A stretch of DNA of 64,000 bases from NCBI GenBank assembly GCA_017616555.1, contig JAFZXZ010000022.1, forward strand, positions 64,016 through 128,015, given 5' to 3'. The DNA comes from a bacterium (GTDB lineage Bacteria; Auribacterota; UBA3054). This document shows, piece after piece, positions 1 to 64,000 of the stretch; position 1 is the stretch's first letter; each line of letters starts with the position of its first letter. Both the position numbers and the translations under genes were made by a program. The notes beneath the pieces are model-generated. The model saw only the letters and a list, made by a program, of their open reading frames with translations. It did not search any database and had not been told where the DNA came from.

Positions 1-171
1 ATCGACGCTGACGCCGCCTTCGACACCGACAAGGTTGGCGACAGGATCGCCGAGCAGAAATCCGCTCTGGAAAGAGAGCTCTATCTCAAGAGCACCGAAA
101 AGGAAGTCGAAAAGATCCTTGCCGAGCTCCAGGGCAACATAACCAAAGCTACGGAAAAAGCGCGCCAGTAG
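1..171 (+). CDS. C-terminal end of an unidentified protein (5' truncated)
   Basis: Frame 1 is open from the first base of the window to a TAG at 169-171 and encodes the last 56 residues of a protein. The segment is rich in Glu, Lys and Ala with regular hydrophobic spacing (KSALERELYLKSTEKEVEKI), so it is probably a helical or coiled-coil tail. It ends 7 bases before the serine dehydratase start, so the two genes are probably co-transcribed. Too little is present to name the family. Confidence 0.6.
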   Translation: MDADAAFDTDKVGDRIAEQKSALERELYLKSTEKEVEKILAELQGNITKATEKARQ

Positions 172-178
172 GCGTTTT

Positions 179-1411
179 ATGAATTCCATCCGCGTTCTTT
201 ACAAAAAAGGCTGCGGCCCTTCCAGTTCCCACAGCATGGGACCGAAAAGGGCCGCCGCTCTTTTTAAAGAGACCCTTCCCGAAAACACCGTTAAGATCGT
301 TGTCGAGCTCTTGGGAAGCCTCGCCCTCACAGGCAAGGGCCACCTCACCGACCGCGCCGTCCTGGAAGGCCTTGATTTTCCCAATACCGAGATCAAATGG
401 CGCGGCGAGACCTTTCTCCCCCACCATCCCAACGCCCTCATCTTCCACGCCTACGACAAAAACGGAAAAGAGCTCGTTCCCCCGAAAACTTTCTACAGCG
501 TGGGCGGCGGCGATCTGGAAGACGAAGGCGAGAACTTCCTTCCGAGCGTCATAAAAAGCGGCTACCCTCACGACTCCATCACGGAAGTGACGGAATTCTG
601 CCGCAAATACAACCTCACCTACTACGAATACGTCGCCCACTTTGAGAACGACGCCAGCGGCCTGGAAGCATTTTTAAACGATGTCTGGCAGACCATGAAA
701 GGCTGCGTCGAAGAGGGCCTCAAAAGAGACGATCCTCTTCCCGGCGACCTTAAGCTGGCCAGAAGAGCCCAAAAACTAAAAAACAAAGCCGACGACAGGA
801 TAGGCATCGTAAGGGACATGAACCTTGTCTCCGCCTACGCCCAGGCCGCCAGCGAGCAGAACGCTTCCGGCGCCAACATAATCACCGCTCCCACCTGCGG
901 TTCCTGCGGCATCCTTCCCGGCGTTCTCTATTACTTCCACCGCCATTACAACATTCCTGAGGAAAACATCCTCAGAGCGATCATGACCGCCGGACTCTTC
1001 GGCTGCTCCGTCGTCGCCAGAGCCTCCATCAGCGGCTCCCAGGTCGGCTGCCAGGGCGAAGTCGGCACCGCCATCTCCATGGCCGCCGCCGCCACCGCGC
1101 AGCTCTGGGGCGGCTCCATGAGCCAAATCGAATACGCCGCCGAAATAGGCATGGAACACACCCTGGGCCTCACCTGCGACCCGGTCTTCGGCCTTGTCCA
1201 GGTCCCCTGCATCGAAAGGAACGCCCTCGGCGCCGTGAGAGCACTCTCCGCCGCATCCTACAGCCTCGCCACCGACGGCATGCACTTAGTCAGATTCGAC
1301 GACGTCATCGACGTAATGTACGCCACCGGAATCGACATGCAGGCCAAATACCGCGAGACCGCCCAGGGCGGCCTGGCGAAGATCATGCGCGAGCGCTTCA
1401 AAAACCGCTGA
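179..1411 (+). CDS. sdaA: L-serine ammonia-lyase, single-chain iron-sulfur type
   Basis: Converts L-serine to pyruvate and ammonia in the cytoplasm with a [4Fe-4S] cluster. At 410 residues it has the single-chain layout: a beta domain (about 1-150) opening with the SSSHSMGP motif, then an alpha domain (about 170-405). Conserved cysteine motifs are TCGSCG (about 238-243), GCQGEVG (about 290) and VPCIER (about 344); cysteines in this fold carry the cluster. The ATG at 179 lies 7 bases after the upstream stop, without a strong Shine-Dalgarno sequence, so translational coupling is likely. The gene is followed by inverted-repeat element A (1424-1523). Length and motifs look complete. Confidence 0.93.
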   Translation: MNSIRVLYKKGCGPSSSHSMGPKRAAALFKETLPENTVKIVVELLGSLALTGKGHLTDRAVLEGLDFPNTEIKWRGETFLPHHPNALIFHAYDKNGKELVPPKTFYSVGGGDLEDEGENFLPSVIKSGYPHDSITEVTEFCRKYNLTYYEYVAHFENDASGLEAFLNDVWQTMKGCVEEGLKRDDPLPGDLKLARRAQKLKNKADDRIGIVRDMNLVSAYAQAASEQNASGANIITAPTCGSCGILPGVLYYFHRHYNIPEENILRAIMTAGLFGCSVVARASISGSQVGCQGEVGTAISMAAAATAQLWGGSMSQIEYAAEIGMEHTLGLTCDPVFGLVQVPCIERNALGAVRALSAASYSLATDGMHLVRFDDVIDVMYATGIDMQAKYRETAQGGLAKIMRERFKNR

Positions 1412-1423
1412 CAGTTTCAAGTC

Positions 1424-1523
1424 GCAAAAGCTTCCATAAACCCAGCGCTCACGGACTACGCGCTCATTTTCCCTATCCCGCAATCCTCCGTGAGTTCGCT
1501 TGAGGGTTTATGGAAGCTTTTGC
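1424..1523. repeat. Intergenic inverted-repeat element, copy A
   Basis: A perfect 20-bp inverted repeat (left arm 1424-1443, right arm 1504-1523; arms contain AAGCTTCCATAAACCC and its complement) encloses a 60-base centre. The centre carries an inner pair CTCACGGA / TCCGTGAG and shares long blocks with copies B (48696-48795), C (50199-50296, opposite orientation) and D (31071-31165). The right arm runs into the promoter of the next gene (TAAAAT at 1530-1535). There is no simple T-run as in an intrinsic terminator. Confidence 0.85.
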
Positions 1524-1526
1524 TTT

Positions 1527-1535
1527 TGATAAAAT
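1527..1535 (+). promoter_or_regulatory. Extended -10 promoter of the 1545 gene
   Basis: TGaTAAAAT, with 9 bases between the hexamer and the ATG at 1545. No convincing -35 or Shine-Dalgarno sequence is seen. Transcription from this box would start at or just before the ATG, predicting a leaderless mRNA. Confidence 0.5.
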
Positions 1536-1544
1536 AGAGTTACT

Positions 1545-3599
1545 ATGCGTAACTCATTATTGTTTTCTTTCCTCGTTTGCGCATTTTTTGCGCACGCCGC
1601 GTTTTCCGCCGAACTTGGCGAGAACGATTACCTTAATAATTACGAAGTGCCGGTCCTCATAAAGGTCCCCTACTACGAGAAAGGCGCTAGTAAGCCCAGG
1701 CCGTATGACCTGATGCTCCAGCCAGGCGACCTCTACAAAAGCCGCCCCGGCAAAAATGGACTCGTTTACGAGAAGTACGGTCTCATCGAAAAAACTTTCG
1801 CGGAGTTTAACAAAAAGCAATGGCCAACGCCGGTCGTCAACTGCCTTGATATCAGGGAAAAGATCAACAAAAGATACGAAAAATACCTTGAAGGACTGAA
1901 ATCCGAAAAAATGCCCAAGGATTGGGTTAAGGAACACCGCTTCTGGTTTTCCAACGAAGTGAAAAACATTGAATATAAGATCAAAGACCAGATCGAGTGG
2001 AATAAAAATGGCGATAACGATGTAGAAAGGCTAAAGAGATTAGAGAGAGCCAAAGCTTTTTTTGAGAGCATTCGTTCCAGAATAGACGATCTCGAAGATC
2101 CATCCTCTGATCCGGACAAAGACGGACTAGACAACCGCACAGAATTCGCCAGGGGCACCAATCCCTACCTCAAGGACTACGTCTCGGCTTATCCAATGTA
2201 TTATGAGGTAGTTTATGACTACAGCCCGGTTGTCACCGGCACTTTCTATCTTGTGAACTCTTTCAAAAAGCCTGTAAACGTCAATTGGAACAATAGTTTG
2301 AATCACTCGTCCGATTTTTATAAGCTGAACATTAATTATAACGGCCAGCCTATCCCCCAGAAAAGCATCACTCTCCCACCTGCTTCCACTAACAGGTTAG
2401 ACTGTTTCTTCAATGCTGAAGCCTTCCCCAGATTTTTTGACGAGGCCTATAGAATTAATTTTGACGACGTCACAAACGAATACGGGAACGCCTACCTTAC
2501 CGTGCAATTCCATACTTACGAAGACAACAGCCAGCCCCTGACGAGCCCTGACGTTGAAAAACCGGATAAGGGCTCCCTGTTCTCATGCAGGGACAACCTT
2601 ACTTTCAGTTGGAGGGAACCGGAAGGGAAAGCAATGAAGAGCGACCGTGCCGAACGGATACACTACAAGTTGCAATTCATAGATCCTTTCGGCAGGAACG
2701 GCGAAAGGGATGTCAGCAAAGGTGGAAACTCCATCGTAAAAAAGCACCAAAATTTCAAGCCTAATGATTTGAATCCGGGCACCTATTTCTGGAGAGTCAA
2801 CAAGCAGGACCGCTTCCACGCCCCGGTTAGCTCATTTTGGAGTTGGTTCGCCGTCGGAAGAGAAATTGACGTTCCTCCCAAAATTGACGAAGACTATTAC
2901 CGTTACCGTGACAGAACAGACGGTTACTATTGCAACGACGCAACCATCGTCTATGCTGTTACAGGAAAAGAATACAAAATGACCATTGGATACAGCGCCA
3001 CCAAAGATTCCCGTTTCCTTCTACCCCTTATGGAAAATAATCAGGAGGTCTATTGCGAGGAGAATTCAAGAACAAGTGACTTCACATGGTACGTTAAAGG
3101 CAAATTTGATTCCCCCGGCCTCTATACCAATATCTGGCTAAACATTCGATCTTCCGGACTAACCAACGTTTGTCCGACTTACTTCATAGTCCGCAACCCC
3201 GCCTCCCAAAAAGATCCCCGCACATATTATGACGCTGAAGGCAAATATGTAGTCCATGAGCTCTTCAAGAACGTTACTTTCTCCTTCAAGGAAAAAGAAT
3301 ATTTCAACAGCCTCACCAGAAAGGAAGGGTTTGAATGGGGAGATATCAGCAATAAAGAATTCGATCCTCCCCTTCCGGAAGGCTTGAAAGCGGAAGATAC
3401 GAAAGACGGTGACTGGGAGATAAAAGGCTTCCCGACAGTTTCCGGCGTCTTTACGAACGCTTTCATTTTCTCTTCCGGCGAAAACACTGCTTCAGAGACC
3501 CACATCTTCAGAATAAAAGACATTGGAGAGCCGATCCCTGAAGTTGAGAAGACCCTTAAGACCCGCTTCGACGAACCGCGCAGAAAAAAACGGCAGTAA
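1545..3599 (+). CDS. Secreted protein with TSP3-like calcium-binding motif, function unknown
   Basis: 684 residues with an N-terminal signal peptide (hydrophobic stretch about 4-20, AHAAFSA before the likely cleavage site). Residues about 60-180 are charged and helical. At about 190 there is DPDKDGLDNRTEFARGTNP, which matches the Asp-rich calcium-binding loops seen in bacterial thrombospondin type 3 repeats. The remainder looks like successive beta-sandwich segments; near the C-terminus GFPTVSGVFTNAF resembles the core of putative Ig-like (He_PIG) domains. No catalytic motif was recognised. It is preceded by repeat copy A and an extended -10 box, and its stop lies 3 bases from the convergent RhuM-like gene. 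Probably a periplasmic or surface protein; function not assigned. Confidence 0.75.
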   Translation: MRNSLLFSFLVCAFFAHAAFSAELGENDYLNNYEVPVLIKVPYYEKGASKPRPYDLMLQPGDLYKSRPGKNGLVYEKYGLIEKTFAEFNKKQWPTPVVNCLDIREKINKRYEKYLEGLKSEKMPKDWVKEHRFWFSNEVKNIEYKIKDQIEWNKNGDNDVERLKRLERAKAFFESIRSRIDDLEDPSSDPDKDGLDNRTEFARGTNPYLKDYVSAYPMYYEVVYDYSPVVTGTFYLVNSFKKPVNVNWNNSLNHSSDFYKLNINYNGQPIPQKSITLPPASTNRLDCFFNAEAFPRFFDEAYRINFDDVTNEYGNAYLTVQFHTYEDNSQPLTSPDVEKPDKGSLFSCRDNLTFSWREPEGKAMKSDRAERIHYKLQFIDPFGRNGERDVSKGGNSIVKKHQNFKPNDLNPGTYFWRVNKQDRFHAPVSSFWSWFAVGREIDVPPKIDEDYYRYRDRTDGYYCNDATIVYAVTGKEYKMTIGYSATKDSRFLLPLMENNQEVYCEENSRTSDFTWYVKGKFDSPGLYTNIWLNIRSSGLTNVCPTYFIVRNPASQKDPRTYYDAEGKYVVHELFKNVTFSFKEKEYFNSLTRKEGFEWGDISNKEFDPPLPEGLKAEDTKDGDWEIKGFPTVSGVFTNAFIFSSGENTASETHIFRIKDIGEPIPEVEKTLKTRFDEPRRKKRQ

Positions 3600-3602
3600 G
3601 GA

Positions 3603-4469
3603 CTAAATTCTTCCTTTCAGCCCATCAATCTCTCTGCAATCAAGTTTTGTAAAGGCAAAACACCTTTTCCCTAGGTCCTTTATTGAAGCGCCAATAAGGA
3701 ATAGTTCCTTGTCGTCGATGATAAGAAAGCGATCGTGAAATTTTGAACTAAAGGATACGACCAAATCGCCATATTGTTCATTGAACTTATCAATGTCGCT
3801 TTCTGCCAGTTCGTTGCCTCGTTTGGATGTTACTATTCGAAGACTTACCCCCTTTCCTTTCTTTGCTAACATTTCCAAGGAAGTAATATCAACATAATTA
3901 TCGATCAAAAGAATTGATTTCCTGACAGACAAAATAAATTTAGTCAAAAACACATCAGCGTCAAAGACCTGCCCGTCGTAAAAAACACCCTGCCTAGGAG
4001 GCATCGAAGTCTTAACAAAGAAATCCACCTTGTTTTCCAAGTTTTGAATTCTGAAATCTTGTTCACTAAATTTCTTTTCAACCTTATTTTCAAGTGAATC
4101 GAATCTATGATTTAAAGCGTATCCTTTCAAAAGAAATTCTTTGAGAACTTTTGTAGCCCAACACCTAAACAGTGTCGCGTTATAACTGTTTACGCGATAC
4201 CCTACAGACAGAATTGCATCAAGATTATAATACACTGTTCCGTATAATCTATTCCTTTTATCCGCTACATGTTCCAAAATGGAACATGTACTTTTTTTGT
4301 CCAGCTCTCCGGTTTTGTAAATATTGGTCAAATGTTTGGTTATTGCTGGTCTCTTCGTACCGAACAATTTAGCAATCTGCTCTTGCGTAAGCCAAACAGT
4401 TTCGTTTTCAAAACGAACATCCAGCTTTATCGTTTCATCAGGCTGATAAATTATAATCTCATTTTCCAT
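3603..4469 (-). CDS. RhuM-family DNA-binding protein with C-terminal PLD-like domain
   Basis: 288 residues. The N-terminal half (about 1-120) matches the virulence RhuM family: VWLTQEQIAKLF followed by a helix-turn-helix-like segment, then VYYNLDAILSVGYRV and FRCWATKVLKEFLLKGYAL. A short coiled coil (about 125-150) leads to a C-terminal domain with DNYVDITSLEML and FHDRFLIID...GAS, which resembles a single phospholipase-D-like motif where the second Lys/Asp positions are diverged. Proteins of this type often sit near restriction-modification or toxin genes, but none is seen here. The gene and its upstream region are visibly more AT-rich than the rest of the window, suggesting horizontal acquisition. 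Its molecular role is not known. Confidence 0.8.
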   Translation of the reverse strand: MENEIIIYQPDETIKLDVRFENETVWLTQEQIAKLFGTKRPAITKHLTNIYKTGELDKKSTCSILEHVADKRNRLYGTVYYNLDAILSVGYRVNSYNATLFRCWATKVLKEFLLKGYALNHRFDSLENKVEKKFSEQDFRIQNLENKVDFFVKTSMPPRQGVFYDGQVFDADVFLTKFILSVRKSILLIDNYVDITSLEMLAKKGKGVSLRIVTSKRGNELAESDIDKFNEQYGDLVVSFSSKFHDRFLIIDDKELFLIGASIKDLGKRCFAFTKLDCREIDGLKGRI

Positions 4470-4649
4470 ATCGCAAGTTTAATTGGAATGTTAACCAAAC
4501 TTACCAAATGGTATGAAAAATTTCCCACGAAAACAAGATTTTTAGATTTTTCTATTTGTTTCAGTAGCAAGTATATGCAATATCCTACAAAAAAATATAA
4601 TATCCATGCTTACTCAAGCAGAGAAAGACCTTAAATGTTGTTGTGATTT

Positions 4650-4658
4650 TGGTATAAT
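4650..4658 (+). promoter_or_regulatory. Extended -10 promoter of the amidase operon
   Basis: TGgTATAAT, 9 bases before the ATG at 4668, in a 198-bp AT-rich intergenic region that otherwise shows no gene. There is no Shine-Dalgarno sequence between box and start, so the mRNA is predicted to be leaderless. Confidence 0.6.
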
Positions 4659-4667
4659 TGGCTTGAT

Positions 4668-5738
4668 ATGCGAAGAGTATTTTTAGGATTAGTTTGCTTT
4701 GTTTTGCTGCTTTGGGCGTCTTGTGCTGAAGCTTCTTTGCGCGCGTTTGACGTGGGCGGAAGGGCGTTTAAGCTTGAGACAAATGTTTTGGGTTCCGCTG
4801 AGTTTGTGTCGTTGTACGATCTTTCGCAGGCAATCGGCGGATCTCTTACTTGCGACGAGTGGACGAGGTGCATCGAGCTTAGGGTCTCCGGGAAATCTTT
4901 TAGGTTTATGCCCTCCAGCCGGGCGGTCTTGATCGACGGGGACGACTGCATATATCTGCCGAACGCCGTGACCGAAGTTAAAGGCGACGCGCTTGTCACC
5001 ACCGCCTTCATAACGTCGATCCTGCCGGATTACATGAAGTCGTCCGGAAAAGGAAAGTCAACTTACTCTGGAAACAAGAAGCTCGTTGTTTTGGACGCCG
5101 GTCACGGAGGACATGATACCGGATGCAGGGGCGGCGGCTTGAACGAAAAGGACATCGCTTTGGACGTGACCAGGAGAGTCAGGGACCTTCTTACCGAGAT
5201 GGGCTACAGAGTAATAATGACAAGGAATTCGGACGTCTTTTTGGAACTGCCGAACAGATCGGATATAGCGAACAAGAACGGTGCGGATATTTTCGTATCG
5301 ATCCATGTCAACGACGCGGCCAACACCGCGGCCAGCGGAACAGAAACATATTATTTGTCGAAGGTCCAGGTCGATAACGACTACCACGCCAGAAGACTGG
5401 AGAGCTCCTCTTACGGTTATGAGCTTCGGAAGCGCTGGAGTTCGCTGACGACGAAGATGAAGAGCATCATGCGCCAGCAGCACTACCAGACCACGCAGCA
5501 GAAATCGCAGCTTCTGGCGGAAAAGGTCCAGAAACGTTTGGCGCGCGCGGCAGGCGGAGACAACAGAGGCGTGAAAGGCAAGAATCTGTCGGTCCTTCGC
5601 AACTCGTATTGCCCGTGCTGCCTGGTGGAGATCGGCTTCATCAGCAACTGGTCAGACCTTAAGAAAATGAAAACAAGCGCCCACAAGCAGAAAGTGGCTC
5701 AGGCCATTGCGCAGGGCATCAAGGATTATTTGAAATGA
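4668..5738 (+). CDS. N-acetylmuramoyl-L-alanine amidase (Amidase_3, AmiC-like)
   Basis: Cleaves the amide bond between MurNAc and the stem peptide in the periplasm. 356 residues: signal peptide (about 1-21, ending CAEAS), an N-terminal domain of copper-amine-oxidase-N-like character (about 25-125), then the zinc amidase domain (about 140-355). Zinc and catalytic residues are visible as LDAGHGGHDTG (His about 146), LNEKD (Glu about 160), FVSIHVND (His about 212) and VEIGFISN (Glu about 321). It overlaps murI by 4 bases (ATGA), so two cell-wall genes are translationally coupled. The exact cell-division or recycling role cannot be read from the sequence. Confidence 0.92.
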   Translation: MRRVFLGLVCFVLLLWASCAEASLRAFDVGGRAFKLETNVLGSAEFVSLYDLSQAIGGSLTCDEWTRCIELRVSGKSFRFMPSSRAVLIDGDDCIYLPNAVTEVKGDALVTTAFITSILPDYMKSSGKGKSTYSGNKKLVVLDAGHGGHDTGCRGGGLNEKDIALDVTRRVRDLLTEMGYRVIMTRNSDVFLELPNRSDIANKNGADIFVSIHVNDAANTAASGTETYYLSKVQVDNDYHARRLESSSYGYELRKRWSSLTTKMKSIMRQQHYQTTQQKSQLLAEKVQKRLARAAGGDNRGVKGKNLSVLRNSYCPCCLVEIGFISNWSDLKKMKTSAHKQKVAQAIAQGIKDYLK

Positions 5739-6541
5739 GTGACAAACCTAAAATTGAAGCTCCCATCGGCATCTTCGATTCCGGCTTGGGCGGACTGACG
5801 GTCGTCAAAGCCATCCGGGAAAGAATGCCTGCGGAAGACGTGATCTATTACGGCGACACGGCGCACGTCCCCTACGGATCAAAAAGCAAGGAAACGATCG
5901 TCGGCTTCACTGAGGATGCGGTTCGTTTCTTTTTGGACCATGACGTGAAATGCATCGTCATCGCCTGCAACACCGCGACCGCTCTGGCGCTGCCTGAAAT
6001 AACGGCGCCTGTGCCGATGCTGGGCGTGATAGAAGCAGGAGCGAGGTCTGCTTTGGAAGTTTCCAAAAATCACAAGATCGGCGTGATTGGAACATCCGCT
6101 ACTATAGCCTCCGAGGCTTATCCCAACGTGCTTAGGAAAATGAATCCCGAATGCGCTATCTACGCGCACCCCTGTCCCCTCTTCGTTCCCCTGGTGGAGG
6201 AAGGATGGCTGGACAGAGAGGCGACAAAAATGGTCGTGAAGGAATACCTGACGCCGCTGAAGATGGCCGGGATCGACACTTTGGTCTTGGGATGCACGCA
6301 CTATCCTCTGCTGGCCGGCGTAATCGGAGATTTCCTTGGGCCGGAAGTGAAACTAGTGGATTCCGCCTCCGCCTGCGCGGCGGAATTAGAAAGCATTCTT
6401 AAGAATGAAGGATTGCTTAGGAACGCCGGCAGCGGCAGCGAGACTTTCTTCGTAACGGACGGCGCCGCCAAATTCTCCGAGACCGGTTCGCGCTTCCTGG
6501 GCCGCTCTTTGCAGGCCATAAAATTCACACCATCCCGTTAA
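5735..6541 (+). CDS. murI: Glutamate racemase
   Basis: Interconverts L- and D-glutamate to supply D-Glu for peptidoglycan. 268 residues, normal family length. Seen: GIFDSGLGGLTVVKAI at the N-terminus, YYGDTAHVPYGSKS, the first catalytic Cys in ACNTATALAL (about 78) and the second in LGCTHYPLL (about 187). The start overlaps the amidase stop by 4 bases and the next ORF starts 1 base after its stop, so the three form a tight operon. Confidence 0.96.
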   Translation: MSDKPKIEAPIGIFDSGLGGLTVVKAIRERMPAEDVIYYGDTAHVPYGSKSKETIVGFTEDAVRFFLDHDVKCIVIACNTATALALPEITAPVPMLGVIEAGARSALEVSKNHKIGVIGTSATIASEAYPNVLRKMNPECAIYAHPCPLFVPLVEEGWLDREATKMVVKEYLTPLKMAGIDTLVLGCTHYPLLAGVIGDFLGPEVKLVDSASACAAELESILKNEGLLRNAGSGSETFFVTDGAAKFSETGSRFLGRSLQAIKFTPSR

Positions 6542-6542
6542 A

Positions 6543-6944
6543 ATGCCTAAGAACAGCCCTAGAACGTCCAGAAACAGCTCTTCGGGTGCCAAGTGGTATC
6601 TGAGGGCCTACGCCTTCTCCGCCCGCCTTCTGGCGACGCTGGCGGTCCTATTGATGGTTTTCCTGTTTTTCCAGCAAATCGTTCATATAGGACAGCAAAG
6701 TTTCAACGATACAGTCGCGCTCTGCCTGATACCGATACTGCTGTCGATATGCTATCTTTGCAGCTGGAAGAGCCTCTGGTGGTCGGGAGCGGCGGCGCTG
6801 TTGGTTTTGGTCGCGTTCCTTGCCTTCATGATAAACCAGAACTTGGGCGAGACGCTGCCGATCGAAATAATCCTGCTGCTGAATCTGCCGACCTTCTTTT
6901 TGATCAGCGCGGCCGCGCTGATGCACTTTTCCGGAAGGGACTAG
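6543..6944 (+). CDS. Small integral membrane protein, function unknown
   Basis: 133 residues with four predicted membrane segments (about 26-47, 58-76, 80-98, 106-128) after a basic Ser-rich N-terminus. No family motif was recognised. The start lies one base after the murI stop, so it is the last gene of the amidase-murI operon. Its stop codon overlaps the stop of the convergent thioredoxin-like gene through a shared CTAG (6941-6944). Confidence 0.7.
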   Translation: MPKNSPRTSRNSSSGAKWYLRAYAFSARLLATLAVLLMVFLFFQQIVHIGQQSFNDTVALCLIPILLSICYLCSWKSLWWSGAAALLVLVAFLAFMINQNLGETLPIEIILLLNLPTFFLISAAALMHFSGRD

Positions 6945-7741
6945 ATAAAGAGAAGATTGGCCAGCCTTCCCCTGGCGCCGAAGTCCCCCGCTAGCGAGAA
7001 AACTGCCAATAATACTTTCCTCGCCAGGTCGTCTCCGAATTTGCGGTCTTTGGCGATGAAGGAAAGAAGATCTTCCACAGCTTCTTCGCAGCGGTAATCC
7101 CTGAGTTTTGTTTTGATCTCTTCCCAGCTTTGGTTTGGGGAGACGCTTTCATCAAGCAGTTCGTTTAGGAGGAGTTTTATGTTCTCCTTTTCGTTAAGGA
7201 GAGCAGGATCGTCCATTCCTTCACAGATTTCCTTAGCCTTTGCGAGGTCTTTTGTGATCCAGAGAAGCTTTATGTGAGCAAGCCAGAGAGCGCGGTCGTT
7301 TTTCTTCTCTTCCCTTAGGATCGGAATAAGAGCCAGGGCCCTTTGATACTGCCCTTCATTCATGGCCTGGTCGAATTCCTCTTTCAGGGTTTCCTCGGCC
7401 GGCTTGGGGGGAAGATAAGGTGAAATAAGTTTATCGAGCGAATCTTCGTCCAGAAGTCCCTCGGCCTGATCGACGGTCTCCCCGCCTTTGAAGACGAGCA
7501 TCGTGGGGACGGTCCCGAGGCGCATTTGCGAAGCAAGGACGGCGTTCGCCTGCTTTTCTATGTCGAGGAAAACGATCTTAAGCGCCGGGCTTTTGGTTTC
7601 TAATTTTTCCAGCGCATCGAGATTTTCTTTGCATTTTTGGGAACGAGAGGAATCGAAGACGACTATAAGAACGTCGTCCTTGGCGCATTCCTTGATCGTT
7701 TTGATCAATTCTTCCCTGGAATCTAAATATTGCACTGCCAT
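6941..7741 (-). CDS. Thioredoxin-fold/TPR protein, CnoX (YbbN)-like
   Basis: 266 residues: a thioredoxin-like domain (about 1-110), with LRLGTVPTMLVFKGG-type cis-Pro region (GTVPTMLVF), followed by a helical repeat region (about 115-266) beginning EEFDQAMNEGQYQRALALIP. The CXXC site is replaced by SQKC (residues about 34-37), the SXXC pattern known from E. coli CnoX/YbbN, which acts as a chaperone/holdase instead of a dithiol reductase. That function is inferred from the architecture. It is the last gene of the long minus-strand run, 2 bases after the gspI-like gene. Confidence 0.85.
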   Translation of the reverse strand: MAVQYLDSREELIKTIKECAKDDVLIVVFDSSRSQKCKENLDALEKLETKSPALKIVFLDIEKQANAVLASQMRLGTVPTMLVFKGGETVDQAEGLLDEDSLDKLISPYLPPKPAEETLKEEFDQAMNEGQYQRALALIPILREEKKNDRALWLAHIKLLWITKDLAKAKEICEGMDDPALLNEKENIKLLLNELLDESVSPNQSWEEIKTKLRDYRCEEAVEDLLSFIAKDRKFGDDLARKVLLAVFSLAGDFGARGRLANLLFI

Positions 7742-7743
7742 AG

Positions 7744-8166
7744 TTAGAGATTTTTGTTGCCGAAATCAACGAAGAAAGTTGTCAAAGTGAATTCCGTGGG
7801 CGGATCGACGGCGTTCCAAAAGACCGTGACAGTCACTTCCCTCAGATCGGAATTGGTAACTTCAGTAAGGCTGCCGTCAACGTCATCTTTTACTTCCTCA
7901 ACGATCTCGACGTGGAACGTATAATCCGGGAAATCGCTGCCGAAGTCGCCGTCCGTAACAATGTCGTCGGCCTTCTTCTGCCAGTAGAGCGTCTCGATGT
8001 CCGCCATCACCTTGCGGGCGAGGTTGGCCTGGATCGTCACGGCTTCCGCCCTCCTGATGGCCCTGGTGCTTGAGCCTATGAGCTTGAAGGCCGCCGACGC
8101 GCCGATGGAAAGGATGACGATGGCCGCCATCACTTCCAGCAAAGTGAAGCCGCGCTTAATCTTCAT
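7744..8166 (-). CDS. gspI: Type II secretion minor pseudopilin, GspI-like
   Basis: 140 residues with a classic prepilin N-terminus: short basic leader KIKRG, cleavage before FTLLEVMAAIVILSIGAS with Glu at +5. The transmembrane helix is followed by a small soluble domain. Position and the FTLLEV...LARKVMAD pattern fit GspI. It overlaps the upstream pseudopilin gene by 11 bases. Assignment to I instead of J is by similarity of the first 60 residues and gene order, so it is moderately sure. Confidence 0.8.
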   Translation of the reverse strand: MKIKRGFTLLEVMAAIVILSIGASAAFKLIGSSTRAIRRAEAVTIQANLARKVMADIETLYWQKKADDIVTDGDFGSDFPDYTFHVEIVEEVKDDVDGSLTEVTNSDLREVTVTVFWNAVDPPTEFTLTTFFVDFGNKNL

Positions 8167-8797
8167 CTTCCGTCGCCCTCCTGAAGGAGACCTGGCCGGT
8201 GTAGGTCACGTCGATTATGTATTTGAGATCCTCTTTCTGGGTAGCCGACAAAACTATAAGGACAGGCTCCACGTTGCCCCTGGCGTCGAAATTGATCGTA
8301 TAGGGATCCTCGTCGTATTCCTCGTCATACTGGTCGCGGATAAATTCGAGTTTTACGCTGGGAGGCAGTTTGCGGCTTGTCTGATACATCGGGATGCTCG
8401 TTCTCAGATTGGTAACCGCGGCGTATTCGTTTTCGTAATAGTCCGGATGCTCGGTCTCGGTATCGACGTCAAGGGCGGAGTCGAAGCGAAGATCGTCCGA
8501 ATCCTTGCCGACAAGGTCGTCGACGCTTAAAGGAAAGTCGTTGTATTTAGACGCTCCTTTTGAGGAGCGGTAGGATTGGTTCTCAAAGTCAAAGGTAAGG
8601 TTGTAGGGCGCTTTCTGCAGCGCCGCGTGCCCCTGGAGGTTCTTTATGGTGATGGTCAGCATCTGCGCCTCCTGCCTGACCTGGGCGGTGACGAACAGCT
8701 TCGCGATATTAGGCGAAGCCATCGAGGCCAGTATGCCTATGACCACGATGACAATGATCAGCTCGATAAGAGTGAAACCCGCCGTACTATTCTTCAT
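8156..8797 (-). CDS. gspH: Type II secretion pseudopilin, GspH-like
   Basis: 213 residues with prepilin leader KNSTAG and FTLIELIIVIVVIGILASM (Glu at +5). The soluble domain begins with IAKLFVTAQVRQEAQMLTITI, resembling GspH/FimT, and is Asp/Glu-rich. It overlaps gspK by 11 bases and the gspI-like gene by 11 bases, showing tight coupling. GspG would have a similar N-terminus but is normally shorter; H is the better fit. Confidence 0.78.
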   Translation of the reverse strand: MKNSTAGFTLIELIIVIVVIGILASMASPNIAKLFVTAQVRQEAQMLTITIKNLQGHAALQKAPYNLTFDFENQSYRSSKGASKYNDFPLSVDDLVGKDSDDLRFDSALDVDTETEHPDYYENEYAAVTNLRTSIPMYQTSRKLPPSVKLEFIRDQYDEEYDEDPYTINFDARGNVEPVLIVLSATQKEDLKYIIDVTYTGQVSFRRATEDED

Positions 8798-9812
8798 AAC
8801 ACTTCAGTATGGTGGGATAATCGGAGCCCGGCGCAACCAGCCATTCCACCATTCTGGAATAGTTGTTGCAGCGGCCGTAGGAACGGATACGCATCGCGCC
8901 TGTCGAGCCGGAAAGCTTTTCGGTTCTTCTCTGTTCGACAAGATTCTTCCAGGAATCCGGTTCCACTATGCGCAAAACGTCCGGGGAAGCCGTGTTGTAG
9001 TTCACCTGGGCCACTCTGGAATTGACAGTCACGAATTTCTTTATGCCGGGATGGCACTCGGGAGGCTCAGCAGGATTCACTTCGTCCATGTAATCCTCCC
9101 AGATCTCCCTCATCCACTGGTTGGTCTCGAAGCCCGGTGTTCCGTACCAGAGCGTCTCGTCCACCGAGCCGGGGCTGAGGTAATTGACCATGTCCATGAC
9201 CGTCAGGAACTCGTTTACGTCCTGCATAGGCGCATTGGGAATATTCCTGGGCGGATCCATCTTCTCATAGTCGGTTTTCTCGGCGCCGGAAAGTTCCGGA
9301 AAATCGTCGGAGTCAACGTAGTCGATGAGGCAGTCGGTCAGCCTGTCTATGGTATCGTCATCGACCAAAGCGATCCTGAAAAGTCTTTTTAAGGATTCGT
9401 AGCTCTTCTGCTCAGCCCAGGCGGAGATGTTGATGAGGCTCGCCTCGTCCATCGGCCCCAGACCTTTCTGGCCGAATTCATCCTGGTATTTGACAGTGAA
9501 ATTACCGTCGCCCAAAGGATAGCAGAGGAAGATCTCCTCGAAGCGTTTCAGAGTCTCGGCATCCTCGGGAAGATCGGCCCTGGGTGATAGTTTTCCCGAC
9601 ATGGATTCCCTGCGCATTTCCGCGATGCAGCGGTAGATCCCGGCCTTGGCCAGGTAATAGGCTTTGACGTCGTCAACGTAGTTCCTGGCCAGGCGCATCT
9701 CCGTCTGGATAGAATATACGTAGGCCGTGGTCAGGGTGATGAGGAAGAAGAGAATGAAACAGACCATCACCAGGATAACGCCCTTCGGTCTTTTGACGCT
9801 CTTATTTGTCAC
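8787..9812 (-). CDS. gspK: Type II secretion minor pseudopilin GspK
   Basis: 341 residues from a GTG at 9812 that overlaps the gspF stop as GTGA; a longer frame from 9887 would overlap gspF by 79 bases and begins with a low-complexity His/Asp stretch, so it was not chosen. The N-terminus (KGVILVMVCFILFFLITLTT) is hydrophobic as in GspK, which caps the pseudopilus tip and lacks the usual Glu+5. Later features such as AYYLAKAGIYRCIAEMRRE and a large inserted domain with YNTASPDVLRI near the C-terminus fit the helix-hairpin-like GspK family. Confidence 0.85.
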   Translation of the reverse strand: MTNKSVKRPKGVILVMVCFILFFLITLTTAYVYSIQTEMRLARNYVDDVKAYYLAKAGIYRCIAEMRRESMSGKLSPRADLPEDAETLKRFEEIFLCYPLGDGNFTVKYQDEFGQKGLGPMDEASLINISAWAEQKSYESLKRLFRIALVDDDTIDRLTDCLIDYVDSDDFPELSGAEKTDYEKMDPPRNIPNAPMQDVNEFLTVMDMVNYLSPGSVDETLWYGTPGFETNQWMREIWEDYMDEVNPAEPPECHPGIKKFVTVNSRVAQVNYNTASPDVLRIVEPDSWKNLVEQRRTEKLSGSTGAMRIRSYGRCNNYSRMVEWLVAPGSDYPTILKCYEE

Positions 9813-11029
9813 TGCATCATCATGTTCATGTCCAGCATCGGCAGAAGCATCGCCAAAATTATGAGCGTCACTACGCCGGCCAGACATACGATAATAAGGG
9901 GTTCCAAAGTGGACGTTGCGGCCTTCAGGGCGCGCTTGGTCTGCTTTTCATAGCTCTCCGCGATACGCCCAAGCATCTGTCCCAGACGCCCGGACTCCTC
10001 GCCCACCGAGATCATGTGTATGACGACAGGCGGAAAGACGCCGGAAGCTCTCAAAGGTTTGGCGATCCTTTCGCCCTCCTTGACGTTCTTGGCCACTGAA
10101 TCGAGGGCGTCCTCTATAACGACGTTGCCGGCCGTGTCCTTAGAGATGTTCAGCGCGGAAAGGATCGGGATGCCGCCGTCCACCAGCGTTCCGAAGGTCC
10201 TTGAGAAGCGCGCGATGGAGATCGCTTTCGTCAAGGGGCCGAGGAAAGGCAGCTTGAATTTCAATCTGTCCATCATGACCTTGGCCTGCCTGGTTTGCAG
10301 CCATTTCTTGATCAAAGCCACGGCGACGAAAATAAGGGCCAAAACCAGCCACCAATAAACGACCAAAAAGTCGGAGACGTCGATCAAAGCCTGGGTGATG
10401 GTCGGCAATTCCGCGTTGAAGTCCTTGTAGATGGCTTTGAACCTAGGGATAGCGAAGATCATCAAAGCCGCCACGGCGAGGCCCATGATGCAGCTTAAGA
10501 CCACAGGATAGACCATGGCGGCTTTGACATTCGATACGGTTTCATGCTCGTCTTCCGTGAAATCGGCAAGCCTCAGGAGCGACTGCTCCAAAACGCCGCC
10601 GGTCTCGCCGGCTCTCACCATACTGACCGCTAGGTTGGAGAAACACTGGGGATGGTCGGCCAGAGCGTCGGCCAGAGTCGAACCGGCCTGGACTTTGTCC
10701 TTGATGGCTTGTAAGATCTCCTTGAAAGCCGGGTCGTCCTCCTGCTCAAGAAGAGCGGAAAGCGACCTTACCAAAGGCAGCTTGGCCTGAGTAAGCGTTG
10801 ACATCTGTCTCAGAAAGTCGACAACTTTCTCATGCTTCACTTTCCTTCGCCTTTTGGGCAGTTCCACTCTGACCGCCGCCTCCGCTACAGCGTCGCCTTC
10901 ATAGAGCTTCGTGATGAAGATATGGCGGCCCTGAAGCTGCGTTTTGGCTTCGGAGATGGAATTGCAGATCAAAGTCCCGTTGGTCGGCTGACCCTGGGCG
11001 TTCAGGCCTTCATAGGAAAAAGACGGCAT
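9809..11029 (-). CDS. gspF: Type II secretion inner-membrane platform protein GspF
   Basis: 406 residues, the usual length. Two T2SSF repeats (about 65-190 and 270-395) each end in membrane segments; three transmembrane helices are visible (about 168-190, 220-240, 375-400). The N-terminal MPSFSYEGLNAQGQPTNGTL is typical. Together with gspK, H and I it forms part of a type II secretion or type IV pilus-like assembly; the ATPase, secretin and major pseudopilin genes are not in the window. It starts 21 bases after the pfp stop. Confidence 0.93.
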   Translation of the reverse strand: MPSFSYEGLNAQGQPTNGTLICNSISEAKTQLQGRHIFITKLYEGDAVAEAAVRVELPKRRRKVKHEKVVDFLRQMSTLTQAKLPLVRSLSALLEQEDDPAFKEILQAIKDKVQAGSTLADALADHPQCFSNLAVSMVRAGETGGVLEQSLLRLADFTEDEHETVSNVKAAMVYPVVLSCIMGLAVAALMIFAIPRFKAIYKDFNAELPTITQALIDVSDFLVVYWWLVLALIFVAVALIKKWLQTRQAKVMMDRLKFKLPFLGPLTKAISIARFSRTFGTLVDGGIPILSALNISKDTAGNVVIEDALDSVAKNVKEGERIAKPLRASGVFPPVVIHMISVGEESGRLGQMLGRIAESYEKQTKRALKAATSTLEPLIIVCLAGVVTLIILAMLLPMLDMNMMMQ

Positions 11030-11050
11030 AAAACTTCTTTGCTGGTTTGA

Positions 11051-12703
11051 TTATTTTTTCTGTTCCAGCGCCAGCGTCTTGGTCGTGGCGTCGCAAACGG
11101 CCGAGGGGCCCCAGTACTGGATGGCGCCGGGATCCTGGTAGGATTCCGTAACGGCCCATTCGTTTCTCATTGCGGCCAAAGTCTTGAAGGGTTTGCCCTT
11201 CAGATCGACCAGGGCTTTCCTGATGACGGGTTTGTCCTTGCCGTGACGATGCTCCATGTTCATCATCATGGTCAGGGGCACGCCGCCCGGCACCCACTTC
11301 TCGGCGGGAGCAGCCAGGTTCTTAAGCGTGGACATGTAGCCGTTGGCGCCGGATGCGATAAGAGCGGCGGCGTTGAATCCGAGGCCGTAGCAATAGTCGG
11401 CGTCGAAGTTGGAAGGAGAGGCGCAGCGGCCTTCATAGCCGAAGAAGTGCGAAAGCGCGCTGAACTTGCCGGTGTATTTGCCGGCTTTCTTGAGATCCCT
11501 CAGAGCGTCGCCGACCAAGTCTATAAGAAGCTTGTCGGTCTCAATGCGGGAGACCTGAACGTTGCCGTGCGGGTCTCTGTCCATAAGAAGCTGGCTCTGG
11601 ATGAGAATGGGAAGACTGGAGAAGACCTGGGAGGAAGCAGGGGTCAAATTCTTGTTGACGAACTGAAGCTTGTCGTCCATAGAGAAGGAGGCGAAATCAT
11701 CCTTGCCTGCCAAAAGGTCGTTCAGCTCGGCGATCAGCGTCTTGACTTCCGGGATGAATTCGATCAGGCCTTCCGGAATGACGATGACGCCGAAGTTCTT
11801 CTTCATCTCGGCTCTTCTGACGACCGCGTCGGTCACGGTCTTGACGACCTGACTTAGCGTCATCTTCTTCTCGGCGATCTCTTCGCTGATGAAGGTGACG
11901 TTCGGCTGCGTCTGCAGGGCGACTTCCAGAGTGATGTGGCTGGCGCTGCGGCCCATCAGTTTGATGAAGTGCCAGTACTTCTTGGCGGAGTTGGCGTCGC
12001 GGCAGATGTTGCCGACCAGCTCGGAATAGACTTTGCTGGCGGTGTCGAAACCGAAGGAGGTGCCGATCTCGCTGTTCTTAAGGTCGCCGTCGATGGTCTT
12101 GGGCACGCCGATCACGGTGATGGGAGAATTGTGGGCGGCGATGTATTCCGCCAGCATGCAGGCGTTGGTGTTGGAGTCGTCGCCGCCGACGATGACGAGG
12201 GCGTCGAGCTTATGGGCCTGCATGGTGGAGAGAGCGCTCTCAAACTGCTCTTCCGTTTCCAGTTTCGTTCTGCCGCTTCCAATGATGTCGAAGCCGCCGG
12301 TGTTGCGGTAATCCTTGACGAAGGCCGGAGTGAGATTGACGAATTTGTTTTCAATAAGGCCTGAAGGTCCGCCCAGGAAGCCTATGAGATTGCTTTTCGG
12401 AGAGGAGGCCTTGATGCCGTCGAGAATGCCGGAAACGACATTGTGGCCGCCGGGGGCCTGGCCGCCGGACAAAACGACGCCGACGTTGAAGGCTTTCTTC
12501 GAGGCTTTCTTCGCCTTGGCGAAAGAAAGAGTCGGTTTGCCGTAGATGTGCGGGAAAAGCTTCTTGATCTCCGCGGCGTTGGCCACGGACTTGGTCGTCT
12601 TCACGACCGGTTTGGCTTCGATTTGCAGTCCGGCTTTCTTGAAGAGGGCCGGCAGTTTCGGCTGATACTTAGCGCGATTTAAGGTAAAACTGGATTTTGT
12701 CAT
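11051..12703 (-). CDS. pfp: Diphosphate--fructose-6-phosphate 1-phosphotransferase
   Basis: Reversible PPi-dependent phosphofructokinase of glycolysis. At 550 residues it is the long form related to plant PFP beta subunits. Seen: [13 protein letters not shown] at the phosphate-donor site, GGDDSNTNA (about 172) where the Asp pair marks PPi rather than ATP use, [10 protein letters not shown] with the catalytic Asp (about 206) and [12 protein letters not shown]. It lies between the FHA/TPR gene and gspF on one strand. The 52-base AT-rich gap upstream could hold a promoter of its own, but no strong box was found. Confidence 0.94.
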
Positions 12704-12755
12704 ACCGTATGTCCTGAATTAATTGGTTAATATGTTTTTTGTTTTGCAATCAATT

Positions 12756-15700
12756 TCATTTTGCTTCGCTTTCCGGCACGATGTCGCCCAAGCCGAGCTG
12801 GGTGAGGTTCGGCACGATCTTGTACATGGCGGTAAGGGCGCGCAGCGCCTTGACGCCTTCCTCAAGATCTTTCCTGTTCGTCAGGAAATCCCTGATCTTG
12901 TCGGCTTCGGAACGAATGACGTTGTGGTTTATGGAGGAAACGGTCGTGTTCTCCAGTAGCGAATTCATTTCCGAGAGCGCGTACTGCTGGCGCCAGTCGA
13001 CCACGTTCATGTATTTCTCGAAACTTTCCTGAGCGTTTTTCAGAAGCGTCAGTTTTTCCGTCAACTGCTGATGACCGTCCACTATGCTGGGCGTCGGATT
13101 TTTCTGCCTGATCGTGGCGAGGGCAGCCACCAGGTCGGAATACTGCTTGACGACTTTTTTCAGCTCGGATTGAATTTTCTGGTTGTTCTCCCTTTCCGAG
13201 GAACTGTAGGCGTACATCTTTTTCAGAAGCGCCTTGAGGTTCTTTATGGAATTGTTGAGGCTGTAGGTGGAGTCGATCTTAACGTCCTTCCTGTCTTTGG
13301 AAATGATGGTGTGCTTGCTGGCCTGGATCGCCAGGGCGTCCAGGGCGTCGACCGCCGCTCTCAAAACGGAATCGTAAGTCTCGGCGTTCTTGGGTGCGAT
13401 CTCGGCAAGCTTGACTTTCTGCTGGCCCACGGTCCTCGGCTTGGTGTCGAACTCCAAGTCATAGCTGGCCATCACTTCCCTGATAACGTTGTTTTCCAGG
13501 GCCAACTTTCTTAGCGCCTCGTCACCGCTCAAAGCGAGGTTATAAAGGGCGAACGTCCAGTATTTCTTGGCGTCGTTGGCAAGAGTGTCGGGTCCCGACT
13601 GGCAATTGGCGAAGAAGCGCAGCGTATTCTCCCATTCCTCAGCCGTGTAGAGGATCATGCCGTACATGAAGTTGAATTCGGGATTCGAGCCGTAAGCTTC
13701 CATGGAGCGCTCGAAATAAGTCCTCGCCTCCGCGTAATTCTTGGCGGCGTAAAGTTCCTTCGCCTTGAAGAAATAGCATTCCATCAGGCGCTTCCTGTCT
13801 ATGATGGGATGCATCGGGCGCATGGCAAGGTACTTCTGGTAATACGAGAGCGCCAGACTCAGATCCTGGTTCTCATAGGCGGCGTCTCCCAAAGCGGCGT
13901 AGCATTCCTCAAGCTTGTCCGCCATGGCGACCTTGACGGAAGGATCTTCCTGGATCGCCATCTCGATCTTGGTCAAAGCCGCGTGATAACTCTTGTTTTG
14001 GAAAAGCTCGTTGGCCTGCGTTGTGAAGAGTCTGGCGTTGCACTCCCTTCTGAGCTTCTGAACGACTTCCTTGACCTTTTCGTATTCTTTCGTCTGGGAG
14101 TAGCCGCGCTCCAAGAGGTCTATCATCTGCACGACAGCCAGCTCGTTGCCGAGCGCCTGCGTACCCAAAATTTCCTTGACCTGCTGCTGGGCCCTGATCT
14201 CGTTGATCTGGGCGCCTGTCTTGTTCAGGGATTCGTCGACGCCGACCGAGGCGGAGGTGCCGCCGTACTCGTTCCTGATCTTCAGATAGATGTTGTAGGC
14301 TTCCTCGTAGCGCTGCGCGATCTCGGCGTCCTGGGCCGCCTTCTTCAAGGCCTTGGCGTCCTCTTCCCTAAGAGCGTTGGCATGCTCGCGGCAGGCGTTG
14401 ATCCTCGGCTGGTAAATGTCCATCGCCTCGGGATACTTGCTGGTAAGCTGGTTGAGATGCGTGTTCATCTCGTTCCACTGGTGGGCGTTCTTGAAGTTCT
14501 CCGCCAGATCCATCTCTTTCTGGGATTCCTCGCGCGTCAGATCGATGACTTTCTGCTTGGCCGGCTGGAAGAGCGTCGAGCTCGGATAGTTCGCCATCAA
14601 TTGCCTCAGCCTTTCTATGGCGGCGTCGAATTGATTGAGTTCGCAGAACTTATTCGCGTCGTCCATCAGTTTTTTGGAGCGCATCTCGATAAGGAAGGGA
14701 TCGCTCGCCTTTTCAAGGACCGTCAGGCGTTCCTTGACTTTGGAATTCGGGAAGACCGTCTGGATGTTCTCTATGATCTTCTGGCACTTGGCGTAGTCCT
14801 CTTTCCTGAAAGCGTCCTCCGCAGCGCGGGCTATGTCGTCAGAGACCTCGTTTTCCATAATTTCGAAAACAGAATGCTCAGCCCTGTTCGCCTCCAGGGG
14901 AATGGTGTCCTTGGTCATCGGCATGCCTTTCAGGTCCGCTTCGTACAAAAAGCCCTTCTGGTCGATCCAGAAAGTTTTGTTGCCGGTAATGCCGTAAGTT
15001 TCCGGCGTGGCGCAAAGCTCGAAGCCGTCTTCGTCGGCGCGCTGGACAGTCAAAAGGTATCCCCTGCGCAAAGGCTGCTCAGCCAGCTCTCTCAGAGTCG
15101 CCTCCCTGTATGGAATGGTCTCCAGCTGCTCGAACGTCGCGTACTCGCCGTCCAAGTCATTGTTGACGTCTATTACGATGGCGTTCCTGACGTAGATCTG
15201 GGCCGTGACGATGTTGTTCAAGAGCCTGCTGATGTAAGCTTCGTTCCTGGCGATGCGGTTCTTGTTCATGTCCTGCCAGAGGAAGGAGCCGAAGACGCCG
15301 CCCAGCGCGATCCACCAGATAAGCGAGACAATAAGCCCGCCCCAGGCGTAGCGTTTCGACGCGGCGTTGAGGCCGCGCTTGGCAAGCGCCACGATGCCCA
15401 AAATGAAGCCGACGAGCTGCCCGCAGAGAAGGATCAAGGGACCGCAGCAGCCGAAGATCAAAGACAGTCTGGCCGTGGTGTCGATCTGTTCTTCAGGAGA
15501 GCCTTCGCCGTAAGGCATAGCGTTGACAGCGGCCGTCCCCTGCGAAGGGATCACCTCCTGACGCGGAAGCACCTGCTCCGGCACCAGTTCGCCTTCCACT
15601 TTCGGAGCGGGCTGATTCTCAGCCTGCTGGAAGACGACTTCGCTCTTTTCGCCGTTCTCCAAAACAAGGTCGGTGTTGATGACAAGGAGCGTGCAGTCCC

Positions 15701-15944
15701 CCGCTTTCAAGCGGCTGCCGATCCTGAGCTGCCCCGTCGCCGCCGGCTTTCCGTCCAGCACGAAACCCTTGCCGCTTATGTCGTCGGCAAACCAGGCGCC
15801 CTCCAGATAGTAGAGGCCGATGTGGTAAGGAAAAGCCGTCGGCAGGCAAATTATGTTCTCGCTTGCCGAGCCGATGGTGGCCGCAGTCCCCTTTACTTGC
15901 AGGATCCGGCTCTCCTTAGTGTTCGGTTGGAAAATTAACTGCAT
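12756..15944 (-). CDS. FHA-domain, membrane-anchored TPR protein
   Basis: 1062 residues. The N-terminus (about 1-95) resembles an FHA phosphopeptide-binding domain (GTAATIGSASENIICLP, then ADDISGKGFVLDG). A linker leads to two hydrophobic segments (about 155-182 and 197-222) separated by a short basic loop, like DUF4190 proteins. After about 225 comes a region with ...NIVTAQIYVRNA and FWIDQKGFLYEA resembling pseudopilin-like soluble domains. The rest (about 350-900) is made of TPR-like helical pairs and a final coiled coil. An FHA domain on one side and TPRs on the other suggests a scaffold; it sits six bases after maf. Its partner proteins are unknown. Confidence 0.75.
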   Translation of the reverse strand: MQLIFQPNTKESRILQVKGTAATIGSASENIICLPTAFPYHIGLYYLEGAWFADDISGKGFVLDGKPAATGQLRIGSRLKAGDCTLLVINTDLVLENGEKSEVVFQQAENQPAPKVEGELVPEQVLPRQEVIPSQGTAAVNAMPYGEGSPEEQIDTTARLSLIFGCCGPLILLCGQLVGFILGIVALAKRGLNAASKRYAWGGLIVSLIWWIALGGVFGSFLWQDMNKNRIARNEAYISRLLNNIVTAQIYVRNAIVIDVNNDLDGEYATFEQLETIPYREATLRELAEQPLRRGYLLTVQRADEDGFELCATPETYGITGNKTFWIDQKGFLYEADLKGMPMTKDTIPLEANRAEHSVFEIMENEVSDDIARAAEDAFRKEDYAKCQKIIENIQTVFPNSKVKERLTVLEKASDPFLIEMRSKKLMDDANKFCELNQFDAAIERLRQLMANYPSSTLFQPAKQKVIDLTREESQKEMDLAENFKNAHQWNEMNTHLNQLTSKYPEAMDIYQPRINACREHANALREEDAKALKKAAQDAEIAQRYEEAYNIYLKIRNEYGGTSASVGVDESLNKTGAQINEIRAQQQVKEILGTQALGNELAVVQMIDLLERGYSQTKEYEKVKEVVQKLRRECNARLFTTQANELFQNKSYHAALTKIEMAIQEDPSVKVAMADKLEECYAALGDAAYENQDLSLALSYYQKYLAMRPMHPIIDRKRLMECYFFKAKELYAAKNYAEARTYFERSMEAYGSNPEFNFMYGMILYTAEEWENTLRFFANCQSGPDTLANDAKKYWTFALYNLALSGDEALRKLALENNVIREVMASYDLEFDTKPRTVGQQKVKLAEIAPKNAETYDSVLRAAVDALDALAIQASKHTIISKDRKDVKIDSTYSLNNSIKNLKALLKKMYAYSSSERENNQKIQSELKKVVKQYSDLVAALATIRQKNPTPSIVDGHQQLTEKLTLLKNAQESFEKYMNVVDWRQQYALSEMNSLLENTTVSSINHNVIRSEADKIRDFLTNRKDLEEGVKALRALTAMYKIVPNLTQLGLGDIVPESEAK

Positions 15945-15950
15945 AAAAAT

Positions 15951-16559
15951 TTAAAGAAAAAGCGAATAGCCCCATTGGCGCATAAGTTCTTCCAGCGTTC
16001 TCACTGGAAAACCCAAGACGTTGTAATAGCAGCCGTCAATGCTTGAAATGATCAGAGACCCTCCGTCCTGGATGGCGTAGGCGCCGGCCTTGTCGAGAGG
16101 ATCCTCAAGATCGAAATAGTGTTTTATCTCATCCAAAGTCAATTTGCACATCGTCACTTCCGTGGCGCAGAAATTGGAGATCGTTTCCGTTCTTCCATTT
16201 TCAAGCTTTACAAGGCACAGTCCGGAATAGACCATGTGCGTCCTGCCCTGAAGCTTCGTCAGCATAGCGTAGGCTTCGCAAATGTCCTTGGGCTTTCCAA
16301 GGATCTCCTTTCCCAAGACCACGATCGTGTCGCAGCCGACAACGATGGTCGTTCCGCCCTCGTCCTTTACTTCCTTCGCAACGGACAAAGCCTTCTTCTT
16401 GGCGAGACGCGCCACGAGCGCGATGGGTTCCTCAGCGCCGGCGATGCTTTCCTCAACTTTCGGCACGCGCGTTTCGAACGGAACCTTCAGCAGGTTGAGC
16501 ATCATTTTGCGCCTGGGAGACCCCGAGGCGAGGATGAAACGATCGGGAAACTTAGGCAT
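15951..16559 (-). CDS. maf: Maf-family nucleoside triphosphate pyrophosphatase
   Basis: Hydrolyses non-canonical or excess nucleoside triphosphates (dTTP/UTP type in the family) to monophosphates. 202 residues, normal length. Motifs: ILASGSPRRKMML at the N-terminus, VVGCDTIVVLGKEILGKP with the catalytic Asp, and a Lys-rich AKKKALSVA helix. It overlaps the ROK kinase gene by 8 bases and is followed after 6 bases by the FHA/TPR gene. Substrate preference cannot be decided from the sequence. Confidence 0.93.
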   Translation of the reverse strand: MPKFPDRFILASGSPRRKMMLNLLKVPFETRVPKVEESIAGAEEPIALVARLAKKKALSVAKEVKDEGGTTIVVGCDTIVVLGKEILGKPKDICEAYAMLTKLQGRTHMVYSGLCLVKLENGRTETISNFCATEVTMCKLTLDEIKHYFDLEDPLDKAGAYAIQDGGSLIISSIDGCYYNVLGFPVRTLEELMRQWGYSLFL

Positions 16560-17574
16560 TTTTGGCCCTCAGAGCGTCAACGTGATCCCAGGCAAGCTTG
16601 GCGGCACCGTAAATGCCGGCCAGGTCACCCAGTTCGGAGATCTTGATCTTGTACTTCACCGGCAGGTCGGGCGAAACGTAATAGCGCGCCAATTGACCGT
16701 AAAGCAGAGGCATGAAGAAATCGGCGGACTTGAACATGCCGCCGCCCAGGGTGATCACATCCGGGTCGTAGCATTTGCTTAAGTTGTAGATCAGAAGCGC
16801 AAGATATTTCATGGAATCGTCGATCAATCTCTTGCAGAGGAAGTCGTCGTTGTAATGATCGACCATGTCCTTGACCGTGAACTCGGGAACGTCGTTGTTT
16901 TTATAGCGGTCCTGGATCTGGGAGATGGTCAGTTTCGGATACCCGCCCAGGACGCTCGGCAAACCGACCTGCATGGAATGATGCGCCCTGCTTATCATTT
17001 TGCCGGGAGAGATGAAACTTTCCGCGCAGCCGAAGTTGCCGCAGCTGCAGGGTACGTTCGTGCCGTCAGTGCAGACGATGGTGTGCCCGACTTCAACCGC
17101 GTTGAAGAAGGGGCCGTGCATGACTTTGCCTTCCACTACCAGACCGGATCCCAGTCCTGTTCCCAGCGCAAGGGCCAAAAGGCATTTGGCGCCCTGTCCC
17201 CCGCCTTTCCAATATTCGCCGAGCGCAATGACGTTCGCGTCGTTGTCGATCTGGGAAGGGACGCCCGCCTCAATGGACAGAAATTCGCCGAGCCTGGTCC
17301 CGGTCCAATTGGGAATATGCGCCTGCATGTAATCGATGACGCCTGTCGCGTTGTTGACGGTGCCGGGAGAACCCGCGGCGATGCCGACGATCTTCTTGCC
17401 GCATTCCATCTGAAGCGAAATTATCTTTTTAAGGGAGGTCAGAAGCGCCTCGCGTCCTTCCGAGGCGTGCGAGGGCGTATAGCTGAAATCGCTAATGTTG
17501 CCTTCCCTGTCCACCAGGTCGGCTTTCAGGTTCGTTCCGCCGATGTCTATAGCTATGACATATTCTTTTTCCAT
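16552..17574 (-). CDS. ROK-family sugar kinase, glucokinase-like
   Basis: 340 residues. Phosphate-binding loop AIDIGGTNLKADLVD at the N-terminus; catalytic region ALGTGLGSGLVV and VEVGHTIV; zinc site CSCGNFGCAES (CXCGXXGC). This arrangement is that of bacterial ROK glucokinases, which phosphorylate glucose with ATP in the cytoplasm; other hexoses are possible. It lies between valS (3 bases upstream) and maf (8-base overlap). No helix-turn-helix is present, so it is a kinase and not a ROK repressor. Confidence 0.9.
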   Translation of the reverse strand: MEKEYVIAIDIGGTNLKADLVDREGNISDFSYTPSHASEGREALLTSLKKIISLQMECGKKIVGIAAGSPGTVNNATGVIDYMQAHIPNWTGTRLGEFLSIEAGVPSQIDNDANVIALGEYWKGGGQGAKCLLALALGTGLGSGLVVEGKVMHGPFFNAVEVGHTIVCTDGTNVPCSCGNFGCAESFISPGKMISRAHHSMQVGLPSVLGGYPKLTISQIQDRYKNNDVPEFTVKDMVDHYNDDFLCKRLIDDSMKYLALLIYNLSKCYDPDVITLGGGMFKSADFFMPLLYGQLARYYVSPDLPVKYKIKISELGDLAGIYGAAKLAWDHVDALRAKNA

Positions 17575-17577
17575 AAA

Positions 17578-20496
17578 TTAAGCCTCCTTTAACATTGCAA
17601 AAAGATCCTGAAGCTTCGTCAGTTTTTCCTTGGCTTCAGCAAGTTTGTTCTTTTCTTTCTCTATGACTTCGGCGGGCGCATGAGAAGTGAAACTAACGTT
17701 TCCGAGTTTCTTTTCCAAAGACGCGACGTAGCCTGTGACTTCTCCTATCTGTTTCTCAACTTTCTTCCTTTCGGCCGGGATATCGACCGAACCGTCGAGC
17801 TTAAGATAGATGGCGACTTCCGGCGCGACCTGGCAGGGCATGGCGCCCTCCGGCTTGAAAGCGCAGCTTATGGTCAGTTCGCCGGCCGTCAAAAAGCGCG
17901 TCAATGTCTCGCGCTCGCCTTCCAGGAATCTCTCCAGCTCCGCGTTCTCAGGACGCAGCACAAAAGAGGCTTTCTGGCCCGGGCCGATATTGAAGGCGCT
18001 GCGCATGCTGCGGCCCAAACTGATGAGCTCGTATTTGCGCATGACATAAGCCAGGCGCAATTCGTCGCACCAATTGCCGGCGACTTCCGGCCAATCGGCG
18101 TTGATGAGCATTGGGCGCTTCTTTTCGGTGATGGCTAAAAGGTTCGCGTAGATCGCTTCCGTTTCAAAAGGCATCATAGGATGCAGCAATCTCAGGGCCG
18201 TCTCTATGACCGTGGCCAAGACCGCCTGGCTTCCCGCCTTTTTGGCGCCTTCCTGCCTCAAGACAGGCTTGATCGCCTCAAGGTACCAGTCGCAGAATTC
18301 GTTCCACATGAAGTCGTACATCTTGTTGGCGTACTCATGATAGCGGTATCCTTCTATGGCAGACGTCACTTCCTTTACGGTCTCCTCCAGACGCGTTATG
18401 ATCCATTCCTCGTCGGCGTTGAGAGGAGCAATCTCGCCTTTTTCCAAAGCCGCTTTCAGCTCTTTAAGAGTGTAGAGCGGAGTGGAGGCGTCAAGGTTCT
18501 GCATGGCGAAACGCGAGGCGTTCCAGATCTTGTTGCCGAAGTTGCGGCCGATCTCGAACTTCGCGCTCGTCAGAAGCGCCAGGCCTTCCTTCTTCTGCGT
18601 TTCCTCGTTTGCCCAGCGCGTAGCCATCGTCTTCTTGCAGGAGGGGCACTCGAGCGTCTCGGCCTTCATGTTCTTTTCCGTCTGAGGGAAAAGCGTCTCG
18701 CAGTGCGGGCATCTGTACTGGACAGGCACGCGCATGTCCTGCGTATCGCTTGACATCTGCGTCATTGAGAACCTGAGAGCGTCCGCGCCGTACTGGGCGA
18801 TAATGTCCTCGGGATCGACGCCGTTGCCTTTCGACTTCGACATGCGTTTTCCCATGCCGTCCAAAATGGTCACGTGGATCATGACGTCCCTGAAGGGCAC
18901 GTTATTCGTGTTGAAGTGCGCCGTCATGACCATTCTGGCCACCCAGAGGCTGATGATGTCGCGGTTCGTGATAAGGACGCTGTTGGGATAGAAGGTCTCG
19001 AACCTTTCGTTCTTATCCGGCCAGCCCAGCGTGGAGTGCGGCCAGAGAGCCGAGCTGAACCAAGTGTCCAGAACGTCCTCTTCCTGCTTGATCTCGGCCT
19101 TGGGAAGCTTGGTTTCCGGCTTGAAATCCTCTATGGAAGAGCAGAGCAAAAACTGGTCGTGTTCCTGATCGTAACGGTAGCTGACTTCTTCGTTCCCGCC
19201 GAAGGCCGCTTTCAAATCTTCAAGTGTGGCGCCTTTCACGTACCAGATGGGGATCCTATGCCCCCACCAGAGCTGGCGGCTGATGGGCCAGTCGCGCTTT
19301 TCGCTGAGCCAGTCGAGATATGACTTGGCAAAGCGCGCGGGATGGAATTTGATCTTGCCGCTTCTCACTGCTTCCATGGCGGCTTCCGCCATGTCGGCCA
19401 TGACAACGAACCACTGGTCGGAGAGATAGGGCTCGATGGGCGTCTTGGAGCGGTCGGAATGGCCGACCTGCGTGGTGTAAGGCTCGGTCTTCAGAAGGTC
19501 GCCGCTCTCTTCCAGGGCTTTCACGATGAGAGGACGCGCTTTCAATCTGTCCATGCCGGCGAACTGCCCGGCCACTTCGTTCAAGGTCCCGTCGGGATTG
19601 AGAATGTTGATTTCCGGCAGCTTGTTCCTTTTGCCGCAAAGGTAGTCGTTGGGGTCGTGGGCGGGCGTCACCTTTACGCAGCCCGTGCCGAATTCCCTGT
19701 CAACCAACAGAGCGTCGCCGATAATGGGTATGGGGCGCTTAACCAAAGGCAGAATAACGTTCTTGCCGATCAGATGTTTGTAGCGTTCGTCCTCGGGATG
19801 CACAGCCACGGCGGTGTCGCCGAAGAAAGTTTCCGGGCGGGTGGTCGCCACTTCCAGATATTCGTCGCTGCCTTCAACCTGGTACTTAAGGTGCCAGAGA
19901 TTGCTCTTCACAGTTTCATAGACTACTTCGTCGTCCGAAACGGAAGTCTGAAGCTTGACGTCCCAGTTGACCAGTCTTTTGCCCCTGTAGATGAGGCCGG
20001 CTTTGAACATGGAGAGGAAGGTCGTTCTGACCGCTTTGGCGCAGACGGGGTCAAGCGTGAAGCGCAAATGCTCCCAGTCGCAGGAACAGCCCATGGCCCT
20101 GAGCTGCCTTAGAATACGGCCGCCGTACTGCTCCTTCCACTGCCAGATCCTCTTTACCAGCTCTTCCCTGCCGAGGTCATGGCGCGTTTTGCCCTCCTTC
20201 TCAAATATGTTCTTCTCCACGACGGCCTGCGTCGCAATGCCGGCATGGTCTGTGCCGGGCTGCCAGAGCGTCTTGCATCCCAGCATTCTGTGATATCTGA
20301 TCTGGATGTCCTGAAGGGTGTTGTTTATAGCGTGGCCCAGGTGCAGCGCGCCGGTGACGTTGGGCGGCGGCATCATGATGCAATAGGGTTCTTTCCCTGG
20401 TTTCCCTTCCTTGGGAGAGAAACTGCCGCTCTCTTCCCAGGAAGCGTAAATTGTCTTCTCGTGGTCTTTCGGGTTGTACTGTGAAGCGATTTCCAT
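17578..20496 (-). CDS. valS: Valyl-tRNA synthetase
   Basis: Charges tRNA-Val. 972 residues, class I: HIGH-type HLGH (about 52) within PPPNVTGALHLGHA, editing domain with ATTRPETFFGDTA, KMSKS signature KRMSKSKGNGVDP (about 550), anticodon-binding domain and the C-terminal coiled coil typical of ValRS (about 900-970). Between the KMSKS loop and the anticodon domain there is an extra segment (about 590-640) with two CXXC pairs (CPHC and CPSC), a likely zinc ribbon absent from E. coli ValRS. It is first in the minus-strand run and has an extended -10 box at 20539-20547. Confidence 0.97.
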   Translation of the reverse strand: MEIASQYNPKDHEKTIYASWEESGSFSPKEGKPGKEPYCIMMPPPNVTGALHLGHAINNTLQDIQIRYHRMLGCKTLWQPGTDHAGIATQAVVEKNIFEKEGKTRHDLGREELVKRIWQWKEQYGGRILRQLRAMGCSCDWEHLRFTLDPVCAKAVRTTFLSMFKAGLIYRGKRLVNWDVKLQTSVSDDEVVYETVKSNLWHLKYQVEGSDEYLEVATTRPETFFGDTAVAVHPEDERYKHLIGKNVILPLVKRPIPIIGDALLVDREFGTGCVKVTPAHDPNDYLCGKRNKLPEINILNPDGTLNEVAGQFAGMDRLKARPLIVKALEESGDLLKTEPYTTQVGHSDRSKTPIEPYLSDQWFVVMADMAEAAMEAVRSGKIKFHPARFAKSYLDWLSEKRDWPISRQLWWGHRIPIWYVKGATLEDLKAAFGGNEEVSYRYDQEHDQFLLCSSIEDFKPETKLPKAEIKQEEDVLDTWFSSALWPHSTLGWPDKNERFETFYPNSVLITNRDIISLWVARMVMTAHFNTNNVPFRDVMIHVTILDGMGKRMSKSKGNGVDPEDIIAQYGADALRFSMTQMSSDTQDMRVPVQYRCPHCETLFPQTEKNMKAETLECPSCKKTMATRWANEETQKKEGLALLTSAKFEIGRNFGNKIWNASRFAMQNLDASTPLYTLKELKAALEKGEIAPLNADEEWIITRLEETVKEVTSAIEGYRYHEYANKMYDFMWNEFCDWYLEAIKPVLRQEGAKKAGSQAVLATVIETALRLLHPMMPFETEAIYANLLAITEKKRPMLINADWPEVAGNWCDELRLAYVMRKYELISLGRSMRSAFNIGPGQKASFVLRPENAELERFLEGERETLTRFLTAGELTISCAFKPEGAMPCQVAPEVAIYLKLDGSVDIPAERKKVEKQIGEVTGYVASLEKKLGNVSFTSHAPAEVIEKEKNKLAEAKEKLTKLQDLFAMLKEA

Positions 20497-20538
20497 AAAA
20501 CGAATAATCCTTGTTTTAGTAAATGATATTAATTCTTT

Positions 20539-20547
20539 ATTATATCA
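20539..20547 (-). promoter_or_regulatory. Extended -10 promoter of valS
   Basis: On the minus strand TGaTATAAT, about 42 bases before the valS ATG (20496). It is divergent from the solute-binding-protein promoter at 20560-20568, so the two -10 boxes lie within 30 bp. Confidence 0.5.
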
Positions 20548-20559
20548 AATTAAGGATTA

Positions 20560-20568
20560 TGCTAAAAT
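20560..20568 (+). promoter_or_regulatory. Extended -10 promoter of the solute-binding protein gene
   Basis: TGcTAAAAT, 9 bases before the ATG at 20578 with no Shine-Dalgarno sequence. It predicts a leaderless mRNA, as at 1527, 4650, 31655 and 31041. Confidence 0.5.
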
Positions 20569-20577
20569 ATAGGTACT

Positions 20578-21312
20578 ATGAAAAACGTCATACTATTCTT
20601 TTTGGCTTTTTTGCTCCTCGGCTGCACCAAGGACGATAAAACTACTTTGACCGTCGCCACCTCCCCCGATTCCCCTCCCTTCGCCTTCAAAATGGCCGGA
20701 GAAGTTTGCGGCGTGGACATCGATCTGGTCAGGGAGATCGCCAAAGACAGCGGCAAGGAGATCGTGATCCTGGAGATGCCTTTCGGCGAACTCTTGGAAA
20801 GCGTCCGCTCCGGCAAGGCCGACCTGGCCGTGGGCACCATCTCCATAACCAAGGAGAGGCAGAAGATCGTCGCTTTTTCCGACTCCTATTACAAAACGGG
20901 ATGCGTAATAACTTCGCCTCTTGCCAGGTCCGTTACCAGTGCGAACGACCTGCAGGGGAAAAAAGTCGGCATAACGCAGGGAGCCAGGATCACCGAACTA
21001 TGCCTTGAAAAGGGCGCGTCGGTCGTTCCCTACTCCAACTCCTGGGCAATCGCCGAAGACATCGTTGCCGGTAAGCTTGACTGCGCCATAAACGACGCCC
21101 CCATGGCCAGGGCATACGCCATGGGGAAGGACGAACTCGCCATAACCTCCCCTTTCATCAGCGAGGACAATTACGGCGTAGCCTGCGGCAAAGATAGCAA
21201 AGCCCTTCTGAGATCTGTCAACAAGACCATCAAAAAGATGAAAAGATCCGGTGAACTGCAAAAGCGCATCGACAGCTGGACGCGTTTAACGGATGAAAAA
21301 ATAAAACATTAA
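20578..21312 (+). CDS. Amino-acid-type ABC transporter solute-binding lipoprotein
   Basis: 244 residues. Lipoprotein signal with lipobox LLLGC (Cys 16). The mature part is a family 3 extracellular solute-binding protein: SPPFAFKMAGEVCGVDIDL, MPFGELLESVRSGKADLAVG, TKERQKIVAFSDSYY and GKKVGITQGARITE. Such proteins bind polar amino acids or opines outside the inner membrane and hand them to an ABC permease, but no permease or ATPase gene is adjacent, so it is an orphan here. The ligand is unknown. The downstream gene starts 18 bases later. Confidence 0.88.
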   Translation: MKNVILFFLAFLLLGCTKDDKTTLTVATSPDSPPFAFKMAGEVCGVDIDLVREIAKDSGKEIVILEMPFGELLESVRSGKADLAVGTISITKERQKIVAFSDSYYKTGCVITSPLARSVTSANDLQGKKVGITQGARITELCLEKGASVVPYSNSWAIAEDIVAGKLDCAINDAPMARAYAMGKDELAITSPFISEDNYGVACGKDSKALLRSVNKTIKKMKRSGELQKRIDSWTRLTDEKIKH

Positions 21313-21330
21313 AAAATCAGGGCCCGAACA

Positions 21331-24300
21331 ATGAAAAAACACATTTCCATCCTGATAGTGGCGCTTCTCGCGCTAAGTACCGCCTGCCCGCTGCTCGCAG
21401 ACGGGACGAATGAGAACTTCAAGCTGCGCGTCGGCACTTACAACATCCAGGGCGCATCCTGGGTAAGGCAGAACTACACCACGCTTGTGAAAGATTGCAA
21501 AGACGCTGGCCTTGACCTTGTGGGCTTCCAGGAAGTTGACAGGTTCACCAACAGGAGCCACTTCCTTGACATGATGAAGGAAATGTCCATCTGCAGCAAC
21601 GGCCGCTATCCGTATTACAAATTCAGCAAAGCCATAAACTATGACGACGGCGAATACGGAACCGGCATTCTGTCAAGCTTCCCCATCGAATCCTTCGAAG
21701 TCATCCCGCTTCCGGGGCCGGGCGAAAGCAGGAGCTTAGGGCACGCCGTCCTCAACATCAACGGCACGCTGGTCGATTACTACAACACGCACCTGGAATG
21801 GGCGAACGCCTCCGGCAGGATGGCCCAGCTCAAATACATCAAGGAGACCTTTGAAAAATCCGAAATTTGGATCTTCACGGCCGACTTGAACACCCCGAAG
21901 CCCGAAGAGTACGCTCCCAGCTTCCCCTTTGCCAACTACGCCAACGGCCTTGAGACCGTATATATCACGAACGAAGACGGCGCCATCGACAACGTTATTT
22001 CCACCAGGAACCGCTTCATCCAGACCGGAACCGGCATGGTCAATACCGACGGCACCCATTCCGACCACAACATGCTCTGGGCGGACCTCGAGCTGTTGCC
22101 CGAACCCGCTCTCAGGGAAGACGAGGACGGCATAAAGTTCTACGTTGACGGCGAACCTGTGAAAGGACCGCAGACCATCGGCTACGAAAAGATGTACTTC
22201 GATCCCGAGACCGGCGTCATGGAAAGCGAAGATTTCGATGACTACAGATTTGAGGAATTCACCGCTTGCGGCAAGACGCTCTACCGCCTGACGGAAGAAA
22301 AAGTGGTGGCCTACCCCTACATCACAGATCCCAACGGGCTGGACGTGACCGAACAGCTGACGAACGGCGACCTGACGGACTACCTTGACGGCCACGCGCA
22401 CTGGTACGGCTGGCCCGAAGGACCCTTATGGACCATCCAGGACGGCGTTCTCGTAATAGGCGGCGTTTACACTCTGAAACCTCAGGGATTCTCCCGCTTC
22501 AAAGACGAGATCAAGACCATCATAGTCGCTCCGCAGAACCCCGAGATCAAATACGGCGGCGACTTCGGCGTCAGGACCGGCGTCATTTTGGAAAAGATCA
22601 ATTCCGGCGTTTTCAAAGGCCTCGACAACATCACGGCCTACATCCCGGAAAACGTCGAGCTCTCCCCTGCCGCCTTCGACGAAGACGCTCATGTGACGCT
22701 AATGAGGACTGTGGGTAAAGATCTCACTGTGGCGCCCGCCACAGGCACCGGCATCGTCAACGACGGCGGCAAGACGCTTCTGAAACTTACCATCAAAGAC
22801 GGCGACAAGGACCTTGCTCTTAAAGAAGGACAGAAGATCGTCACGATCTACGACGACGGCGAGAAGAACAACGAGGGGGAATTCTTCTGCTCGGCCCTGA
22901 AATACAGCGCGCTGCAGCCGACCTATGAAGACGGCGTCTTCACCTTCGACATCTGCGCGCCAATTGGCCCAGACCAGTTCATTCCGCAGTATTCAGCGAC
23001 CTACATCGTGAACATCTTCGTACTCAACGCTGACGGCAGCGTGGCGGCCCAGGGCTCCACGCAGCAGTTTGTTGTAAAGTGCAACGATGAGCCGATAGCA
23101 GAGGAGCGCACTTCCGATTTCGTTTACCTGTCCGTTGACAACCATCTTGACATCGACCTCGGCGACTCAAAGTCCGTAACCGGCTTCGGCGCGGCCTACG
23201 TCCAGGACAGCAGGTACTACCAGTGGCAGCTCTACGGAACGAACGATAAGAAACTGCCCCTGTGCAAGTGGGACTTCCTCGGCGAAAAGGGCGACAAGAC
23301 GCCCTCCAACAGCGGCATGTACTCCATCGAAGTCAACGGCAATAAATACCGCTACCTGCGCATCTGCACGTCCTACGCCTCCAGCAGATGGACCGCCCTC
23401 TATTCCGAGATCAAGGTGGACGCTCACTCCGACGAATATGACGACGAGGATTGGAGAAGCGACGAAAACGAACACTGGCACGTATACATTGACAGCGACG
23501 TGGAAGTGCCAGGCACCAGAAGCGCGCACATAGAAGGCAATTGGGAGAAAGACTACGAAGGCGGCATCCAGACTAAGAGCTGCACCGTCTGCAAACGTGT
23601 CCTTGCGCAGGAAGCCCTCGCCTATCCCGTGGTCTTCGACGCGGCCGGGACCGACGTCACCGCGAAAATGACCGACGGCAGCGTCAGCACCTACCTTGAC
23701 GGCAACGCCCACTGGTACTTCATGCCCGAAACTCCGGTCTGGACCATCGAGCAGGGTGTTCTGGAAATAGGCGGCATCGGGCAATTGGAAGCCGGCCAAA
23801 ACTTCGGCCGCTTCAACGATGAGATCACAACTATCATCGTCGCCCCCCAGGATCCCAGTATCAAATACGGCGGCGACTTCGGCGTCAGGACCAACGTGGT
23901 CCTGGAGAGCATAGGCAGCGGGGCTTTCGCTGGCCTCACCAACGTGAAAAAGGCCTACATCCCCGCCAACGTAACTTTGGCCGACGACGCCTTTGACGAA
24001 GGCGTTGACGTCCAGCTCTTCCGCACGGCGGCCAAGACGCTGACCGTAGCCCCCGCCACCGGCTACGGCCTTGTCAACGAAGGCGGCAAGACGCTCCTGA
24101 AACTAACCATCAAGGACGGATCAAACGACCTGACGCTCGAAGCAGGACAGAAGATCGCCGTCCTCTACACCGACGGCGAAAAGAGAAACGAAGGCGGAAC
24201 CTTCTTCTGCTCCACCATCAAGTACAGCGAAACTCAGCCGACCTATGACAGCGGCGTCTTCATCTTCGACGTCTGCGCGCCCAACGGCGAAAATCAGTTT

Positions 24301-24777
24301 GTCCCGCAGTATGAGCTTACCTACATCGCCAACGTCTACGTCTTGAACGAAGACGGCACCATCGCAGCCCAGGGCTCCAGCCAACAGTTCGCCATCCGCT
24401 GCACGGAAGAGCCGATCTTTACGGAACGCACCGCGCGCTTCACCGAGAACAGCCCTGAGAACTTCCTTGTGATCGATCTCGGAGCCAAGAAAGAGCTGCA
24501 GCAGTTCAGCCTCGCCTACGGCAACTTCGACAGGTACTACCAGTGGCAGCTCTACGGCTCCAACGACAAAGACCTGCCAGTCTGCAAGTGGGACTTCCTG
24601 GGCGAAAAGAACGACAAGACCAGTTCGACGGAGGGCGCCTACTCCATCAACGTAACGGGCCAGTACCGCTACCTGAGAGTGCACACCTCGTACGCTTCCA
24701 GCAGATGGACCGCCCTCTATGCGGAAGTCTCCGTGACGGCCAACGACATCGGTTCCGACAAGACCGAGAAAAAATAA
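21331..24777 (+). CDS. Secreted EEP-fold hydrolase with duplicated BspA-like/discoidin-like modules
   Basis: 1148 residues with a signal peptide (about 1-23, PLLADG). Residues about 28-258 form an endonuclease/exonuclease/phosphatase domain: VGTYNIQG, GFQEVDRF, THLEWA, FTADLNTP and GTHSDHNMLWADL give the usual Asn, Glu, Asp and His metal/catalytic positions. It is followed by two copies of a ~370-residue block (328-698 and 765-1136). Each copy begins with a BspA/LRR_5-like stretch (VWTIEQGVLEIGG, IIVAPQ, GAFAGLTNV..AYIP), continues with a beta region and ends in a discoidin (F5/8 type C)-like domain (YQWQLYG, YRYLRICTSYASSRW). Between them is a short Cys-containing linker (KSCTVCKR). Substrate could be nucleic acid, phosphoester or phospholipid. 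Confidence 0.82.
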   Translation: MKKHISILIVALLALSTACPLLADGTNENFKLRVGTYNIQGASWVRQNYTTLVKDCKDAGLDLVGFQEVDRFTNRSHFLDMMKEMSICSNGRYPYYKFSKAINYDDGEYGTGILSSFPIESFEVIPLPGPGESRSLGHAVLNINGTLVDYYNTHLEWANASGRMAQLKYIKETFEKSEIWIFTADLNTPKPEEYAPSFPFANYANGLETVYITNEDGAIDNVISTRNRFIQTGTGMVNTDGTHSDHNMLWADLELLPEPALREDEDGIKFYVDGEPVKGPQTIGYEKMYFDPETGVMESEDFDDYRFEEFTACGKTLYRLTEEKVVAYPYITDPNGLDVTEQLTNGDLTDYLDGHAHWYGWPEGPLWTIQDGVLVIGGVYTLKPQGFSRFKDEIKTIIVAPQNPEIKYGGDFGVRTGVILEKINSGVFKGLDNITAYIPENVELSPAAFDEDAHVTLMRTVGKDLTVAPATGTGIVNDGGKTLLKLTIKDGDKDLALKEGQKIVTIYDDGEKNNEGEFFCSALKYSALQPTYEDGVFTFDICAPIGPDQFIPQYSATYIVNIFVLNADGSVAAQGSTQQFVVKCNDEPIAEERTSDFVYLSVDNHLDIDLGDSKSVTGFGAAYVQDSRYYQWQLYGTNDKKLPLCKWDFLGEKGDKTPSNSGMYSIEVNGNKYRYLRICTSYASSRWTALYSEIKVDAHSDEYDDEDWRSDENEHWHVYIDSDVEVPGTRSAHIEGNWEKDYEGGIQTKSCTVCKRVLAQEALAYPVVFDAAGTDVTAKMTDGSVSTYLDGNAHWYFMPETPVWTIEQGVLEIGGIGQLEAGQNFGRFNDEITTIIVAPQDPSIKYGGDFGVRTNVVLESIGSGAFAGLTNVKKAYIPANVTLADDAFDEGVDVQLFRTAAKTLTVAPATGYGLVNEGGKTLLKLTIKDGSNDLTLEAGQKIAVLYTDGEKRNEGGTFFCSTIKYSETQPTYDSGVFIFDVCAPNGENQFVPQYELTYIANVYVLNEDGTIAAQGSSQQFAIRCTEEPIFTERTARFTENSPENFLVIDLGAKKELQQFSLAYGNFDRYYQWQLYGSNDKDLPVCKWDFLGEKNDKTSSTEGAYSINVTGQYRYLRVHTSYASSRWTALYAEVSVTANDIGSDKTEKK
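22312..23423 (+). repeat. Internal duplication, first copy (codons 328-698 of the EEP protein)
   Basis: Encodes the first LRR_5-like plus discoidin-like block. It is clearly similar at protein and DNA level to 23623-24738, with identical runs such as the one encoding YGGDFGVRT and SSRWTALY. Confidence 0.8.
23623..24738 (+). repeat. Internal duplication, second copy (codons 765-1136 of the EEP protein)
   Basis: Second copy of the block at 22312-23423, separated from it by about 200 bases that encode an acidic linker with a CXXC motif. Confidence 0.8.
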
Positions 24778-24800
24778 GTTGCAAAAACGCGAACAAAAAA

Positions 24801-24829
24801 ACTTCCGGCCGAAAGCCGGAAGTTTTTTT
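24801..24829 (+). terminator. Intrinsic terminator after the EEP gene
   Basis: 9-bp GC-rich stem ACTTCCGGC / GCCGGAAGT around a 5-base loop, followed by seven T on the plus strand; A-rich on the other side, so it may work for both strands. It lies between the EEP gene and the convergent tRNA gene. Confidence 0.88.
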
Positions 24830-24835
24830 ATTTAA

Positions 24836-24913
24836 TGGTCGGAGTGAGAAGATTCGAACTTCCGACTTCTACGTCCCGAACGTAGCGCTCTAGCCAGGCT
24901 GAGCTACACTCCG
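24836..24913 (-). tRNA. tRNA-Pro (anticodon CGG)
   Basis: Minus-strand cloverleaf: acceptor CGGAGTG / CACTCCG, D arm GCTC...GAGC, anticodon stem CTACG / CGTAG with loop TTCGGGA (anticodon CGG, G at 37), T arm GGAAG-TTCGAAT-CTTCT. First pair C-G and discriminator A are typical of bacterial tRNA-Pro. The 3' CCA is encoded (24836-24838). It reads CCG codons and follows mutS2 on the opposite side of a short spacer. Confidence 0.95.
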
Positions 24914-24959
24914 AAACCACTATTTGCGAGAGAAATTGTACTAAAAGAGGTCGTTAATT

Positions 24960-27302
24960 TCAAGGTTTTTCCAAAGTGTCGAAGGGAACCTGAACTTCCA
25001 CGGCCCCGAATTTTACCTTCGCCCTGTTTTTTCCTCTGTCTATTTTTACGACCGTCCCCTTGTCCTGGAACTGCGGCAGGAAGACCATATCCCCCGCTTT
25101 CAGTTTTTCCAAAAACTGTTTCGGCGTAGTTTCGGAACGCTTCCTGACCAAAGGCAAAACCGGGGGCGCCGGCTTCTTCTCTTCCTTTTTAACGACGGGA
25201 ACGACCAGCTTGCGGCTGTCGGGCAGGCTGAAGGGCTTTTCCTCTAGGTTATTGAAAGGCACGTCATAAAGAAGGCCTTCCGCCTTCAGCCGCGCGGTCT
25301 TCTGGCGTTGGTTTAGTTTCACCACTTCGCCGAAGGTCCTCAGATTCGTCACATAGACGCTGTCGCCCGGCTTCAATCCTGCCAGGAATTCCAGCCTGTG
25401 CTGTTCCCTTGGCGTTCCCTTGGATATAGCGATGACTCTTTCCCTAAGCTTTCCGATCAACCCCTTCCAGGGCTCCGGCGCAAGATCTACGTTCTTGGAA
25501 AAATCCTCGACTTCTTTTACAATGTCGTCCATGATATAAGAGATCCTGGCTTCCGCCTCCTCCTTTATCGTGAGCTTTTCCTTTTCCGTATCTTTTATGC
25601 TCTGGGTTAATTTCACCCTTAGCTTCTCGTTGCGCCTTCTGGCTTTTTCCGCCACGGATTTCACGTGCTGGACTCTGTTGATAAGGTCCGAAGTATCCTC
25701 GTTCTCCTCATGGAGGAGCTCCTCCATGCGGTCCAGAACTTCTTTTGGTATCTTGTAGCGTCTTGCGATGGCAAGCGCGTTGCTGCTTCCCGGCTGCCCC
25801 AAAAGCAGCCTGTAAGTCGGAAGCAAGGTTCCCCTATCGAACTCCATGGAAGCATTCTCGACTTCCGGGGACTGATAGGCGTAGGCTTTCAAAGCTCCCA
25901 GGTGCGTCGTGATGACCGTCCGGGCTTCCCTTTCTCTTAAATGATCGAGCGTCGCCATGCCGAGTGCGGCGCCTTCCGCCGGATCGGTGCCAGTGCCAAG
26001 TTCGTCCAGCAGCACGAGGCTCTCCTTGTCCGCTTCCTCAAGAATGGAAGCCATGTTCGTCAGGTGCGAGCTGAAAGTGGAAAGATTCTGCTCTATGCTC
26101 TGTTCGTCGCCGATATCCGCAAAGATCTTTTTGAAGACCGGCATGCTTGTCGGATATTTCGCAGGGATGTGCATGCCGCTCTGGGCCATCAGGGAAAGCA
26201 GACCAAGCGTTTTCAGAACGACCGTCTTGCCGCCGGTGTTGGGTCCGGTCACCACCACGATGTTGAATTCCTCGCCCAATCTTATGTCCAAAGGCGTCAG
26301 ACGCTGCATCGCGTCCCTAGGCTTCATATGGCCCTTTTTCGCAATGTAAGAGCCGAGAAGAGGGTGTCTGGCACAAAAGAGCTGTAATGACCCGTCTTTG
26401 GTCAAAGAGGGCTCTATGCAGTCATAGGCGGCCGAGAAGCGGGCTTTGGCAAGCGTAGCGTCGATATAAACGACCGCCTTGGCGGTCATCAGCGCCGAAA
26501 GCGATCTTTCCGCCAGCATGGAAGTCAGAGACCACAGGATCCTCGTGATCTCGCGGCGCTCGTCGTAGCGCGTCTCCTCAAGTTCGTTGACCAACGAAAA
26601 GACCGCCTGCGGCTCGACGTAAACCGTCTGCCCAGTCTGGCTCTTGTCGTGCACTACGCCGGCGACCGCTCTTCTAGAGGGAGCTTTCAAAGCTAGGACG
26701 GGACGTCCGTTCCTTTCAAGAATATTGCGGTTTTCCAGGGCGTCCTTCACCGCCGCACCGTTCATTATCCTCTGCAAACGTTCCTTTATCGCAGCGTCCA
26801 GTTTCGCGATCTTTCCCCTGAGCTCCTTCAATTCCTTGGAAGCGCTGTCCCTGATCTGATCGTCAGGCGAGACAACGTCCCTGATGGCGCGCGAAAGATC
26901 CGTCAGGTCGGCGATCTTGTCTGTCCACTGCGACATCAGAGGCAAAATATCCGCATAGCCCTTCAACTGCGTCTTCAAAGAAAGGCAGGCTTCGAAAGCG
27001 GAGGCAATGTCGTTCAGTTCGTTCGGTTCATATGGCACTCTTCTGCCGCCAATATCGGCAAACCAGATTGCAAGGTCCTTTATTTCACCCATTATGGGCG
27101 CACATCCCCTGTCGATGAGGTCGCGGAATTCCGAAGTCTCCTTGAGAAGCGTTTCGATCTTTCCCCTTTCGGTCAGCGGCCTAAGAGCAAGAACATATTC
27201 TTTGCCGCCGCTTGTTGAGGCAAAATTCGCGAGCACTTCCAAAAGCGCTTCGTATTCCAAGACCTTAAGCGTATGGTCCGCAATCTTACTCACTTTGCCC
27301 AT
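24960..27302 (-). CDS. mutS2: MutS2-family ATPase without Smr domain
   Basis: 780 residues. MutS core with coiled-coil clamp; Walker A VVTGPNTGGKTVVLKTLG (about 345-362) and Walker B LVLLDELGTGTDPAEGAAL (about 430-448). MutS2 proteins act in suppressing recombination or in rescue of collided ribosomes, depending on the species studied. The C-terminus normally carries a KOW-like segment and a Smr nuclease domain; here there are two KOW-like segments (PGDSVYV...GEVVKL at about 650, AGDMVFLPQ...GTVVKI at about 745) and the protein ends at FDTLEKP with no Smr domain. The start overlaps the glycosyltransferase gene by 13 bases. Confidence 0.9.
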   Translation of the reverse strand: MGKVSKIADHTLKVLEYEALLEVLANFASTSGGKEYVLALRPLTERGKIETLLKETSEFRDLIDRGCAPIMGEIKDLAIWFADIGGRRVPYEPNELNDIASAFEACLSLKTQLKGYADILPLMSQWTDKIADLTDLSRAIRDVVSPDDQIRDSASKELKELRGKIAKLDAAIKERLQRIMNGAAVKDALENRNILERNGRPVLALKAPSRRAVAGVVHDKSQTGQTVYVEPQAVFSLVNELEETRYDERREITRILWSLTSMLAERSLSALMTAKAVVYIDATLAKARFSAAYDCIEPSLTKDGSLQLFCARHPLLGSYIAKKGHMKPRDAMQRLTPLDIRLGEEFNIVVVTGPNTGGKTVVLKTLGLLSLMAQSGMHIPAKYPTSMPVFKKIFADIGDEQSIEQNLSTFSSHLTNMASILEEADKESLVLLDELGTGTDPAEGAALGMATLDHLREREARTVITTHLGALKAYAYQSPEVENASMEFDRGTLLPTYRLLLGQPGSSNALAIARRYKIPKEVLDRMEELLHEENEDTSDLINRVQHVKSVAEKARRRNEKLRVKLTQSIKDTEKEKLTIKEEAEARISYIMDDIVKEVEDFSKNVDLAPEPWKGLIGKLRERVIAISKGTPREQHRLEFLAGLKPGDSVYVTNLRTFGEVVKLNQRQKTARLKAEGLLYDVPFNNLEEKPFSLPDSRKLVVPVVKKEEKKPAPPVLPLVRKRSETTPKQFLEKLKAGDMVFLPQFQDKGTVVKIDRGKNRAKVKFGAVEVQVPFDTLEKP

Positions 27303-28408
27303 AAATCATCCAACGCCGAAGAAAATATCTTTTCCCAATCGTAATCGCGGCCCATTTCTTCCGCCGCCAAACGGTATTTTTCATAATCCGCGAGAATCTC
27401 TGAAAGCGCGTTAGACAGCGAAGCGGTGTCGTAAGCGGCGATCTTTCCCGCTCCGCGCGCCTCTATTTCTTTGGCAACCAGCGGCACGTCGGTTATAATG
27501 ACCGGCAGTCCGCAGCCCAAATATACCTTCGGCTTCCCAGGATCAGCGTTGTAAGAAAAAACGTCCTTTTCCGGATTGTAAAGCGCTAAGCCCACCGCGC
27601 AGGAGCAAATGATCTTTTCCAGCTCCTCATGGCTCTCAACGAAACCAGTGAATTTTACGCGCTCTCTTAGCCCTAGTTCTTCCGTAAGCTTTTTCAAGCC
27701 TTCCTCCGCTGGGCCCGTGCCGGCCACGGTCAGGGAAACTTGTGGAAATTTATCAATCAAAGAAGGCATTGAGCGCAAGACAAGATCAACTCCGGAATTT
27801 TCCTTCAAGTGCCCCATGAAAACGAGCGAACAGGGGTTAGAGGGAAGCTTCCTAACGGCTTCGAGCTTGCCAAAATTGGTGCCGTGCGGAACCGTCAAAA
27901 CATGCCTGCACTTCAAACCGGGATGATCTTTTTCCCTAGCCTCCTGCATCCTCGGCGAGAGATTCCAGACCGACGACACTCGTTCGCAGACATACTTGTC
28001 CAGGGCGCGGTAGATTCCCCTCAAAAACCAAGGCTGAGCCTTGGGCGCGTAGTCTATGGTGAGGAGCACGGTCTTGCCGATCTTCTCCCTGACGCCAGTT
28101 AGCGTGTCAAAAGCGCCGTTGCCAACGTAGGTGTCAACGGAAAAGCCCTTTTCACGAAGAAGCGCAAGAACAGATCTCGTCAACCTAAGTTCGCGCCAAT
28201 AACGCCAAACGCTAGGTCCCTTGGGAGATGGGCATTCATACTGCCAAAGCTTTCCTCCCTGAAAAACAGACAAACGGCAGAAATCCCTCCTAGAAAAAGA
28301 AAAAGGGATCTCCCAGAGCGCCGCGTCGATCCCTTTTTCGCAAAGATACTGATAAAGCTCCTGACCTGGACCGGTGGCGAAATAGTGCAAAGAGATGAAC
28401 GTGGCCAA
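27290..28408 (-). CDS. Family 4-like glycosyltransferase
   Basis: 372 residues from a TTG start at 28408, which lies 4 bases after the dCMP deaminase stop and has a Shine-Dalgarno-like GAAGGA upstream; no ATG is available near the N-terminus. The C-terminal half is a GT-B Rossmann fold with LVFMGHLKENSGVDLVLRS, VSLTVAGTGPAEEGL and KVYLGCGLPVIITDV, the glycosyltransferase group 1 pattern. It probably transfers a sugar from an NDP-sugar to a surface glycan or lipid in the cytoplasm. Donor and acceptor are unknown. Confidence 0.85.
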   Translation of the reverse strand: MATFISLHYFATGPGQELYQYLCEKGIDAALWEIPFSFSRRDFCRLSVFQGGKLWQYECPSPKGPSVWRYWRELRLTRSVLALLREKGFSVDTYVGNGAFDTLTGVREKIGKTVLLTIDYAPKAQPWFLRGIYRALDKYVCERVSSVWNLSPRMQEAREKDHPGLKCRHVLTVPHGTNFGKLEAVRKLPSNPCSLVFMGHLKENSGVDLVLRSMPSLIDKFPQVSLTVAGTGPAEEGLKKLTEELGLRERVKFTGFVESHEELEKIICSCAVGLALYNPEKDVFSYNADPGKPKVYLGCGLPVIITDVPLVAKEIEARGAGKIAAYDTASLSNALSEILADYEKYRLAAEEMGRDYDWEKIFSSALDDLWAK

Positions 28409-28412
28409 AAAA

Positions 28413-28844
28413 TTAGTCCTTCTTTTCCAGCGAGATCAATTCGATCCCGCATTCCTTGGCGACTTTGAGACTTTTCTCGTCCCGATAGAATTCGCCGTAA
28501 AAGATCCTCTTTATGCCGCTGTTGGCGATAAGTTTGAAGCAGTTCCAGCACGGACTGGCGGTCACGTAGATATCGCCGCCGTCGATGCACACGCCGTTTC
28601 TGGCAGCCTGGATTATGGCGTTGGCTTCAGCATGCACCGTCGCCACGCAATGCCCGTCCACCATGTCGCAGCCGACGTCCGTGCAGTGCGGCATGTTCCT
28701 GATGCTGCCGTTGTAGCCGGTCGAAAGAATACGGCGGTCCCTGACTATGACCGCGCCGACGCTTTTCCTAGGGCAGGTGGATCTGGTCGCCACTTCCCTG
28801 GCGATGTTCATGAAGTATGTATCCCAGTCAACGCGTTTGTCCAT
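28413..28844 (-). CDS. dCMP deaminase family protein (ComEB-like)
   Basis: 143 residues starting at the ATG at 28844 (MDKRVDWDTYFMNIA), one base before the preceding stop; a longer frame from 28937 would run into the upstream gene. Zinc-binding deaminase motifs are complete: TVHAEANAI (His and catalytic Glu) and SPCWNCF (two Cys). An extra CTDVGCDMVDGHCV insertion matches the dCMP deaminase/ComEB type. It converts dCMP to dUMP for dTMP synthesis. Confidence 0.92.
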   Translation of the reverse strand: MDKRVDWDTYFMNIAREVATRSTCPRKSVGAVIVRDRRILSTGYNGSIRNMPHCTDVGCDMVDGHCVATVHAEANAIIQAARNGVCIDGGDIYVTASPCWNCFKLIANSGIKRIFYGEFYRDEKSLKVAKECGIELISLEKKD

Positions 28845-28845
28845 A

Positions 28846-29733
28846 TTATTTCTTAGGATGGAGATAATCGTGTTCTTTAAAGACATATTTGCCGTTCTTC
28901 GGGACAAAAAATGAGTTCGTTCCAATATAACGGCCAAGCACCAGGTTGCAATAGACGTCCACCGAATGGTAGGCGCCGTCCGCCACGCCGCGCACTTTTA
29001 TTTCGCGCTTGCTGTCGTTGCGCCAGACCTTGACGGTCCAGGGCTTGTGGACGTGGAAGACCGTCTGCTTCTTGTTCCACTCCCAGTTGCCAGTGTCGCG
29101 ATACACCTGCTCGTTGTTCAGGTAAACTTTGAAGTAAGTATTCGTCGTGATGTCGTCGCGGTCAAGATTTGTCGCGTAGTTCGCATAGATCGAATATTTG
29201 CCTTTGCCCAAGCCGCTTTTTACGTATTTGAATTTCAGGATCCTTGTGTAAAGGTTTTTGTAATCGCTCTCCTTTATGATAGGCCAGGTCTGGGTGCCGT
29301 AAACGGCGTTCAAAGTCACTATTTCCCTATCGCCTGGTACACCCTTCCAAAGGAGCGTGTCGATGAAAACCTTCGTGCCTTCGAAAGGCTTTTCCGGATC
29401 GGCGTTGTTGAGGCAGCGGGCGATGATCTTGTAGTTGCCGACGTCGAAAAGATCTTCGGCTACGATCTCCTGAATATTGGTGACGCCGTCCCTGTAGGAC
29501 GACCAGCGCGGATTGTCGCTGGTTATGTCCTTCACGCCCCAGTCGGGGCTCTTATTGCCGGAATAACAGTCCCTGGAAGCGATTGTATTCTCCGCTTCCT
29601 TGATGTTTTCGGGATGCCGCATGATGAGCTGCATCTCGGCGTCGCCGACCCACATCATTCTGACGGAATAGTTGTAGGCCGAAGCGAAAACCATTCCCGG
29701 CAGAAGGAGCAGGATCAAAAACATTTTTTTCAT
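28846..29733 (-). CDS. Secreted protein of unknown function
   Basis: 295 residues with a signal peptide (MKKMFLILLLLPGMVFASA). The mature protein is rich in Tyr, Trp and Asn, with a beta-rich look (VFIDTLLWKGVPGDREIVTL, YSIYANYATNLDRDD). No family was recognised. It lies between ptsH (19 bases upstream) and the dCMP deaminase gene (1 base), so it is co-transcribed with hprK-ptsH. Confidence 0.72.
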   Translation of the reverse strand: MKKMFLILLLLPGMVFASAYNYSVRMMWVGDAEMQLIMRHPENIKEAENTIASRDCYSGNKSPDWGVKDITSDNPRWSSYRDGVTNIQEIVAEDLFDVGNYKIIARCLNNADPEKPFEGTKVFIDTLLWKGVPGDREIVTLNAVYGTQTWPIIKESDYKNLYTRILKFKYVKSGLGKGKYSIYANYATNLDRDDITTNTYFKVYLNNEQVYRDTGNWEWNKKQTVFHVHKPWTVKVWRNDSKREIKVRGVADGAYHSVDVYCNLVLGRYIGTNSFFVPKNGKYVFKEHDYLHPKK

Positions 29734-29752
29734 CTATGTCTTCTCCAGAATT

Positions 29753-30043
29753 TTATTCGTTGAAATTAGCTTTGAAAAGAGCTTCCAGTGCGTCAAGAAG
29801 TTCCGCGGCATCTTCGCCTTTTGCCCGGAAGAGGAGTTCCGTCCCCTGCCCGGCCGCCAGCATCATAAGGCCCATGATGGATTTCGCGTTCACTTCCTCG
29901 TCTTCATCATCTTTGCGGCAAACCGTCAGTTCCGCCTTGTATTGCGTCGCTACCTTCACTATCAAAGCCGCAGGCCTGGCATGGACTCCCTGATAATTCA
30001 GGACTTCTAGGGTTCTCTCCAGGGTTTGGTCTTCAGTTGCCAT
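29753..30043 (-). CDS. ptsH: HPr phosphocarrier protein
   Basis: 96 residues. Phosphorylatable His in QGVHARPAALIV (about 20) and the regulatory Ser in NAKSIMGLMMLAA (about 54), the site used by HPr kinase. It lies 14 bases downstream of hprK. Compared with classical HPr it has a slightly acidic N-terminus and a DDEDEE insertion before NAKS. Enzyme I and sugar permeases are absent here, so the pair may serve mainly regulation, as proposed for other Gram-negatives with hprK-ptsH. Confidence 0.94.
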   Translation of the reverse strand: MATEDQTLERTLEVLNYQGVHARPAALIVKVATQYKAELTVCRKDDEDEEVNAKSIMGLMMLAAGQGTELLFRAKGEDAAELLDALEALFKANFNE

Positions 30044-30057
30044 ATATCCTTAATCGG

Positions 30058-31032
30058 TTATTTTACGATGCGGTTGTTCTTTTCGGCCGCTTGGATCATG
30101 CTCTCTATGAGCTGGTCGTTAAAGCGCTTCGCCACGTCGAAATCCAGGGCTTTCAGCTTATAAGTCTGGGCCGCCGCCTCAATCAAAAGCGCCACATCGC
30201 GGCCAGGCTTGACCGGGATCTGCATGTGCGGCAGTTTCTGTCCCAGGATCTCCGTAGTCGAGACTTCCAGCCCGGAACGGTCGATCTGATCGCGCTCCTC
30301 CCAGTTGAAAAGCGTCACCACCAGATCGATGCTCTTTTCCATCCTGACGCCCTTGATGCCATACAAAGACATGACGTTCACGATGCCTACGCCCCTAAGC
30401 TCCATGTGATGCCCGTTCCTTTCGTTCACGGCGCCCACCAGACCGTCTTCCGCCGAGATCCTAAGCTTAACGATATCGTCGGCCACGAAAATGTGCCCCC
30501 TGGAAACAAGCGACAGGGCGCACTCCGATTTGCCGACGCCGGACTTGCCCATGATGAGGACGCCGACGCCGAAAACTTCCACCAGTTCGCCGTGGATAAT
30601 GGCGCGAGGTGAAAACACCTCGTCCAGCCATTTGGAAACGCGGTTCATGAAAGGCATCGTAACGTCCGGAGTCACCATCACCGGCACGCCGTACTTGTCG
30701 GAGAGTTCCAAAAGTATGGGCGGCGGCTCGTAGCCCCTCGTCACGATAACGCAGGGAATATGCATCTGCAAAAGGCGCGTCAGGCGCTCTCTCTGCACTT
30801 CCTCAGGCTGCTTGGCGAGATAAACGACCTCCACCAAGCCCAAAACCTGGATGCGGTACTCGGCGAAGTCGTCGTAATAGCCCGTCAGCGCCATGCCGGG
30901 GCGGTTCAATTCGCTGGTCGTGATCTTTCTGGCCATGCCGCTCTTGCCGGAGACGACGGTCAGATGGTTCGTGGCGCCGAGCGCATTGAAAAACTCGCCG
31001 ACCTCGATAGATTCCAATTTACTTTCACGCAT
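30058..31032 (-). CDS. hprK: HPr kinase/phosphorylase
   Basis: 324 residues from the ATG at 31032 (MRESKLESIEVGEF). Phosphorylates HPr on Ser and reverses it. N-terminal domain about 1-130; Walker A GKSGVGKSECALSLV (about 160), catalytic HIFVADDIVKL and the signature MELRGVGIVNV. An in-frame extension to 31176 runs through repeat copy D and is rejected. An extended -10 box (31041-31049) lies 8 bases before the ATG with no Shine-Dalgarno, predicting leaderless translation of the first gene of the hprK-mutS2 operon. Confidence 0.95.
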   Translation of the reverse strand: MRESKLESIEVGEFFNALGATNHLTVVSGKSGMARKITTSELNRPGMALTGYYDDFAEYRIQVLGLVEVVYLAKQPEEVQRERLTRLLQMHIPCVIVTRGYEPPPILLELSDKYGVPVMVTPDVTMPFMNRVSKWLDEVFSPRAIIHGELVEVFGVGVLIMGKSGVGKSECALSLVSRGHIFVADDIVKLRISAEDGLVGAVNERNGHHMELRGVGIVNVMSLYGIKGVRMEKSIDLVVTLFNWEERDQIDRSGLEVSTTEILGQKLPHMQIPVKPGRDVALLIEAAAQTYKLKALDFDVAKRFNDQLIESMIQAAEKNNRIVK

Positions 31033-31040
31033 ATAGTTAT

Positions 31041-31049
31041 ATTTTACCA
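31041..31049 (-). promoter_or_regulatory. Extended -10 promoter of hprK
   Basis: Minus strand TGgTAAAAT, 8 bases before the hprK ATG. It lies just downstream of repeat copy D (31071-31165). Confidence 0.5.
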
Positions 31050-31070
31050 AAAATCTTGTTGCGGTAATAC

Positions 31071-31165
31071 GCTGTGGAGGAACATATCCTCCGCTCACCA
31101 TTACGCGCGCATGGCCTTGATTTGCATCCTCCATATGTTCGCTTAAGGATATGTTCCTCCACAGC
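31071..31165. repeat. Intergenic inverted-repeat element, copy D
   Basis: Perfect 20-bp arms (31071-31090 and 31146-31165, containing GGAGGAACATATCCT and its complement) around a 55-base centre. The centre matches copies A-C at CCGCTCA, TACGCG, CCTTGATTTGC, TCCTCC and TTCGCTTA, but its arms share almost nothing with those of A or C, and the inner CTCACGGA/TCCGTGAG pair is changed. It lies between the raiA terminator and the hprK promoter. Confidence 0.82.
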
Positions 31166-31180
31166 TTACAAACCAACGCA

Positions 31181-31210
31181 AAAAAAAGCCCCAGGTTTTG
31201 GGCCTGGGGA
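31181..31210 (-). terminator. Intrinsic terminator of raiA
   Basis: Stem CCCCAGG / CCTGGGG with a 7-base loop; on the minus strand it is followed by a run of seven T. It ends the raiA transcript 31 bases after its stop codon. Confidence 0.88.
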
Positions 31211-31241
31211 TTTTTGGTTGAGGTGATTAAGGAAGAAAAGA

Positions 31242-31568
31242 TCAGATTTCGGAGGTGCGGATGGTCTCCTTTTCTTTGGTAGTCATTTTGCCTTTTATGG
31301 TTCTGGCCTGTTCGTTGAGCTTATCACACAAGGTATCAAGCGAGGTCCTGAGGTCGGCGCCGCTGCCGTTGGCTTTGATGAAGGTCGCGCGCCAGCTGAG
31401 TTCCACCTGGGCCTCGAGATTGTAATAGTTGCCCTCATAGCTGGCTTGGACCTTTACGTTCTTCGTCACAGAGGCCACGGAGCGGAGAGCCGCCGGGATC
31501 TTGGTCTCAATGAATTCGCGGTCGCGGGAGTTGACGGTGATGCCTTTGGTAGTAATAAGAACTTCCAT
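31242..31568 (-). CDS. raiA: Ribosome hibernation/stress response protein, RaiA/HPF family
   Basis: 108 residues starting at the ATG at 31568 (MEVLITTKGITVNSRDREFIETK) with a good Shine-Dalgarno GGAGG upstream; the longer frame to 31709 crosses the promoter and is rejected. Conserved pattern VSAS-like VKVQASYEG...AQVELSW, and DLRTSLDTLCDKLNEQARTIK. Short form without the long C-terminal domain, so it would bind and inactivate 70S ribosomes in stationary phase, possibly with other factors for dimers. Confidence 0.9.
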   Translation of the reverse strand: MEVLITTKGITVNSRDREFIETKIPAALRSVASVTKNVKVQASYEGNYYNLEAQVELSWRATFIKANGSGADLRTSLDTLCDKLNEQARTIKGKMTTKEKETIRTSEI

Positions 31569-31632
31569 GATCAATAACCTCCGTATTTGGTTAGTTGGGC
31601 GAGGATCCGACTCATGGGGAGCCTCTAAGCTA

Positions 31633-31641
31633 ATTATAGCA
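31633..31641 (-). promoter_or_regulatory. Extended -10 promoter of raiA
   Basis: Minus strand TGcTATAAT, about 64 bases before the raiA start. It lies divergent to and 16 bases from the plus-strand box at 31655-31663. Confidence 0.5.
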
Positions 31642-31654
31642 AAAAGCCCGAAAT

Positions 31655-31663
31655 TGGTATAAT
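31655..31663 (+). promoter_or_regulatory. Extended -10 promoter of the 31672 gene
   Basis: TGgTATAAT, 8 bases before the first ATG at 31672 (further in-frame ATGs at 31675 and 31681). There is no Shine-Dalgarno sequence; a leaderless mRNA is predicted. Confidence 0.55.
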
Positions 31664-31671
31664 GAGCAAGT

Positions 31672-32547
31672 ATGATGATCATGTTCAAACGCCTCTTCTT
31701 CCTCCGCACGGCCGTGGGCTCCCTAGCTTACGCCCTGCGGCGCTATCCCTCGCTGCTGCTTGGCGGGCTTCCCGCTTTTGTCATATTCCTTTGTTACATC
31801 GTATGCCGTGAAAAGATACTTTCCAGCGCCCCTTCCGTTTACGGCGACCTGCCGTACATGTTCATAATCGGCCTGGTAGTACTCAATTTCGTCTCTATCA
31901 TCTGCGTTTCCCAGATGATGACGGTCTGGTCGAGGATAGCCGACGCGCGTTTCGACAATGTTCCCTTGGGCGTTATTGTCAGCATGAGTTTCAAGGAATT
32001 CTGGAGGATGGCTCTCCCCTTGTTCCCGGTCTGGATAATAATGTCGTCCCTGCTTTACTTCCTTCTGACATTCTTCGTTTCCGCCTACAAGCTTTTCTCC
32101 ATCTCCGGACAGACGACCGCCTTTATCGGCATCGCCTGGATGCTTGTTATCATGTGGCCTCTGCTTACTGTTTTGACAGCCAAACTGCTTTTCCTGCCGA
32201 CCTTCGCTCTGGAAGCTCCGAAGCCCAATTTCTTCACGGGAATCATCGCCTCCTGGAATTACGTGACCATAAACGTCCTGAAACACCACTGGCTGGCTTT
32301 CCTTATCCTGACTTTCCCGGTCATCTTGGGAGTCGTTCTGCCCTTCACGCTCATGCAGGAAAATCTTCTCTACCTCGTCAAAGGCAGGAATGCGCTAATG
32401 ATTCAGGAATTAGGCGCCGCAATACTCTGGCTGATAGGTCCCTTAGGCCTGGCCGCCGCCCAGCGCCTCAACATGATACTCGTTTCCGAGTTCAACAAAG
32501 AGATCTCCCGCCTGGCCCAAAAACAAAACGGAAACACTAATGATTGA
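31672..32547 (+). CDS. Polytopic membrane protein, function unknown
   Basis: 291 residues with about six hydrophobic segments (about 27-47, 60-83, 112-137, 148-172, 205-229, 245-268). The N-terminus MMIMFKRLFFLRTA offers three closely spaced ATGs. The spacing of segments and the FFTGIIASWNYVTIN region resemble bacterial multi-helix proteins of the DUF975/glycerophosphoryl-permease type only loosely, so no family is claimed. It overlaps the SDR gene by 8 bases, hence co-expression. Confidence 0.75.
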   Translation: MMIMFKRLFFLRTAVGSLAYALRRYPSLLLGGLPAFVIFLCYIVCREKILSSAPSVYGDLPYMFIIGLVVLNFVSIICVSQMMTVWSRIADARFDNVPLGVIVSMSFKEFWRMALPLFPVWIIMSSLLYFLLTFFVSAYKLFSISGQTTAFIGIAWMLVIMWPLLTVLTAKLLFLPTFALEAPKPNFFTGIIASWNYVTINVLKHHWLAFLILTFPVILGVVLPFTLMQENLLYLVKGRNALMIQELGAAILWLIGPLGLAAAQRLNMILVSEFNKEISRLAQKQNGNTND

Positions 32548-33352
32548 TTACGGATTGAAAGGCAGGGTGGCGCTGATTACAGGAGCGAACAACCCGCAGG
32601 GGATCGGCGCGGCAACCGCGTTTGCTTTCGCGCACGAAGGAGCGAAGGTCGTCCTGGTTTACAAGAAAATTTACAGGTCGTTCGATGAGAAAAAGACCGG
32701 CAGCAACGGAGCGGACAGGTATTTCCAGGCCAATGCCGGGAATGCTGATGTCGTTGAAGGTGAGCTCCAGGAAATGGGCGCCGATTACCTCGTTCTGGAA
32801 AGCGATATTACCGACGAAGAAGCCGTGAAAAACATTTACGCCGCGGCAACGGAACGTTACGGAAGTATCGATGTTTTGGTGAACAACGCGGCGGACGGCG
32901 ATATGGACGGTCTGGACACAATAGAAAAGATCACTTCCGCTATCGTTGACGACACCTTTGCGGTCAACGTCCGGGGAAGCATTCTGATGATGAGGGAATT
33001 CATAAGGCAACGCAAAGATTACGGCCGGATCATCAACATTTCCACGGACGCGGCGCAGGTTTTCGCTGGGCAGATCGCCTACGGCGCCAGCAAAGCGACC
33101 TTGGAAGCGCTGACCCGCAGCATTGCCATGGAAGTGGCAAAATACGGGATAACCGTGAACTGCGTGGCGCCCGGTCCCACTCAGACAGGCTGGATAGACG
33201 CTGACTTGGAAAAAGCGGTCGTGCCTTTGATACCCATGGGAAAACTTATCCAGCCGGAAGACATCGCCGAAACGATTTTATTCTTATCCAGCGAACAGGC
33301 GAGATTTGTCACCGGGCAAGTTATAAAGGTGTCCGGCGGGCACGCGCTCTAA
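32540..33352 (+). CDS. Short-chain dehydrogenase/reductase (FabG-like)
   Basis: 270 residues. NAD(P)-binding TGANNPQGIGAATA at the N-terminus, VNNAA, catalytic Ser in INISTDAAQ, catalytic YGASK and the C-terminal ITVNCVAPGPTQTGW and VTGQVIKVSGG. Classic SDR fold; an insertion after about residue 40 (KKIYRSFDEKKTG...) makes it longer than FabG. The first glycines are spaced TGxxxxxGIG instead of TGxxxGIG. Substrate unknown. Its stop overlaps the convergent thioredoxin-reductase-like gene by 4 bases. Confidence 0.88.
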   Translation: MIDYGLKGRVALITGANNPQGIGAATAFAFAHEGAKVVLVYKKIYRSFDEKKTGSNGADRYFQANAGNADVVEGELQEMGADYLVLESDITDEEAVKNIYAAATERYGSIDVLVNNAADGDMDGLDTIEKITSAIVDDTFAVNVRGSILMMREFIRQRKDYGRIINISTDAAQVFAGQIAYGASKATLEALTRSIAMEVAKYGITVNCVAPGPTQTGWIDADLEKAVVPLIPMGKLIQPEDIAETILFLSSEQARFVTGQVIKVSGGHAL

Positions 33353-34254
33353 AGCGTGCGGAGATATTTTCTGGCGGTAAGAAAAGCCTGCATTCCCGCG
33401 CTGGCGGCAAAAACGATCTGCCTGACGGCGCCTTTTGTTACGTCGCCGGCCGCGAAAAGCCCTGGGATGGCCGTAGAGCCGTCTTTCTCGGTGACAACGG
33501 CTCCTTTGTCGTCCAAGACGGGAAGGCCCGCAAGAGGGGCCGTCTCGGGGTCATGGCCCACGGCGGTGAAGAGCGCGCTGACTGTTAATTCTTCCGTTTC
33601 TTTTGAAGAAAGATTTTCTATGGAGAGCCCTTCCAGTTTCTTCTCGCCTTTCAGGCCTGTAATCTGGGAATTCGCTTTGGGAATGATTTTTTCTATTCCG
33701 TCCAGTTCTTTGGGAAGAGCACTGTCTTTTGTAATGAAATAAACTTTTTCGCAGATGCCGGCAAGGTAAATCGCTTCGGAAGCGGCGGTCCTGTCCCCTG
33801 CCGCCACGGCGACAGGCTTATTCTTGAAGAAGTGTCCGTCGCAGGTGGCGCAGACGGAAACGCCTTTGCCGAAATAACGGGGCTCTTCATTAAGACGGAG
33901 GCGCTTGGCCTGGGCGCCCGCGGCGTAGATGACGGTTTTGGCGGAGTAAGTGTTGATAGCGCCTGTCAAAATGAAAGTGCCGTCCGCTTCTTTTTTGATC
34001 TCGCTTATGGAATCGCTCTCAATATTTGCGCCGAGGTTTTTGGCCTGGTTCTCAAAATTCGCGACGAGCTCGGAACCGGAGACCGCTTCAGGGAAGCCGG
34101 GATAGTTGGCAACGGCGGGAGCGGTCGCGGCCGCGCTGCCGGTGAAGCCGGAAACAACAAGGAAATCTATGCCGGAGTTGGCGGCGTAGATGGCGGCGGT
34201 CAGGCCGGCAGGGCCGGCGCCCACGATTATGAGATCGTAAGTTTTGTCAGTCAT
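33349..34254 (-). CDS. Thioredoxin reductase-like flavoprotein
   Basis: 301 residues. FAD-binding IVGAGPAGLTAAIYAANSG at the N-terminus, redox-active CATC in VSVCATCDGHFF (about 130-137) and the second FAD motif GLFAAGDVTKGAVRQIVFA. The NADPH-binding motif, normally GGGxSA, reads AAGDRTAASEA, which departs from the consensus. Most likely it reduces thioredoxin or a related protein with NADPH or another donor. Last gene of the nusA operon, overlapping nrnA by 8 bases. Confidence 0.87.
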   Translation of the reverse strand: MTDKTYDLIIVGAGPAGLTAAIYAANSGIDFLVVSGFTGSAAATAPAVANYPGFPEAVSGSELVANFENQAKNLGANIESDSISEIKKEADGTFILTGAINTYSAKTVIYAAGAQAKRLRLNEEPRYFGKGVSVCATCDGHFFKNKPVAVAAGDRTAASEAIYLAGICEKVYFITKDSALPKELDGIEKIIPKANSQITGLKGEKKLEGLSIENLSSKETEELTVSALFTAVGHDPETAPLAGLPVLDDKGAVVTEKDGSTAIPGLFAAGDVTKGAVRQIVFAASAGMQAFLTARKYLRTL

Positions 34255-35191
34255 CGAATTTGATATTTTCCAGCAAAAGTTTTTTCGCTTCTTTTAATGT
34301 GCAGTTCATTCTGATGCCGGCGGCGGCCTTGTGTCCCCCGCCGCCAAGTTTTCTTGCGACGGCGGAAACGTCGTAAGCGTTCTTGGCTCTTAGGTTCACC
34401 CTGACGCCTTCTTTGGTTTCCGTCAGCATTACTGCGACTTCGGTATTGATGAGGCTTCTGGCGTAGTTGACGAAAAGCTCGGTGTCGGTGTCGTTCCCAA
34501 CTTTTTGCCATTCGCTCTTCAAAGACATTAATGCGATCCTGTCCTTGTCGTAGAGTTCCAGCGTTGAAAGGGCATATGATAGCGCCGAAATGTCGCCCGG
34601 CGTCAGTGAGCCGTAAACATATTTGGCTATTTCGTCCGGTTTGGCGCCAAGCTCCGTCAATTCTCCCGCCGCCTGGAAAGTGTCGGCATAAGTGTTCTGA
34701 TTGACGAAGGAATTCGTGTCGGTCACGATGCCGGCGTAAAGGGCGCCTGCCATTTTCGGCGTGATCTTTATCTCCGTTTTTTGGAGCAGCTCTTTTATTA
34801 GCATTGCGCAAGCGGACTTTCCGTCGTCCCACATGGCGTAAGCGAATTCAGCGTGCTCGCCGGGATGATGGTCAATGGCGAGGATCGGACTTTTCAGCTG
34901 CGAGGGATCGTCGATATCCAGTCTCTTCAATTGCGGCGTGTCAAGGGCAACGATAAGATCGCATTCAGGAATATCGGTGTTTTCCCCGAGCTCATCGGAA
35001 AGGAAACGGTACTTCAGAGGAAGAGGCTTCCTGAGATATACACTTGCAATTTTGCCTTGCGAAAGGAGGCCTGCTTTCAAGGCGTAAAGCGAACCCAGGC
35101 AGTCGCCGTCGGGATCGGTGTGGCCGATTAGGAGAATTGCATGAGCTGCCTTGATCAGCTCAGCCGCTTTATCCACACCGATTCCAGCCAT
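34247..35191 (-). CDS. nrnA: DHH-family phosphoesterase, NrnA-like
   Basis: 314 residues. DHH motifs: IGHTDPDGDCLGSLYAL, LIVALDTPQ, AIDHHPGE, then the DHHA1 domain with GGGGHKAAAGIRM. It matches bacterial NrnA, which degrades nanoRNA or 3'-phosphoadenosine 5'-phosphate in the cytoplasm. It starts at the last base of rbfA and overlaps the next gene by 8 bases; rbfA-nrnA adjacency is common in bacteria, which supports the call. Confidence 0.92.
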   Translation of the reverse strand: MAGIGVDKAAELIKAAHAILLIGHTDPDGDCLGSLYALKAGLLSQGKIASVYLRKPLPLKYRFLSDELGENTDIPECDLIVALDTPQLKRLDIDDPSQLKSPILAIDHHPGEHAEFAYAMWDDGKSACAMLIKELLQKTEIKITPKMAGALYAGIVTDTNSFVNQNTYADTFQAAGELTELGAKPDEIAKYVYGSLTPGDISALSYALSTLELYDKDRIALMSLKSEWQKVGNDTDTELFVNYARSLINTEVAVMLTETKEGVRVNLRAKNAYDVSAVARKLGGGGHKAAAGIRMNCTLKEAKKLLLENIKFDD

Positions 35192-35556
35192 TACTCTTCT
35201 TCCTCTGGTTCGGGCGCCGGCCGATTCTTCTCAATGAGGGCGTCTATCTTCAGGGCTTCCTTCAGGTCTTCGTCGATGGCGAATTCCAGATTGGGAACGA
35301 TCCTGAGATCTACTTTGTGCCCAAGAAGGAAACGTATCCTGGGCGTGTCCTCTTTCAGTTTGGCGATGGCCGCTTTTTCCGCGGCTTTGTCGCCAAGGAC
35401 CGTAAGGTAGATCTTGCAGAATCTCAAGTCCCTGGAAGTATCGGCGCGCGAAACGGTCATCCAGGGCGCTTTGCGGTCGCGGTAGCGGTCCTGGATGATC
35501 TCGGACATCGCCCTTTTCAGGAGCTCGTTTATTTTCAGCGTTCTTGCGACTGCCAT
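35191..35556 (-). CDS. rbfA: Ribosome-binding factor A
   Basis: 121 residues. KINELLKRAMSEIIQDR at the N-terminus, DLRFCKIYLTVLGD, and PRIRFLLGHKVDLRIVPNLEFAID typical of RbfA, a 30S maturation and cold-shock factor. An acidic tail (PAPEPEEEE) follows. It lies one base from infB in the nusA-infB-rbfA order found widely. Confidence 0.93.
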   Translation of the reverse strand: MAVARTLKINELLKRAMSEIIQDRYRDRKAPWMTVSRADTSRDLRFCKIYLTVLGDKAAEKAAIAKLKEDTPRIRFLLGHKVDLRIVPNLEFAIDEDLKEALKIDALIEKNRPAPEPEEEE

Positions 35557-35557
35557 A

Positions 35558-38500
35558 CTATTCCGTCAGGCCGTCCTGGACCATCTTGTAAGCGTGAAGC
35601 TTGTCGCCTTCGGCAAACTCGTTAAAGCCGTTGAGAACAATGCCGCAGTCATAGCCGGAGCGAACTTCCTTGACGTCGTCCTTGAGGTGGCGGAGCGTCT
35701 GGATGTCACCGTCGAAGACGACTTCCTTGCCGCGCATCACCCTAACTTTGTCAGTGCGGTGGATCTCGCCACTGACGACGTGCGAACCTGCGACTACGCC
35801 GCTAGGCAGCTTGAAGAGCATCCTGACTTCGGCAATGCCGGTCTCTTCCTCGTGGAAGGTGGGCTCCAGAAGACCCATAAGGGCTTTCTGGATCTGCTCC
35901 GTAGCATGGTAGATGACGTCGTACTGCCTGATCTCGACACCTTTGGATTTCGCCACAGCGCGGGATGATTCCGGAACGGAAGTCTTGAAGGCGATGATGA
36001 CGCCGTTGCTGGCGGAGGCGAGCATGACGTCGTTTTCGGTGACGTCGCCGACGCCGCTGTGCAAAACCGTGACTTTCGCTTCGTCAGTCGTAAGTTTTTC
36101 AAGCGCGGAGCGCACGGCTTCCGTCGTGCCTCTGGTGTCGCCCTTGACGATAAGCGCGAGCTCCTTGGCGGAGTCGCTGTTCTTCATGTTCTGGTAGAAG
36201 GATTCCAGCGTCGCCCTGGCCGCGTCGGCATGGCGTTTGAGGCGTTCTTCCTCGGCGCGTTTTTCCGTCAATTCTTTGGCGAGTTTCTCGCTGGCGGCCA
36301 CTCTGAATTTGGCGCCGGGCTGGGGAACTTCCGTGAAGCCCAAGATCTGGACGGGCTGGCTCGGGCCGGCTTCTTTCAAGTCTTCGCCCTTGTAGTTCGT
36401 CATGGCTCTGGCCTTGGCGTAGCAGGTTCCGCAGACGATAGGATCGCCGACTTTCAGTTTGCCTTTCTGAACGAGCAGAGTGACGCTCGTGCCGCGGCCG
36501 GGGTTCAGTTCCGCTTCAAGGACGACGCCTTCCGCGGGACCTTCGGCTCTGGCTTTCAGCTGCATGACTTCAGCCTGCAGGGCGATGGCTTCTAATAGCT
36601 GATCCAAGCCCTGCTTGGTATGCGCGGAAACTCTCACGCACTGCGTCTGTCCGCCCCATTCCTCAACGAGGATGTTGTTTTCGGAAAGCTGCCTGATGAC
36701 GCGTTCGGGGTCGGCGCCGGGCAGATCCATTTTGTTTATTGCAACGATGATCTCGACCTTGGCTGCGCGGGCGTGGTTGATGGCTTCCAGAGTCTGCGGC
36801 ATAATGCCGTCGTCAGCCGCCACCACGAGGATCGCGATGTCGGTCGCGTTGGCGCCGCGGGCGCGCATGGTCGTGAAGGCTTCGTGCCCCGGAGTGTCGA
36901 TAATGGTGATGTGGCCCTGACTTGTGTCGACTTCGTAGGCGCCGATGTGCTGAGTGATGCCGCCGGATTCGCCCTGGGCGACTTTGCTCTGACGGATGGC
37001 GTCGATAAGCGAAGTTTTGCCGTGGTCAACGTGGCCCATGAAGACGACGACGGGAGCCCTGGGAGCCTCTTCCGCGGTGAATTCTTCCTCATGGCCTTCT
37101 TCACTGAAGGTCTCTTCCTCAAGATTCTCTTCCTTGCTCTTGACCTGAACGTTGACGTTGAGTTCGGCGGCGGCTAAAACGACATGATCCTCGTCGAGGG
37201 CGCTGTTGATGTTCAGCATCTCGCCCATCTTGAAGAAGACTTTGATGATGTCGCCGACTTTGACGCCGATCTCCTGGGAGAAGTCCCTGACGCTGATTGG
37301 CACGGAAACTTTGATGTCGCCTTTAACGATGTCGGCCTTGGTCGGCTGAGCCTGGACCTGCGGCTTCTTGGCTTTGCGGCGTATCCTGTATTCGCCTTCT
37401 TCTCCGGCTCTCTCGTCAGCGTTTCTCTGACGCAGGGAAGCCTGGGAGGAGATGCGGGGTCTGTTCATCATCTCTTCCCTGGAGGCGGAAGACTTGTAAT
37501 CTTTCTCTTTATCCTTGTCCTTCTTGCCGCGGCGATTGTCGCCTTTACGGTTGGCGTCCGGCATAGGCCCGGCAGGCTGGGCGGGAGCGCCGGATTTTCC
37601 GCCGGCAGCAGGGCGCTGGCCCTTGTCGGAGCTCTCGCTCTTCTTGGCGTTTTTCTTCTTGCCAATTTCGGGCGGGCGCCAGCCTTTCAGGCGGTCAAGC
37701 GGAACAGTCTCGGTGACGCGGGGAAGATCCTCTTTCTGCTGGGCCACGAAAGATTCCACGGAAACGGTGGAGACCGGCTTCACAGCGTCTCTCACAAGAC
37801 GGGCCGTTTCTTCTTCCTTGGACTTCTTAACAGCTTTGGGAGCTTCTTCCTTAGGCTCAACGGGAGCTTTCTTCTCTTCAGCTTTCGTTTCCTCGGGCTT
37901 GGGAGCTTCTTCTTCCTTTGCCTCAGGCTTGGCTTCAACAGGAGTCTCTTCCTTTTCCGGCGCTTTTTCGGGCTCGGCGATCTGCTCTTGAACAGCCGGC
38001 TTTTCTTCGGCTGCAGGCTCGGCGGCAACGGTCAAAGGCTCGCTAGGCTCTTCCGGTTTCTCGGGCTCTTCCTGAGTTTCGGCTGCAGCGGAGGGCTTCT
38101 TGAAGCTGAACTTCTTGATTACGATCTTAACTTTCTTGACGCGCGGATCGGCGGAAGTTTCGGCGTTGATGACGGAGGAGGCATCGGAATCTTCGGAGTT
38201 CTTGGCCTCGAGCCTTGCTTTTTCCTCTTCCTCCTTTCTGCGCGCTTCCTCTTTCTCTTTCTCTTGCTCCTGCTGCTTTTTCAGTTTGGCAGTGATCGTG
38301 ACAGGCGCTTTCTTAGGAGCCGGAGCTTCCTTCGGTTCCTCCGCCTTTTTGGCAGCGGCAGTCTTGGAGGCTGGTTTTTTAGCAGCCGGCTTTTCCGCTT
38401 TCTTCGGTTCGGCTTCTTCCGCTTTCTTGGCCGCTGCTTTTTTTACCGGAGCTTTCTTGGCAGGAGTTTTCTCTTCAGCCTTTGGCTCTTCTTTCTTCTT

Positions 38501-38788
38501 GGGAGCGGCTTTCGGTTTAGGAGCTTCCTCCTTCGCCTGCTCTTCCTTTTCGGCGGTCTTGTTCACCGCCATGGCAGCTCTGTTTTTCTCACGGTTTTCA
38601 AAAGCTTCCTGGATGGCGGCGAAAAGCGGCCGGTACAGTTTGTCCGGAAAGACATCGGCCGGCTTGAAGGTACCCAAGCCGTTCTTCTTGAGATAATCTC
38701 TTATTTTTTCAGAAAGGTATCGGCGGTCGGTCTCCGTTTTACAGCGGAATTCCTCCCTCATACCCTTTATCATTTCATCATAATTCAT
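35558..38788 (-). CDS. infB: Translation initiation factor IF-2
   Basis: 1076 residues. N-terminal helical module (about 1-70), then a very long Lys/Glu/Ala/Pro-rich low-complexity stretch (about 75-440), an IF2_N domain (about 480-550), the GTPase domain beginning [19 protein letters not shown] (about 575) with DTPGHEAF and NKMD, and the C-terminal domains that bind fMet-tRNA. It delivers initiator tRNA to the ribosome. The acidic/basic linker is long compared with many IF-2 proteins. It lies 3 bases after nusA. Confidence 0.97.
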
Positions 38789-38791
38789 ATA

Positions 38792-39937
38792 TTATTCTTC
38801 TTCCTCTCCATCCTCATCCGCGGCCTGAAGCTCAGCCGCTTTGGTCTGGCTGATGACGTTAAAGGGGTGTCCAATAAGTTTGGAGATCATGCGGACGTTC
38901 TGCCCGGAGCGGCCGATCGTCGCTTCAAGCTGATCGTCGGGAACGACCGCGACTACCATCGCGTCGTCGCCTTCGCCGCAGTAGTATTCCAGGATCTCGG
39001 TGGGCTCGACGGCGTTCTTCAGAAGCGTCTCAAGGTCGTCGCTCCATCTGACGATGTCAACTTTCTCGCCGTTTATTTCCTGAACGATGGATTTGACTCT
39101 CGCTCCGCGGACGCCGACGCAGGCGCCGACGCAGTCAACTTTCGGGTCATGGGAGAGGACGGCGATCTTGCTTCTAAGCCCGGCGATCCTGGCCACCGCC
39201 TTGATCTCGACGATGCCGTCGTAGATCTCTGGGACTTCTATTTCAAAAAGGCGGCGGACCAAGGCCGGGACCGCGCGGGAAAGAACGACTCTCGGGCTTC
39301 TGCTTTCCTCGGAATCCTTGACGTCGGAGACTACCGCGCGGATCCTGTCGCCCACTTTGTAGTGTTCCCTGCTGACCTGCTCGCGGCGCGGAAGTATCGC
39401 TTCCGTGCGATCCAATTCGACGATATAGGAGCCGCGCTCCATCCTGGAAACGGTGCCGGAGACGAGGTCGCCGATCTTGTCGCTGTATTCTTTCAGGATC
39501 ATGTCACGCTTGGCTTCCCTGATCCTCTGGAAGGTTATCTGCTTGATGGTCTGGACGTCGATGCGGCCGAAGACCTGCTCGTATTCGTATTCGATGGGGC
39601 CCACTTCCATTCCGGGCTCAAGGTCAACGTCCTTGAGATCCGGGCAGCGTTTCTTTGCCTCGTCAACCGTAAGATGATGGCCGATCTCTGGATCCTCGAC
39701 AATGTCGCCGTCCTCATTGCGCAAACTTTCCTCATAGTCATCGGGAACGATGACAAACGTGCTCGACATGTTGATCGAGCCGTCCTCGGCGTCGATGGAA
39801 ACGGTTATGGGAGGAAGATCGTCCTTCTTCTTAGCCACCGCCTCGATGCTCTTTTCCAGAATCGTTGCGATCGTGCCTTTGTCCAGGCCGTGTTCTTTTT
39901 CAAGGTAGTCGATTAAGGTCGTGATCTCGCTTTTCAT
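38792..39937 (-). CDS. nusA: Transcription termination/antitermination factor NusA
   Basis: 381 residues: NusA N-terminal RNA polymerase-binding domain (about 1-135), S1 domain (about 140-205), two KH domains (about 210-360, with VGACVGVRGARVKSIVQEI and ATIGRSGQNVRMISKLIG). The C-terminal acidic repeats of E. coli NusA are absent; the protein ends in a short acidic tail. First gene of nusA-infB-rbfA-nrnA. rimP, often upstream, is not there. Confidence 0.96.
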   Translation of the reverse strand: MKSEITTLIDYLEKEHGLDKGTIATILEKSIEAVAKKKDDLPPITVSIDAEDGSINMSSTFVIVPDDYEESLRNEDGDIVEDPEIGHHLTVDEAKKRCPDLKDVDLEPGMEVGPIEYEYEQVFGRIDVQTIKQITFQRIREAKRDMILKEYSDKIGDLVSGTVSRMERGSYIVELDRTEAILPRREQVSREHYKVGDRIRAVVSDVKDSEESRSPRVVLSRAVPALVRRLFEIEVPEIYDGIVEIKAVARIAGLRSKIAVLSHDPKVDCVGACVGVRGARVKSIVQEINGEKVDIVRWSDDLETLLKNAVEPTEILEYYCGEGDDAMVVAVVPDDQLEATIGRSGQNVRMISKLIGHPFNVISQTKAAELQAADEDGEEEE

Positions 39938-39978
39938 TTTTAGGTCCTCGCTTATAAGTTTCTATTTCCTTAAAGAAA

Positions 39979-40013
39979 CAAAAAAAGCGGATGACACCAC
40001 CCGCTTCTTTATC
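39979..40013 (-). terminator. Intrinsic terminator after nupC
   Basis: Stem AAGCGG / CCGCTT with a 10-base loop, followed on the minus strand by a seven-T run. It separates the exbBD-nupC operon from nusA. Confidence 0.8.
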
Positions 40014-40077
40014 CTTAAAGAAGTTTCAATTCTCAGATATGCTACCAAAAAGGCCTTTTAAAGTCAATGAGAAGCGT

Positions 40078-41268
40078 TCAAACGGTCAAAACAAGCAGCG
40101 CGGCGGTCGTAAAAGAAGCGAGGACCGCGGCCAGAAGAGCCCTCAAAAGCAGCTTGGAAAAAGCGGCCGATCTTTCGTCATCAAGCAGAGGGGATATAAG
40201 GCCGAAAAGGATGGAAAGCGTTCCGAAATTCGCAAAGCCGCAGCAGGCGAAAGTCGCGATCCTTATAGTTTTCGGAGAAAGCAAACCCGCGATCTTAAGA
40301 AGTTCCTGATAAGCGACGATCTCGTTTAAAACAACTTTGCAGCCCAGGACGTAGCCGACATTAGAGCACTCTGCAGCAGGAACGCCCATAAGGAAAGCGA
40401 AAGGCCAGCCGATGTAGCCGAAGATTCCCTGAAGAGAAAGATTGGGAAACTTTGGCAAGAAGATCCTGGGAGCGCCCAGAAGCTTGTTTATGAAATAAAT
40501 GGCTGCGGAGATCGCGATAAGCATAGCGATGACCCTCACGGCCAATTTGAGGCCCATCAAGGCCCCTTTCGCAAAAGAGTCGGCAATTCCCCTGCCGGCC
40601 AAGAGATCGGCCTTGATTTCGCCTTCCTCGCGGTTTTCCTCCTCGTCCGGGCAGAGCAATGCGGCATAGATCACTGCGGAAGGCGCCGACATGAAACTGG
40701 CGAGAACAAGGTCACCCGAGGAAATGCCCATGCTTGAAAGCAGAGGCATCAGGGCGAAAGAGATGGTGGCAAGCGAAGAGACCAAAAGGATCATGAGCGT
40801 TCGCCTGCTCATTTTTGGGATGTAAGGAGTCAGGATGCTTACTGTGACACCGACGCCGAAAAAGATGGAGCAGGCTGAAGCGAAAGCCGCCGCGCCCTCG
40901 ATCCCGAAGAGTTTTTTGAAGAGTTTGGCGATCCAGGATATGACTTTCTGCGGTATTCCGAGATAATACAGAACGCCCATGAAAGCCGAGATCATTATGA
41001 TCGTGCAAAGGCAGTTCAGGGCAAAGTACATCCTGATGTCAACGCTGCCGAAAACGCTCCGACCGCCGGCCGCCGCGGATTCCCCAAGAAGCTTGAAGAA
41101 CTTGCTCAGAAAGGAATAGGCCGCGCTGTCAGGCCTTAAGAGAAAAAGGAAGGCGGCCTGTAGAAGCAGACCGCCCGCCACTATTCTCCACGGCCACTTT
41201 TTGAAAGCGCATTTGCCTCTCAACAGAGTGGCCAGGAGAATAAAGCATGTAACGCCTAAAAAGCCCAT
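40078..41268 (-). CDS. nupC: Concentrative nucleoside transporter (CNT family, NupC-like)
   Basis: 396 residues with about ten membrane segments. Motifs of the CNT core: SIFFGVGVTVSILTPYIPKM, SLATISFALMPLL, and the C-terminal AAECSNVGYVLGCKVVLNE(I)VAY, close to the G-x-K-x-x-x-NEFVAY signature of this family. It imports nucleosides with a cation. An N-terminal Arg/Lys-rich half precedes the two gates. It lies 1 base after the DUF4159 gene in the exbBD operon, which may mean shared regulation rather than shared function. Confidence 0.9.
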   Translation of the reverse strand: MGFLGVTCFILLATLLRGKCAFKKWPWRIVAGGLLLQAAFLFLLRPDSAAYSFLSKFFKLLGESAAAGGRSVFGSVDIRMYFALNCLCTIIMISAFMGVLYYLGIPQKVISWIAKLFKKLFGIEGAAAFASACSIFFGVGVTVSILTPYIPKMSRRTLMILLVSSLATISFALMPLLSSMGISSGDLVLASFMSAPSAVIYAALLCPDEEENREEGEIKADLLAGRGIADSFAKGALMGLKLAVRVIAMLIAISAAIYFINKLLGAPRIFLPKFPNLSLQGIFGYIGWPFAFLMGVPAAECSNVGYVLGCKVVLNEIVAYQELLKIAGLLSPKTIRIATFACCGFANFGTLSILFGLISPLLDDERSAAFSKLLLRALLAAVLASFTTAALLVLTV

Positions 41269-41269
41269 G

Positions 41270-42457
41270 TCATCTGGTCAAAAGATAGGCCAGCATGTTG
41301 ATGAACATCTTGTGGGCGTTGTCGATGTGCGGAAGGCTGTCGGCGTTGACGCAGACGTTCTTGTTCCAACGGGCAAGGTGACCTTCATAGCACCAGCCCT
41401 TGAACTCGGAGGAGTATCCCCTCTTCACTTTTGTCCAGTTGTCAATGACCACAGGCCACATTAGTTCGCCGTAGTCGTTAAGGTTGTAGATGACCGCGAT
41501 ACGGTCGTCAACCTCGACCACTTCCAAAGGCTCCTTCCAATAGTTCATGCCTTCCGGCACTTCCTTGAAGATCGTGAAAGCCTCGTAAATTGGGTGTTTC
41601 ATATCGATCTGGTGCAGCGGGAAATTGGGCATGACACGGTTCATTTCCCTGCGGAAAGCCATGTCGAAACGGGACCTTCTGCCGGGCAGGGCGCTGTTGG
41701 CGATGATGGCGCCGCCCTGCATGATGTAGGCTCTCAGGTTCTCGACTTCCGCCTCCGTCAGGATGAAATCGTCGTGGCCGGTGAAGTAAACGAAGGGGCT
41801 CTCGTGGATCTCCTTGGAGTCTGCTCTCACGACCGTGACGGTATCCTGGTTCACGCGGATGTTGGTCCTTTTCCTAATTTCGCCTATGAGGTTCGGGATC
41901 GTGCCGTGCGCCGGGTCGATCTTCTTGTCGTTCTTGACGAGCTCGCAATACCAGTCGCCGCCCTCGTACTCCACCACGACGAATTTTTCAATGACCGCCT
42001 CGACTGTGCTGCCATGTCCGGCCACGCCGTATTTCTTGCGGTAGTCGGAATTCATTTTCTGCCTGACGCCGCGTCCGACTTCCTTGGCCGTGTCGAACTC
42101 GATCTTGGTCTTCTTCATGATGACCTGGGTCTTCGGCAGAAGCTTGGAAGTGATGTCTTTTTTCACCATCATGCGGTCGTTGATGTCCGGCATGTTTTCC
42201 GTCCTGGGGGGCGGAGGCGCCATAGTCACCGGGATGTCCTTGGGCTGGACGACCGGCTTCGGCGGTTCTATCTGGCGTTCTTCCTGTTTCTTGAAGAAGG
42301 TCTTGATCGTCTCTTTCGCCGTGTCGGACTGCGAGACGATGATGAAGGCGAAAGCTACGAACATGATCGCGTGCAATACGATCGTGATCGTGGCTGATTC
42401 CGCATGCTGCAGCGCCAGATAGTTCTTCTTCAGAAACTCTTTAAAGCTAAATTTCAT
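41270..42457 (-). CDS. TonB-like N-terminus fused to a DUF4159 domain
   Basis: 395 residues. One N-terminal membrane helix (about 20-42), then a Pro/Lys-rich stretch (IEPPKPVVQPKDIPVTMAPP) like TonB/TolA periplasmic linkers, then from about 150 a DUF4159 domain (VVVEYEGGDWYC, FVYFTGHDDFILTEAE, LRAYIMQGGAIIANSAL, HPIYEAF). DUF4159 resembles a glutamine-amidotransferase/flavodoxin-like fold; its role is unknown. Preceded by two exbD and an exbB gene, it is likely the energised partner of the ExbBD motor. Confidence 0.83.
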   Translation of the reverse strand: MKFSFKEFLKKNYLALQHAESATITIVLHAIMFVAFAFIIVSQSDTAKETIKTFFKKQEERQIEPPKPVVQPKDIPVTMAPPPPRTENMPDINDRMMVKKDITSKLLPKTQVIMKKTKIEFDTAKEVGRGVRQKMNSDYRKKYGVAGHGSTVEAVIEKFVVVEYEGGDWYCELVKNDKKIDPAHGTIPNLIGEIRKRTNIRVNQDTVTVVRADSKEIHESPFVYFTGHDDFILTEAEVENLRAYIMQGGAIIANSALPGRRSRFDMAFRREMNRVMPNFPLHQIDMKHPIYEAFTIFKEVPEGMNYWKEPLEVVEVDDRIAVIYNLNDYGELMWPVVIDNWTKVKRGYSSEFKGWCYEGHLARWNKNVCVNADSLPHIDNAHKMFINMLAYLLTR

Positions 42458-42459
42458 AA

Positions 42460-42906
42460 TCAGTCAATATAGATGCTGGGATCCGAAGGGAAGGTTATCT
42501 GATCGATACCCGCGTAGGCGCAGGCGTTCAAAACCGCCACGATCCTCTGGTGCTGGGTATCTCTCTGACCGCGTATGACCACCGACTGATTCGGGTAAGC
42601 CTGCTTCAATTCGTAGAGAATATTTTTGAGTTCAGGCATGTCAACGCTGTCCGGGCTGTCTACGTATTGGCCGTTCCAATACACTTCTCCGTTGTCGTAG
42701 ATGTCTATGACGACTTCCTCGGCGAGATCCACAGCCTGGGCCTCCGTCGCCTGCTGGTCGACGGGAATGGCGACTTTGAGCTGGGATTCCTCCTGCTGGA
42801 TGTTGGTAGCCACCAAAAAGAAGATGAGAAGCTGGAAGACCACGTCGGACATGGAGGAAATATCCATGTCGCGGACGTCATTGTCTGGTTCGCTCTTGAA
42901 TTTCAT
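42460..42906 (-). CDS. ExbD/TolR-family proton channel subunit (second copy)
   Basis: 148 residues. One N-terminal transmembrane helix with the conserved proton-relaying Asp in SMSDVVFQLLIFFLVATN, and a periplasmic domain with YNGQYVDSP-like WNGQYVD and VVIRGQRDTQHQRIVAVLNAC. It is 9 bases from the first exbD and 2 bases from the DUF4159 gene. Confidence 0.92.
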   Translation of the reverse strand: MKFKSEPDNDVRDMDISSMSDVVFQLLIFFLVATNIQQEESQLKVAIPVDQQATEAQAVDLAEEVVIDIYDNGEVYWNGQYVDSPDSVDMPELKNILYELKQAYPNQSVVIRGQRDTQHQRIVAVLNACAYAGIDQITFPSDPSIYID

Positions 42907-42915
42907 ATTTCCTCT

Positions 42916-43350
42916 TTAGTTGTTGTCACCTGGATCTTCTTGATAGACTGCAAACGAGACGTTCCAGAGCCCCGCCTCCGCGCAGGCCGCCATCAGGCGC
43001 ATGGTGCGCCCGAAAAGCGACTTCTTGTCGCCTCTTATGATAACGCGGCGTTCGCGGGAGGGATCGGCGTCGATCTCGTTTTGCAGCGCCTTGGTCAGCT
43101 GCTCCATCGAAAAGACTTCGCCGCCGACCTTGATGTTGCCTTTGCCCGTCACGTTGAGCGTGATCTCATCGACGCCCTCCGTCTGGACGACGCTCGCGGA
43201 GTCGGCTATCGGCAGCGTCACTTCCGTTTCGACTTCCATGTTCTTGTACTGCGAAGAAACGATGAAGAAGATCAAAAGCAGAAAGACGATGTCGATAAGA
43301 CTCGTGGTCTGCATCGGCACATCTTCTATGTTGAATTTTCTAAATTTCAT
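42916..43350 (-). CDS. ExbD/TolR-family proton channel subunit (first copy)
   Basis: 144 residues, transmembrane helix with Asp in TTSLIDIVFLLLIFFIVSS, periplasmic domain with VIIRGDKKSLFGRTMRLMAAC. Two different ExbD paralogues in a row follow one exbB, a pattern found in planctomycete/verrucomicrobial motor operons. Confidence 0.92.
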   Translation of the reverse strand: MKFRKFNIEDVPMQTTSLIDIVFLLLIFFIVSSQYKNMEVETEVTLPIADSASVVQTEGVDEITLNVTGKGNIKVGGEVFSMEQLTKALQNEIDADPSRERRVIIRGDKKSLFGRTMRLMAACAEAGLWNVSFAVYQEDPGDNN

Positions 43351-43388
43351 AAGAACCGTTCTTTCCCGGTTTAAAATTCAAAAAAAGT

Positions 43389-44126
43389 TTAGAACTGCTC
43401 GATAAGTTCGCCGATCTCGTCTTCCACTGCCACCATCGTCTCAGTGATGCGGTTGCGGAAGAAGAAGAAGGCCGCCAGGGCGGGAATGGCGACGACCAGG
43501 CCGCCGGCGGTCGTGATCAGAGCTTCGGAAATGTTGTTGGCCAGAGCGGAAGCTTTGCCAACGCCGGAAGCGCCGATATTAGAGAACGCTTTGATCATAC
43601 CGGAGACCGTGCCCAGAAGACCAAGCATCGGGGAGATCGTAGCGACGGTGTTGAGGTAAGCAACTCTTGCCCTGAGGTCGTTGGCAAGACGTCCGCCGTA
43701 TTCCACGACAGCTTCCTGCATGCCGATCGGGCCTTTGCCCTTCTTCTCAGCGGTAATGGCGTGTCCAACGACGACCGTCAGCGCGCAGGGATGCTCCTGG
43801 CAGTACTTGTCGCATTCCTCGACTTTGTCTTTCTTGAAGTTTTCCCTGAGATATTTGACCGTTTCGTCCGGCATGAGTTTCTTCTTGCGGATGACCAGAA
43901 TGGCGTCAATGATCAGATAGACCATGTAGAAAGAGAGCAGCACGATGGGGTACATGAAAGCGCCGCCCTTGACGAAGATGAGGTCGATAAGGTTCACGCT
44001 CTGCGCGGCGGCTTCTTCAGCGCCCTCGGCGGTTTCCGCCACTTCGTCAGCAAACGCGACTAAGGGGCCTAAAAAAACGGTCAGCCAGGCGGCCAACTGC
44101 AAAAGACTGAAATTCTTCTTGGACAT
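43389..44126 (-). CDS. MotA/TolQ/ExbB-family proton channel protein
   Basis: 245 residues. N-terminal signal or first helix (about 5-25, FLGPLVAFADE), a short acidic periplasmic segment, and three membrane segments (about 52-75, 158-180, 203-230). Motifs RVAYLNTVATISPMLGLLGTVSGMIKAF and ALITTAGGLVVAIPALAAF are those of ExbB/TolQ. With the two ExbD proteins it forms the proton-driven motor of an inner-membrane complex. Confidence 0.94.
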   Translation of the reverse strand: MSKKNFSLLQLAAWLTVFLGPLVAFADEVAETAEGAEEAAAQSVNLIDLIFVKGGAFMYPIVLLSFYMVYLIIDAILVIRKKKLMPDETVKYLRENFKKDKVEECDKYCQEHPCALTVVVGHAITAEKKGKGPIGMQEAVVEYGGRLANDLRARVAYLNTVATISPMLGLLGTVSGMIKAFSNIGASGVGKASALANNISEALITTAGGLVVAIPALAAFFFFRNRITETMVAVEDEIGELIEQF

Positions 44127-44158
44127 GGGATCTCTCCTTTTTTATGAAGGTTTATTGA

Positions 44159-44974
44159 TTATTTATTTTCTTTCTTTTTGAGTTCTTCTATTTTTTTCTG
44201 GGCCTCTTTCTTGTAGGGGCCTTCCTTGTCTTCGGCGATCTGCTGGAAATAGAAAAGGGCATTCTTCGTTTCGCCCAGGGCTTCGTAAGCTTCGCCGCAA
44301 CCCCACAGAGCTTCCAGCTCCAGGTCGGGGATGTCGCCGTAAAGGACGACCACGGATGCGAAGTTCTCCAGGGCGCCGCGGTATTCCTTGGCTTCCATCT
44401 GAAGTTTCGCCAAAGCGAGGTGCATTCTGGCATTGGCGGCTTCGGAGCCGGAACCGCTGGCAAGTATTTCGCTGTAAGTCTTGATGAGCTCTTCTTTGCT
44501 CATCTCGTCGGACCTGAGGTCGAGGTTCATGACGTCTATTTCGCCTTTGTAAGCGCCTTTCGGGAAAAACTTGGCGTATTCGTCGAAGATCTTCTTCGCC
44601 TCGTCGTCCTTCTTCTCGTTGACGGCCACCAGGCCTTTGCCGTAGAGCGCCATTTCGTTCCAACGGACCGGCATGCCCTGGAAGCGTTTACCCCAGGCAG
44701 CCGAGATGGTCTTGATCTTGGCGAAATCTTTCTTTTTCAAAGCCGTCTGGTAATCTGTGAAATCGCCGGGCTCGTTGATCTTCGTCTGCTTGAAGGAGAC
44801 TTTTTCATCGTCGAAGGCGAAGCTTCCCTTGCTGGTCGAGATCTCGACCTGGCCTTTGGCGTTGCGGGAGATGGTCCCTTTGTAGCGCGTTCCGTTCGCC
44901 AGTACAAGTTCGTCGGCGTTGACCGCGAACGCGGCGAAAAGAAGGAGCATGATGACTAAATAAATTCTATTCAT
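44159..44974 (-). CDS. Secreted TPR protein
   Basis: 271 residues. Signal peptide (about 1-21, AFAVNADE), a small beta domain (about 22-60; ELVLANGTRYKGTISR and FAFDDEKVSF) and then TPR-like helices (about 70-265; EAANARMHLALAKLQMEAKEY, ALWGCGEAYEALGETKNALFYF). Periplasmic, located between the large TPR gene (14 bases) and exbB (32 bases). Function unknown; likely an accessory of the ExbBD motor. Confidence 0.85.
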   Translation of the reverse strand: MNRIYLVIMLLLFAAFAVNADELVLANGTRYKGTISRNAKGQVEISTSKGSFAFDDEKVSFKQTKINEPGDFTDYQTALKKKDFAKIKTISAAWGKRFQGMPVRWNEMALYGKGLVAVNEKKDDEAKKIFDEYAKFFPKGAYKGEIDVMNLDLRSDEMSKEELIKTYSEILASGSGSEAANARMHLALAKLQMEAKEYRGALENFASVVVLYGDIPDLELEALWGCGEAYEALGETKNALFYFQQIAEDKEGPYKKEAQKKIEELKKKENK

Positions 44975-44988
44975 ATGACTTTCCTTAA

Positions 44989-47754
44989 TTATTCAGCGTC
45001 ATTGGGGTAACGGGCCTTGAACTGAGATTTGGCTTCCTCAAGCTCGTTGTTCAGTCCCAGTTTCTTGTAGCAGGCGATCAAGCCCTTGTAGGCCGGGACG
45101 GCGTAGTCCGGCATCTTGCCGTAAAGGATCGTGCAGCGTTTGTAGAACTGCGCCGCTTCCTTCACGTTGCCGGAAATGAAGTTCGCTTCGGCGCGCATAA
45201 GGACCGCTTCCGCGGACTGCTTGGCGTCGGGCCTCAGGCCCAGAACTTCCTGGCATTTCTGATCGACCAGTTTCGCTTCCTTGGCTTCGAGGGCGCAGCG
45301 GGCGCGGTGCAATAGAGCGGTGATCCTGACCTGGGCGTTCGGCACCACAAAGTTGTCCAAGAGGTCGTCGTAGAGAGGCGCGCAAGTCTTGTGGTCGCCG
45401 GAAAGATAGGCGGCCTCAGCGCGCTGGAAGAGCGATTCGTCCACGTTCTCGGCGGCTTCCCTCGTAAGGGCGAGCGATTCATCGGCGGTCTGCGCGGCCT
45501 TCGCGTAAGCGCCGGCCAGATTCTCGGCGGCCGCCTTGAAAGCCAGGGCGTAGCCTTTCTGAGCGTCGTTCATTTTGAAGCTGTCGAGCTTCGCCAAAGC
45601 GGCGTCGGTCTTCTCCCTGTCCTTGGCTCTCACGGGAATGGAAAGCAAAGCGATCCTAGCGGCGTCGCTGCCCATGGTTTCAAGGTCTTTCTCCCATTCT
45701 TCGGTGGAGTACTGCTGACTGACCAAGACCTCCCCTACTCTGACCAGGGAGAGCGCGCCGTAACCGGTCTCGGGATATTTCTGGTAAGCTTCCTTGAAAG
45801 CTTCCACCGCTTCAAAATATTTGTTGCCCAAAACCTTGTCTTCGCCGACTTCATAGGCGGCTTCCGGAGCATAGCCGTGCTCGGGATATTCTTTTACGAG
45901 TCTGGCGCTGTACTCGGCGGCATCCGCGTATTTGCGGTCGCTCTTGGCGAAGTAAGCCATCCAGTAGAGCGCGTCGCCGGCTTCCGGAGACTTGGGATAA
46001 TCTTTCAGGATCTTGTCAAGATTCTCTTTCATGCCGGCCATGTCGTTGGCATAGTAGGAACAGAAAGCCTTCTGCAGGATAGCGACCGGCTTGGACTTCT
46101 CAGCCGCTTCCTTATCAAGAGCCAGTACGCGGTCGAAGGTCTCTTTAGCCTTGTCGTATTTCTGTTCGGACATATAGACGCCGCCCAGAGTCATAAGGAT
46201 GTCGGCCTGCAGGTCGCTGTCCGCGAATTCCGTCAGCATCTTCTCCAGGACTTCCACGCCTTCTTCCACTTTGCCCTGCTTCACGCACATGTCGGCCTGC
46301 AGATACAAAGCTTGTTCTTTCAGCCTCGGCAGCGTGACTTCCGCGCAGAGCTCCGCGGCCTTTTCGAAGTTCTTGGCTTCCGCTTCCGCCGTGGCGTAGG
46401 CTAGCTTGATCTCATGCACATACTCTTCGAGCTTGTATTCCTTGGCGAATTCCGGGAATTCCTCGATGGTCTTCTGGAGGAAGTCCAGCGCGTCCTGATA
46501 ACGCTTCTGCTCGATGTAGCCTTCCGTCAAGCGGACGTAGCTCTGCGGCACCAGCGTGCTCTCGGGGAATTTTTCCGCGAACTGCTTCAAGGCCTCCTCG
46601 GCCTCTTTGTATTTCTGGTCTTTAAGGAGCGCATCTCCCAGGAGGAAATACATATTTTCGGCAACTTCGCCTTCCTTGTACTCCTCCAGGCCGGCTTTCA
46701 GATTTCTGACCGCTTCGCCGGGCTGATTGTCCTCAAGAAGCCCCTGGGCCAGAACGAGCCTCATGGGAGCGGCGACGTCGTTGCCGGGATACTTCTTGAT
46801 AAACTCAAGGTAAGAATTCTCGGCGCGCTTGAAATCCTTGGCGGAAATGTCGCTCTGGACGCTCCTGAACCAAGCCTGCGTGCTGAACTCAACTTCCGGA
46901 TACAAACGCATGATGCCTTCGAAACCGATCCTCGCTTCCAAAAAGTGACCGAGCTGTTCGTAAGTCTGGGCGATCTCCCACAGAATGCCGGCGTTCTGGG
47001 CTTTTTCATCCGGTTTCTTGCCGGGCGTCTTGATCCTGCGGTAAACGTTGATAGCGCCTACGTAGTTGCTGCATCCGCGGTATATCTCGCCGAGCTTGTA
47101 GAAAGTGGCGATGCGCACGTCCTTGTTGTTGTTCGTCTTCAAAATGTTGCGCATCATCTTTTCCGCTTCCTCGGGCTGGCCGTTCCTGACGAAGATCTCA
47201 GCCAGAACATAGGAGGAGGGAATGAAAAGCTCGTGGTTGGGGTTCTTGGTGAAATCCGCGATCTGCTTTTTGGCGTCGTCATAGCGGCCTTTCTTGACCA
47301 AAACTTTGGCGTACTCAAGGTAAGCGGAGTTTCTGGCCGGGCTCTTGGGGACTTCCCTTAAGAACTTCTGGACCAGCGCCAGCGCTTCGTCATACTTTCC
47401 CTGGGCGACCAATACGTGCGCCTTGGCGACCTTAGCCTCATCCACGCGCTGGATGGTGTCGGCGTATTTGCCGTAGCGCTTGGAAAGCTTGTCCAGAGTC
47501 TTGTTGGCGTCGTCGTAGCGCCCAACTTCCACATAAGCCATAGCGAGCTGATACAATACTTCCATGTTCGCCGGGTGGAAGGGATAGTTGTTCTCGGCAT
47601 TCTCCAAAAGCGGGATGGCCGCCGTCAGCGCCTTGTCGGCCGTCTTCAAGGCCTTGTTGACCGCTTCCTCGGCGGCAGCCGAGGGCGCCGCCAAAGAAGG
47701 GACGCTCAGGAAAATAAGAAAAACCAGAAGGGAAAATAGTTTGCTGATCCTCAT
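44989..47754 (-). CDS. Large secreted TPR protein
   Basis: 921 residues. Signal peptide (about 1-23, SVPSLAAPSA) followed by at least a dozen TPR-type repeats (about 35-910), e.g. MEVLYQLAMAYVEVGRYDDA, FYKLGEIYRGCSNYVGAI, LMTLGGVYMSEQKYDKAKE. First gene of the operon TPR-TPR-exbB-exbD-exbD-DUF4159-nupC, with a consensus promoter upstream. Repeat stacks of this kind usually hold other proteins in the periplasm; the partner is unknown. Confidence 0.88.
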   Translation of the reverse strand: MRISKLFSLLVFLIFLSVPSLAAPSAAAEEAVNKALKTADKALTAAIPLLENAENNYPFHPANMEVLYQLAMAYVEVGRYDDANKTLDKLSKRYGKYADTIQRVDEAKVAKAHVLVAQGKYDEALALVQKFLREVPKSPARNSAYLEYAKVLVKKGRYDDAKKQIADFTKNPNHELFIPSSYVLAEIFVRNGQPEEAEKMMRNILKTNNNKDVRIATFYKLGEIYRGCSNYVGAINVYRRIKTPGKKPDEKAQNAGILWEIAQTYEQLGHFLEARIGFEGIMRLYPEVEFSTQAWFRSVQSDISAKDFKRAENSYLEFIKKYPGNDVAAPMRLVLAQGLLEDNQPGEAVRNLKAGLEEYKEGEVAENMYFLLGDALLKDQKYKEAEEALKQFAEKFPESTLVPQSYVRLTEGYIEQKRYQDALDFLQKTIEEFPEFAKEYKLEEYVHEIKLAYATAEAEAKNFEKAAELCAEVTLPRLKEQALYLQADMCVKQGKVEEGVEVLEKMLTEFADSDLQADILMTLGGVYMSEQKYDKAKETFDRVLALDKEAAEKSKPVAILQKAFCSYYANDMAGMKENLDKILKDYPKSPEAGDALYWMAYFAKSDRKYADAAEYSARLVKEYPEHGYAPEAAYEVGEDKVLGNKYFEAVEAFKEAYQKYPETGYGALSLVRVGEVLVSQQYSTEEWEKDLETMGSDAARIALLSIPVRAKDREKTDAALAKLDSFKMNDAQKGYALAFKAAAENLAGAYAKAAQTADESLALTREAAENVDESLFQRAEAAYLSGDHKTCAPLYDDLLDNFVVPNAQVRITALLHRARCALEAKEAKLVDQKCQEVLGLRPDAKQSAEAVLMRAEANFISGNVKEAAQFYKRCTILYGKMPDYAVPAYKGLIACYKKLGLNNELEEAKSQFKARYPNDAE

Positions 47755-47782
47755 AGATATTCCTTAAGTGATTATTAAAGAT

Positions 47783-47812
47783 ATTATACCTTATTATAGG
47801 GCCGGGTGTCAA
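47783..47812 (-). promoter_or_regulatory. Sigma-70-type promoter of the TPR/exbBD operon
   Basis: Minus strand: TTGACA (47807-47812), 18-base spacer, TATAAT (47783-47788), about 28 bases before the start codon at 47754. Both hexamers match the consensus fully. Confidence 0.85.
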
Positions 47813-47831
47813 ACCAAAAGCCCCCTTCAAA

Positions 47832-47860
47832 TTGCATTCCCAATTCCTTTCTGATAGAAT
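47832..47860 (+). promoter_or_regulatory. Sigma-70-type promoter of rnfB
   Basis: TTGCAT (47832-47837), 17-base spacer, TGaTAGAAT (hexamer 47855-47860), 30 bases before the ATG at 47891. It is divergent to the 47783 promoter. Confidence 0.75.
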
Positions 47861-47890
47861 TTCAACTGAATCAAAAAACGGGAACGAATT

Positions 47891-48685
47891 ATGTTGTACG
47901 CGCTTATCTGCATGGGCGGCCTGGGCCTTATTTTCGGCATAGGCTTAGCCATTGCCTCGAAAGTATTTGCGGTCAAAACTGATCCTAGAGTGGAAGCGAT
48001 AATGGAAGTTTTGCCCAACGCCAACTGCGGCGGCTGCGGTTTCGCCGGCTGTTCGGCTTACGCTTCGGCGGTCGCTGAGGGCAAGGCGGAATTCGACCAC
48101 TGCGCGCCCGGCGGCAAGGAAGTTGCCGCAAAGATAGCCGCCATCATGGGCCAGGAATTGGGCGATTTTGAAAAATCCATCGCCTACATCCGCTGCCAGG
48201 GCCACTCTTCCCTGCAGACCGACTACAACGGCCCGAAGACCTGCGCCCAGGCCGCCATCCCGGCCTTGGGTCCCTTTGACTGCAAATTCTCCTGCCTGAA
48301 GCTCGGCGACTGCGTTTCCGCCTGCCAGTTCGGCGCCATCTCAATAAAGCCCGGCGAAATACCCGTTATCGATCCCGAGATATGCGGCGGCTGCGGAAGC
48401 TGCGCTAGAGCCTGTCCCAAGAAAGTCATAGCTATAGGCCCGGTCTCCCGTTCCATCAAAGTGGCCTGCGCTTCCCAGGACAAGCCCGTTGTCAAGAGAA
48501 AATTCTGCCAGACCGCCTGCATCGGCTGCCAGAAGTGCGTGAAGAACTGCCCGGCCGAAGCGATATCGATGGACGGCTTGGTGGCGGTCATTGACAAGAA
48601 GAAGTGCACGATGTGCGGGACCTGCGTGGCGAACTGCCCGACCGGCGCCATCATCAACACCATGCCGACCGAGCAATCAGCCTGA
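47891..48685 (+). CDS. rnfB: RnfB-family electron transport subunit
   Basis: 264 residues. N-terminal membrane helix (about 1-25), then the Rnf-type FeS domain NCGGCGFAGCSAYA with a further Cys (about 46-72), a Cys-containing segment CKFSCLKLGDCVSAC, and three ferredoxin clusters CGGCGSCARACP, CIGCQKCVKNCP, CTMCGTCVANCP. In the Rnf complex it takes electrons from ferredoxin at the inner membrane and drives ion export. It is of the long form found in Bacteroidota. No rnfACDEG gene is adjacent, so it is an orphan in this window. Confidence 0.93.
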   Translation: MLYALICMGGLGLIFGIGLAIASKVFAVKTDPRVEAIMEVLPNANCGGCGFAGCSAYASAVAEGKAEFDHCAPGGKEVAAKIAAIMGQELGDFEKSIAYIRCQGHSSLQTDYNGPKTCAQAAIPALGPFDCKFSCLKLGDCVSACQFGAISIKPGEIPVIDPEICGGCGSCARACPKKVIAIGPVSRSIKVACASQDKPVVKRKFCQTACIGCQKCVKNCPAEAISMDGLVAVIDKKKCTMCGTCVANCPTGAIINTMPTEQSA

Positions 48686-48695
48686 CGATATCGTC

Positions 48696-48795
48696 GCGAA
48701 AGATTCCATAGACCCCGCGCTCACGGACTACGCGCTCAAGTTCCCTACCCCGCCATCCTCCGTGAGTTCGCTAAGGGGTCTATGGAATCTTCCGC
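48696..48795. repeat. Intergenic inverted-repeat element, copy B
   Basis: 21-base arms (48696-48716 / 48775-48795; 20 of 21 pairs) around a 58-base centre. Same centre as copy A (CGCTCACGGACTACGCGCTCA, TCCTCCGTGAGTTCGCT) and similar arms (ATTCCATAGACCCC against CTTCCATAAACCC). It lies between rnfB and the uracil permease, 11 bases after the rnfB stop. Confidence 0.85.
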
Positions 48796-48822
48796 TCCGT
48801 CCTCTGAAATAAAGATTTAATT

Positions 48823-48844
48823 TTTGCAAAGAATTCTTTGCAAA
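48823..48844. promoter_or_regulatory. Perfect palindrome upstream of the uracil permease, possible operator
   Basis: A 22-bp perfect palindrome, half site TTTGCAAAGAA, ends 11 bases before the ATG at 48856. It follows an AT-rich box (TTTAAT at 48816-48821) that could be a -10, so it would overlap the transcription start, a classic repressor position. It is also able to form an RNA hairpin before the Shine-Dalgarno AGGTAA. Confidence 0.6.
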
Positions 48845-48855
48845 CAGGTAAAGCA

Positions 48856-50064
48856 ATGAAAGAATTATCGCCTGTCCGCAAGACCATCGTCGGCATCCAG
48901 TTCCTCTTCGTAGCCTTCGGCGCCACGGTCACAATGCCTTTGCTTTTAGGCATAGACCCCTCCACCGCGCTTCTCACCGCGGGGGTTGGCACGCTGATCT
49001 TCCATTTTGTGACGAAAGGAAAAGTGCCAATCTACCTTGGCAGCAACTTTGCCTTCCTGATGCCGATGGCGCTGGTTTTGGAAGATTGGGGAATGCCGGG
49101 CGTAATGACGGGACTAGTAGGCGTGGCGCTCATCTATTTCCTCATTTCCGCTCTCGTCCGTTGGAAAGGGATCGCTATCCTTGACCGTCTTTTCCCGCCT
49201 GTGGTCATCGGGCCGACTATCATGCTTATAGGACTTTCGCTTTGTCCCTCGGCTATCGACATGGCCAAAAATGATTGGTTTTTGGCGATCATAGCGCTTG
49301 CGGCGGCCATAGCCGTGCTGGCCTGGGGCAAGGGGCTTCTTGGACTTTTGCCGATAGTTGTCGGCATAGCCGTCGCCTACCTGGTCGCAGCCTGCATGGG
49401 CAAAATAAATTTCTCCCCTATCGCTGACGCTCCCTGGTTCACTCTGCCGAAAAACATCACTCATCCGCAGATGCCGACATTAGCCTGGCAGCCTTTGGTC
49501 GTAATGATGCCTATTGCTTTGGTCTCCATAATTGAGCATGTCGGCGACGTCTATGTCATCAGCCAAGTGGCGGAAAAAGATTTTGTCCACGAGCCCGGAC
49601 TGCACCGCACCATTTTGGGCGACGGTCTGGCCGTTCTCTTCGGCGCCTTGATCGGCGGTCCTCCTGTTACAACTTACAGCGAAGTGACTGGCGCGATACA
49701 GATAACCCGCGTGACTGATCCCGTAGTCCTGCGCATCACCGCCGTTTCCGCCATACTGCTTTCCGTCAGCGGCAAGATGAACGCCTTTTTGCGATTCATT
49801 CCCAAGGGCATCCTGGGCGGAATAATGCTCCTGCTCTTCGGCACCATCGCGTCTGTCGGCATTCAGAGCATGATCCGCCACAAGGTCGATTTTTCGCAGA
49901 CGCGCAACACGATAATCGTTTCTCTGATGCTGGCTCTGGGAATTGGCAGCGCGACGTTGACGGCCGGGAAATTCACGCTGAGTTCGATTGGGCTTTGCGC
50001 TCTGATTGGCATCGCGCTGAATCTGATTTTGCCGAAAAGCCATCCTGCCGACGAGCAAAAATAA
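48856..50064 (+). CDS. Uracil/xanthine permease (NAT/NCS2 family, UraA-like)
   Basis: 402 residues from the ATG at 48856 (MKELSPVRKTIVGIQ), which has AGGTAA upstream; an in-frame TTG at 48838 was not preferred. About 12-14 membrane segments. NCS2 features: LQF-like IQFLFVAFGATVTMP, YLGSNFAFLMPM, FPPVVIGPTIMLIGLSL, ALVSIIEHVGDVYVI with Glu in the substrate region, and GGPPVTTYSEVTGAI. Imports uracil or xanthine by proton symport; the substrate cannot be fixed. Upstream palindrome suggests regulation. Confidence 0.92.
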   Translation: MKELSPVRKTIVGIQFLFVAFGATVTMPLLLGIDPSTALLTAGVGTLIFHFVTKGKVPIYLGSNFAFLMPMALVLEDWGMPGVMTGLVGVALIYFLISALVRWKGIAILDRLFPPVVIGPTIMLIGLSLCPSAIDMAKNDWFLAIIALAAAIAVLAWGKGLLGLLPIVVGIAVAYLVAACMGKINFSPIADAPWFTLPKNITHPQMPTLAWQPLVVMMPIALVSIIEHVGDVYVISQVAEKDFVHEPGLHRTILGDGLAVLFGALIGGPPVTTYSEVTGAIQITRVTDPVVLRITAVSAILLSVSGKMNAFLRFIPKGILGGIMLLLFGTIASVGIQSMIRHKVDFSQTRNTIIVSLMLALGIGSATLTAGKFTLSSIGLCALIGIALNLILPKSHPADEQK

Positions 50065-50070
50065 CTCATT

Positions 50071-50089
50071 CGCAAAGTCGGCGCATACC
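50071..50089 (+). repeat. Extra arm sequence of copy C
   Basis: 19 bases identical to the reverse complement of the right arm of copy C (50279-50297). The whole 227-bp stretch 50071-50297 is therefore bounded by inverted 19-bp repeats, with copy E and copy C inside. Confidence 0.75.
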
Positions 50090-50108
50090 ACTTGTGATTT
50101 GTCGCTAC

Positions 50109-50174
50109 GCAAAAGGCATGTGCCCTTGGCAAACAGGCTTCGCTAAGTTTGCTTACGGGTACATGCCTTCTTGC
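50109..50174. repeat. Short relative of the inverted-repeat element, copy E
   Basis: Arms GCAAAAGGCATGTGCCC (50109-50125) and its near complement (50157-50174; one inserted base and one G-T pair) around a 31-base centre that holds an inner GCAAAC / GTTTGC pair. Same two-tier layout as copies A-D and a similar end (GTTTGCTTA against GTTCGCTTA), but a shorter and otherwise different centre. Confidence 0.6.
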
Positions 50175-50198
50175 TTCGCTCCAAATTGAACGCAAGGA

Positions 50199-50296
50199 GC
50201 AAAGTGCGGCGCATACCCCCAAGCGAACTCACGGAGGACGCAAATCAAGGCAATGCACGCGTAGTCCGTGAGCGGCGGGGTATGCGCCGACTTTGC
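50199..50296. repeat. Intergenic inverted-repeat element, copy C
   Basis: Arms 50199-50219 and 50277-50296 (complementary except for one inserted base, core GGCGCATACCCC) around a 57-base centre. It is inverted relative to A and B: its reverse complement reads CGCTCACGGACTACGCG...CCTTGATTTGCGTCCTCCGTGAGTTCGCTT in pieces shared with A, B and D. It lies between the convergent permease and kinase-like genes. Confidence 0.83.
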
Positions 50297-50312
50297 GTCC
50301 ATCGCGAAGAAA

Positions 50313-53135
50313 TTACTTCACCAAGTCCGTCAGCTCCCCTCGCTTCCGGCGCTTCGCCAAAAGCTTTTCGGTGTGGCGCGCCATTCTGCGCTCCTTCACC
50401 GTCACCGCGCGCAGGAATTTCTTGTCGCGTTTCCTGAGTTTAGTTTGAGCAACGTAACGCAAATAGAAGCGCAGCATGTCGCCTCTGGTGATCTGGCCGG
50501 TAGAAACGAAAGGCAGAGAGGAGAAATAAAGTGCGGTGATGTCTTTCAGCGACCAGCGGTTCAGAAGCTTCGCGCCTTTGCACAAACGCTGCAGGTCCAG
50601 TAGATGCAGTTGATATTCGCCGGTGAGGTCCCCTACCACATAGAAGTGGCCGAGATAAAAATCCTTGTGAGTGTAGCCTTCCGTGTGAAGACGTCTGGCG
50701 ATTTGCGCGATCCTTGAAATGAGTTCCTTCTTCTGCTTGAAATCAAGCCTCAAGCCGTCGCGGAGATGATCCTCGACCGTCTTGCCGGGCGGCAGGGATT
50801 CGGTGAGCAAAAAGGAGGCCTTTTCCCTGATGCCTTTGAACTTCTCGCCGAAAACTCTGAAAGGCGTGTTCTTAATGCCTAGGGCGTCGCAGATCTCCAT
50901 TGCCTTCCATTCAAGCCTGGCGTTGCTCATCCTTCTGCCGTGGCGCCAGAACTCAAGCAGCGCGTCTTTCAGCTTCATGCCGAAGTGGCGCTTCAAATAA
51001 TAAGTGCTCCAGCCGGCGTGAATCTTGACGACAGTGCGGCCTTTCTTTCTGGTGACATGCTCCCTGGACTCGATCTCATAATAGTCCTTGAAGTCGGCTG
51101 GCAAAACTTCCTTCATGCTGGCGTAATGTGCGACGTTCACCACGATGTTGCCGACTTTCTGGTACTGTCCGTAGTTCTTCTTGATGCAGATCTCGTGTAC
51201 CTTGCGCAGGCGCTTCCTTTCCTCTTCGGTCAAGGGGACTCGCTTGGCTCCGGGGAAATTAGAGCGACGGCAGTACATGACGTACATTCTCAAGCGCTCC
51301 CTCAAGGGCCACAGTTCCCAGAAGAGATAGCGGTTGAGAAAAGCCAGATCATAGGCCAAATAGCGCTTGAAGATCCAGGGGAAGCGCCTCAGCATTGAAA
51401 GCATGAAGTCATTCAGGCAATAAGCTTTCTCAACGTCAATGAGCGTCACTCCCCACTCAAGGTTATTTGGGTCGAAGAAAATGTGTTTGCCGAAGAGCTG
51501 AAGCTCGAATACGCCGTGGCGGTGGGCTCTGCGCAGAGTCCCGGCGAGACACTTGGAGAGAGTACGCACGGTGTGGAGGCGCTCTTCTTCGCTTAAGAAC
51601 GGCGCGACGTAAGTCTGCCAATGGTCAAGAGGAATATGATTGTCAAGGTTGGCGGTCATAAGGTACCCGCACCAATAACCTTTCCACTGAGCCTCGCAGT
51701 AAGCCAGGATCTTAGGTACTTTCAGTCCCCTTCTGCTCATGCGGCACATGTTGATGTACTCGCGCCTCAACTCCTTCATGCCCTTTCCATAGGCGCGCTT
51801 CAAATAAACTTTGCCGCTGGGGCAGATCGAACGGAAGCCCGCTTCCATCTGCAGAGAATCGATCCTTCTGATGTTGCCGCGCTTTTCGTGCACGCGCATG
51901 ACCATCACTTCCGGGACTTCCTGGCCGGCCTCGCGCTTCTTCTGAACTTCCTCAAAGGTCATGACGTGCGTGAAGGTCTTGTAGCCGTTCCTGATCAGGT
52001 AAGCCCTGGCGCCAGGAGAGAAATAACGGTACATGACTTCCGGCACGAAGCCCCGGCCCATCAGGTAATGGACGAAGAACTGGTTTATGGTCTGAAGGAG
52101 GAAGATGACCGCGAAGATCAGAAGCCAGATCTTGCAGAAATAAGCGATCAAGGAAGTCATCTTCTTCTGGAACTCAAGTTTCAAGGCGCCTTCGCAAAAC
52201 ACCAGGGGAAGATCGTTGGTGCCGTGAAATTCGGTCAGCCTCAAGGATGATTCCGCCTTCTTTTCCTTTCCGCCGTCGATCCTGATAACGGCCCAATAAC
52301 CATTGGATCTCGGGATGAGATAATTTTGCAGAAGATTATTGAGGCCCAGTTCCCGCCAGCGCTTGAATTGTTCCTCTACGGTGAGCGGCGGCTTTAACGT
52401 AAAACCGTTCTGTTCAAAACGCCCCTCGCTGTTGCGGAACAATCTGCGGTCAAGACCCTGGGAAGCGGCTTCATTTCGAAGCGCGGCGGAATAAAGATCT
52501 TCGTCAGCGGCTTCCTTTAACCTTTCGTAACGTCCGGTGCAGCTTTCCGGCGCAACGGCCAGGAAATATAGGTCGCGGTACCCCGCGATTATCCCCTCTT
52601 CCTTGGCTTGATCCAAAATCTCATTCTTTTCCTGCCACCATTCCCAGGCCGCTTCTTCGGAACTGACAGCCTCCACCCAGAAGAATTCGTGCCTTGGGCG
52701 CTTCAGAGCGTTAGTAGGAGCGTTGATGAAGGGGCATTCCTCAAACTCAATGTTGCTTCCGTCAACGTAGCGGCGCTTCATGGTGCTTGAGCAGGGGGAA
52801 AGCAAAACTCTCTTCACAGCCTTGAGGTAGGCTTCCCTCGCCTCTTTTCCGAAACTCTTCAGCTGGTCGCTGAACTCTTCGTCTGTCTGGTAAACGTAGG
52901 AGCGTCCCTGGGTGAAGAATTCCTTCAGTTCGTTGGGATTCTCCGGTTTGCGCCAGTTGTGAAGCGCCGGCATCAGCTCCTGATAAGCCCTGTAATTGTC
53001 CGCCATTTTGAAATAGCGAAGCTTTTTCGCGAGATGGCGCTCGGAGCGGTTCAGCTGATTGTAGTAATAGCCGAGCAGCAGCAGGATCGTGAGTCCCGGG
53101 ACGAGCCAGAAGAGATAGATGAGACGACTGCGCAT
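50313..53135 (-). CDS. Membrane protein with two lipopolysaccharide-kinase-like (WaaP/Kdo kinase) domains
   Basis: 940 residues. Two membrane helices (about 4-23 and 326-349) enclose a ~300-residue extracytoplasmic region of unknown type. Then two kinase-like domains of the WaaP/Kdo-kinase group, both cytoplasmic. First (about 430-640): GKVYLKRAYGKGMKELRREY, HRHGVFELQLFGKHIFF and LIDVEKA; the catalytic Asp is replaced by Gln (ELQLF), so it may be inactive, although the metal-binding Asp is kept. Second (about 690-900): VVKIHAGWSTYYLKRHF, GYTHKDFYLGHFYV with catalytic Asp, and LLDLQRL. It follows mnmE by 3 bases. Likely role: phosphorylation of a cell-surface glycolipid core, sensed or anchored through the periplasmic part. 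Confidence 0.78.
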   Translation of the reverse strand: MRSRLIYLFWLVPGLTILLLLGYYYNQLNRSERHLAKKLRYFKMADNYRAYQELMPALHNWRKPENPNELKEFFTQGRSYVYQTDEEFSDQLKSFGKEAREAYLKAVKRVLLSPCSSTMKRRYVDGSNIEFEECPFINAPTNALKRPRHEFFWVEAVSSEEAAWEWWQEKNEILDQAKEEGIIAGYRDLYFLAVAPESCTGRYERLKEAADEDLYSAALRNEAASQGLDRRLFRNSEGRFEQNGFTLKPPLTVEEQFKRWRELGLNNLLQNYLIPRSNGYWAVIRIDGGKEKKAESSLRLTEFHGTNDLPLVFCEGALKLEFQKKMTSLIAYFCKIWLLIFAVIFLLQTINQFFVHYLMGRGFVPEVMYRYFSPGARAYLIRNGYKTFTHVMTFEEVQKKREAGQEVPEVMVMRVHEKRGNIRRIDSLQMEAGFRSICPSGKVYLKRAYGKGMKELRREYINMCRMSRRGLKVPKILAYCEAQWKGYWCGYLMTANLDNHIPLDHWQTYVAPFLSEEERLHTVRTLSKCLAGTLRRAHRHGVFELQLFGKHIFFDPNNLEWGVTLIDVEKAYCLNDFMLSMLRRFPWIFKRYLAYDLAFLNRYLFWELWPLRERLRMYVMYCRRSNFPGAKRVPLTEEERKRLRKVHEICIKKNYGQYQKVGNIVVNVAHYASMKEVLPADFKDYYEIESREHVTRKKGRTVVKIHAGWSTYYLKRHFGMKLKDALLEFWRHGRRMSNARLEWKAMEICDALGIKNTPFRVFGEKFKGIREKASFLLTESLPPGKTVEDHLRDGLRLDFKQKKELISRIAQIARRLHTEGYTHKDFYLGHFYVVGDLTGEYQLHLLDLQRLCKGAKLLNRWSLKDITALYFSSLPFVSTGQITRGDMLRFYLRYVAQTKLRKRDKKFLRAVTVKERRMARHTEKLLAKRRKRGELTDLVK

Positions 53136-53138
53136 AAC

Positions 53139-54491
53139 CTACTTCCCTACGCAAAACTCCCCGAAGATTATGTCGAGTATCTCGTTCGGCGTCTTCTTGC
53201 CCGTCACTTCCCAAAGCGAGGAAAGGGCAGAGCCTATCTCATCAGCGCACAGTTCCAGATATTTTCCGGAGGCGAAGCCGGATTCGGCGGCGGAAAGGTT
53301 TTCCAGCGCGGCCTTCAAAAGCTCCGAATGCCTGGCTTTCAAAAGGATCACGCTCTCTTCGCCGCAAAGCGCTTTTTCAGCCGTCGTCTTAAGGAATTCC
53401 CTAACTTTATCAAGCCCTTCCCCGCTCACCGCGGAGGAAAGCAGTGTATCGGAAGATCCCTTGTTTTCCAAAAGATCGCTCTTGGTCGTCAAAACGAGGA
53501 CCGGCTTCACAGCCTGCCATTTTTTGATCTCTTTTTCTTCAGCAGCGCTTGGCTTCTTCGTGCCGTCTATAGTCCAGATTATGGCGTCGGCTTTTTCAAG
53601 CGTTTCAATAGCGCGCTCCACTCCCAAAGCCTCGACAGTCCCTTTGGCCTTTCTAAGACCTGCAGTATCGAGGAGCGTGACGTTCAAACCCGAGACTTCC
53701 AGTTCCGCGCTTATAGTGTCGCGCGTTGTTCCAGCCACTTTCGTAACGAGCGCGCGGTCTTCCTTTATCAGCGCGTTGAACAGACTGGATTTGCCGGCGT
53801 TCGGTTTTCCCGCAATGGCGACTATCAATCCGTCCCTCAATTTGGCGGAGACTTCCGCGTTTTTCAAAAGTTCTTTTATCTCTCCGATCGCTTCCGACAC
53901 AGAGCGCTTCCAAGCCGCGGCGTCATCCGCGACGTCGTCGGAAAACTCAATGGCCCCCTGGATATGCGCGAACGTACGGCTGAGCTTTTCCGAAATAGGT
54001 TCAAGCTTCGCCTTGAGGTCGCCTCTCTGCAGTCTCCAGGCGGCGCTGAGGTGTTTTTCCGAAGAAGCTCTTATGAGCTCATCGACGCCTTCGCTCTGCG
54101 TAAGGTCCATCTTCCCGTTAAGGAAAGCCCTGCGGGTGAATTCGCCCGGAGGAGCAATGATCGCGCCGGAATGCAAGGCGGACTCAAGCACCTTCTCCAA
54201 GATCACGGGATTGCCGTGACAGAAGATCTCGGCGTAGTCTTCCCCAGTATAGCTTTTGGGAGCGCGGGAAAAGAAAGCCAGACCGCTGTCTATAGGCTCG
54301 CCTAAAGAGTTTTTGATATCGCCGAATCGCAGCTTGAAATTCCCAAAGCCAGCTGTCTTTCTTCCCGAAGCGGATGAAAAGAGCTTGTCCATGACGCTTT
54401 CAGTCATAGGTCCGCTCAGGCGGAGGACGCCGATGGCGCCTCTGCCCCGGGCGGTCGCGATCGCCGCTATGGTATCAAAGGCTGCCTGCAT
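53139..54491 (-). CDS. mnmE: tRNA uridine-5-carboxymethylaminomethyl modification GTPase
   Basis: 450 residues, standard length. N-terminal folate-binding domain beginning DTIAAIATARGRGAIGVLRLSG, GTPase domain in the middle (G1 AGKPNAGKSSLFNAL at about 220, DTAGLR, TKSD) and the C-terminal Cys of FCVGK (about 447), needed for the tRNA wobble-uridine modification with MnmG. Part of the rpmH-rnpA/yidD-yidC-mnmE cluster, 9 bases after yidC. Confidence 0.96.
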   Translation of the reverse strand: MQAAFDTIAAIATARGRGAIGVLRLSGPMTESVMDKLFSSASGRKTAGFGNFKLRFGDIKNSLGEPIDSGLAFFSRAPKSYTGEDYAEIFCHGNPVILEKVLESALHSGAIIAPPGEFTRRAFLNGKMDLTQSEGVDELIRASSEKHLSAAWRLQRGDLKAKLEPISEKLSRTFAHIQGAIEFSDDVADDAAAWKRSVSEAIGEIKELLKNAEVSAKLRDGLIVAIAGKPNAGKSSLFNALIKEDRALVTKVAGTTRDTISAELEVSGLNVTLLDTAGLRKAKGTVEALGVERAIETLEKADAIIWTIDGTKKPSAAEEKEIKKWQAVKPVLVLTTKSDLLENKGSSDTLLSSAVSGEGLDKVREFLKTTAEKALCGEESVILLKARHSELLKAALENLSAAESGFASGKYLELCADEIGSALSSLWEVTGKKTPNEILDIIFGEFCVGK

Positions 54492-54500
54492 TAAGGGAAA

Positions 54501-56111
54501 TTAGTCTTTTTTGTACTGGAGATACGTGGTCTGGGCCATGGTCAGAAGCTGGTTCACGAACCAGTAAAGCACAAGGCCGCTAGGCATGTTGTAGAAGAGC
54601 ACCGTGAAGATAACGGGCATGAAGTACATCATCTTCTGCTGGCTCGCGTCGCCCATCTTCGGGGTCAGAAGCTGCTGCGCCACCATGCCGATACCCATGG
54701 CGATAGCCAGAGGATGGATGGGCAGCCCGAAGATCGCGCCGACTTTGTCGGGCAGAGAAAGGTCCGCGATCCACAAAAAGGGCGTCTTGTGCAGTTCGAT
54801 GGCGTTAGACAAAGCCTGGTACAGAGCGACGAAAATAGGCAGCTGGATGAGCATCGGCAAACATCCGCCCATCGGATTGTAGCCGTACTTGCGGTACAGA
54901 AGCATCATCTCTTCCTGCTGCTTCTTGGGATCGTCTTTGTATTTGTCCTGGATGGCCTTGATCTCGGGCTGCAGCTTCTGCATCTTCTTCATTGCCATCG
55001 TGCTCTTCGTGGTCAAAGGCCACAAAAGGATCTTTATGATGACGGTCAGGATAATGATCGAGATGCCGTAGCTGCCGACGTAGCGGTAAGTGAGTTTAAG
55101 ACCGTACTGCATCAGCCAGGTCGCTATGACGGAATACCAGCCGAGGTCGATAATTTTTACGTAATTGGAACCGCAGACCATCTCTTTGTCGAGGGCGGTC
55201 AATCTTTCATACTGCTTCGGTCCGGTGTACAAGGTCCCCTGCCACTGGAAAGTTTCCCCGGGCTTTAGTTCAGGAACTTGGTAAGTCAATATTGCGGAAA
55301 GCCAGCCGGCTTTCTTGTCGCTGCGGAAGCCCGTCTCAAGCTTGGAGGCCTGATGCTTGGAACTGAGGGCGTGCACGAAATAGCGGTTCCCTATGGAAGC
55401 CCAAACGATGTTTCCCTCCAGGCTCTTGCTGTCTTTGCCAGGGTTGAAGCGCTTGATCTTCTCTTTCCCGTCCTCGTTGAGATAGCTGACGGTAAGGCTC
55501 CTGACGGGCGGGCGCTCCTTGACTTCGTTGAGCTTGTCGATAGTCCCCAGCCAGAGTTTCAGTTCCCTGGCAGGGATGACGCTTTCAGTAGTGTTGCGCA
55601 GCGTCAGGGAGACTTCGCTAAGATAATTGCTGACTGAGAGCGTGTAATTTTTTGTGACTTCCACTCCGCTGTCCCAGGAACCGGAAAAAGCGACGGAATT
55701 TTCAAAAGCGGCGTCGGTCGGCGCAAAGGAAAGCGCTCCTCCCGAAAGCTCGCCGTAACTGTAGATCCTCAAAGGCAGTTCATACTCAGCGGACTCTTTG
55801 CTTAAGGTGTCATAAGTTTCCTTAATGACTTTGTCACTGGTTGGGAAAAGCTCGACTCCGCTTATGTCGCCAAGCTGTCCGTCAAAGCTGATCTTCGTCA
55901 AACTGTTGGAAACGACGGAAACAGCGCCGCCTGAATAGACGCCTTCGGCCGGCAGAGCGGAAAATGACCCCGTGCTGGACGCAACGGTTGCCTGCGTCGT
56001 CTGAGTTTTCACCGTCTCAACTTTCGCCGCTTCCTTTTTCTTCATCTGTGTGAAGAAGAGCAAAAAGACCAGCGCCAGCAAGGCCATGCCTATCAGTTTA
56101 TCTTTATCCAT
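54501..56111 (-). CDS. yidC: Membrane protein insertase YidC
   Basis: 536 residues. N-terminal helix (about 5-22), large periplasmic domain (about 55-330) as in Gram-negative YidC, and the conserved C-terminal insertase domain with five helices (about 345-530; SYGISIIILTVIIKILLWPL, GGCLPMLIQLPIFVALYQAL, MYFMPVIFTVLFYNMPSGL). Inserts and folds inner-membrane proteins alone or with Sec. It starts 22 bases after the rnpA/yidD stop. Confidence 0.96.
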   Translation of the reverse strand: MDKDKLIGMALLALVFLLFFTQMKKKEAAKVETVKTQTTQATVASSTGSFSALPAEGVYSGGAVSVVSNSLTKISFDGQLGDISGVELFPTSDKVIKETYDTLSKESAEYELPLRIYSYGELSGGALSFAPTDAAFENSVAFSGSWDSGVEVTKNYTLSVSNYLSEVSLTLRNTTESVIPARELKLWLGTIDKLNEVKERPPVRSLTVSYLNEDGKEKIKRFNPGKDSKSLEGNIVWASIGNRYFVHALSSKHQASKLETGFRSDKKAGWLSAILTYQVPELKPGETFQWQGTLYTGPKQYERLTALDKEMVCGSNYVKIIDLGWYSVIATWLMQYGLKLTYRYVGSYGISIIILTVIIKILLWPLTTKSTMAMKKMQKLQPEIKAIQDKYKDDPKKQQEEMMLLYRKYGYNPMGGCLPMLIQLPIFVALYQALSNAIELHKTPFLWIADLSLPDKVGAIFGLPIHPLAIAMGIGMVAQQLLTPKMGDASQQKMMYFMPVIFTVLFYNMPSGLVLYWFVNQLLTMAQTTYLQYKKD

Positions 56112-56133
56112 AAAAACAAGTCTCGATAATTAT

Positions 56134-56757
56134 TTAGGGTACGGGGTCGTAACCGCCGGGATTGAAGGGATTGCAGCGCAGTATGCGCCACACGGCCAAA
56201 GCTGTTCCCTTCCAAAATCCGTGCTTTCCCAAAGCTTCCAGGGCGTACTGCGAGCAGGTCGGAGTAAAACGGCAGCAGCGCGGCAAAAGGGGCGATATGC
56301 AGGCTCGATAGAATCTAACCAAAGCCATCATAAGCCTTGCTCCCAAAGAGGGAGGAGGAACCTCCTCTGCTTTGGAAACGATCCCCGCCTTCTCGCACAC
56401 TTTCCGCCATTCCTTGACAAGCTCTTCCCAGGGCAAAAACAGCATTTCCTTTTTTGCCACCACTACTCCCCTGAAGGGAGCGTAGCTTCCCTGGGCAAGC
56501 CTGACGACTTCCCTCAGCCTTCTTTTGACGCGGTTGCGCATAAAAGCTTTCGGGTAATCTTTCTTGCGAGCCACGACGGCAATTCTCCAGGAATCGCATC
56601 CTTCCGTTTCGTAGGCCAAATACAAATGTCTGGCCCTCACGATCTTCCCAGTTTTAAAGATCCGCTCAAAGGTCTTCTGTCCTTTGAGTTTCCTTTCCTT
56701 AGGAAAAGAAAACGACGGTTTTGTTACCGTCGTTTCGTACTTTTTTCCGCTTTTCAA
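56134..56757 (-). CDS. rnpA-yidD: RNase P protein component fused in frame to YidD
   Basis: A single open frame encodes RnpA and YidD. RnpA part: [35 protein letters not shown] (the RNR motif that binds RNase P RNA) and [17 protein letters not shown]. After a Glu/Pro-rich linker comes Yid[35 protein letters not shown] and [17 protein letters not shown]. No stop or frameshift separates them. The start is uncertain: only TTG codons (56757 used here, or 56805 inside rpmH) lie upstream of the conserved part. Internal ATGs at 56331/56328 (MMALVRFY), after GGGAGCAAGG, could also give a free 65-residue YidD. Cluster rpmH-rnpA-yidD-yidC-mnmE is classic. Confidence 0.88.
56700..56735 (-). terminator. 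Terminator-like hairpin between rpmH and rnpA
   Basis: Minus strand: perfect 10-bp stem AAACGACGGT / ACCGTCGTTT (56726-56735 and 56710-56719) with a 6-base loop, followed by TTTTCTTTT. It begins 26 bases after the rpmH stop and lies inside the rnpA reading frame. It could act as an attenuator that gives more rpmH than rnpA transcript. Confidence 0.65.
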
Positions 56758-56761
56758 GCCT

Positions 56762-56896
56762 TTAGGCGGACAGACGGACGCGGCCGTGGGCTCTGCGTCT
56801 GGCAATTACAGCGCGGCCTCCGCGGGTGCTCATGCGCGCGCGAAAACCATGGGTCCTTTTGTGACGCAGCGTATGGGGCTGGAACGTTCTTTTCAT
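56762..56896 (-). CDS. rpmH: Ribosomal protein L34
   Basis: 44 residues, too short for many gene callers: [18 protein letters not shown], then [19 protein letters not shown] and LSA at the end. This is the complete bL34 signature. Shine-Dalgarno AGGAGG stands 8 bases before the ATG, and a strong promoter is at 56942-56970. It heads the rpmH-rnpA/yidD-yidC-mnmE cluster. Confidence 0.97.
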
Positions 56897-56941
56897 TTTT
56901 ATCCTCCTGTTTGATTAATTCACATTTAGATTAGTATGAAG

Positions 56942-56970
56942 ATTATACTAAAAGAGGTTTTCAAATGCAA
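56942..56970 (-). promoter_or_regulatory. Sigma-70-type promoter of rpmH
   Basis: Minus strand: TTGCAT (56965-56970), 17-base spacer, TATAAT (56942-56947), about 45 bases before the rpmH ATG. Confidence 0.82.
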
Positions 56971-56983
56971 ACCGCCCCCCAAT

Positions 56984-57017
56984 AAAAAAAGAGCCCAGGC
57001 AGCGCCAGGGCTCTTTT
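56984..57017 (-). terminator. Intrinsic terminator after the 57043 gene
   Basis: Stem GAGCCC / GGGCTC with an 11-base loop, extended by AAAA/TTTT on both sides; the minus strand has a seven-T run. It lies 26 bases after the stop. Confidence 0.85.
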
Positions 57018-57042
57018 CATTCAGCCAATGCAGCTTAGCGGT

Positions 57043-58581
57043 TTAGCTCCTCTTGCGAAAGAAAGCTAAGCCAGCCAGCGCCAGAAGGCCTAAGAAGGCC
57101 GGTTCCGGAGCGGCGTATTCAACTTTGATGTAATTGATCAAAGCATAGCGGCCGTCGAAGCCAGACCAGCCCTGGACCTGAACGCCCGCGGAATCCGGGG
57201 CGCCGGGCATAGTGGTGTCAAAATATCCGCACCATCTTAAGCCCTGCCTCTTGGTAACGTCTTTGGCGTTGTTCAGGACAGCGCTTTCAAGATAGGCGCC
57301 GCCTTCCCCGTCATAAGCGACCGTCACCATGAAGTTGATCCAGTCGTTGTAGGGGCCGTTCTCCATGCCGTCGTAGCGGGGAGTCTGATCATTGCTGCCC
57401 CAGGTGGCGAACCAGCGGTTGGCGGAGTGGAAGCCGTAGGAGGCGACGGGCGAGTCTTCTTTAAAGAAGATGTTCCAGCAGCCGTTGTCGGGGCAATAGA
57501 AGCGGGTCGTGAGACGCAGTTTTCCGCCCTCGACAGGCACGCAGGAATCCGGCAGCATCACTTTGACGCCGTCTCTGGGATATCCCGAGGGAGTATTCAG
57601 CCACACTTTGGCGTATTGGCCGTAGGCAGGGTAATTTTCTAAGTCCTCTTCGATAAGATCAGAATACGCGGCATCGTTGCCGATCCTCTGATATTCGGCG
57701 TTCTGCGCGGTCAGGGACTCGCCCAAGGTATAGCTCTGGAAGTCATCCTCGAAGACCGTCACCCAAGGGGTATTTTCCTTGACATAGGTGACGGTGAGGT
57801 CATCCAGGAAATAACCGTTTCTAGTGGTGTTGTAGCCGTTGCCGACAGCGGTGAATTCCACATAGGCCGGACGTTCGGTGCCGAATTCATAGAGCTGGCA
57901 GACCTTGTCGCCGGTAAACTCGAAGCCGGCGTTGTCGGTAATATTGTAGTTAAGGAGCGTGCCGGTGTGGCAGTCCACGACCAGCGTGAAGTCGCACCAA
58001 GTGTTCCAGAGAACAGAGTCATCCGGATTGTACTTAATCTTGTCGGCGCTGGCAGAGGGCCAGCGGGGATCACCGTAGTTCGCGGCACCATTGTTGACGC
58101 CTTCCCTGCGGTTGTCAGTGTAGCAGTAGGTCTGGTAGTCGGATGAACGGAAGCAGAAACGCATCATGGGCTTGTCGGCGGCCGTGGCCAGTCTCAATTC
58201 ACCATAGCCTGTGCCGCCGCTCGGAACGTTGACTTTGCCGATGATTATGATGACGCCGTCCACGCCGTTTTCATAATCGAAGGAGCCCCAGTTCAGGGGA
58301 ACTCTGACGCCGCGGTCCTTGCCGGGGCTCGAAATGCCAGCAGGACTTTCGAACTTGCAGACGTGCAGCACCTGCGAACCGTCCTTGTCAATGATCTCGA
58401 CTTCGCCGGCAGCCGGGGCTTCAGTGGTCGTGCCAACAGTGGACCGCATGAGTTCGGTGTTGCCCTGGCCGAGCCAGTCGCCGGTGTTGTAGCTTTCAAA
58501 GTCGTCCTGGAAAAGGACCTGCGTCGAAGCGAAAGCAGCGCCCGTCAAAATAAGCGCCAAAAAGAAAAGTTGTTTCTTCAT
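57043..58581 (-). CDS. PEP-CTERM surface protein, paralogue 1
   Basis: 512 residues. Signal peptide (about 1-18, AAFAST), then two related beta-sandwich halves that each start with an F-x-D-D-F-x-SY...G motif (QDDFESYNTGDW at about 25, EDDFQSYTLGESL at about 280). Between them GNGYNTTRNGYFLDDLTVTY closes the first half. The C-terminus YIKVEYAAPEPAFLGLLA...FFRKRS is a PEP-CTERM-type sorting tail: PEP, hydrophobic helix, basic end. Exported proteins of this type are handled by exosortase in Gram-negatives; none is in the window. Ligand unknown, concanavalin-like folds often bind sugars. Confidence 0.85.
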   Translation of the reverse strand: MKKQLFFLALILTGAAFASTQVLFQDDFESYNTGDWLGQGNTELMRSTVGTTTEAPAAGEVEIIDKDGSQVLHVCKFESPAGISSPGKDRGVRVPLNWGSFDYENGVDGVIIIIGKVNVPSGGTGYGELRLATAADKPMMRFCFRSSDYQTYCYTDNRREGVNNGAANYGDPRWPSASADKIKYNPDDSVLWNTWCDFTLVVDCHTGTLLNYNITDNAGFEFTGDKVCQLYEFGTERPAYVEFTAVGNGYNTTRNGYFLDDLTVTYVKENTPWVTVFEDDFQSYTLGESLTAQNAEYQRIGNDAAYSDLIEEDLENYPAYGQYAKVWLNTPSGYPRDGVKVMLPDSCVPVEGGKLRLTTRFYCPDNGCWNIFFKEDSPVASYGFHSANRWFATWGSNDQTPRYDGMENGPYNDWINFMVTVAYDGEGGAYLESAVLNNAKDVTKRQGLRWCGYFDTTMPGAPDSAGVQVQGWSGFDGRYALINYIKVEYAAPEPAFLGLLALAGLAFFRKRS

Positions 58582-58667
58582 GTTGTTAGTTGTAAGGTTG
58601 GGAGGTTTAAAGATTGAATTTCAATGGTGGCAATATTTTAGCAAAACCTTCTTCAAAAATAAAAACA

Positions 58668-58698
58668 TAAAAAAACAAGCCCCCGCAGGGAGGCTTGT
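58668..58698 (-). terminator. Intrinsic terminator after the 58729 gene
   Basis: Stem ACAAGCC / GGCTTGT with a GC-rich 10-base loop; on the minus strand it is followed by seven T. Confidence 0.85.
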
Positions 58699-58728
58699 CT
58701 TTTAGTTAACATTCAAAAATTACGCAGC

Positions 58729-60321
58729 TTAACGTTTCCTTAAGAACGCCAATCCAAAAAGCGCCAGAAGGCCCAGGAAGGCCGGTTCCGGGACCTGCAC
58801 TTCGTACTTCACATTCTTCAAAAGAAGGAAGCGGGGCTCTTCCGTCTCCTGAGGCAAGGCCTCAAGCTGAATGCCGGCATAGTTGGGATAATCTATGGTC
58901 ACATCGGGATAGTACTTGTCGAAGCCCATGCCGTGATCGTAGTAGTCAACCGTCAGCATATGCGAGGCCGTGCCGTAGAGGTGCGTCTTCCCTTCTTCGT
59001 CGTTGAAAAGCTGGATGACATACTTCTTCCAACTGTTGTGGTCCTCCAGAGTCATGCAGTCGTACTTTCTGCCGTTTACGTAGAGGTAGTAGCGGTTGGA
59101 GTACCTCTCGTCGCTCTTGCTGCGGCCAAAATACACGGTCTGCCTGTCGTCTTCGTTGAAAACCGAGAAACCCATACCGCCGGATTTTTGATAGACCTGA
59201 GCGGTCATCCTTAGTTTGGCGCCTGGATAGTCGAACATGTCTCTCGGCACAGAAAGCGCTATTCCCGCCTTGGGCGTTGCTTCCGTGTCGTTGTTGATAG
59301 CTACGTAAACAGCGTTGCTCTCGAAGTTGACGCCTTCGTAATGATCGATGATAGTCGCCTCCAGATTGGGGGCGTTGTCCCCCGTTTGGATGAATTCCGG
59401 ATTGACGTTGAAAAGCGACTGCCCGGGCTGATACTCCGAGAAATCATCCTCGAAGAACGTCTCCCAATACTCCTCTTCCTCGTCCACAACGTAGGAGACT
59501 TTCAGGTTTGAGAAATAGGAGGCCTCCCTGGCTTCGTTGTTTTTCGCCCAGGAAGTGAAGCAGATATAGGTGGGTCTGTAGCCCTGGTAGGTCAGGGCGT
59601 TGCAGCGTCCTGTGTAGATGTCAAAGTAGCTCTGATCATCGGACCAGACTGTGAAATAGGCCAGGTCACAGATGGAAAGGTCCAGGCACAGCTCAAAGTT
59701 GTACCAATTGCCGTCTGTGGGTATGCCGTTAAATTTTGCCAGGTTCCAGCCAAGGTCGTTGCTGGAGACGTAGAAGCGCTCGTCGCCCTTGTTAACTGCA
59801 TCAGATACCACTTCATTAAGATTGTAGCCGTAATGGGCGAGATAAGCTCTCTCTTTACTGAGATCTCCCCCGTTCAGACCGAATCTGGCCATACAGGCGC
59901 CGTTGACGTTGGCGATCCTCAGTTCAGTATAAGCCGCCGCTTTGACGCGGCCCTCGATCTTCAGGAAGCCTTTGGAGGCATCGTATTCCGTCTCGCCCCA
60001 GGTTAGTTTCGTCCTGACGCCACGGCAGCCCTTGCTGTCCTCGCCGATAGACTTGCGGCAAACTTTCAGAAGTTTGTTTCCACTCTCCGCATCCTCCACG
60101 ATCGCGAGCTCGTCGCCGAAAGGCTCGTCGCCTGTAGAGGGCGCGCAGTTAGCGGTCATCTTGTCGATCACATAACCGCTGAAGGGATCTTCCAGACCGC
60201 AAAGCAAGTTGTCCGTCTCGAATTCATTGAAAAGTCCTTCCCACAGGACCGTCGTTTCCGCGGAAGCTAAAAACGCTGAAAAGCAGAAGACAAAAAGCAA
60301 TAACAGAAGATTCTTTTTCAT
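58729..60321 (-). CDS. PEP-CTERM surface protein, paralogue 2
   Basis: 530 residues, same plan as its neighbours: signal peptide (about 1-21, AFLASAET), two related halves (first WEGLFNEFETDNLL, second EDDFSEYQPGQSLF at about 295) and the tail KYEVQVPEPAFLGLLALFGL followed by AFLRKR. The first half is the most diverged of the group. Own terminator; a Shine-Dalgarno AAGGAACAC lies before the ATG and the gene lies downstream of the terminator of paralogue 3. Confidence 0.83.
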   Translation of the reverse strand: MKKNLLLLLFVFCFSAFLASAETTVLWEGLFNEFETDNLLCGLEDPFSGYVIDKMTANCAPSTGDEPFGDELAIVEDAESGNKLLKVCRKSIGEDSKGCRGVRTKLTWGETEYDASKGFLKIEGRVKAAAYTELRIANVNGACMARFGLNGGDLSKERAYLAHYGYNLNEVVSDAVNKGDERFYVSSNDLGWNLAKFNGIPTDGNWYNFELCLDLSICDLAYFTVWSDDQSYFDIYTGRCNALTYQGYRPTYICFTSWAKNNEAREASYFSNLKVSYVVDEEEEYWETFFEDDFSEYQPGQSLFNVNPEFIQTGDNAPNLEATIIDHYEGVNFESNAVYVAINNDTEATPKAGIALSVPRDMFDYPGAKLRMTAQVYQKSGGMGFSVFNEDDRQTVYFGRSKSDERYSNRYYLYVNGRKYDCMTLEDHNSWKKYVIQLFNDEEGKTHLYGTASHMLTVDYYDHGMGFDKYYPDVTIDYPNYAGIQLEALPQETEEPRFLLLKNVKYEVQVPEPAFLGLLALFGLAFLRKR

Positions 60322-60332
60322 AAGTGTTCCTT

Positions 60333-60366
60333 AAAAAACGGGACGCCAGTATTTGACGTCCCGTTT
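60333..60366 (-). terminator. Intrinsic terminator after the 60394 gene
   Basis: 10-bp perfect stem AAACGGGACG / CGTCCCGTTT with an 11-base loop, and a T-run on the minus strand. Confidence 0.88.
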
Positions 60367-60393
60367 ATTAATAACCAGATCAGGCTTTCAGCC

Positions 60394-61950
60394 TTATCTC
60401 ATCTTGCGAACGAAAGCAAGGCCAAGAAGCAGAGCCAGAGCGATGAAGCCCGGTTCCGGAGCCTGGTATTCGATCTTCAGATAGTTCAAAAGAGCGTAGC
60501 GGCCGGGTTCAGTCTGTTCCGCATCGCTGCCCCAGGCCTGGACCTGAATGCCGGTATAAGCTAGATCGTCATCGATCTTGACATCGGGGAAAACCTTGCT
60601 GAAATTGAAGGCTTCGTTCTGGTGGTCCAGAGTAGCCTTGTAGGAGCCGGCATACTCCACGTAAGGAGTGCCTTCCTCGTCATTGGCGATAACCATGACG
60701 GTGTTGACCCACATGTTGTACAGCCAGGTGGGAGTTGCGGCCTGGTACTGGGTGCCGTTGACGTCCATAACGGAGCAGTAAGCGGCATAGTAGCCGAAGC
60801 TGGCCTTAACGTCGGCGGAGGCATTGTACACAGCAGCGCCCCAAATGCCGTTGTCCGGACGATAAACTCTGCTGGTGATGCGGATCTTGGCGTTCGGTTT
60901 GCCGGTGAATTCAGCGGGCAGCGGGACGCCGGCGCCGGTTCTGGGATAACCGCCGTTTTCATTATGCAAGGTTATGTAAGCGCACTTGCCGAAAGGCAGG
61001 CTCTTATCTCTGAAGGTATCAACAACAGTGGCTTCCACATTCGGGGTCACATTGACTTCGCCAACAGGGATGTAGCCGTTGTCGAAGAGCGATTCGCCGG
61101 CAGCGTAAGACTGCATATCATCCTCGAAGGTCGTGACCCAGTTGCCGTCTTCCTCGACGTAAGAAACGCAAATGTTGTCCCAGTAGCCGCCGGCGCGGCC
61201 GGAGCCGTAACCGTTGCCAGTGGCGGTGAAAGAGATGAAGGTCGGAACGTAGCCGCCGTAGCGAAGCGGGTTGGCCGTACGAGTCTCTTCGTAAGTGTCG
61301 GTGTTATCGTCAGTCCAGTACTTGAACGTCACAAGACCTTTGGCAGCGCCGCAAACGATCTCGAAGTTGTACCAAGTGTTGAGAGACTGGCTCTTCCTGG
61401 GACGCAGACGAACGCCGCAGCCGTAGTCGTTGGGGTACTTCCAATCATCGCTGTCCTGGTTGACGCCGCATTTCGGCTTTTCCTGATCGTAGTGGTTAAG
61501 ATAACCGTTGCCGAAGTCGGAAGCCTTCGGGCAGTAGGTGAACATCGTGGCGGAGTTGACGTTGCCGAGACGGATCTCCTCATAACCGGTGTCGACGGTG
61601 TAAACGCGGCCGGTGATCTTGATGCAGCCAAGCAAGGGGTTGTAAGTGGTGTCGCCCCAGTTAAGCTTGATATTGCAGCCTTTGTCGCCGTTGCCAGCTT
61701 CGGTCCTCTTGACCTTCAAAACTTTGCTGTCGTCAAGAGTGGTGATGATAACGTCGCCGGCTTCCGGAGCGGTGCCGTTGCACTTATCGCCGTTGTTCAT
61801 CACTTTGACTTCGTTGCCGTAAGCGTCAACCTGGCCGATGATCTCACCTTCAGCGAAGGATTCGAAATCGCTTTCCCAAAGAACGGTCTCAAAAGAGAAA
61901 GCGAAACTGGCGGCATAAAGCACCGCCGCAATTAAGAGAAGTTTCTTCAT
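60394..61950 (-). CDS. PEP-CTERM surface protein, paralogue 3
   Basis: 518 residues from the ATG at 61950, which has AGAGGTG six bases upstream; a GTG two codons earlier is less likely. Signal peptide (about 1-20), two halves beginning WESDFESFAEGEII and EDDMQSYAAGESLF, and the tail YQAPEPGFIALALLLGLAF followed by VRKMR. Conserved details with paralogues 1 and 4: FTATGNGY...GYWDNICVSYV and YALLNYLKIEY near the tail. A consensus promoter is at 61988-62016. Confidence 0.85.
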   Translation of the reverse strand: MKKLLLIAAVLYAASFAFSFETVLWESDFESFAEGEIIGQVDAYGNEVKVMNNGDKCNGTAPEAGDVIITTLDDSKVLKVKRTEAGNGDKGCNIKLNWGDTTYNPLLGCIKITGRVYTVDTGYEEIRLGNVNSATMFTYCPKASDFGNGYLNHYDQEKPKCGVNQDSDDWKYPNDYGCGVRLRPRKSQSLNTWYNFEIVCGAAKGLVTFKYWTDDNTDTYEETRTANPLRYGGYVPTFISFTATGNGYGSGRAGGYWDNICVSYVEEDGNWVTTFEDDMQSYAAGESLFDNGYIPVGEVNVTPNVEATVVDTFRDKSLPFGKCAYITLHNENGGYPRTGAGVPLPAEFTGKPNAKIRITSRVYRPDNGIWGAAVYNASADVKASFGYYAAYCSVMDVNGTQYQAATPTWLYNMWVNTVMVIANDEEGTPYVEYAGSYKATLDHQNEAFNFSKVFPDVKIDDDLAYTGIQVQAWGSDAEQTEPGRYALLNYLKIEYQAPEPGFIALALLLGLAFVRKMR

Positions 61951-61987
61951 GAACACACCTCTATTGGTTAAAAATATTATTCGCAGT

Positions 61988-62016
61988 ATTATATGAAATC
62001 AGGCCGCCAATTTCAA
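61988..62016 (-). promoter_or_regulatory. Sigma-70-type promoter of the 61950 gene
   Basis: Minus strand: TTGAAA (62011-62016), 17-base spacer, TATAAT (61988-61993), 37 bases before the ATG. Confidence 0.8.
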
Positions 62017-62130
62017 CTTCTTAAAACAATTCCGGCGTTTGCCAGCGCATCTTATTGTTTCGAAATTATTTAATTTCCGATATTTTCAGCGGCAAAAGCC
62101 GTCAAAAATGCCTTTCGAGCCCTTTCCCTG

Positions 62131-62160
62131 TTTCATTTTGAAATTACTTTATGCTACAAT
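62131..62160 (+). promoter_or_regulatory. Possible promoter of the 62219 gene
   Basis: TGcTACAAT (hexamer 62155-62160) with an 18-base spacer to TTTCAT (62131-62136). It lies 58 bases before the ATG. The intergenic region between the two divergent PEP-CTERM genes also has short inverted repeats, notably a 16-bp palindrome GAAATTATTTAATTTC at 62062-62077. Confidence 0.5.
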
Positions 62161-62218
62161 AATGGATAGTGTGTTCGAAAATCTTCCTTTGCTAACCATT
62201 TAACCAACCGATAAACCC

Positions 62219-63766
62219 ATGAAGAAATTATTCCTGCTTTCCCTTTTTGTCGCTCCGGCTATGCTTTTCGCCGCTGTGACGCAGACCGTAATCTTTGAGA
62301 ACAATTTCGACAGTTACGTTCCCGGCAACTTCTACGGCCAGGACGCCGACTACCAGATCATGACATCTGATATTTCCTGCGTCGGCCAAGAGCCGGTCGA
62401 CGGCGAAGTGACCATCGTCTATGACGAAGAACGCGCTTCCAATGTTCTGTACGTCAAAAAGATCAAAGCGCCTGAGGGCTTGTCATCTAGTGACGCAAAA
62501 AAAGACCGCGGTCTCAGGGTGCCTCTCGATTGGGGCAGCATCGATTACGCTAACGGCGAAAACGCCTTTATTTTAGTTACCGGCAAGGTAAAAGTCCCCG
62601 AAGGCAACGGCTACGCCGAGCTTCGTCTCGCCAACACCGCTGACCAATGGATGATGCGTTTTTCTCCGTACGGCGGCGACAGCGGTTACAAGACTTACTT
62701 CTATAACTACAATGACAGCCGTGCCATAAATGCCGGCGCTGCCAACGCCAATGAACCACGCTTCCAGACAGTAGAGGGCAGGACCTCATACACTTCAGGA
62801 GCCGTCAAGTATGACACGTGGTGCGACTTTACGATCGTAATAGACTGCGAGCTCGGCGTTGTGAGATCTTTCGAGATCACCGACAACGACACCTTCAACT
62901 TCGCCAGCGATTACGCAACCATTCTCAAACACTTCCTGGCTGCGCCCGCCTTCTTCGAATTCACTGCCGTCGGCAACGGCTACGATACGAACAGAATGGG
63001 AGCTTACTTCGACGATCTGAAAGTGACCTTCGTCCAGGAGGAGTCCATTCCCTGGGTAACGGTCTTCGAGGATGATTTCTCTACTTACAATGTCGGCGAC
63101 TCACTCACCGAAGTGAATCCAATCTACAAAAGGATCGGCAACGAAGTGACCTACACCGACCTGATCGAAAACGACGGTGTCAGCAACTACGCCAAGATTT
63201 GGATCAACACTCCCAGCGGATATCCCTTCGACGGTATCTTGTACGATATCCCCGCGGAATGCGTTGCTGCCGACGGTACCAAACTAAGGTTCACAGCCAT
63301 CACCAAAGTGCCGGACAACGGCGTTTGGGCTGGATTCTATTGCAACGGCACGCCGGAATGCACCCTCGGCTACCACTCTGCCAACGCCTGGTTCACGACC
63401 TGGAGCGAAGGCGCTTACACCGATCCCCGCTATAGCGGCCGCGAAAGAAACATTCACGGCTCTTATTATACCGGCTGCAGGCTGACCGTTGCCACCGAAG
63501 GAGAGGAGACCTACCTGAAATCCACCCGCATAACCACCGATCAGTCCGGATACACCGATGACCAGTGGGGATGCCCCTGGAGCGAATACTACGTCACCTC
63601 GCTTGCGGAAGTCCCCACCCAGGCCGGTATCACTGTCCAGGGCTGGGATGGTTTCAACGGCCGCTACACCTGCCTTAGATACTTCAAGGTCGAATACGCT
63701 GCTCCGGAACCGGGCATGATCGCTTTGCTCGCGCTCATGGGCCTCGCTTTCCTCCGCAGGAAGTAA
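62219..63766 (+). CDS. PEP-CTERM surface protein, paralogue 4
   Basis: 515 residues. Signal peptide (about 1-19, MLFAAVTQ), halves beginning ENNFDSYVPGNFYGQ and EDDFSTYNVGDSLTE, PEP-CTERM tail AAPEPGMIALLALMGLAF followed by LRRK. Closest to paralogue 1 (shared RGLRVPLDWGSIDYANGEN-like and WCDFTIVIDCELG stretches). Unlike the other three it is on the plus strand and divergent from paralogue 3. The mRNA has a ~50-base leader without clear Shine-Dalgarno. Confidence 0.85.
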   Translation: MKKLFLLSLFVAPAMLFAAVTQTVIFENNFDSYVPGNFYGQDADYQIMTSDISCVGQEPVDGEVTIVYDEERASNVLYVKKIKAPEGLSSSDAKKDRGLRVPLDWGSIDYANGENAFILVTGKVKVPEGNGYAELRLANTADQWMMRFSPYGGDSGYKTYFYNYNDSRAINAGAANANEPRFQTVEGRTSYTSGAVKYDTWCDFTIVIDCELGVVRSFEITDNDTFNFASDYATILKHFLAAPAFFEFTAVGNGYDTNRMGAYFDDLKVTFVQEESIPWVTVFEDDFSTYNVGDSLTEVNPIYKRIGNEVTYTDLIENDGVSNYAKIWINTPSGYPFDGILYDIPAECVAADGTKLRFTAITKVPDNGVWAGFYCNGTPECTLGYHSANAWFTTWSEGAYTDPRYSGRERNIHGSYYTGCRLTVATEGEETYLKSTRITTDQSGYTDDQWGCPWSEYYVTSLAEVPTQAGITVQGWDGFNGRYTCLRYFKVEYAAPEPGMIALLALMGLAFLRRK

Positions 63767-63784
63767 GCGGCAAAAAACAAAACA

Positions 63785-63821
63785 ACAAAAAACGCCGAGT
63801 GAAAGCTCGGCGTTTTTTTTA
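63785..63821 (+). terminator. Bidirectional intrinsic terminator after the 62219 gene
   Basis: 9-bp stem AACGCCGAG / CTCGGCGTT with a 6-base loop, followed by eight T on the plus strand and an A-rich flank on the other side that gives T on the minus strand. Confidence 0.9.
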
Positions 63822-63841
63822 TGATTGGTGCATAAGAAAGA

Positions 63842-64000
63842 TCACATCCACTTTTCCAGTTTGCGGAGGCTCGGGGCTTTTCTGCCCGACTTCATCTCCC
63901 AGATGTTCTCGAAGTCCCAGCCCTTGAAGGTCTCTTTCTTGCGCATGTTCTCGTTACTGACGATGCCTTTGGTGGGCTCCTTGGAGACGCCGAAGTTGTC
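63842..64000 (-). CDS. C-terminal end of a probable GLUG/adhesin-type surface protein (5' truncated)
   Basis: The last 52 codons of a minus-strand gene run off the window; stop TGA at 63842-63844. Residues NMRKKETFKGWDFENIW, then EMKSGRKAPSLRKLE, show the F-x-GWDF..W.....G..P.LR pattern found at the end of GLUG-motif repeats in bacterial surface proteins and M26-type peptidases. There is no PEP-CTERM tail. The rest of the protein is needed for a real assignment. Confidence 0.65.
   Translation of the reverse strand, partial: DNFGVSKEPTKGIVSNENMRKKETFKGWDFENIWEMKSGRKAPSLRKLEKWM

Follow-up and report, generated by a model that had tools for sequence, protein, structure and literature searches.

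A membrane-anchored tandem of WaaP-family kinase domains with an apparently inactivated first copy and an exporter-like N-terminal part

The 64,000-nucleotide stretch of bacterial DNA analysed here (hereinafter, the window) encodes a protein in which two kinase domains of the WaaP family, the first an apparent pseudokinase, follow a two-helix membrane part that appears to be homologous to the periplasmic loops of MMPL/RND exporters (Table 1). This architecture is real, conserved and new, and is assembled from parts of known families. We consider it reasonably probable that the protein is an inner-membrane kinase of the LPS inner core, with the pseudokinase acting as an intramolecular regulator or scaffold and the porter of a fossil exporter serving as the anchor. 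According to PMC6147952, WaaP does not possess the means of regulation that are usual in protein kinases; a protein that combines a WaaP-type kinase with a built-in, conserved pseudokinase and a transmembrane remnant of an exporter would thus represent a regulated LPS kinase. The author of the original prediction did not know this architecture, and our search of literature titles and opening lines of abstracts, with most subscription papers outside its scope, likewise turned up no description of it.

Table 1. Features of the kinase gene and its upstream neighbours (positions in the window)
Feature	Position	Strand	Basis
Whole gene, 940 aa: apparent RND-type porter remnant, pseudokinase and WaaP-type kinase	50313..53135	-	ORF, ATG start
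Transmembrane helix 1, about residues 5-24, equivalent to exporter TM1 by position	53064..53123	-	hydropathy peak near residue 14
Apparent exporter loop 1 homologue (TM1-TM2 interval), about residues 67-139	52719..52937	-	A3 profile 63-135, hhalign 92.6%
Apparent exporter loop 2 and TM8 homologue, about residues 144-356	52068..52706	-	A3 profile 141-356, hhalign 96.3%
Transmembrane helix 2, about residues 329-348, aligned with exporter TM8	52092..52151	-	hydropathy peak near residue 338
Kinase-like domain 1, apparent pseudokinase, residues 405-650	51186..51923	-	PF06293, hhalign to domain 2, 6dfl
K446, counterpart of WaaP K51 (ATP site), domain 1	51798..51800	-	kept in 11/13
E544-L545-Q546 in the place of HRD, domain 1	51498..51506	-	His and Asp lost in 13/13
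D567, counterpart of the DFG-Asp D188, domain 1	51435..51437	-	kept in 11/13
Kinase domain 2, apparent WaaP/RfaP type, residues 691-940	50316..51065	-	PF06293, RfaP model, 6dfl
H823-K824-D825, catalytic HRD motif, domain 2	50661..50669	-	His and Asp in 13/13
D847, DFG-Asp, domain 2	50595..50597	-	13/13
mnmE, directly upstream of the kinase gene	53139..54491	-	adjacency in 6/8 loci examined
yidC, upstream of mnmE	54501..56111	-	same order in L068, L070, L071, L074

Conservation and genomic neighbourhood

A profile derived from the whole-protein alignment detects a single orthologous gene per genome in all 15 genomes examined from the order to which the window belongs, which excludes a chance occurrence; in two of the 15, the orthologue is split in two pieces. 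The alignment used below comprises rows from 13 of the 15 genomes, with the omission of G003, where the end of the contig cuts the gene, and of G004, where the gene is split by an in-frame TAA; the row of G008 begins within the loop owing to a frameshift. The TAA of the G004 orthologue (L005 / L033), near codon 262, and the frameshift in the N-terminal region of the G008 orthologue (L073) each represent either an assembly error or decay. Outside the order, none of the 29 other genomes examined from the phylum matches the N-terminal profile, and many of these do carry WaaP-type kinases. Identity to the window protein is 73-94% within the window genus and 26-30% in the seven other rows. Close relatives of the window are ruminant-gut assemblies titled RGIG. 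The protein occurs throughout this order of gut and environmental bacteria, and its apparent combination of a dead kinase, a live LPS kinase and the periplasmic remainder of a lipid exporter suggests that the outer membrane's coat of sugars and phosphates is under an unusual kind of regulation.

All three regions of the protein evolve under purifying selection, with dN/dS values in seven same-genus pairs of 0.056-0.161 for the N-terminal region, 0.053-0.155 for domain 1 and 0.058-0.130 for domain 2, although in several pairs dS is near or above 1, so that those values are rough. Given that dN/dS of domain 1 (0.05-0.16) is similar to that of domain 2, even with some values being rough, this domain appears to be maintained, and we rule out that it is a decaying duplicate.

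The start codon of the kinase gene is located 3 nt downstream of a gene that, from its sequence, we take to be mnmE, which itself follows the presumed yidC. The putative mnmE is found directly in front of the kinase gene in the window and in L068, L069, L070, L071 and L074, and not in the f2 loci L072 and L073. Elsewhere in the window, the products of four adjacent, apparently paralogous genes (57046-63763) are each about 510-530 aa long, begin with a signal-like stretch and share a similar FES-type motif near the N-terminus, and a run of genes at 7747-12703 resembles those of type II secretion and pseudopilins.

The two kinase domains

The Pfam family PF06293 (Kdo/WaaP) matches the whole protein with an E-value of 2.1e-31 in two stretches, of which the best spans residues 691-894, and in a scan of the window's own genome with this family both copies exceed the cut-off of 21.3 bits (77.1 bits for domain 2 and 41.5 bits for domain 1). 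The original prediction, namely, that a WaaP/Kdo-kinase-like motif occurs twice, with the HKD of the second copy (H823-K824-D825) intact and, in the first copy, the Asp replaced by Gln (ELQLF, E544-L545-Q546) and the later Asp (LIDVEK, D567) retained, is thus borne out, and so is the notion that the first domain is probably a pseudokinase on a membrane anchor. The kinase fold of the first domain, which had been set as the test of that prediction, also receives profile support. Taken by themselves, residues 341-645 reach 41.4 bits with PF06293 (E = 1.4e-10), an hhalign profile comparison aligns domain 1 with domain 2 at 98.3%, and the WaaP chain 6dfl is matched with E = 2.2e-6, all of which identifies domain 1 as a relative of the kinases. 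AlphaFold models obtained from shallow alignments had a pLDDT of 43 for domain 1 alone (8 rows) and 35 for the full protein (7 rows).

By its sequence, domain 1 is a pseudokinase of the WaaP family that has lost the catalytic base and, in most lineages, kept the nucleotide-binding and Mg residues. In the 13 aligned orthologues, neither the His nor the Asp of the HRD motif is ever present, the position of the Asp being occupied by Q in 6, E in 1, G in 4 and A in 2. By contrast, the residues of the ATP/Mg site are largely retained (K446 in 11/13, E459 in 12/13, H551 in 11/13 and D567 in 11/13), the exceptions being the f2 rows L016 and L017. Nucleotide binding by domain 1 is thus probable in f1, f3 and f4 and improbable in the f2 lineage (G011 and G008), where both the Lys of the nucleotide site and the DFG Asp are missing, so control via nucleotide binding cannot be general. 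A real, if tentative, possibility is that domain 1, rather than being a regulator, is a copy for substrate binding or scaffolding that keeps the lipid A-core, or else a partner enzyme, in place for domain 2, with the kept nucleotide residues having a structural role. This would be in line with the retention of the architecture in G011 and G008 despite the loss of the two residues, and with the branches of domain 1, which in a phylogenetic tree of 40 domains (9 of the 13 rows for each of the two domains) forms one clade (98/97) of unresolved placement, being much longer than those of domain 2. What speaks against it is that the ATP/Mg residues persist in 11-12 of the 13 rows, across f1, f3 and f4, even though the f3 and f4 domains are just 21-29% identical to that of the window.

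Domain 2 appears to be a sugar kinase of the WaaP/RfaP type in which all the tested catalytic and substrate residues are present. K715, E742, H823, D825, Y827, H830, D847 and R850, each found in 13/13 aligned orthologues, correspond, in this order, to K51, E78, H161, D163, Y165, H168, D188 and R191 of WaaP, and the same counterparts are seen in 10/10 single-domain relatives and in E. coli RfaP. According to Table 1 of PMC6147952, mutation of each of K51, H161, D163, Y165, H168, D188 and R191 in WaaP abolishes growth, and E78A increases the sensitivity to EDTA 128-fold. The domain matches 6dfl with an E-value of 6.9e-16 and scores 126.6 bits with the RfaP equivalog model NF011703, which is under the curated cut-off of 170. 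In the tree, domain 2 comprises one clade (100/99) that is joined with E. coli RfaP and the single-domain relatives (88/86, not starred). Catalysis by domain 2 is likely. Among the basic residues through which P. aeruginosa WaaP contacts acyl-ACP, the counterpart of K140 is basic in 12/13 rows and that of R226 in 11/13, whereas those of R222 and R229 are basic in 0/13; as these residues vary in the single-domain relatives as well, we rejected the acyl-ACP surface as a deciding criterion.

It is unlikely, in our assessment, that the target of the kinase is something other than the LPS core, for instance, a protein or a different envelope lipid. Such a target would fit the neighbourhood, in which no core LPS gene adjoins the kinase gene, its neighbours being mnmE and yidC, and the presence in the order of a soluble tandem Kdo-family gene that is located beside a glycosyltransferase family 9 (GT9) gene in several loci and could do the core job. 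However, the substrate residues Y165 and R191 of WaaP have their counterparts in domain 2 (Y827 and R850) in 13/13 rows, and the domain groups with RfaP in the tree. The LPS pathway is represented in the order by the KdtA-type family in 13/15 genomes and by GT9 in 14/15.

That domain 1 is a low-activity or otherwise-acting enzyme with a kinase fold rather than a dead one, for example, one that catalyses AMPylation as SelO does, appears quite improbable: the Lys, the Glu, the second-Mg His and the DFG Asp are kept, and kinase folds that lack the catalytic Asp can be active, as noted in excerpts of PMC3281104 and PMC10870513, but the Asp position is inconstant (Q, E, G, A) and its neighbours are variable, unlike what is expected of a conserved new active site.

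The membrane part

Ahead of the kinase domains, two hydrophobic helices, centred near residues 14 and 338, are separated by about 300 residues. Two hydropathy peaks are present in 12/12 full-length orthologues; L011, L014 and L015 show an additional, marginal peak (1.53-1.59) within the kinase part. No family from Pfam or NCBIfam matches the N-terminal region above the cut-off, and the profile of this region has no match among PDB sequences. As the N-terminal region appeared to resemble MMPL-type lipid exporters, it was compared with a protein of E. coli CFT073 annotated as an MMPL transporter and nine relatives. Within this set, the profile matches periplasmic loop 2 and the beginning of the helix that follows it with a score of 50.0, which was reached by none of 200 shuffles (best, 27.6), and no match was found to the first periplasmic loop.

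In a search of 384 genomes, the profile retrieved the 15 members of the order, G136 and G274 from another phylum, and three weak single stretches, in G194, G301 and G358, which we rejected as support because each is a single short, helix-centred stretch. The G136 and G274 ORFs encode 12-helix MMPL proteins of 850 and 837 aa (PF03176, E = 3e-43 and 5e-43, respectively). Matching exporters are found in four of the six genomes of this phylum (G136, G385, G387 and G274), each in two collinear pieces, with profile positions 63-135 in loop 1 and positions 141-356 in loop 2 with TM8; the latter segment of the A3 profile yields E-values of 2.6e-13 to 7.0e-8 with these four exporters. The two pieces are 936-957 nt apart in the four exporters, compared to about ten residues in the kinase protein. 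A reciprocal HMM made from G136 and G274 finds the f3 and f2 orthologues with the same two pieces at E-values of about 1e-8 to 3e-7, the best match in a reversed database being 0.063, and the window protein itself is absent from the matches of this search. Reversed profiles likewise fall short of the exporter match scores. When the profile is limited to the window genus, the exporter match is near noise (29.0, with the best of 100 shuffles at 27.8). The link of this genus to the exporters runs through orthology: its N-terminal region and those of the other orthologues align at 99.2% over 361 columns, and residues 4-368 of the window protein (P0001) are found by an HMM from which the window genus was left out.

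At the level of the order profile, therefore, the two-helix part appears, from its sequence alone, to be homologous to both periplasmic loops of the MMPL/RND exporters, with TM2-TM7 absent. Some 312-319 residues (TM2-TM7) would be missing between the two loop pieces, and a deletion, while not proven, is the simplest event. In RND proteins, the loops between TM1 and TM2 and between TM7 and TM8 are periplasmic; as six is an even number of helices, the topology would be preserved if that of the exporter holds, with the exporter remnant in the periplasm and the kinases in the cytoplasm. A periplasmic site of the N-terminal region is supported by the homology to the exporter loops. With regard to the predicted periplasmic region of about 300 residues between two helices, then, the spacing stands, and the idea of a plain periplasmic region gives way to a likely porter remnant of the MMPL/RND type. 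An RND exporter would have been converted into a module of another protein, with six helices lost and the topology kept. It is most improbable that the exporter match is due to chance or to a generic likeness among porters and that the two-helix part represents a periplasmic sensor domain of unrelated origin, for although the genus-only profile is near noise and the region lacks a Pfam or NCBIfam family, the two pieces occur in identical order and place in four exporters, the shuffles, reversed profiles and reversed database all stay below the observed scores, and the N-terminal region of the window genus aligns with the other orthologues over those 361 columns.

Five MMPL-type ORFs from the window's own phylum (L098-L102) do not match the N-terminal profile. 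The G274 exporter gene is located (L133:1-10576) near genes that we take to be related to fatty-acid synthesis, along with one for acyl carrier protein, and these surroundings hint at a lipid substrate.

Proposed function and relation to known systems

In the mechanism that we favor, the kinases would be held at the cytoplasmic face of the membrane, where the lipid A-core assembles, and domain 2 would phosphorylate the heptose (or Kdo) of the inner core. Domain 1 would pack against domain 2 and either stabilise or gate it, and regulation of domain 2 is plausible; perhaps, and this is speculation, domain 1 is a stand-in for acyl-ACP as the stabiliser. The exporter remnant, which in the absence of the translocation helices would not be capable of transport, would anchor the enzyme; its capacity to bind periplasmic lipid may have persisted, and it might relay its lipid-bound state to the kinase pair. 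A more specific evolutionary scenario, which we regard as doubtful but conceivable, is that an ancestral lipid exporter became a receptor through the loss of the translocation helices, retention of the lipid-handling porter in the periplasm and gain of the pseudokinase-kinase pair, with the nucleotide-binding pseudokinase relaying the lipid state of the periplasm to LPS core phosphorylation. If true, this would be a one-protein transmembrane circuit in which periplasmic lipid sets the phosphorylation of the LPS core in the cytoplasm.

Among the known systems, the closest to the kinase part is the core heptose(I) kinase WaaP/RfaP (PF06293; PDB 6dfl; PMC6147952), with which domain 2 shares the profile and the catalytic and substrate residues, and domain 1 the family profile. 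WaaP, however, consists of one kinase domain that is stabilised by acyl-ACP (excerpts of PMC6147952), whereas here two membrane helices, the apparent exporter remnant and the pseudokinase precede the kinase, and the ACP contact residues are partly kept. The MMPL/RND lipid-type exporters (PF03176; G136, G385, G387 and G274; WP_000185758.1 of E. coli CFT073) share with the N-terminal region a portion of loop 1 as well as loop 2 and TM8. These exporters possess 12 helices with a translocation core; the kinase protein, in contrast, has 2 helices in 12/12 full-length rows, lacks TM9-TM12 in addition to TM2-TM7, and hence the translocation pathway, and is fused to kinases. The membrane pseudokinases EssB/YukC and MviN similarly combine a kinase-fold pseudoenzyme with a membrane protein that acts in the envelope but, unlike the Kdo/WaaP domains described here, are relatives of Ser/Thr kinases (excerpts of PMC12599244); in a word search of that paper, none of the terms Kdo, WaaP, lipopolysaccharide and tandem was found.

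A single chain with two WaaP-family domains is also seen in soluble tandem Kdo-Kdo proteins from the same phylum (L066, with proteins of 547 aa and 519 aa; L062, L064, L065 and L067). In these, no membrane part was noticed and, unlike in the protein described here, both copies retain the catalytic Asp in the six proteins compared.

The order contains a second, soluble tandem Kdo-family protein (L135:4908-6470, L136:3550-5286, L139:3401-5167 and L141:2348-3763; compare L137, L138 and L140), the gene for which adjoins a GT9-type gene in several of the loci L135-L141; no such gene turned up in the incomplete genome from which the window comes. In the first copy of this protein, the catalytic Asp is retained in 7/7 sequences; in the second copy, it is lost (HGN, HGS or HGA) in 4/7, from G005, G001, G011 and G008, and kept in G009, G010 and G014. 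Given that a second tandem Kdo gene has lost the Asp of one copy in some lineages, the pairing of a kinase with a pseudokinase seems to be recurrent in this branch. In the soluble WaaP-WaaP tandem of family f8 (L066:4461-6101 and L067:2-1468), the first copy contains YPD at the place of HRD, with the Asp kept and the His lost, and this tandem possibly represents an intermediate state.
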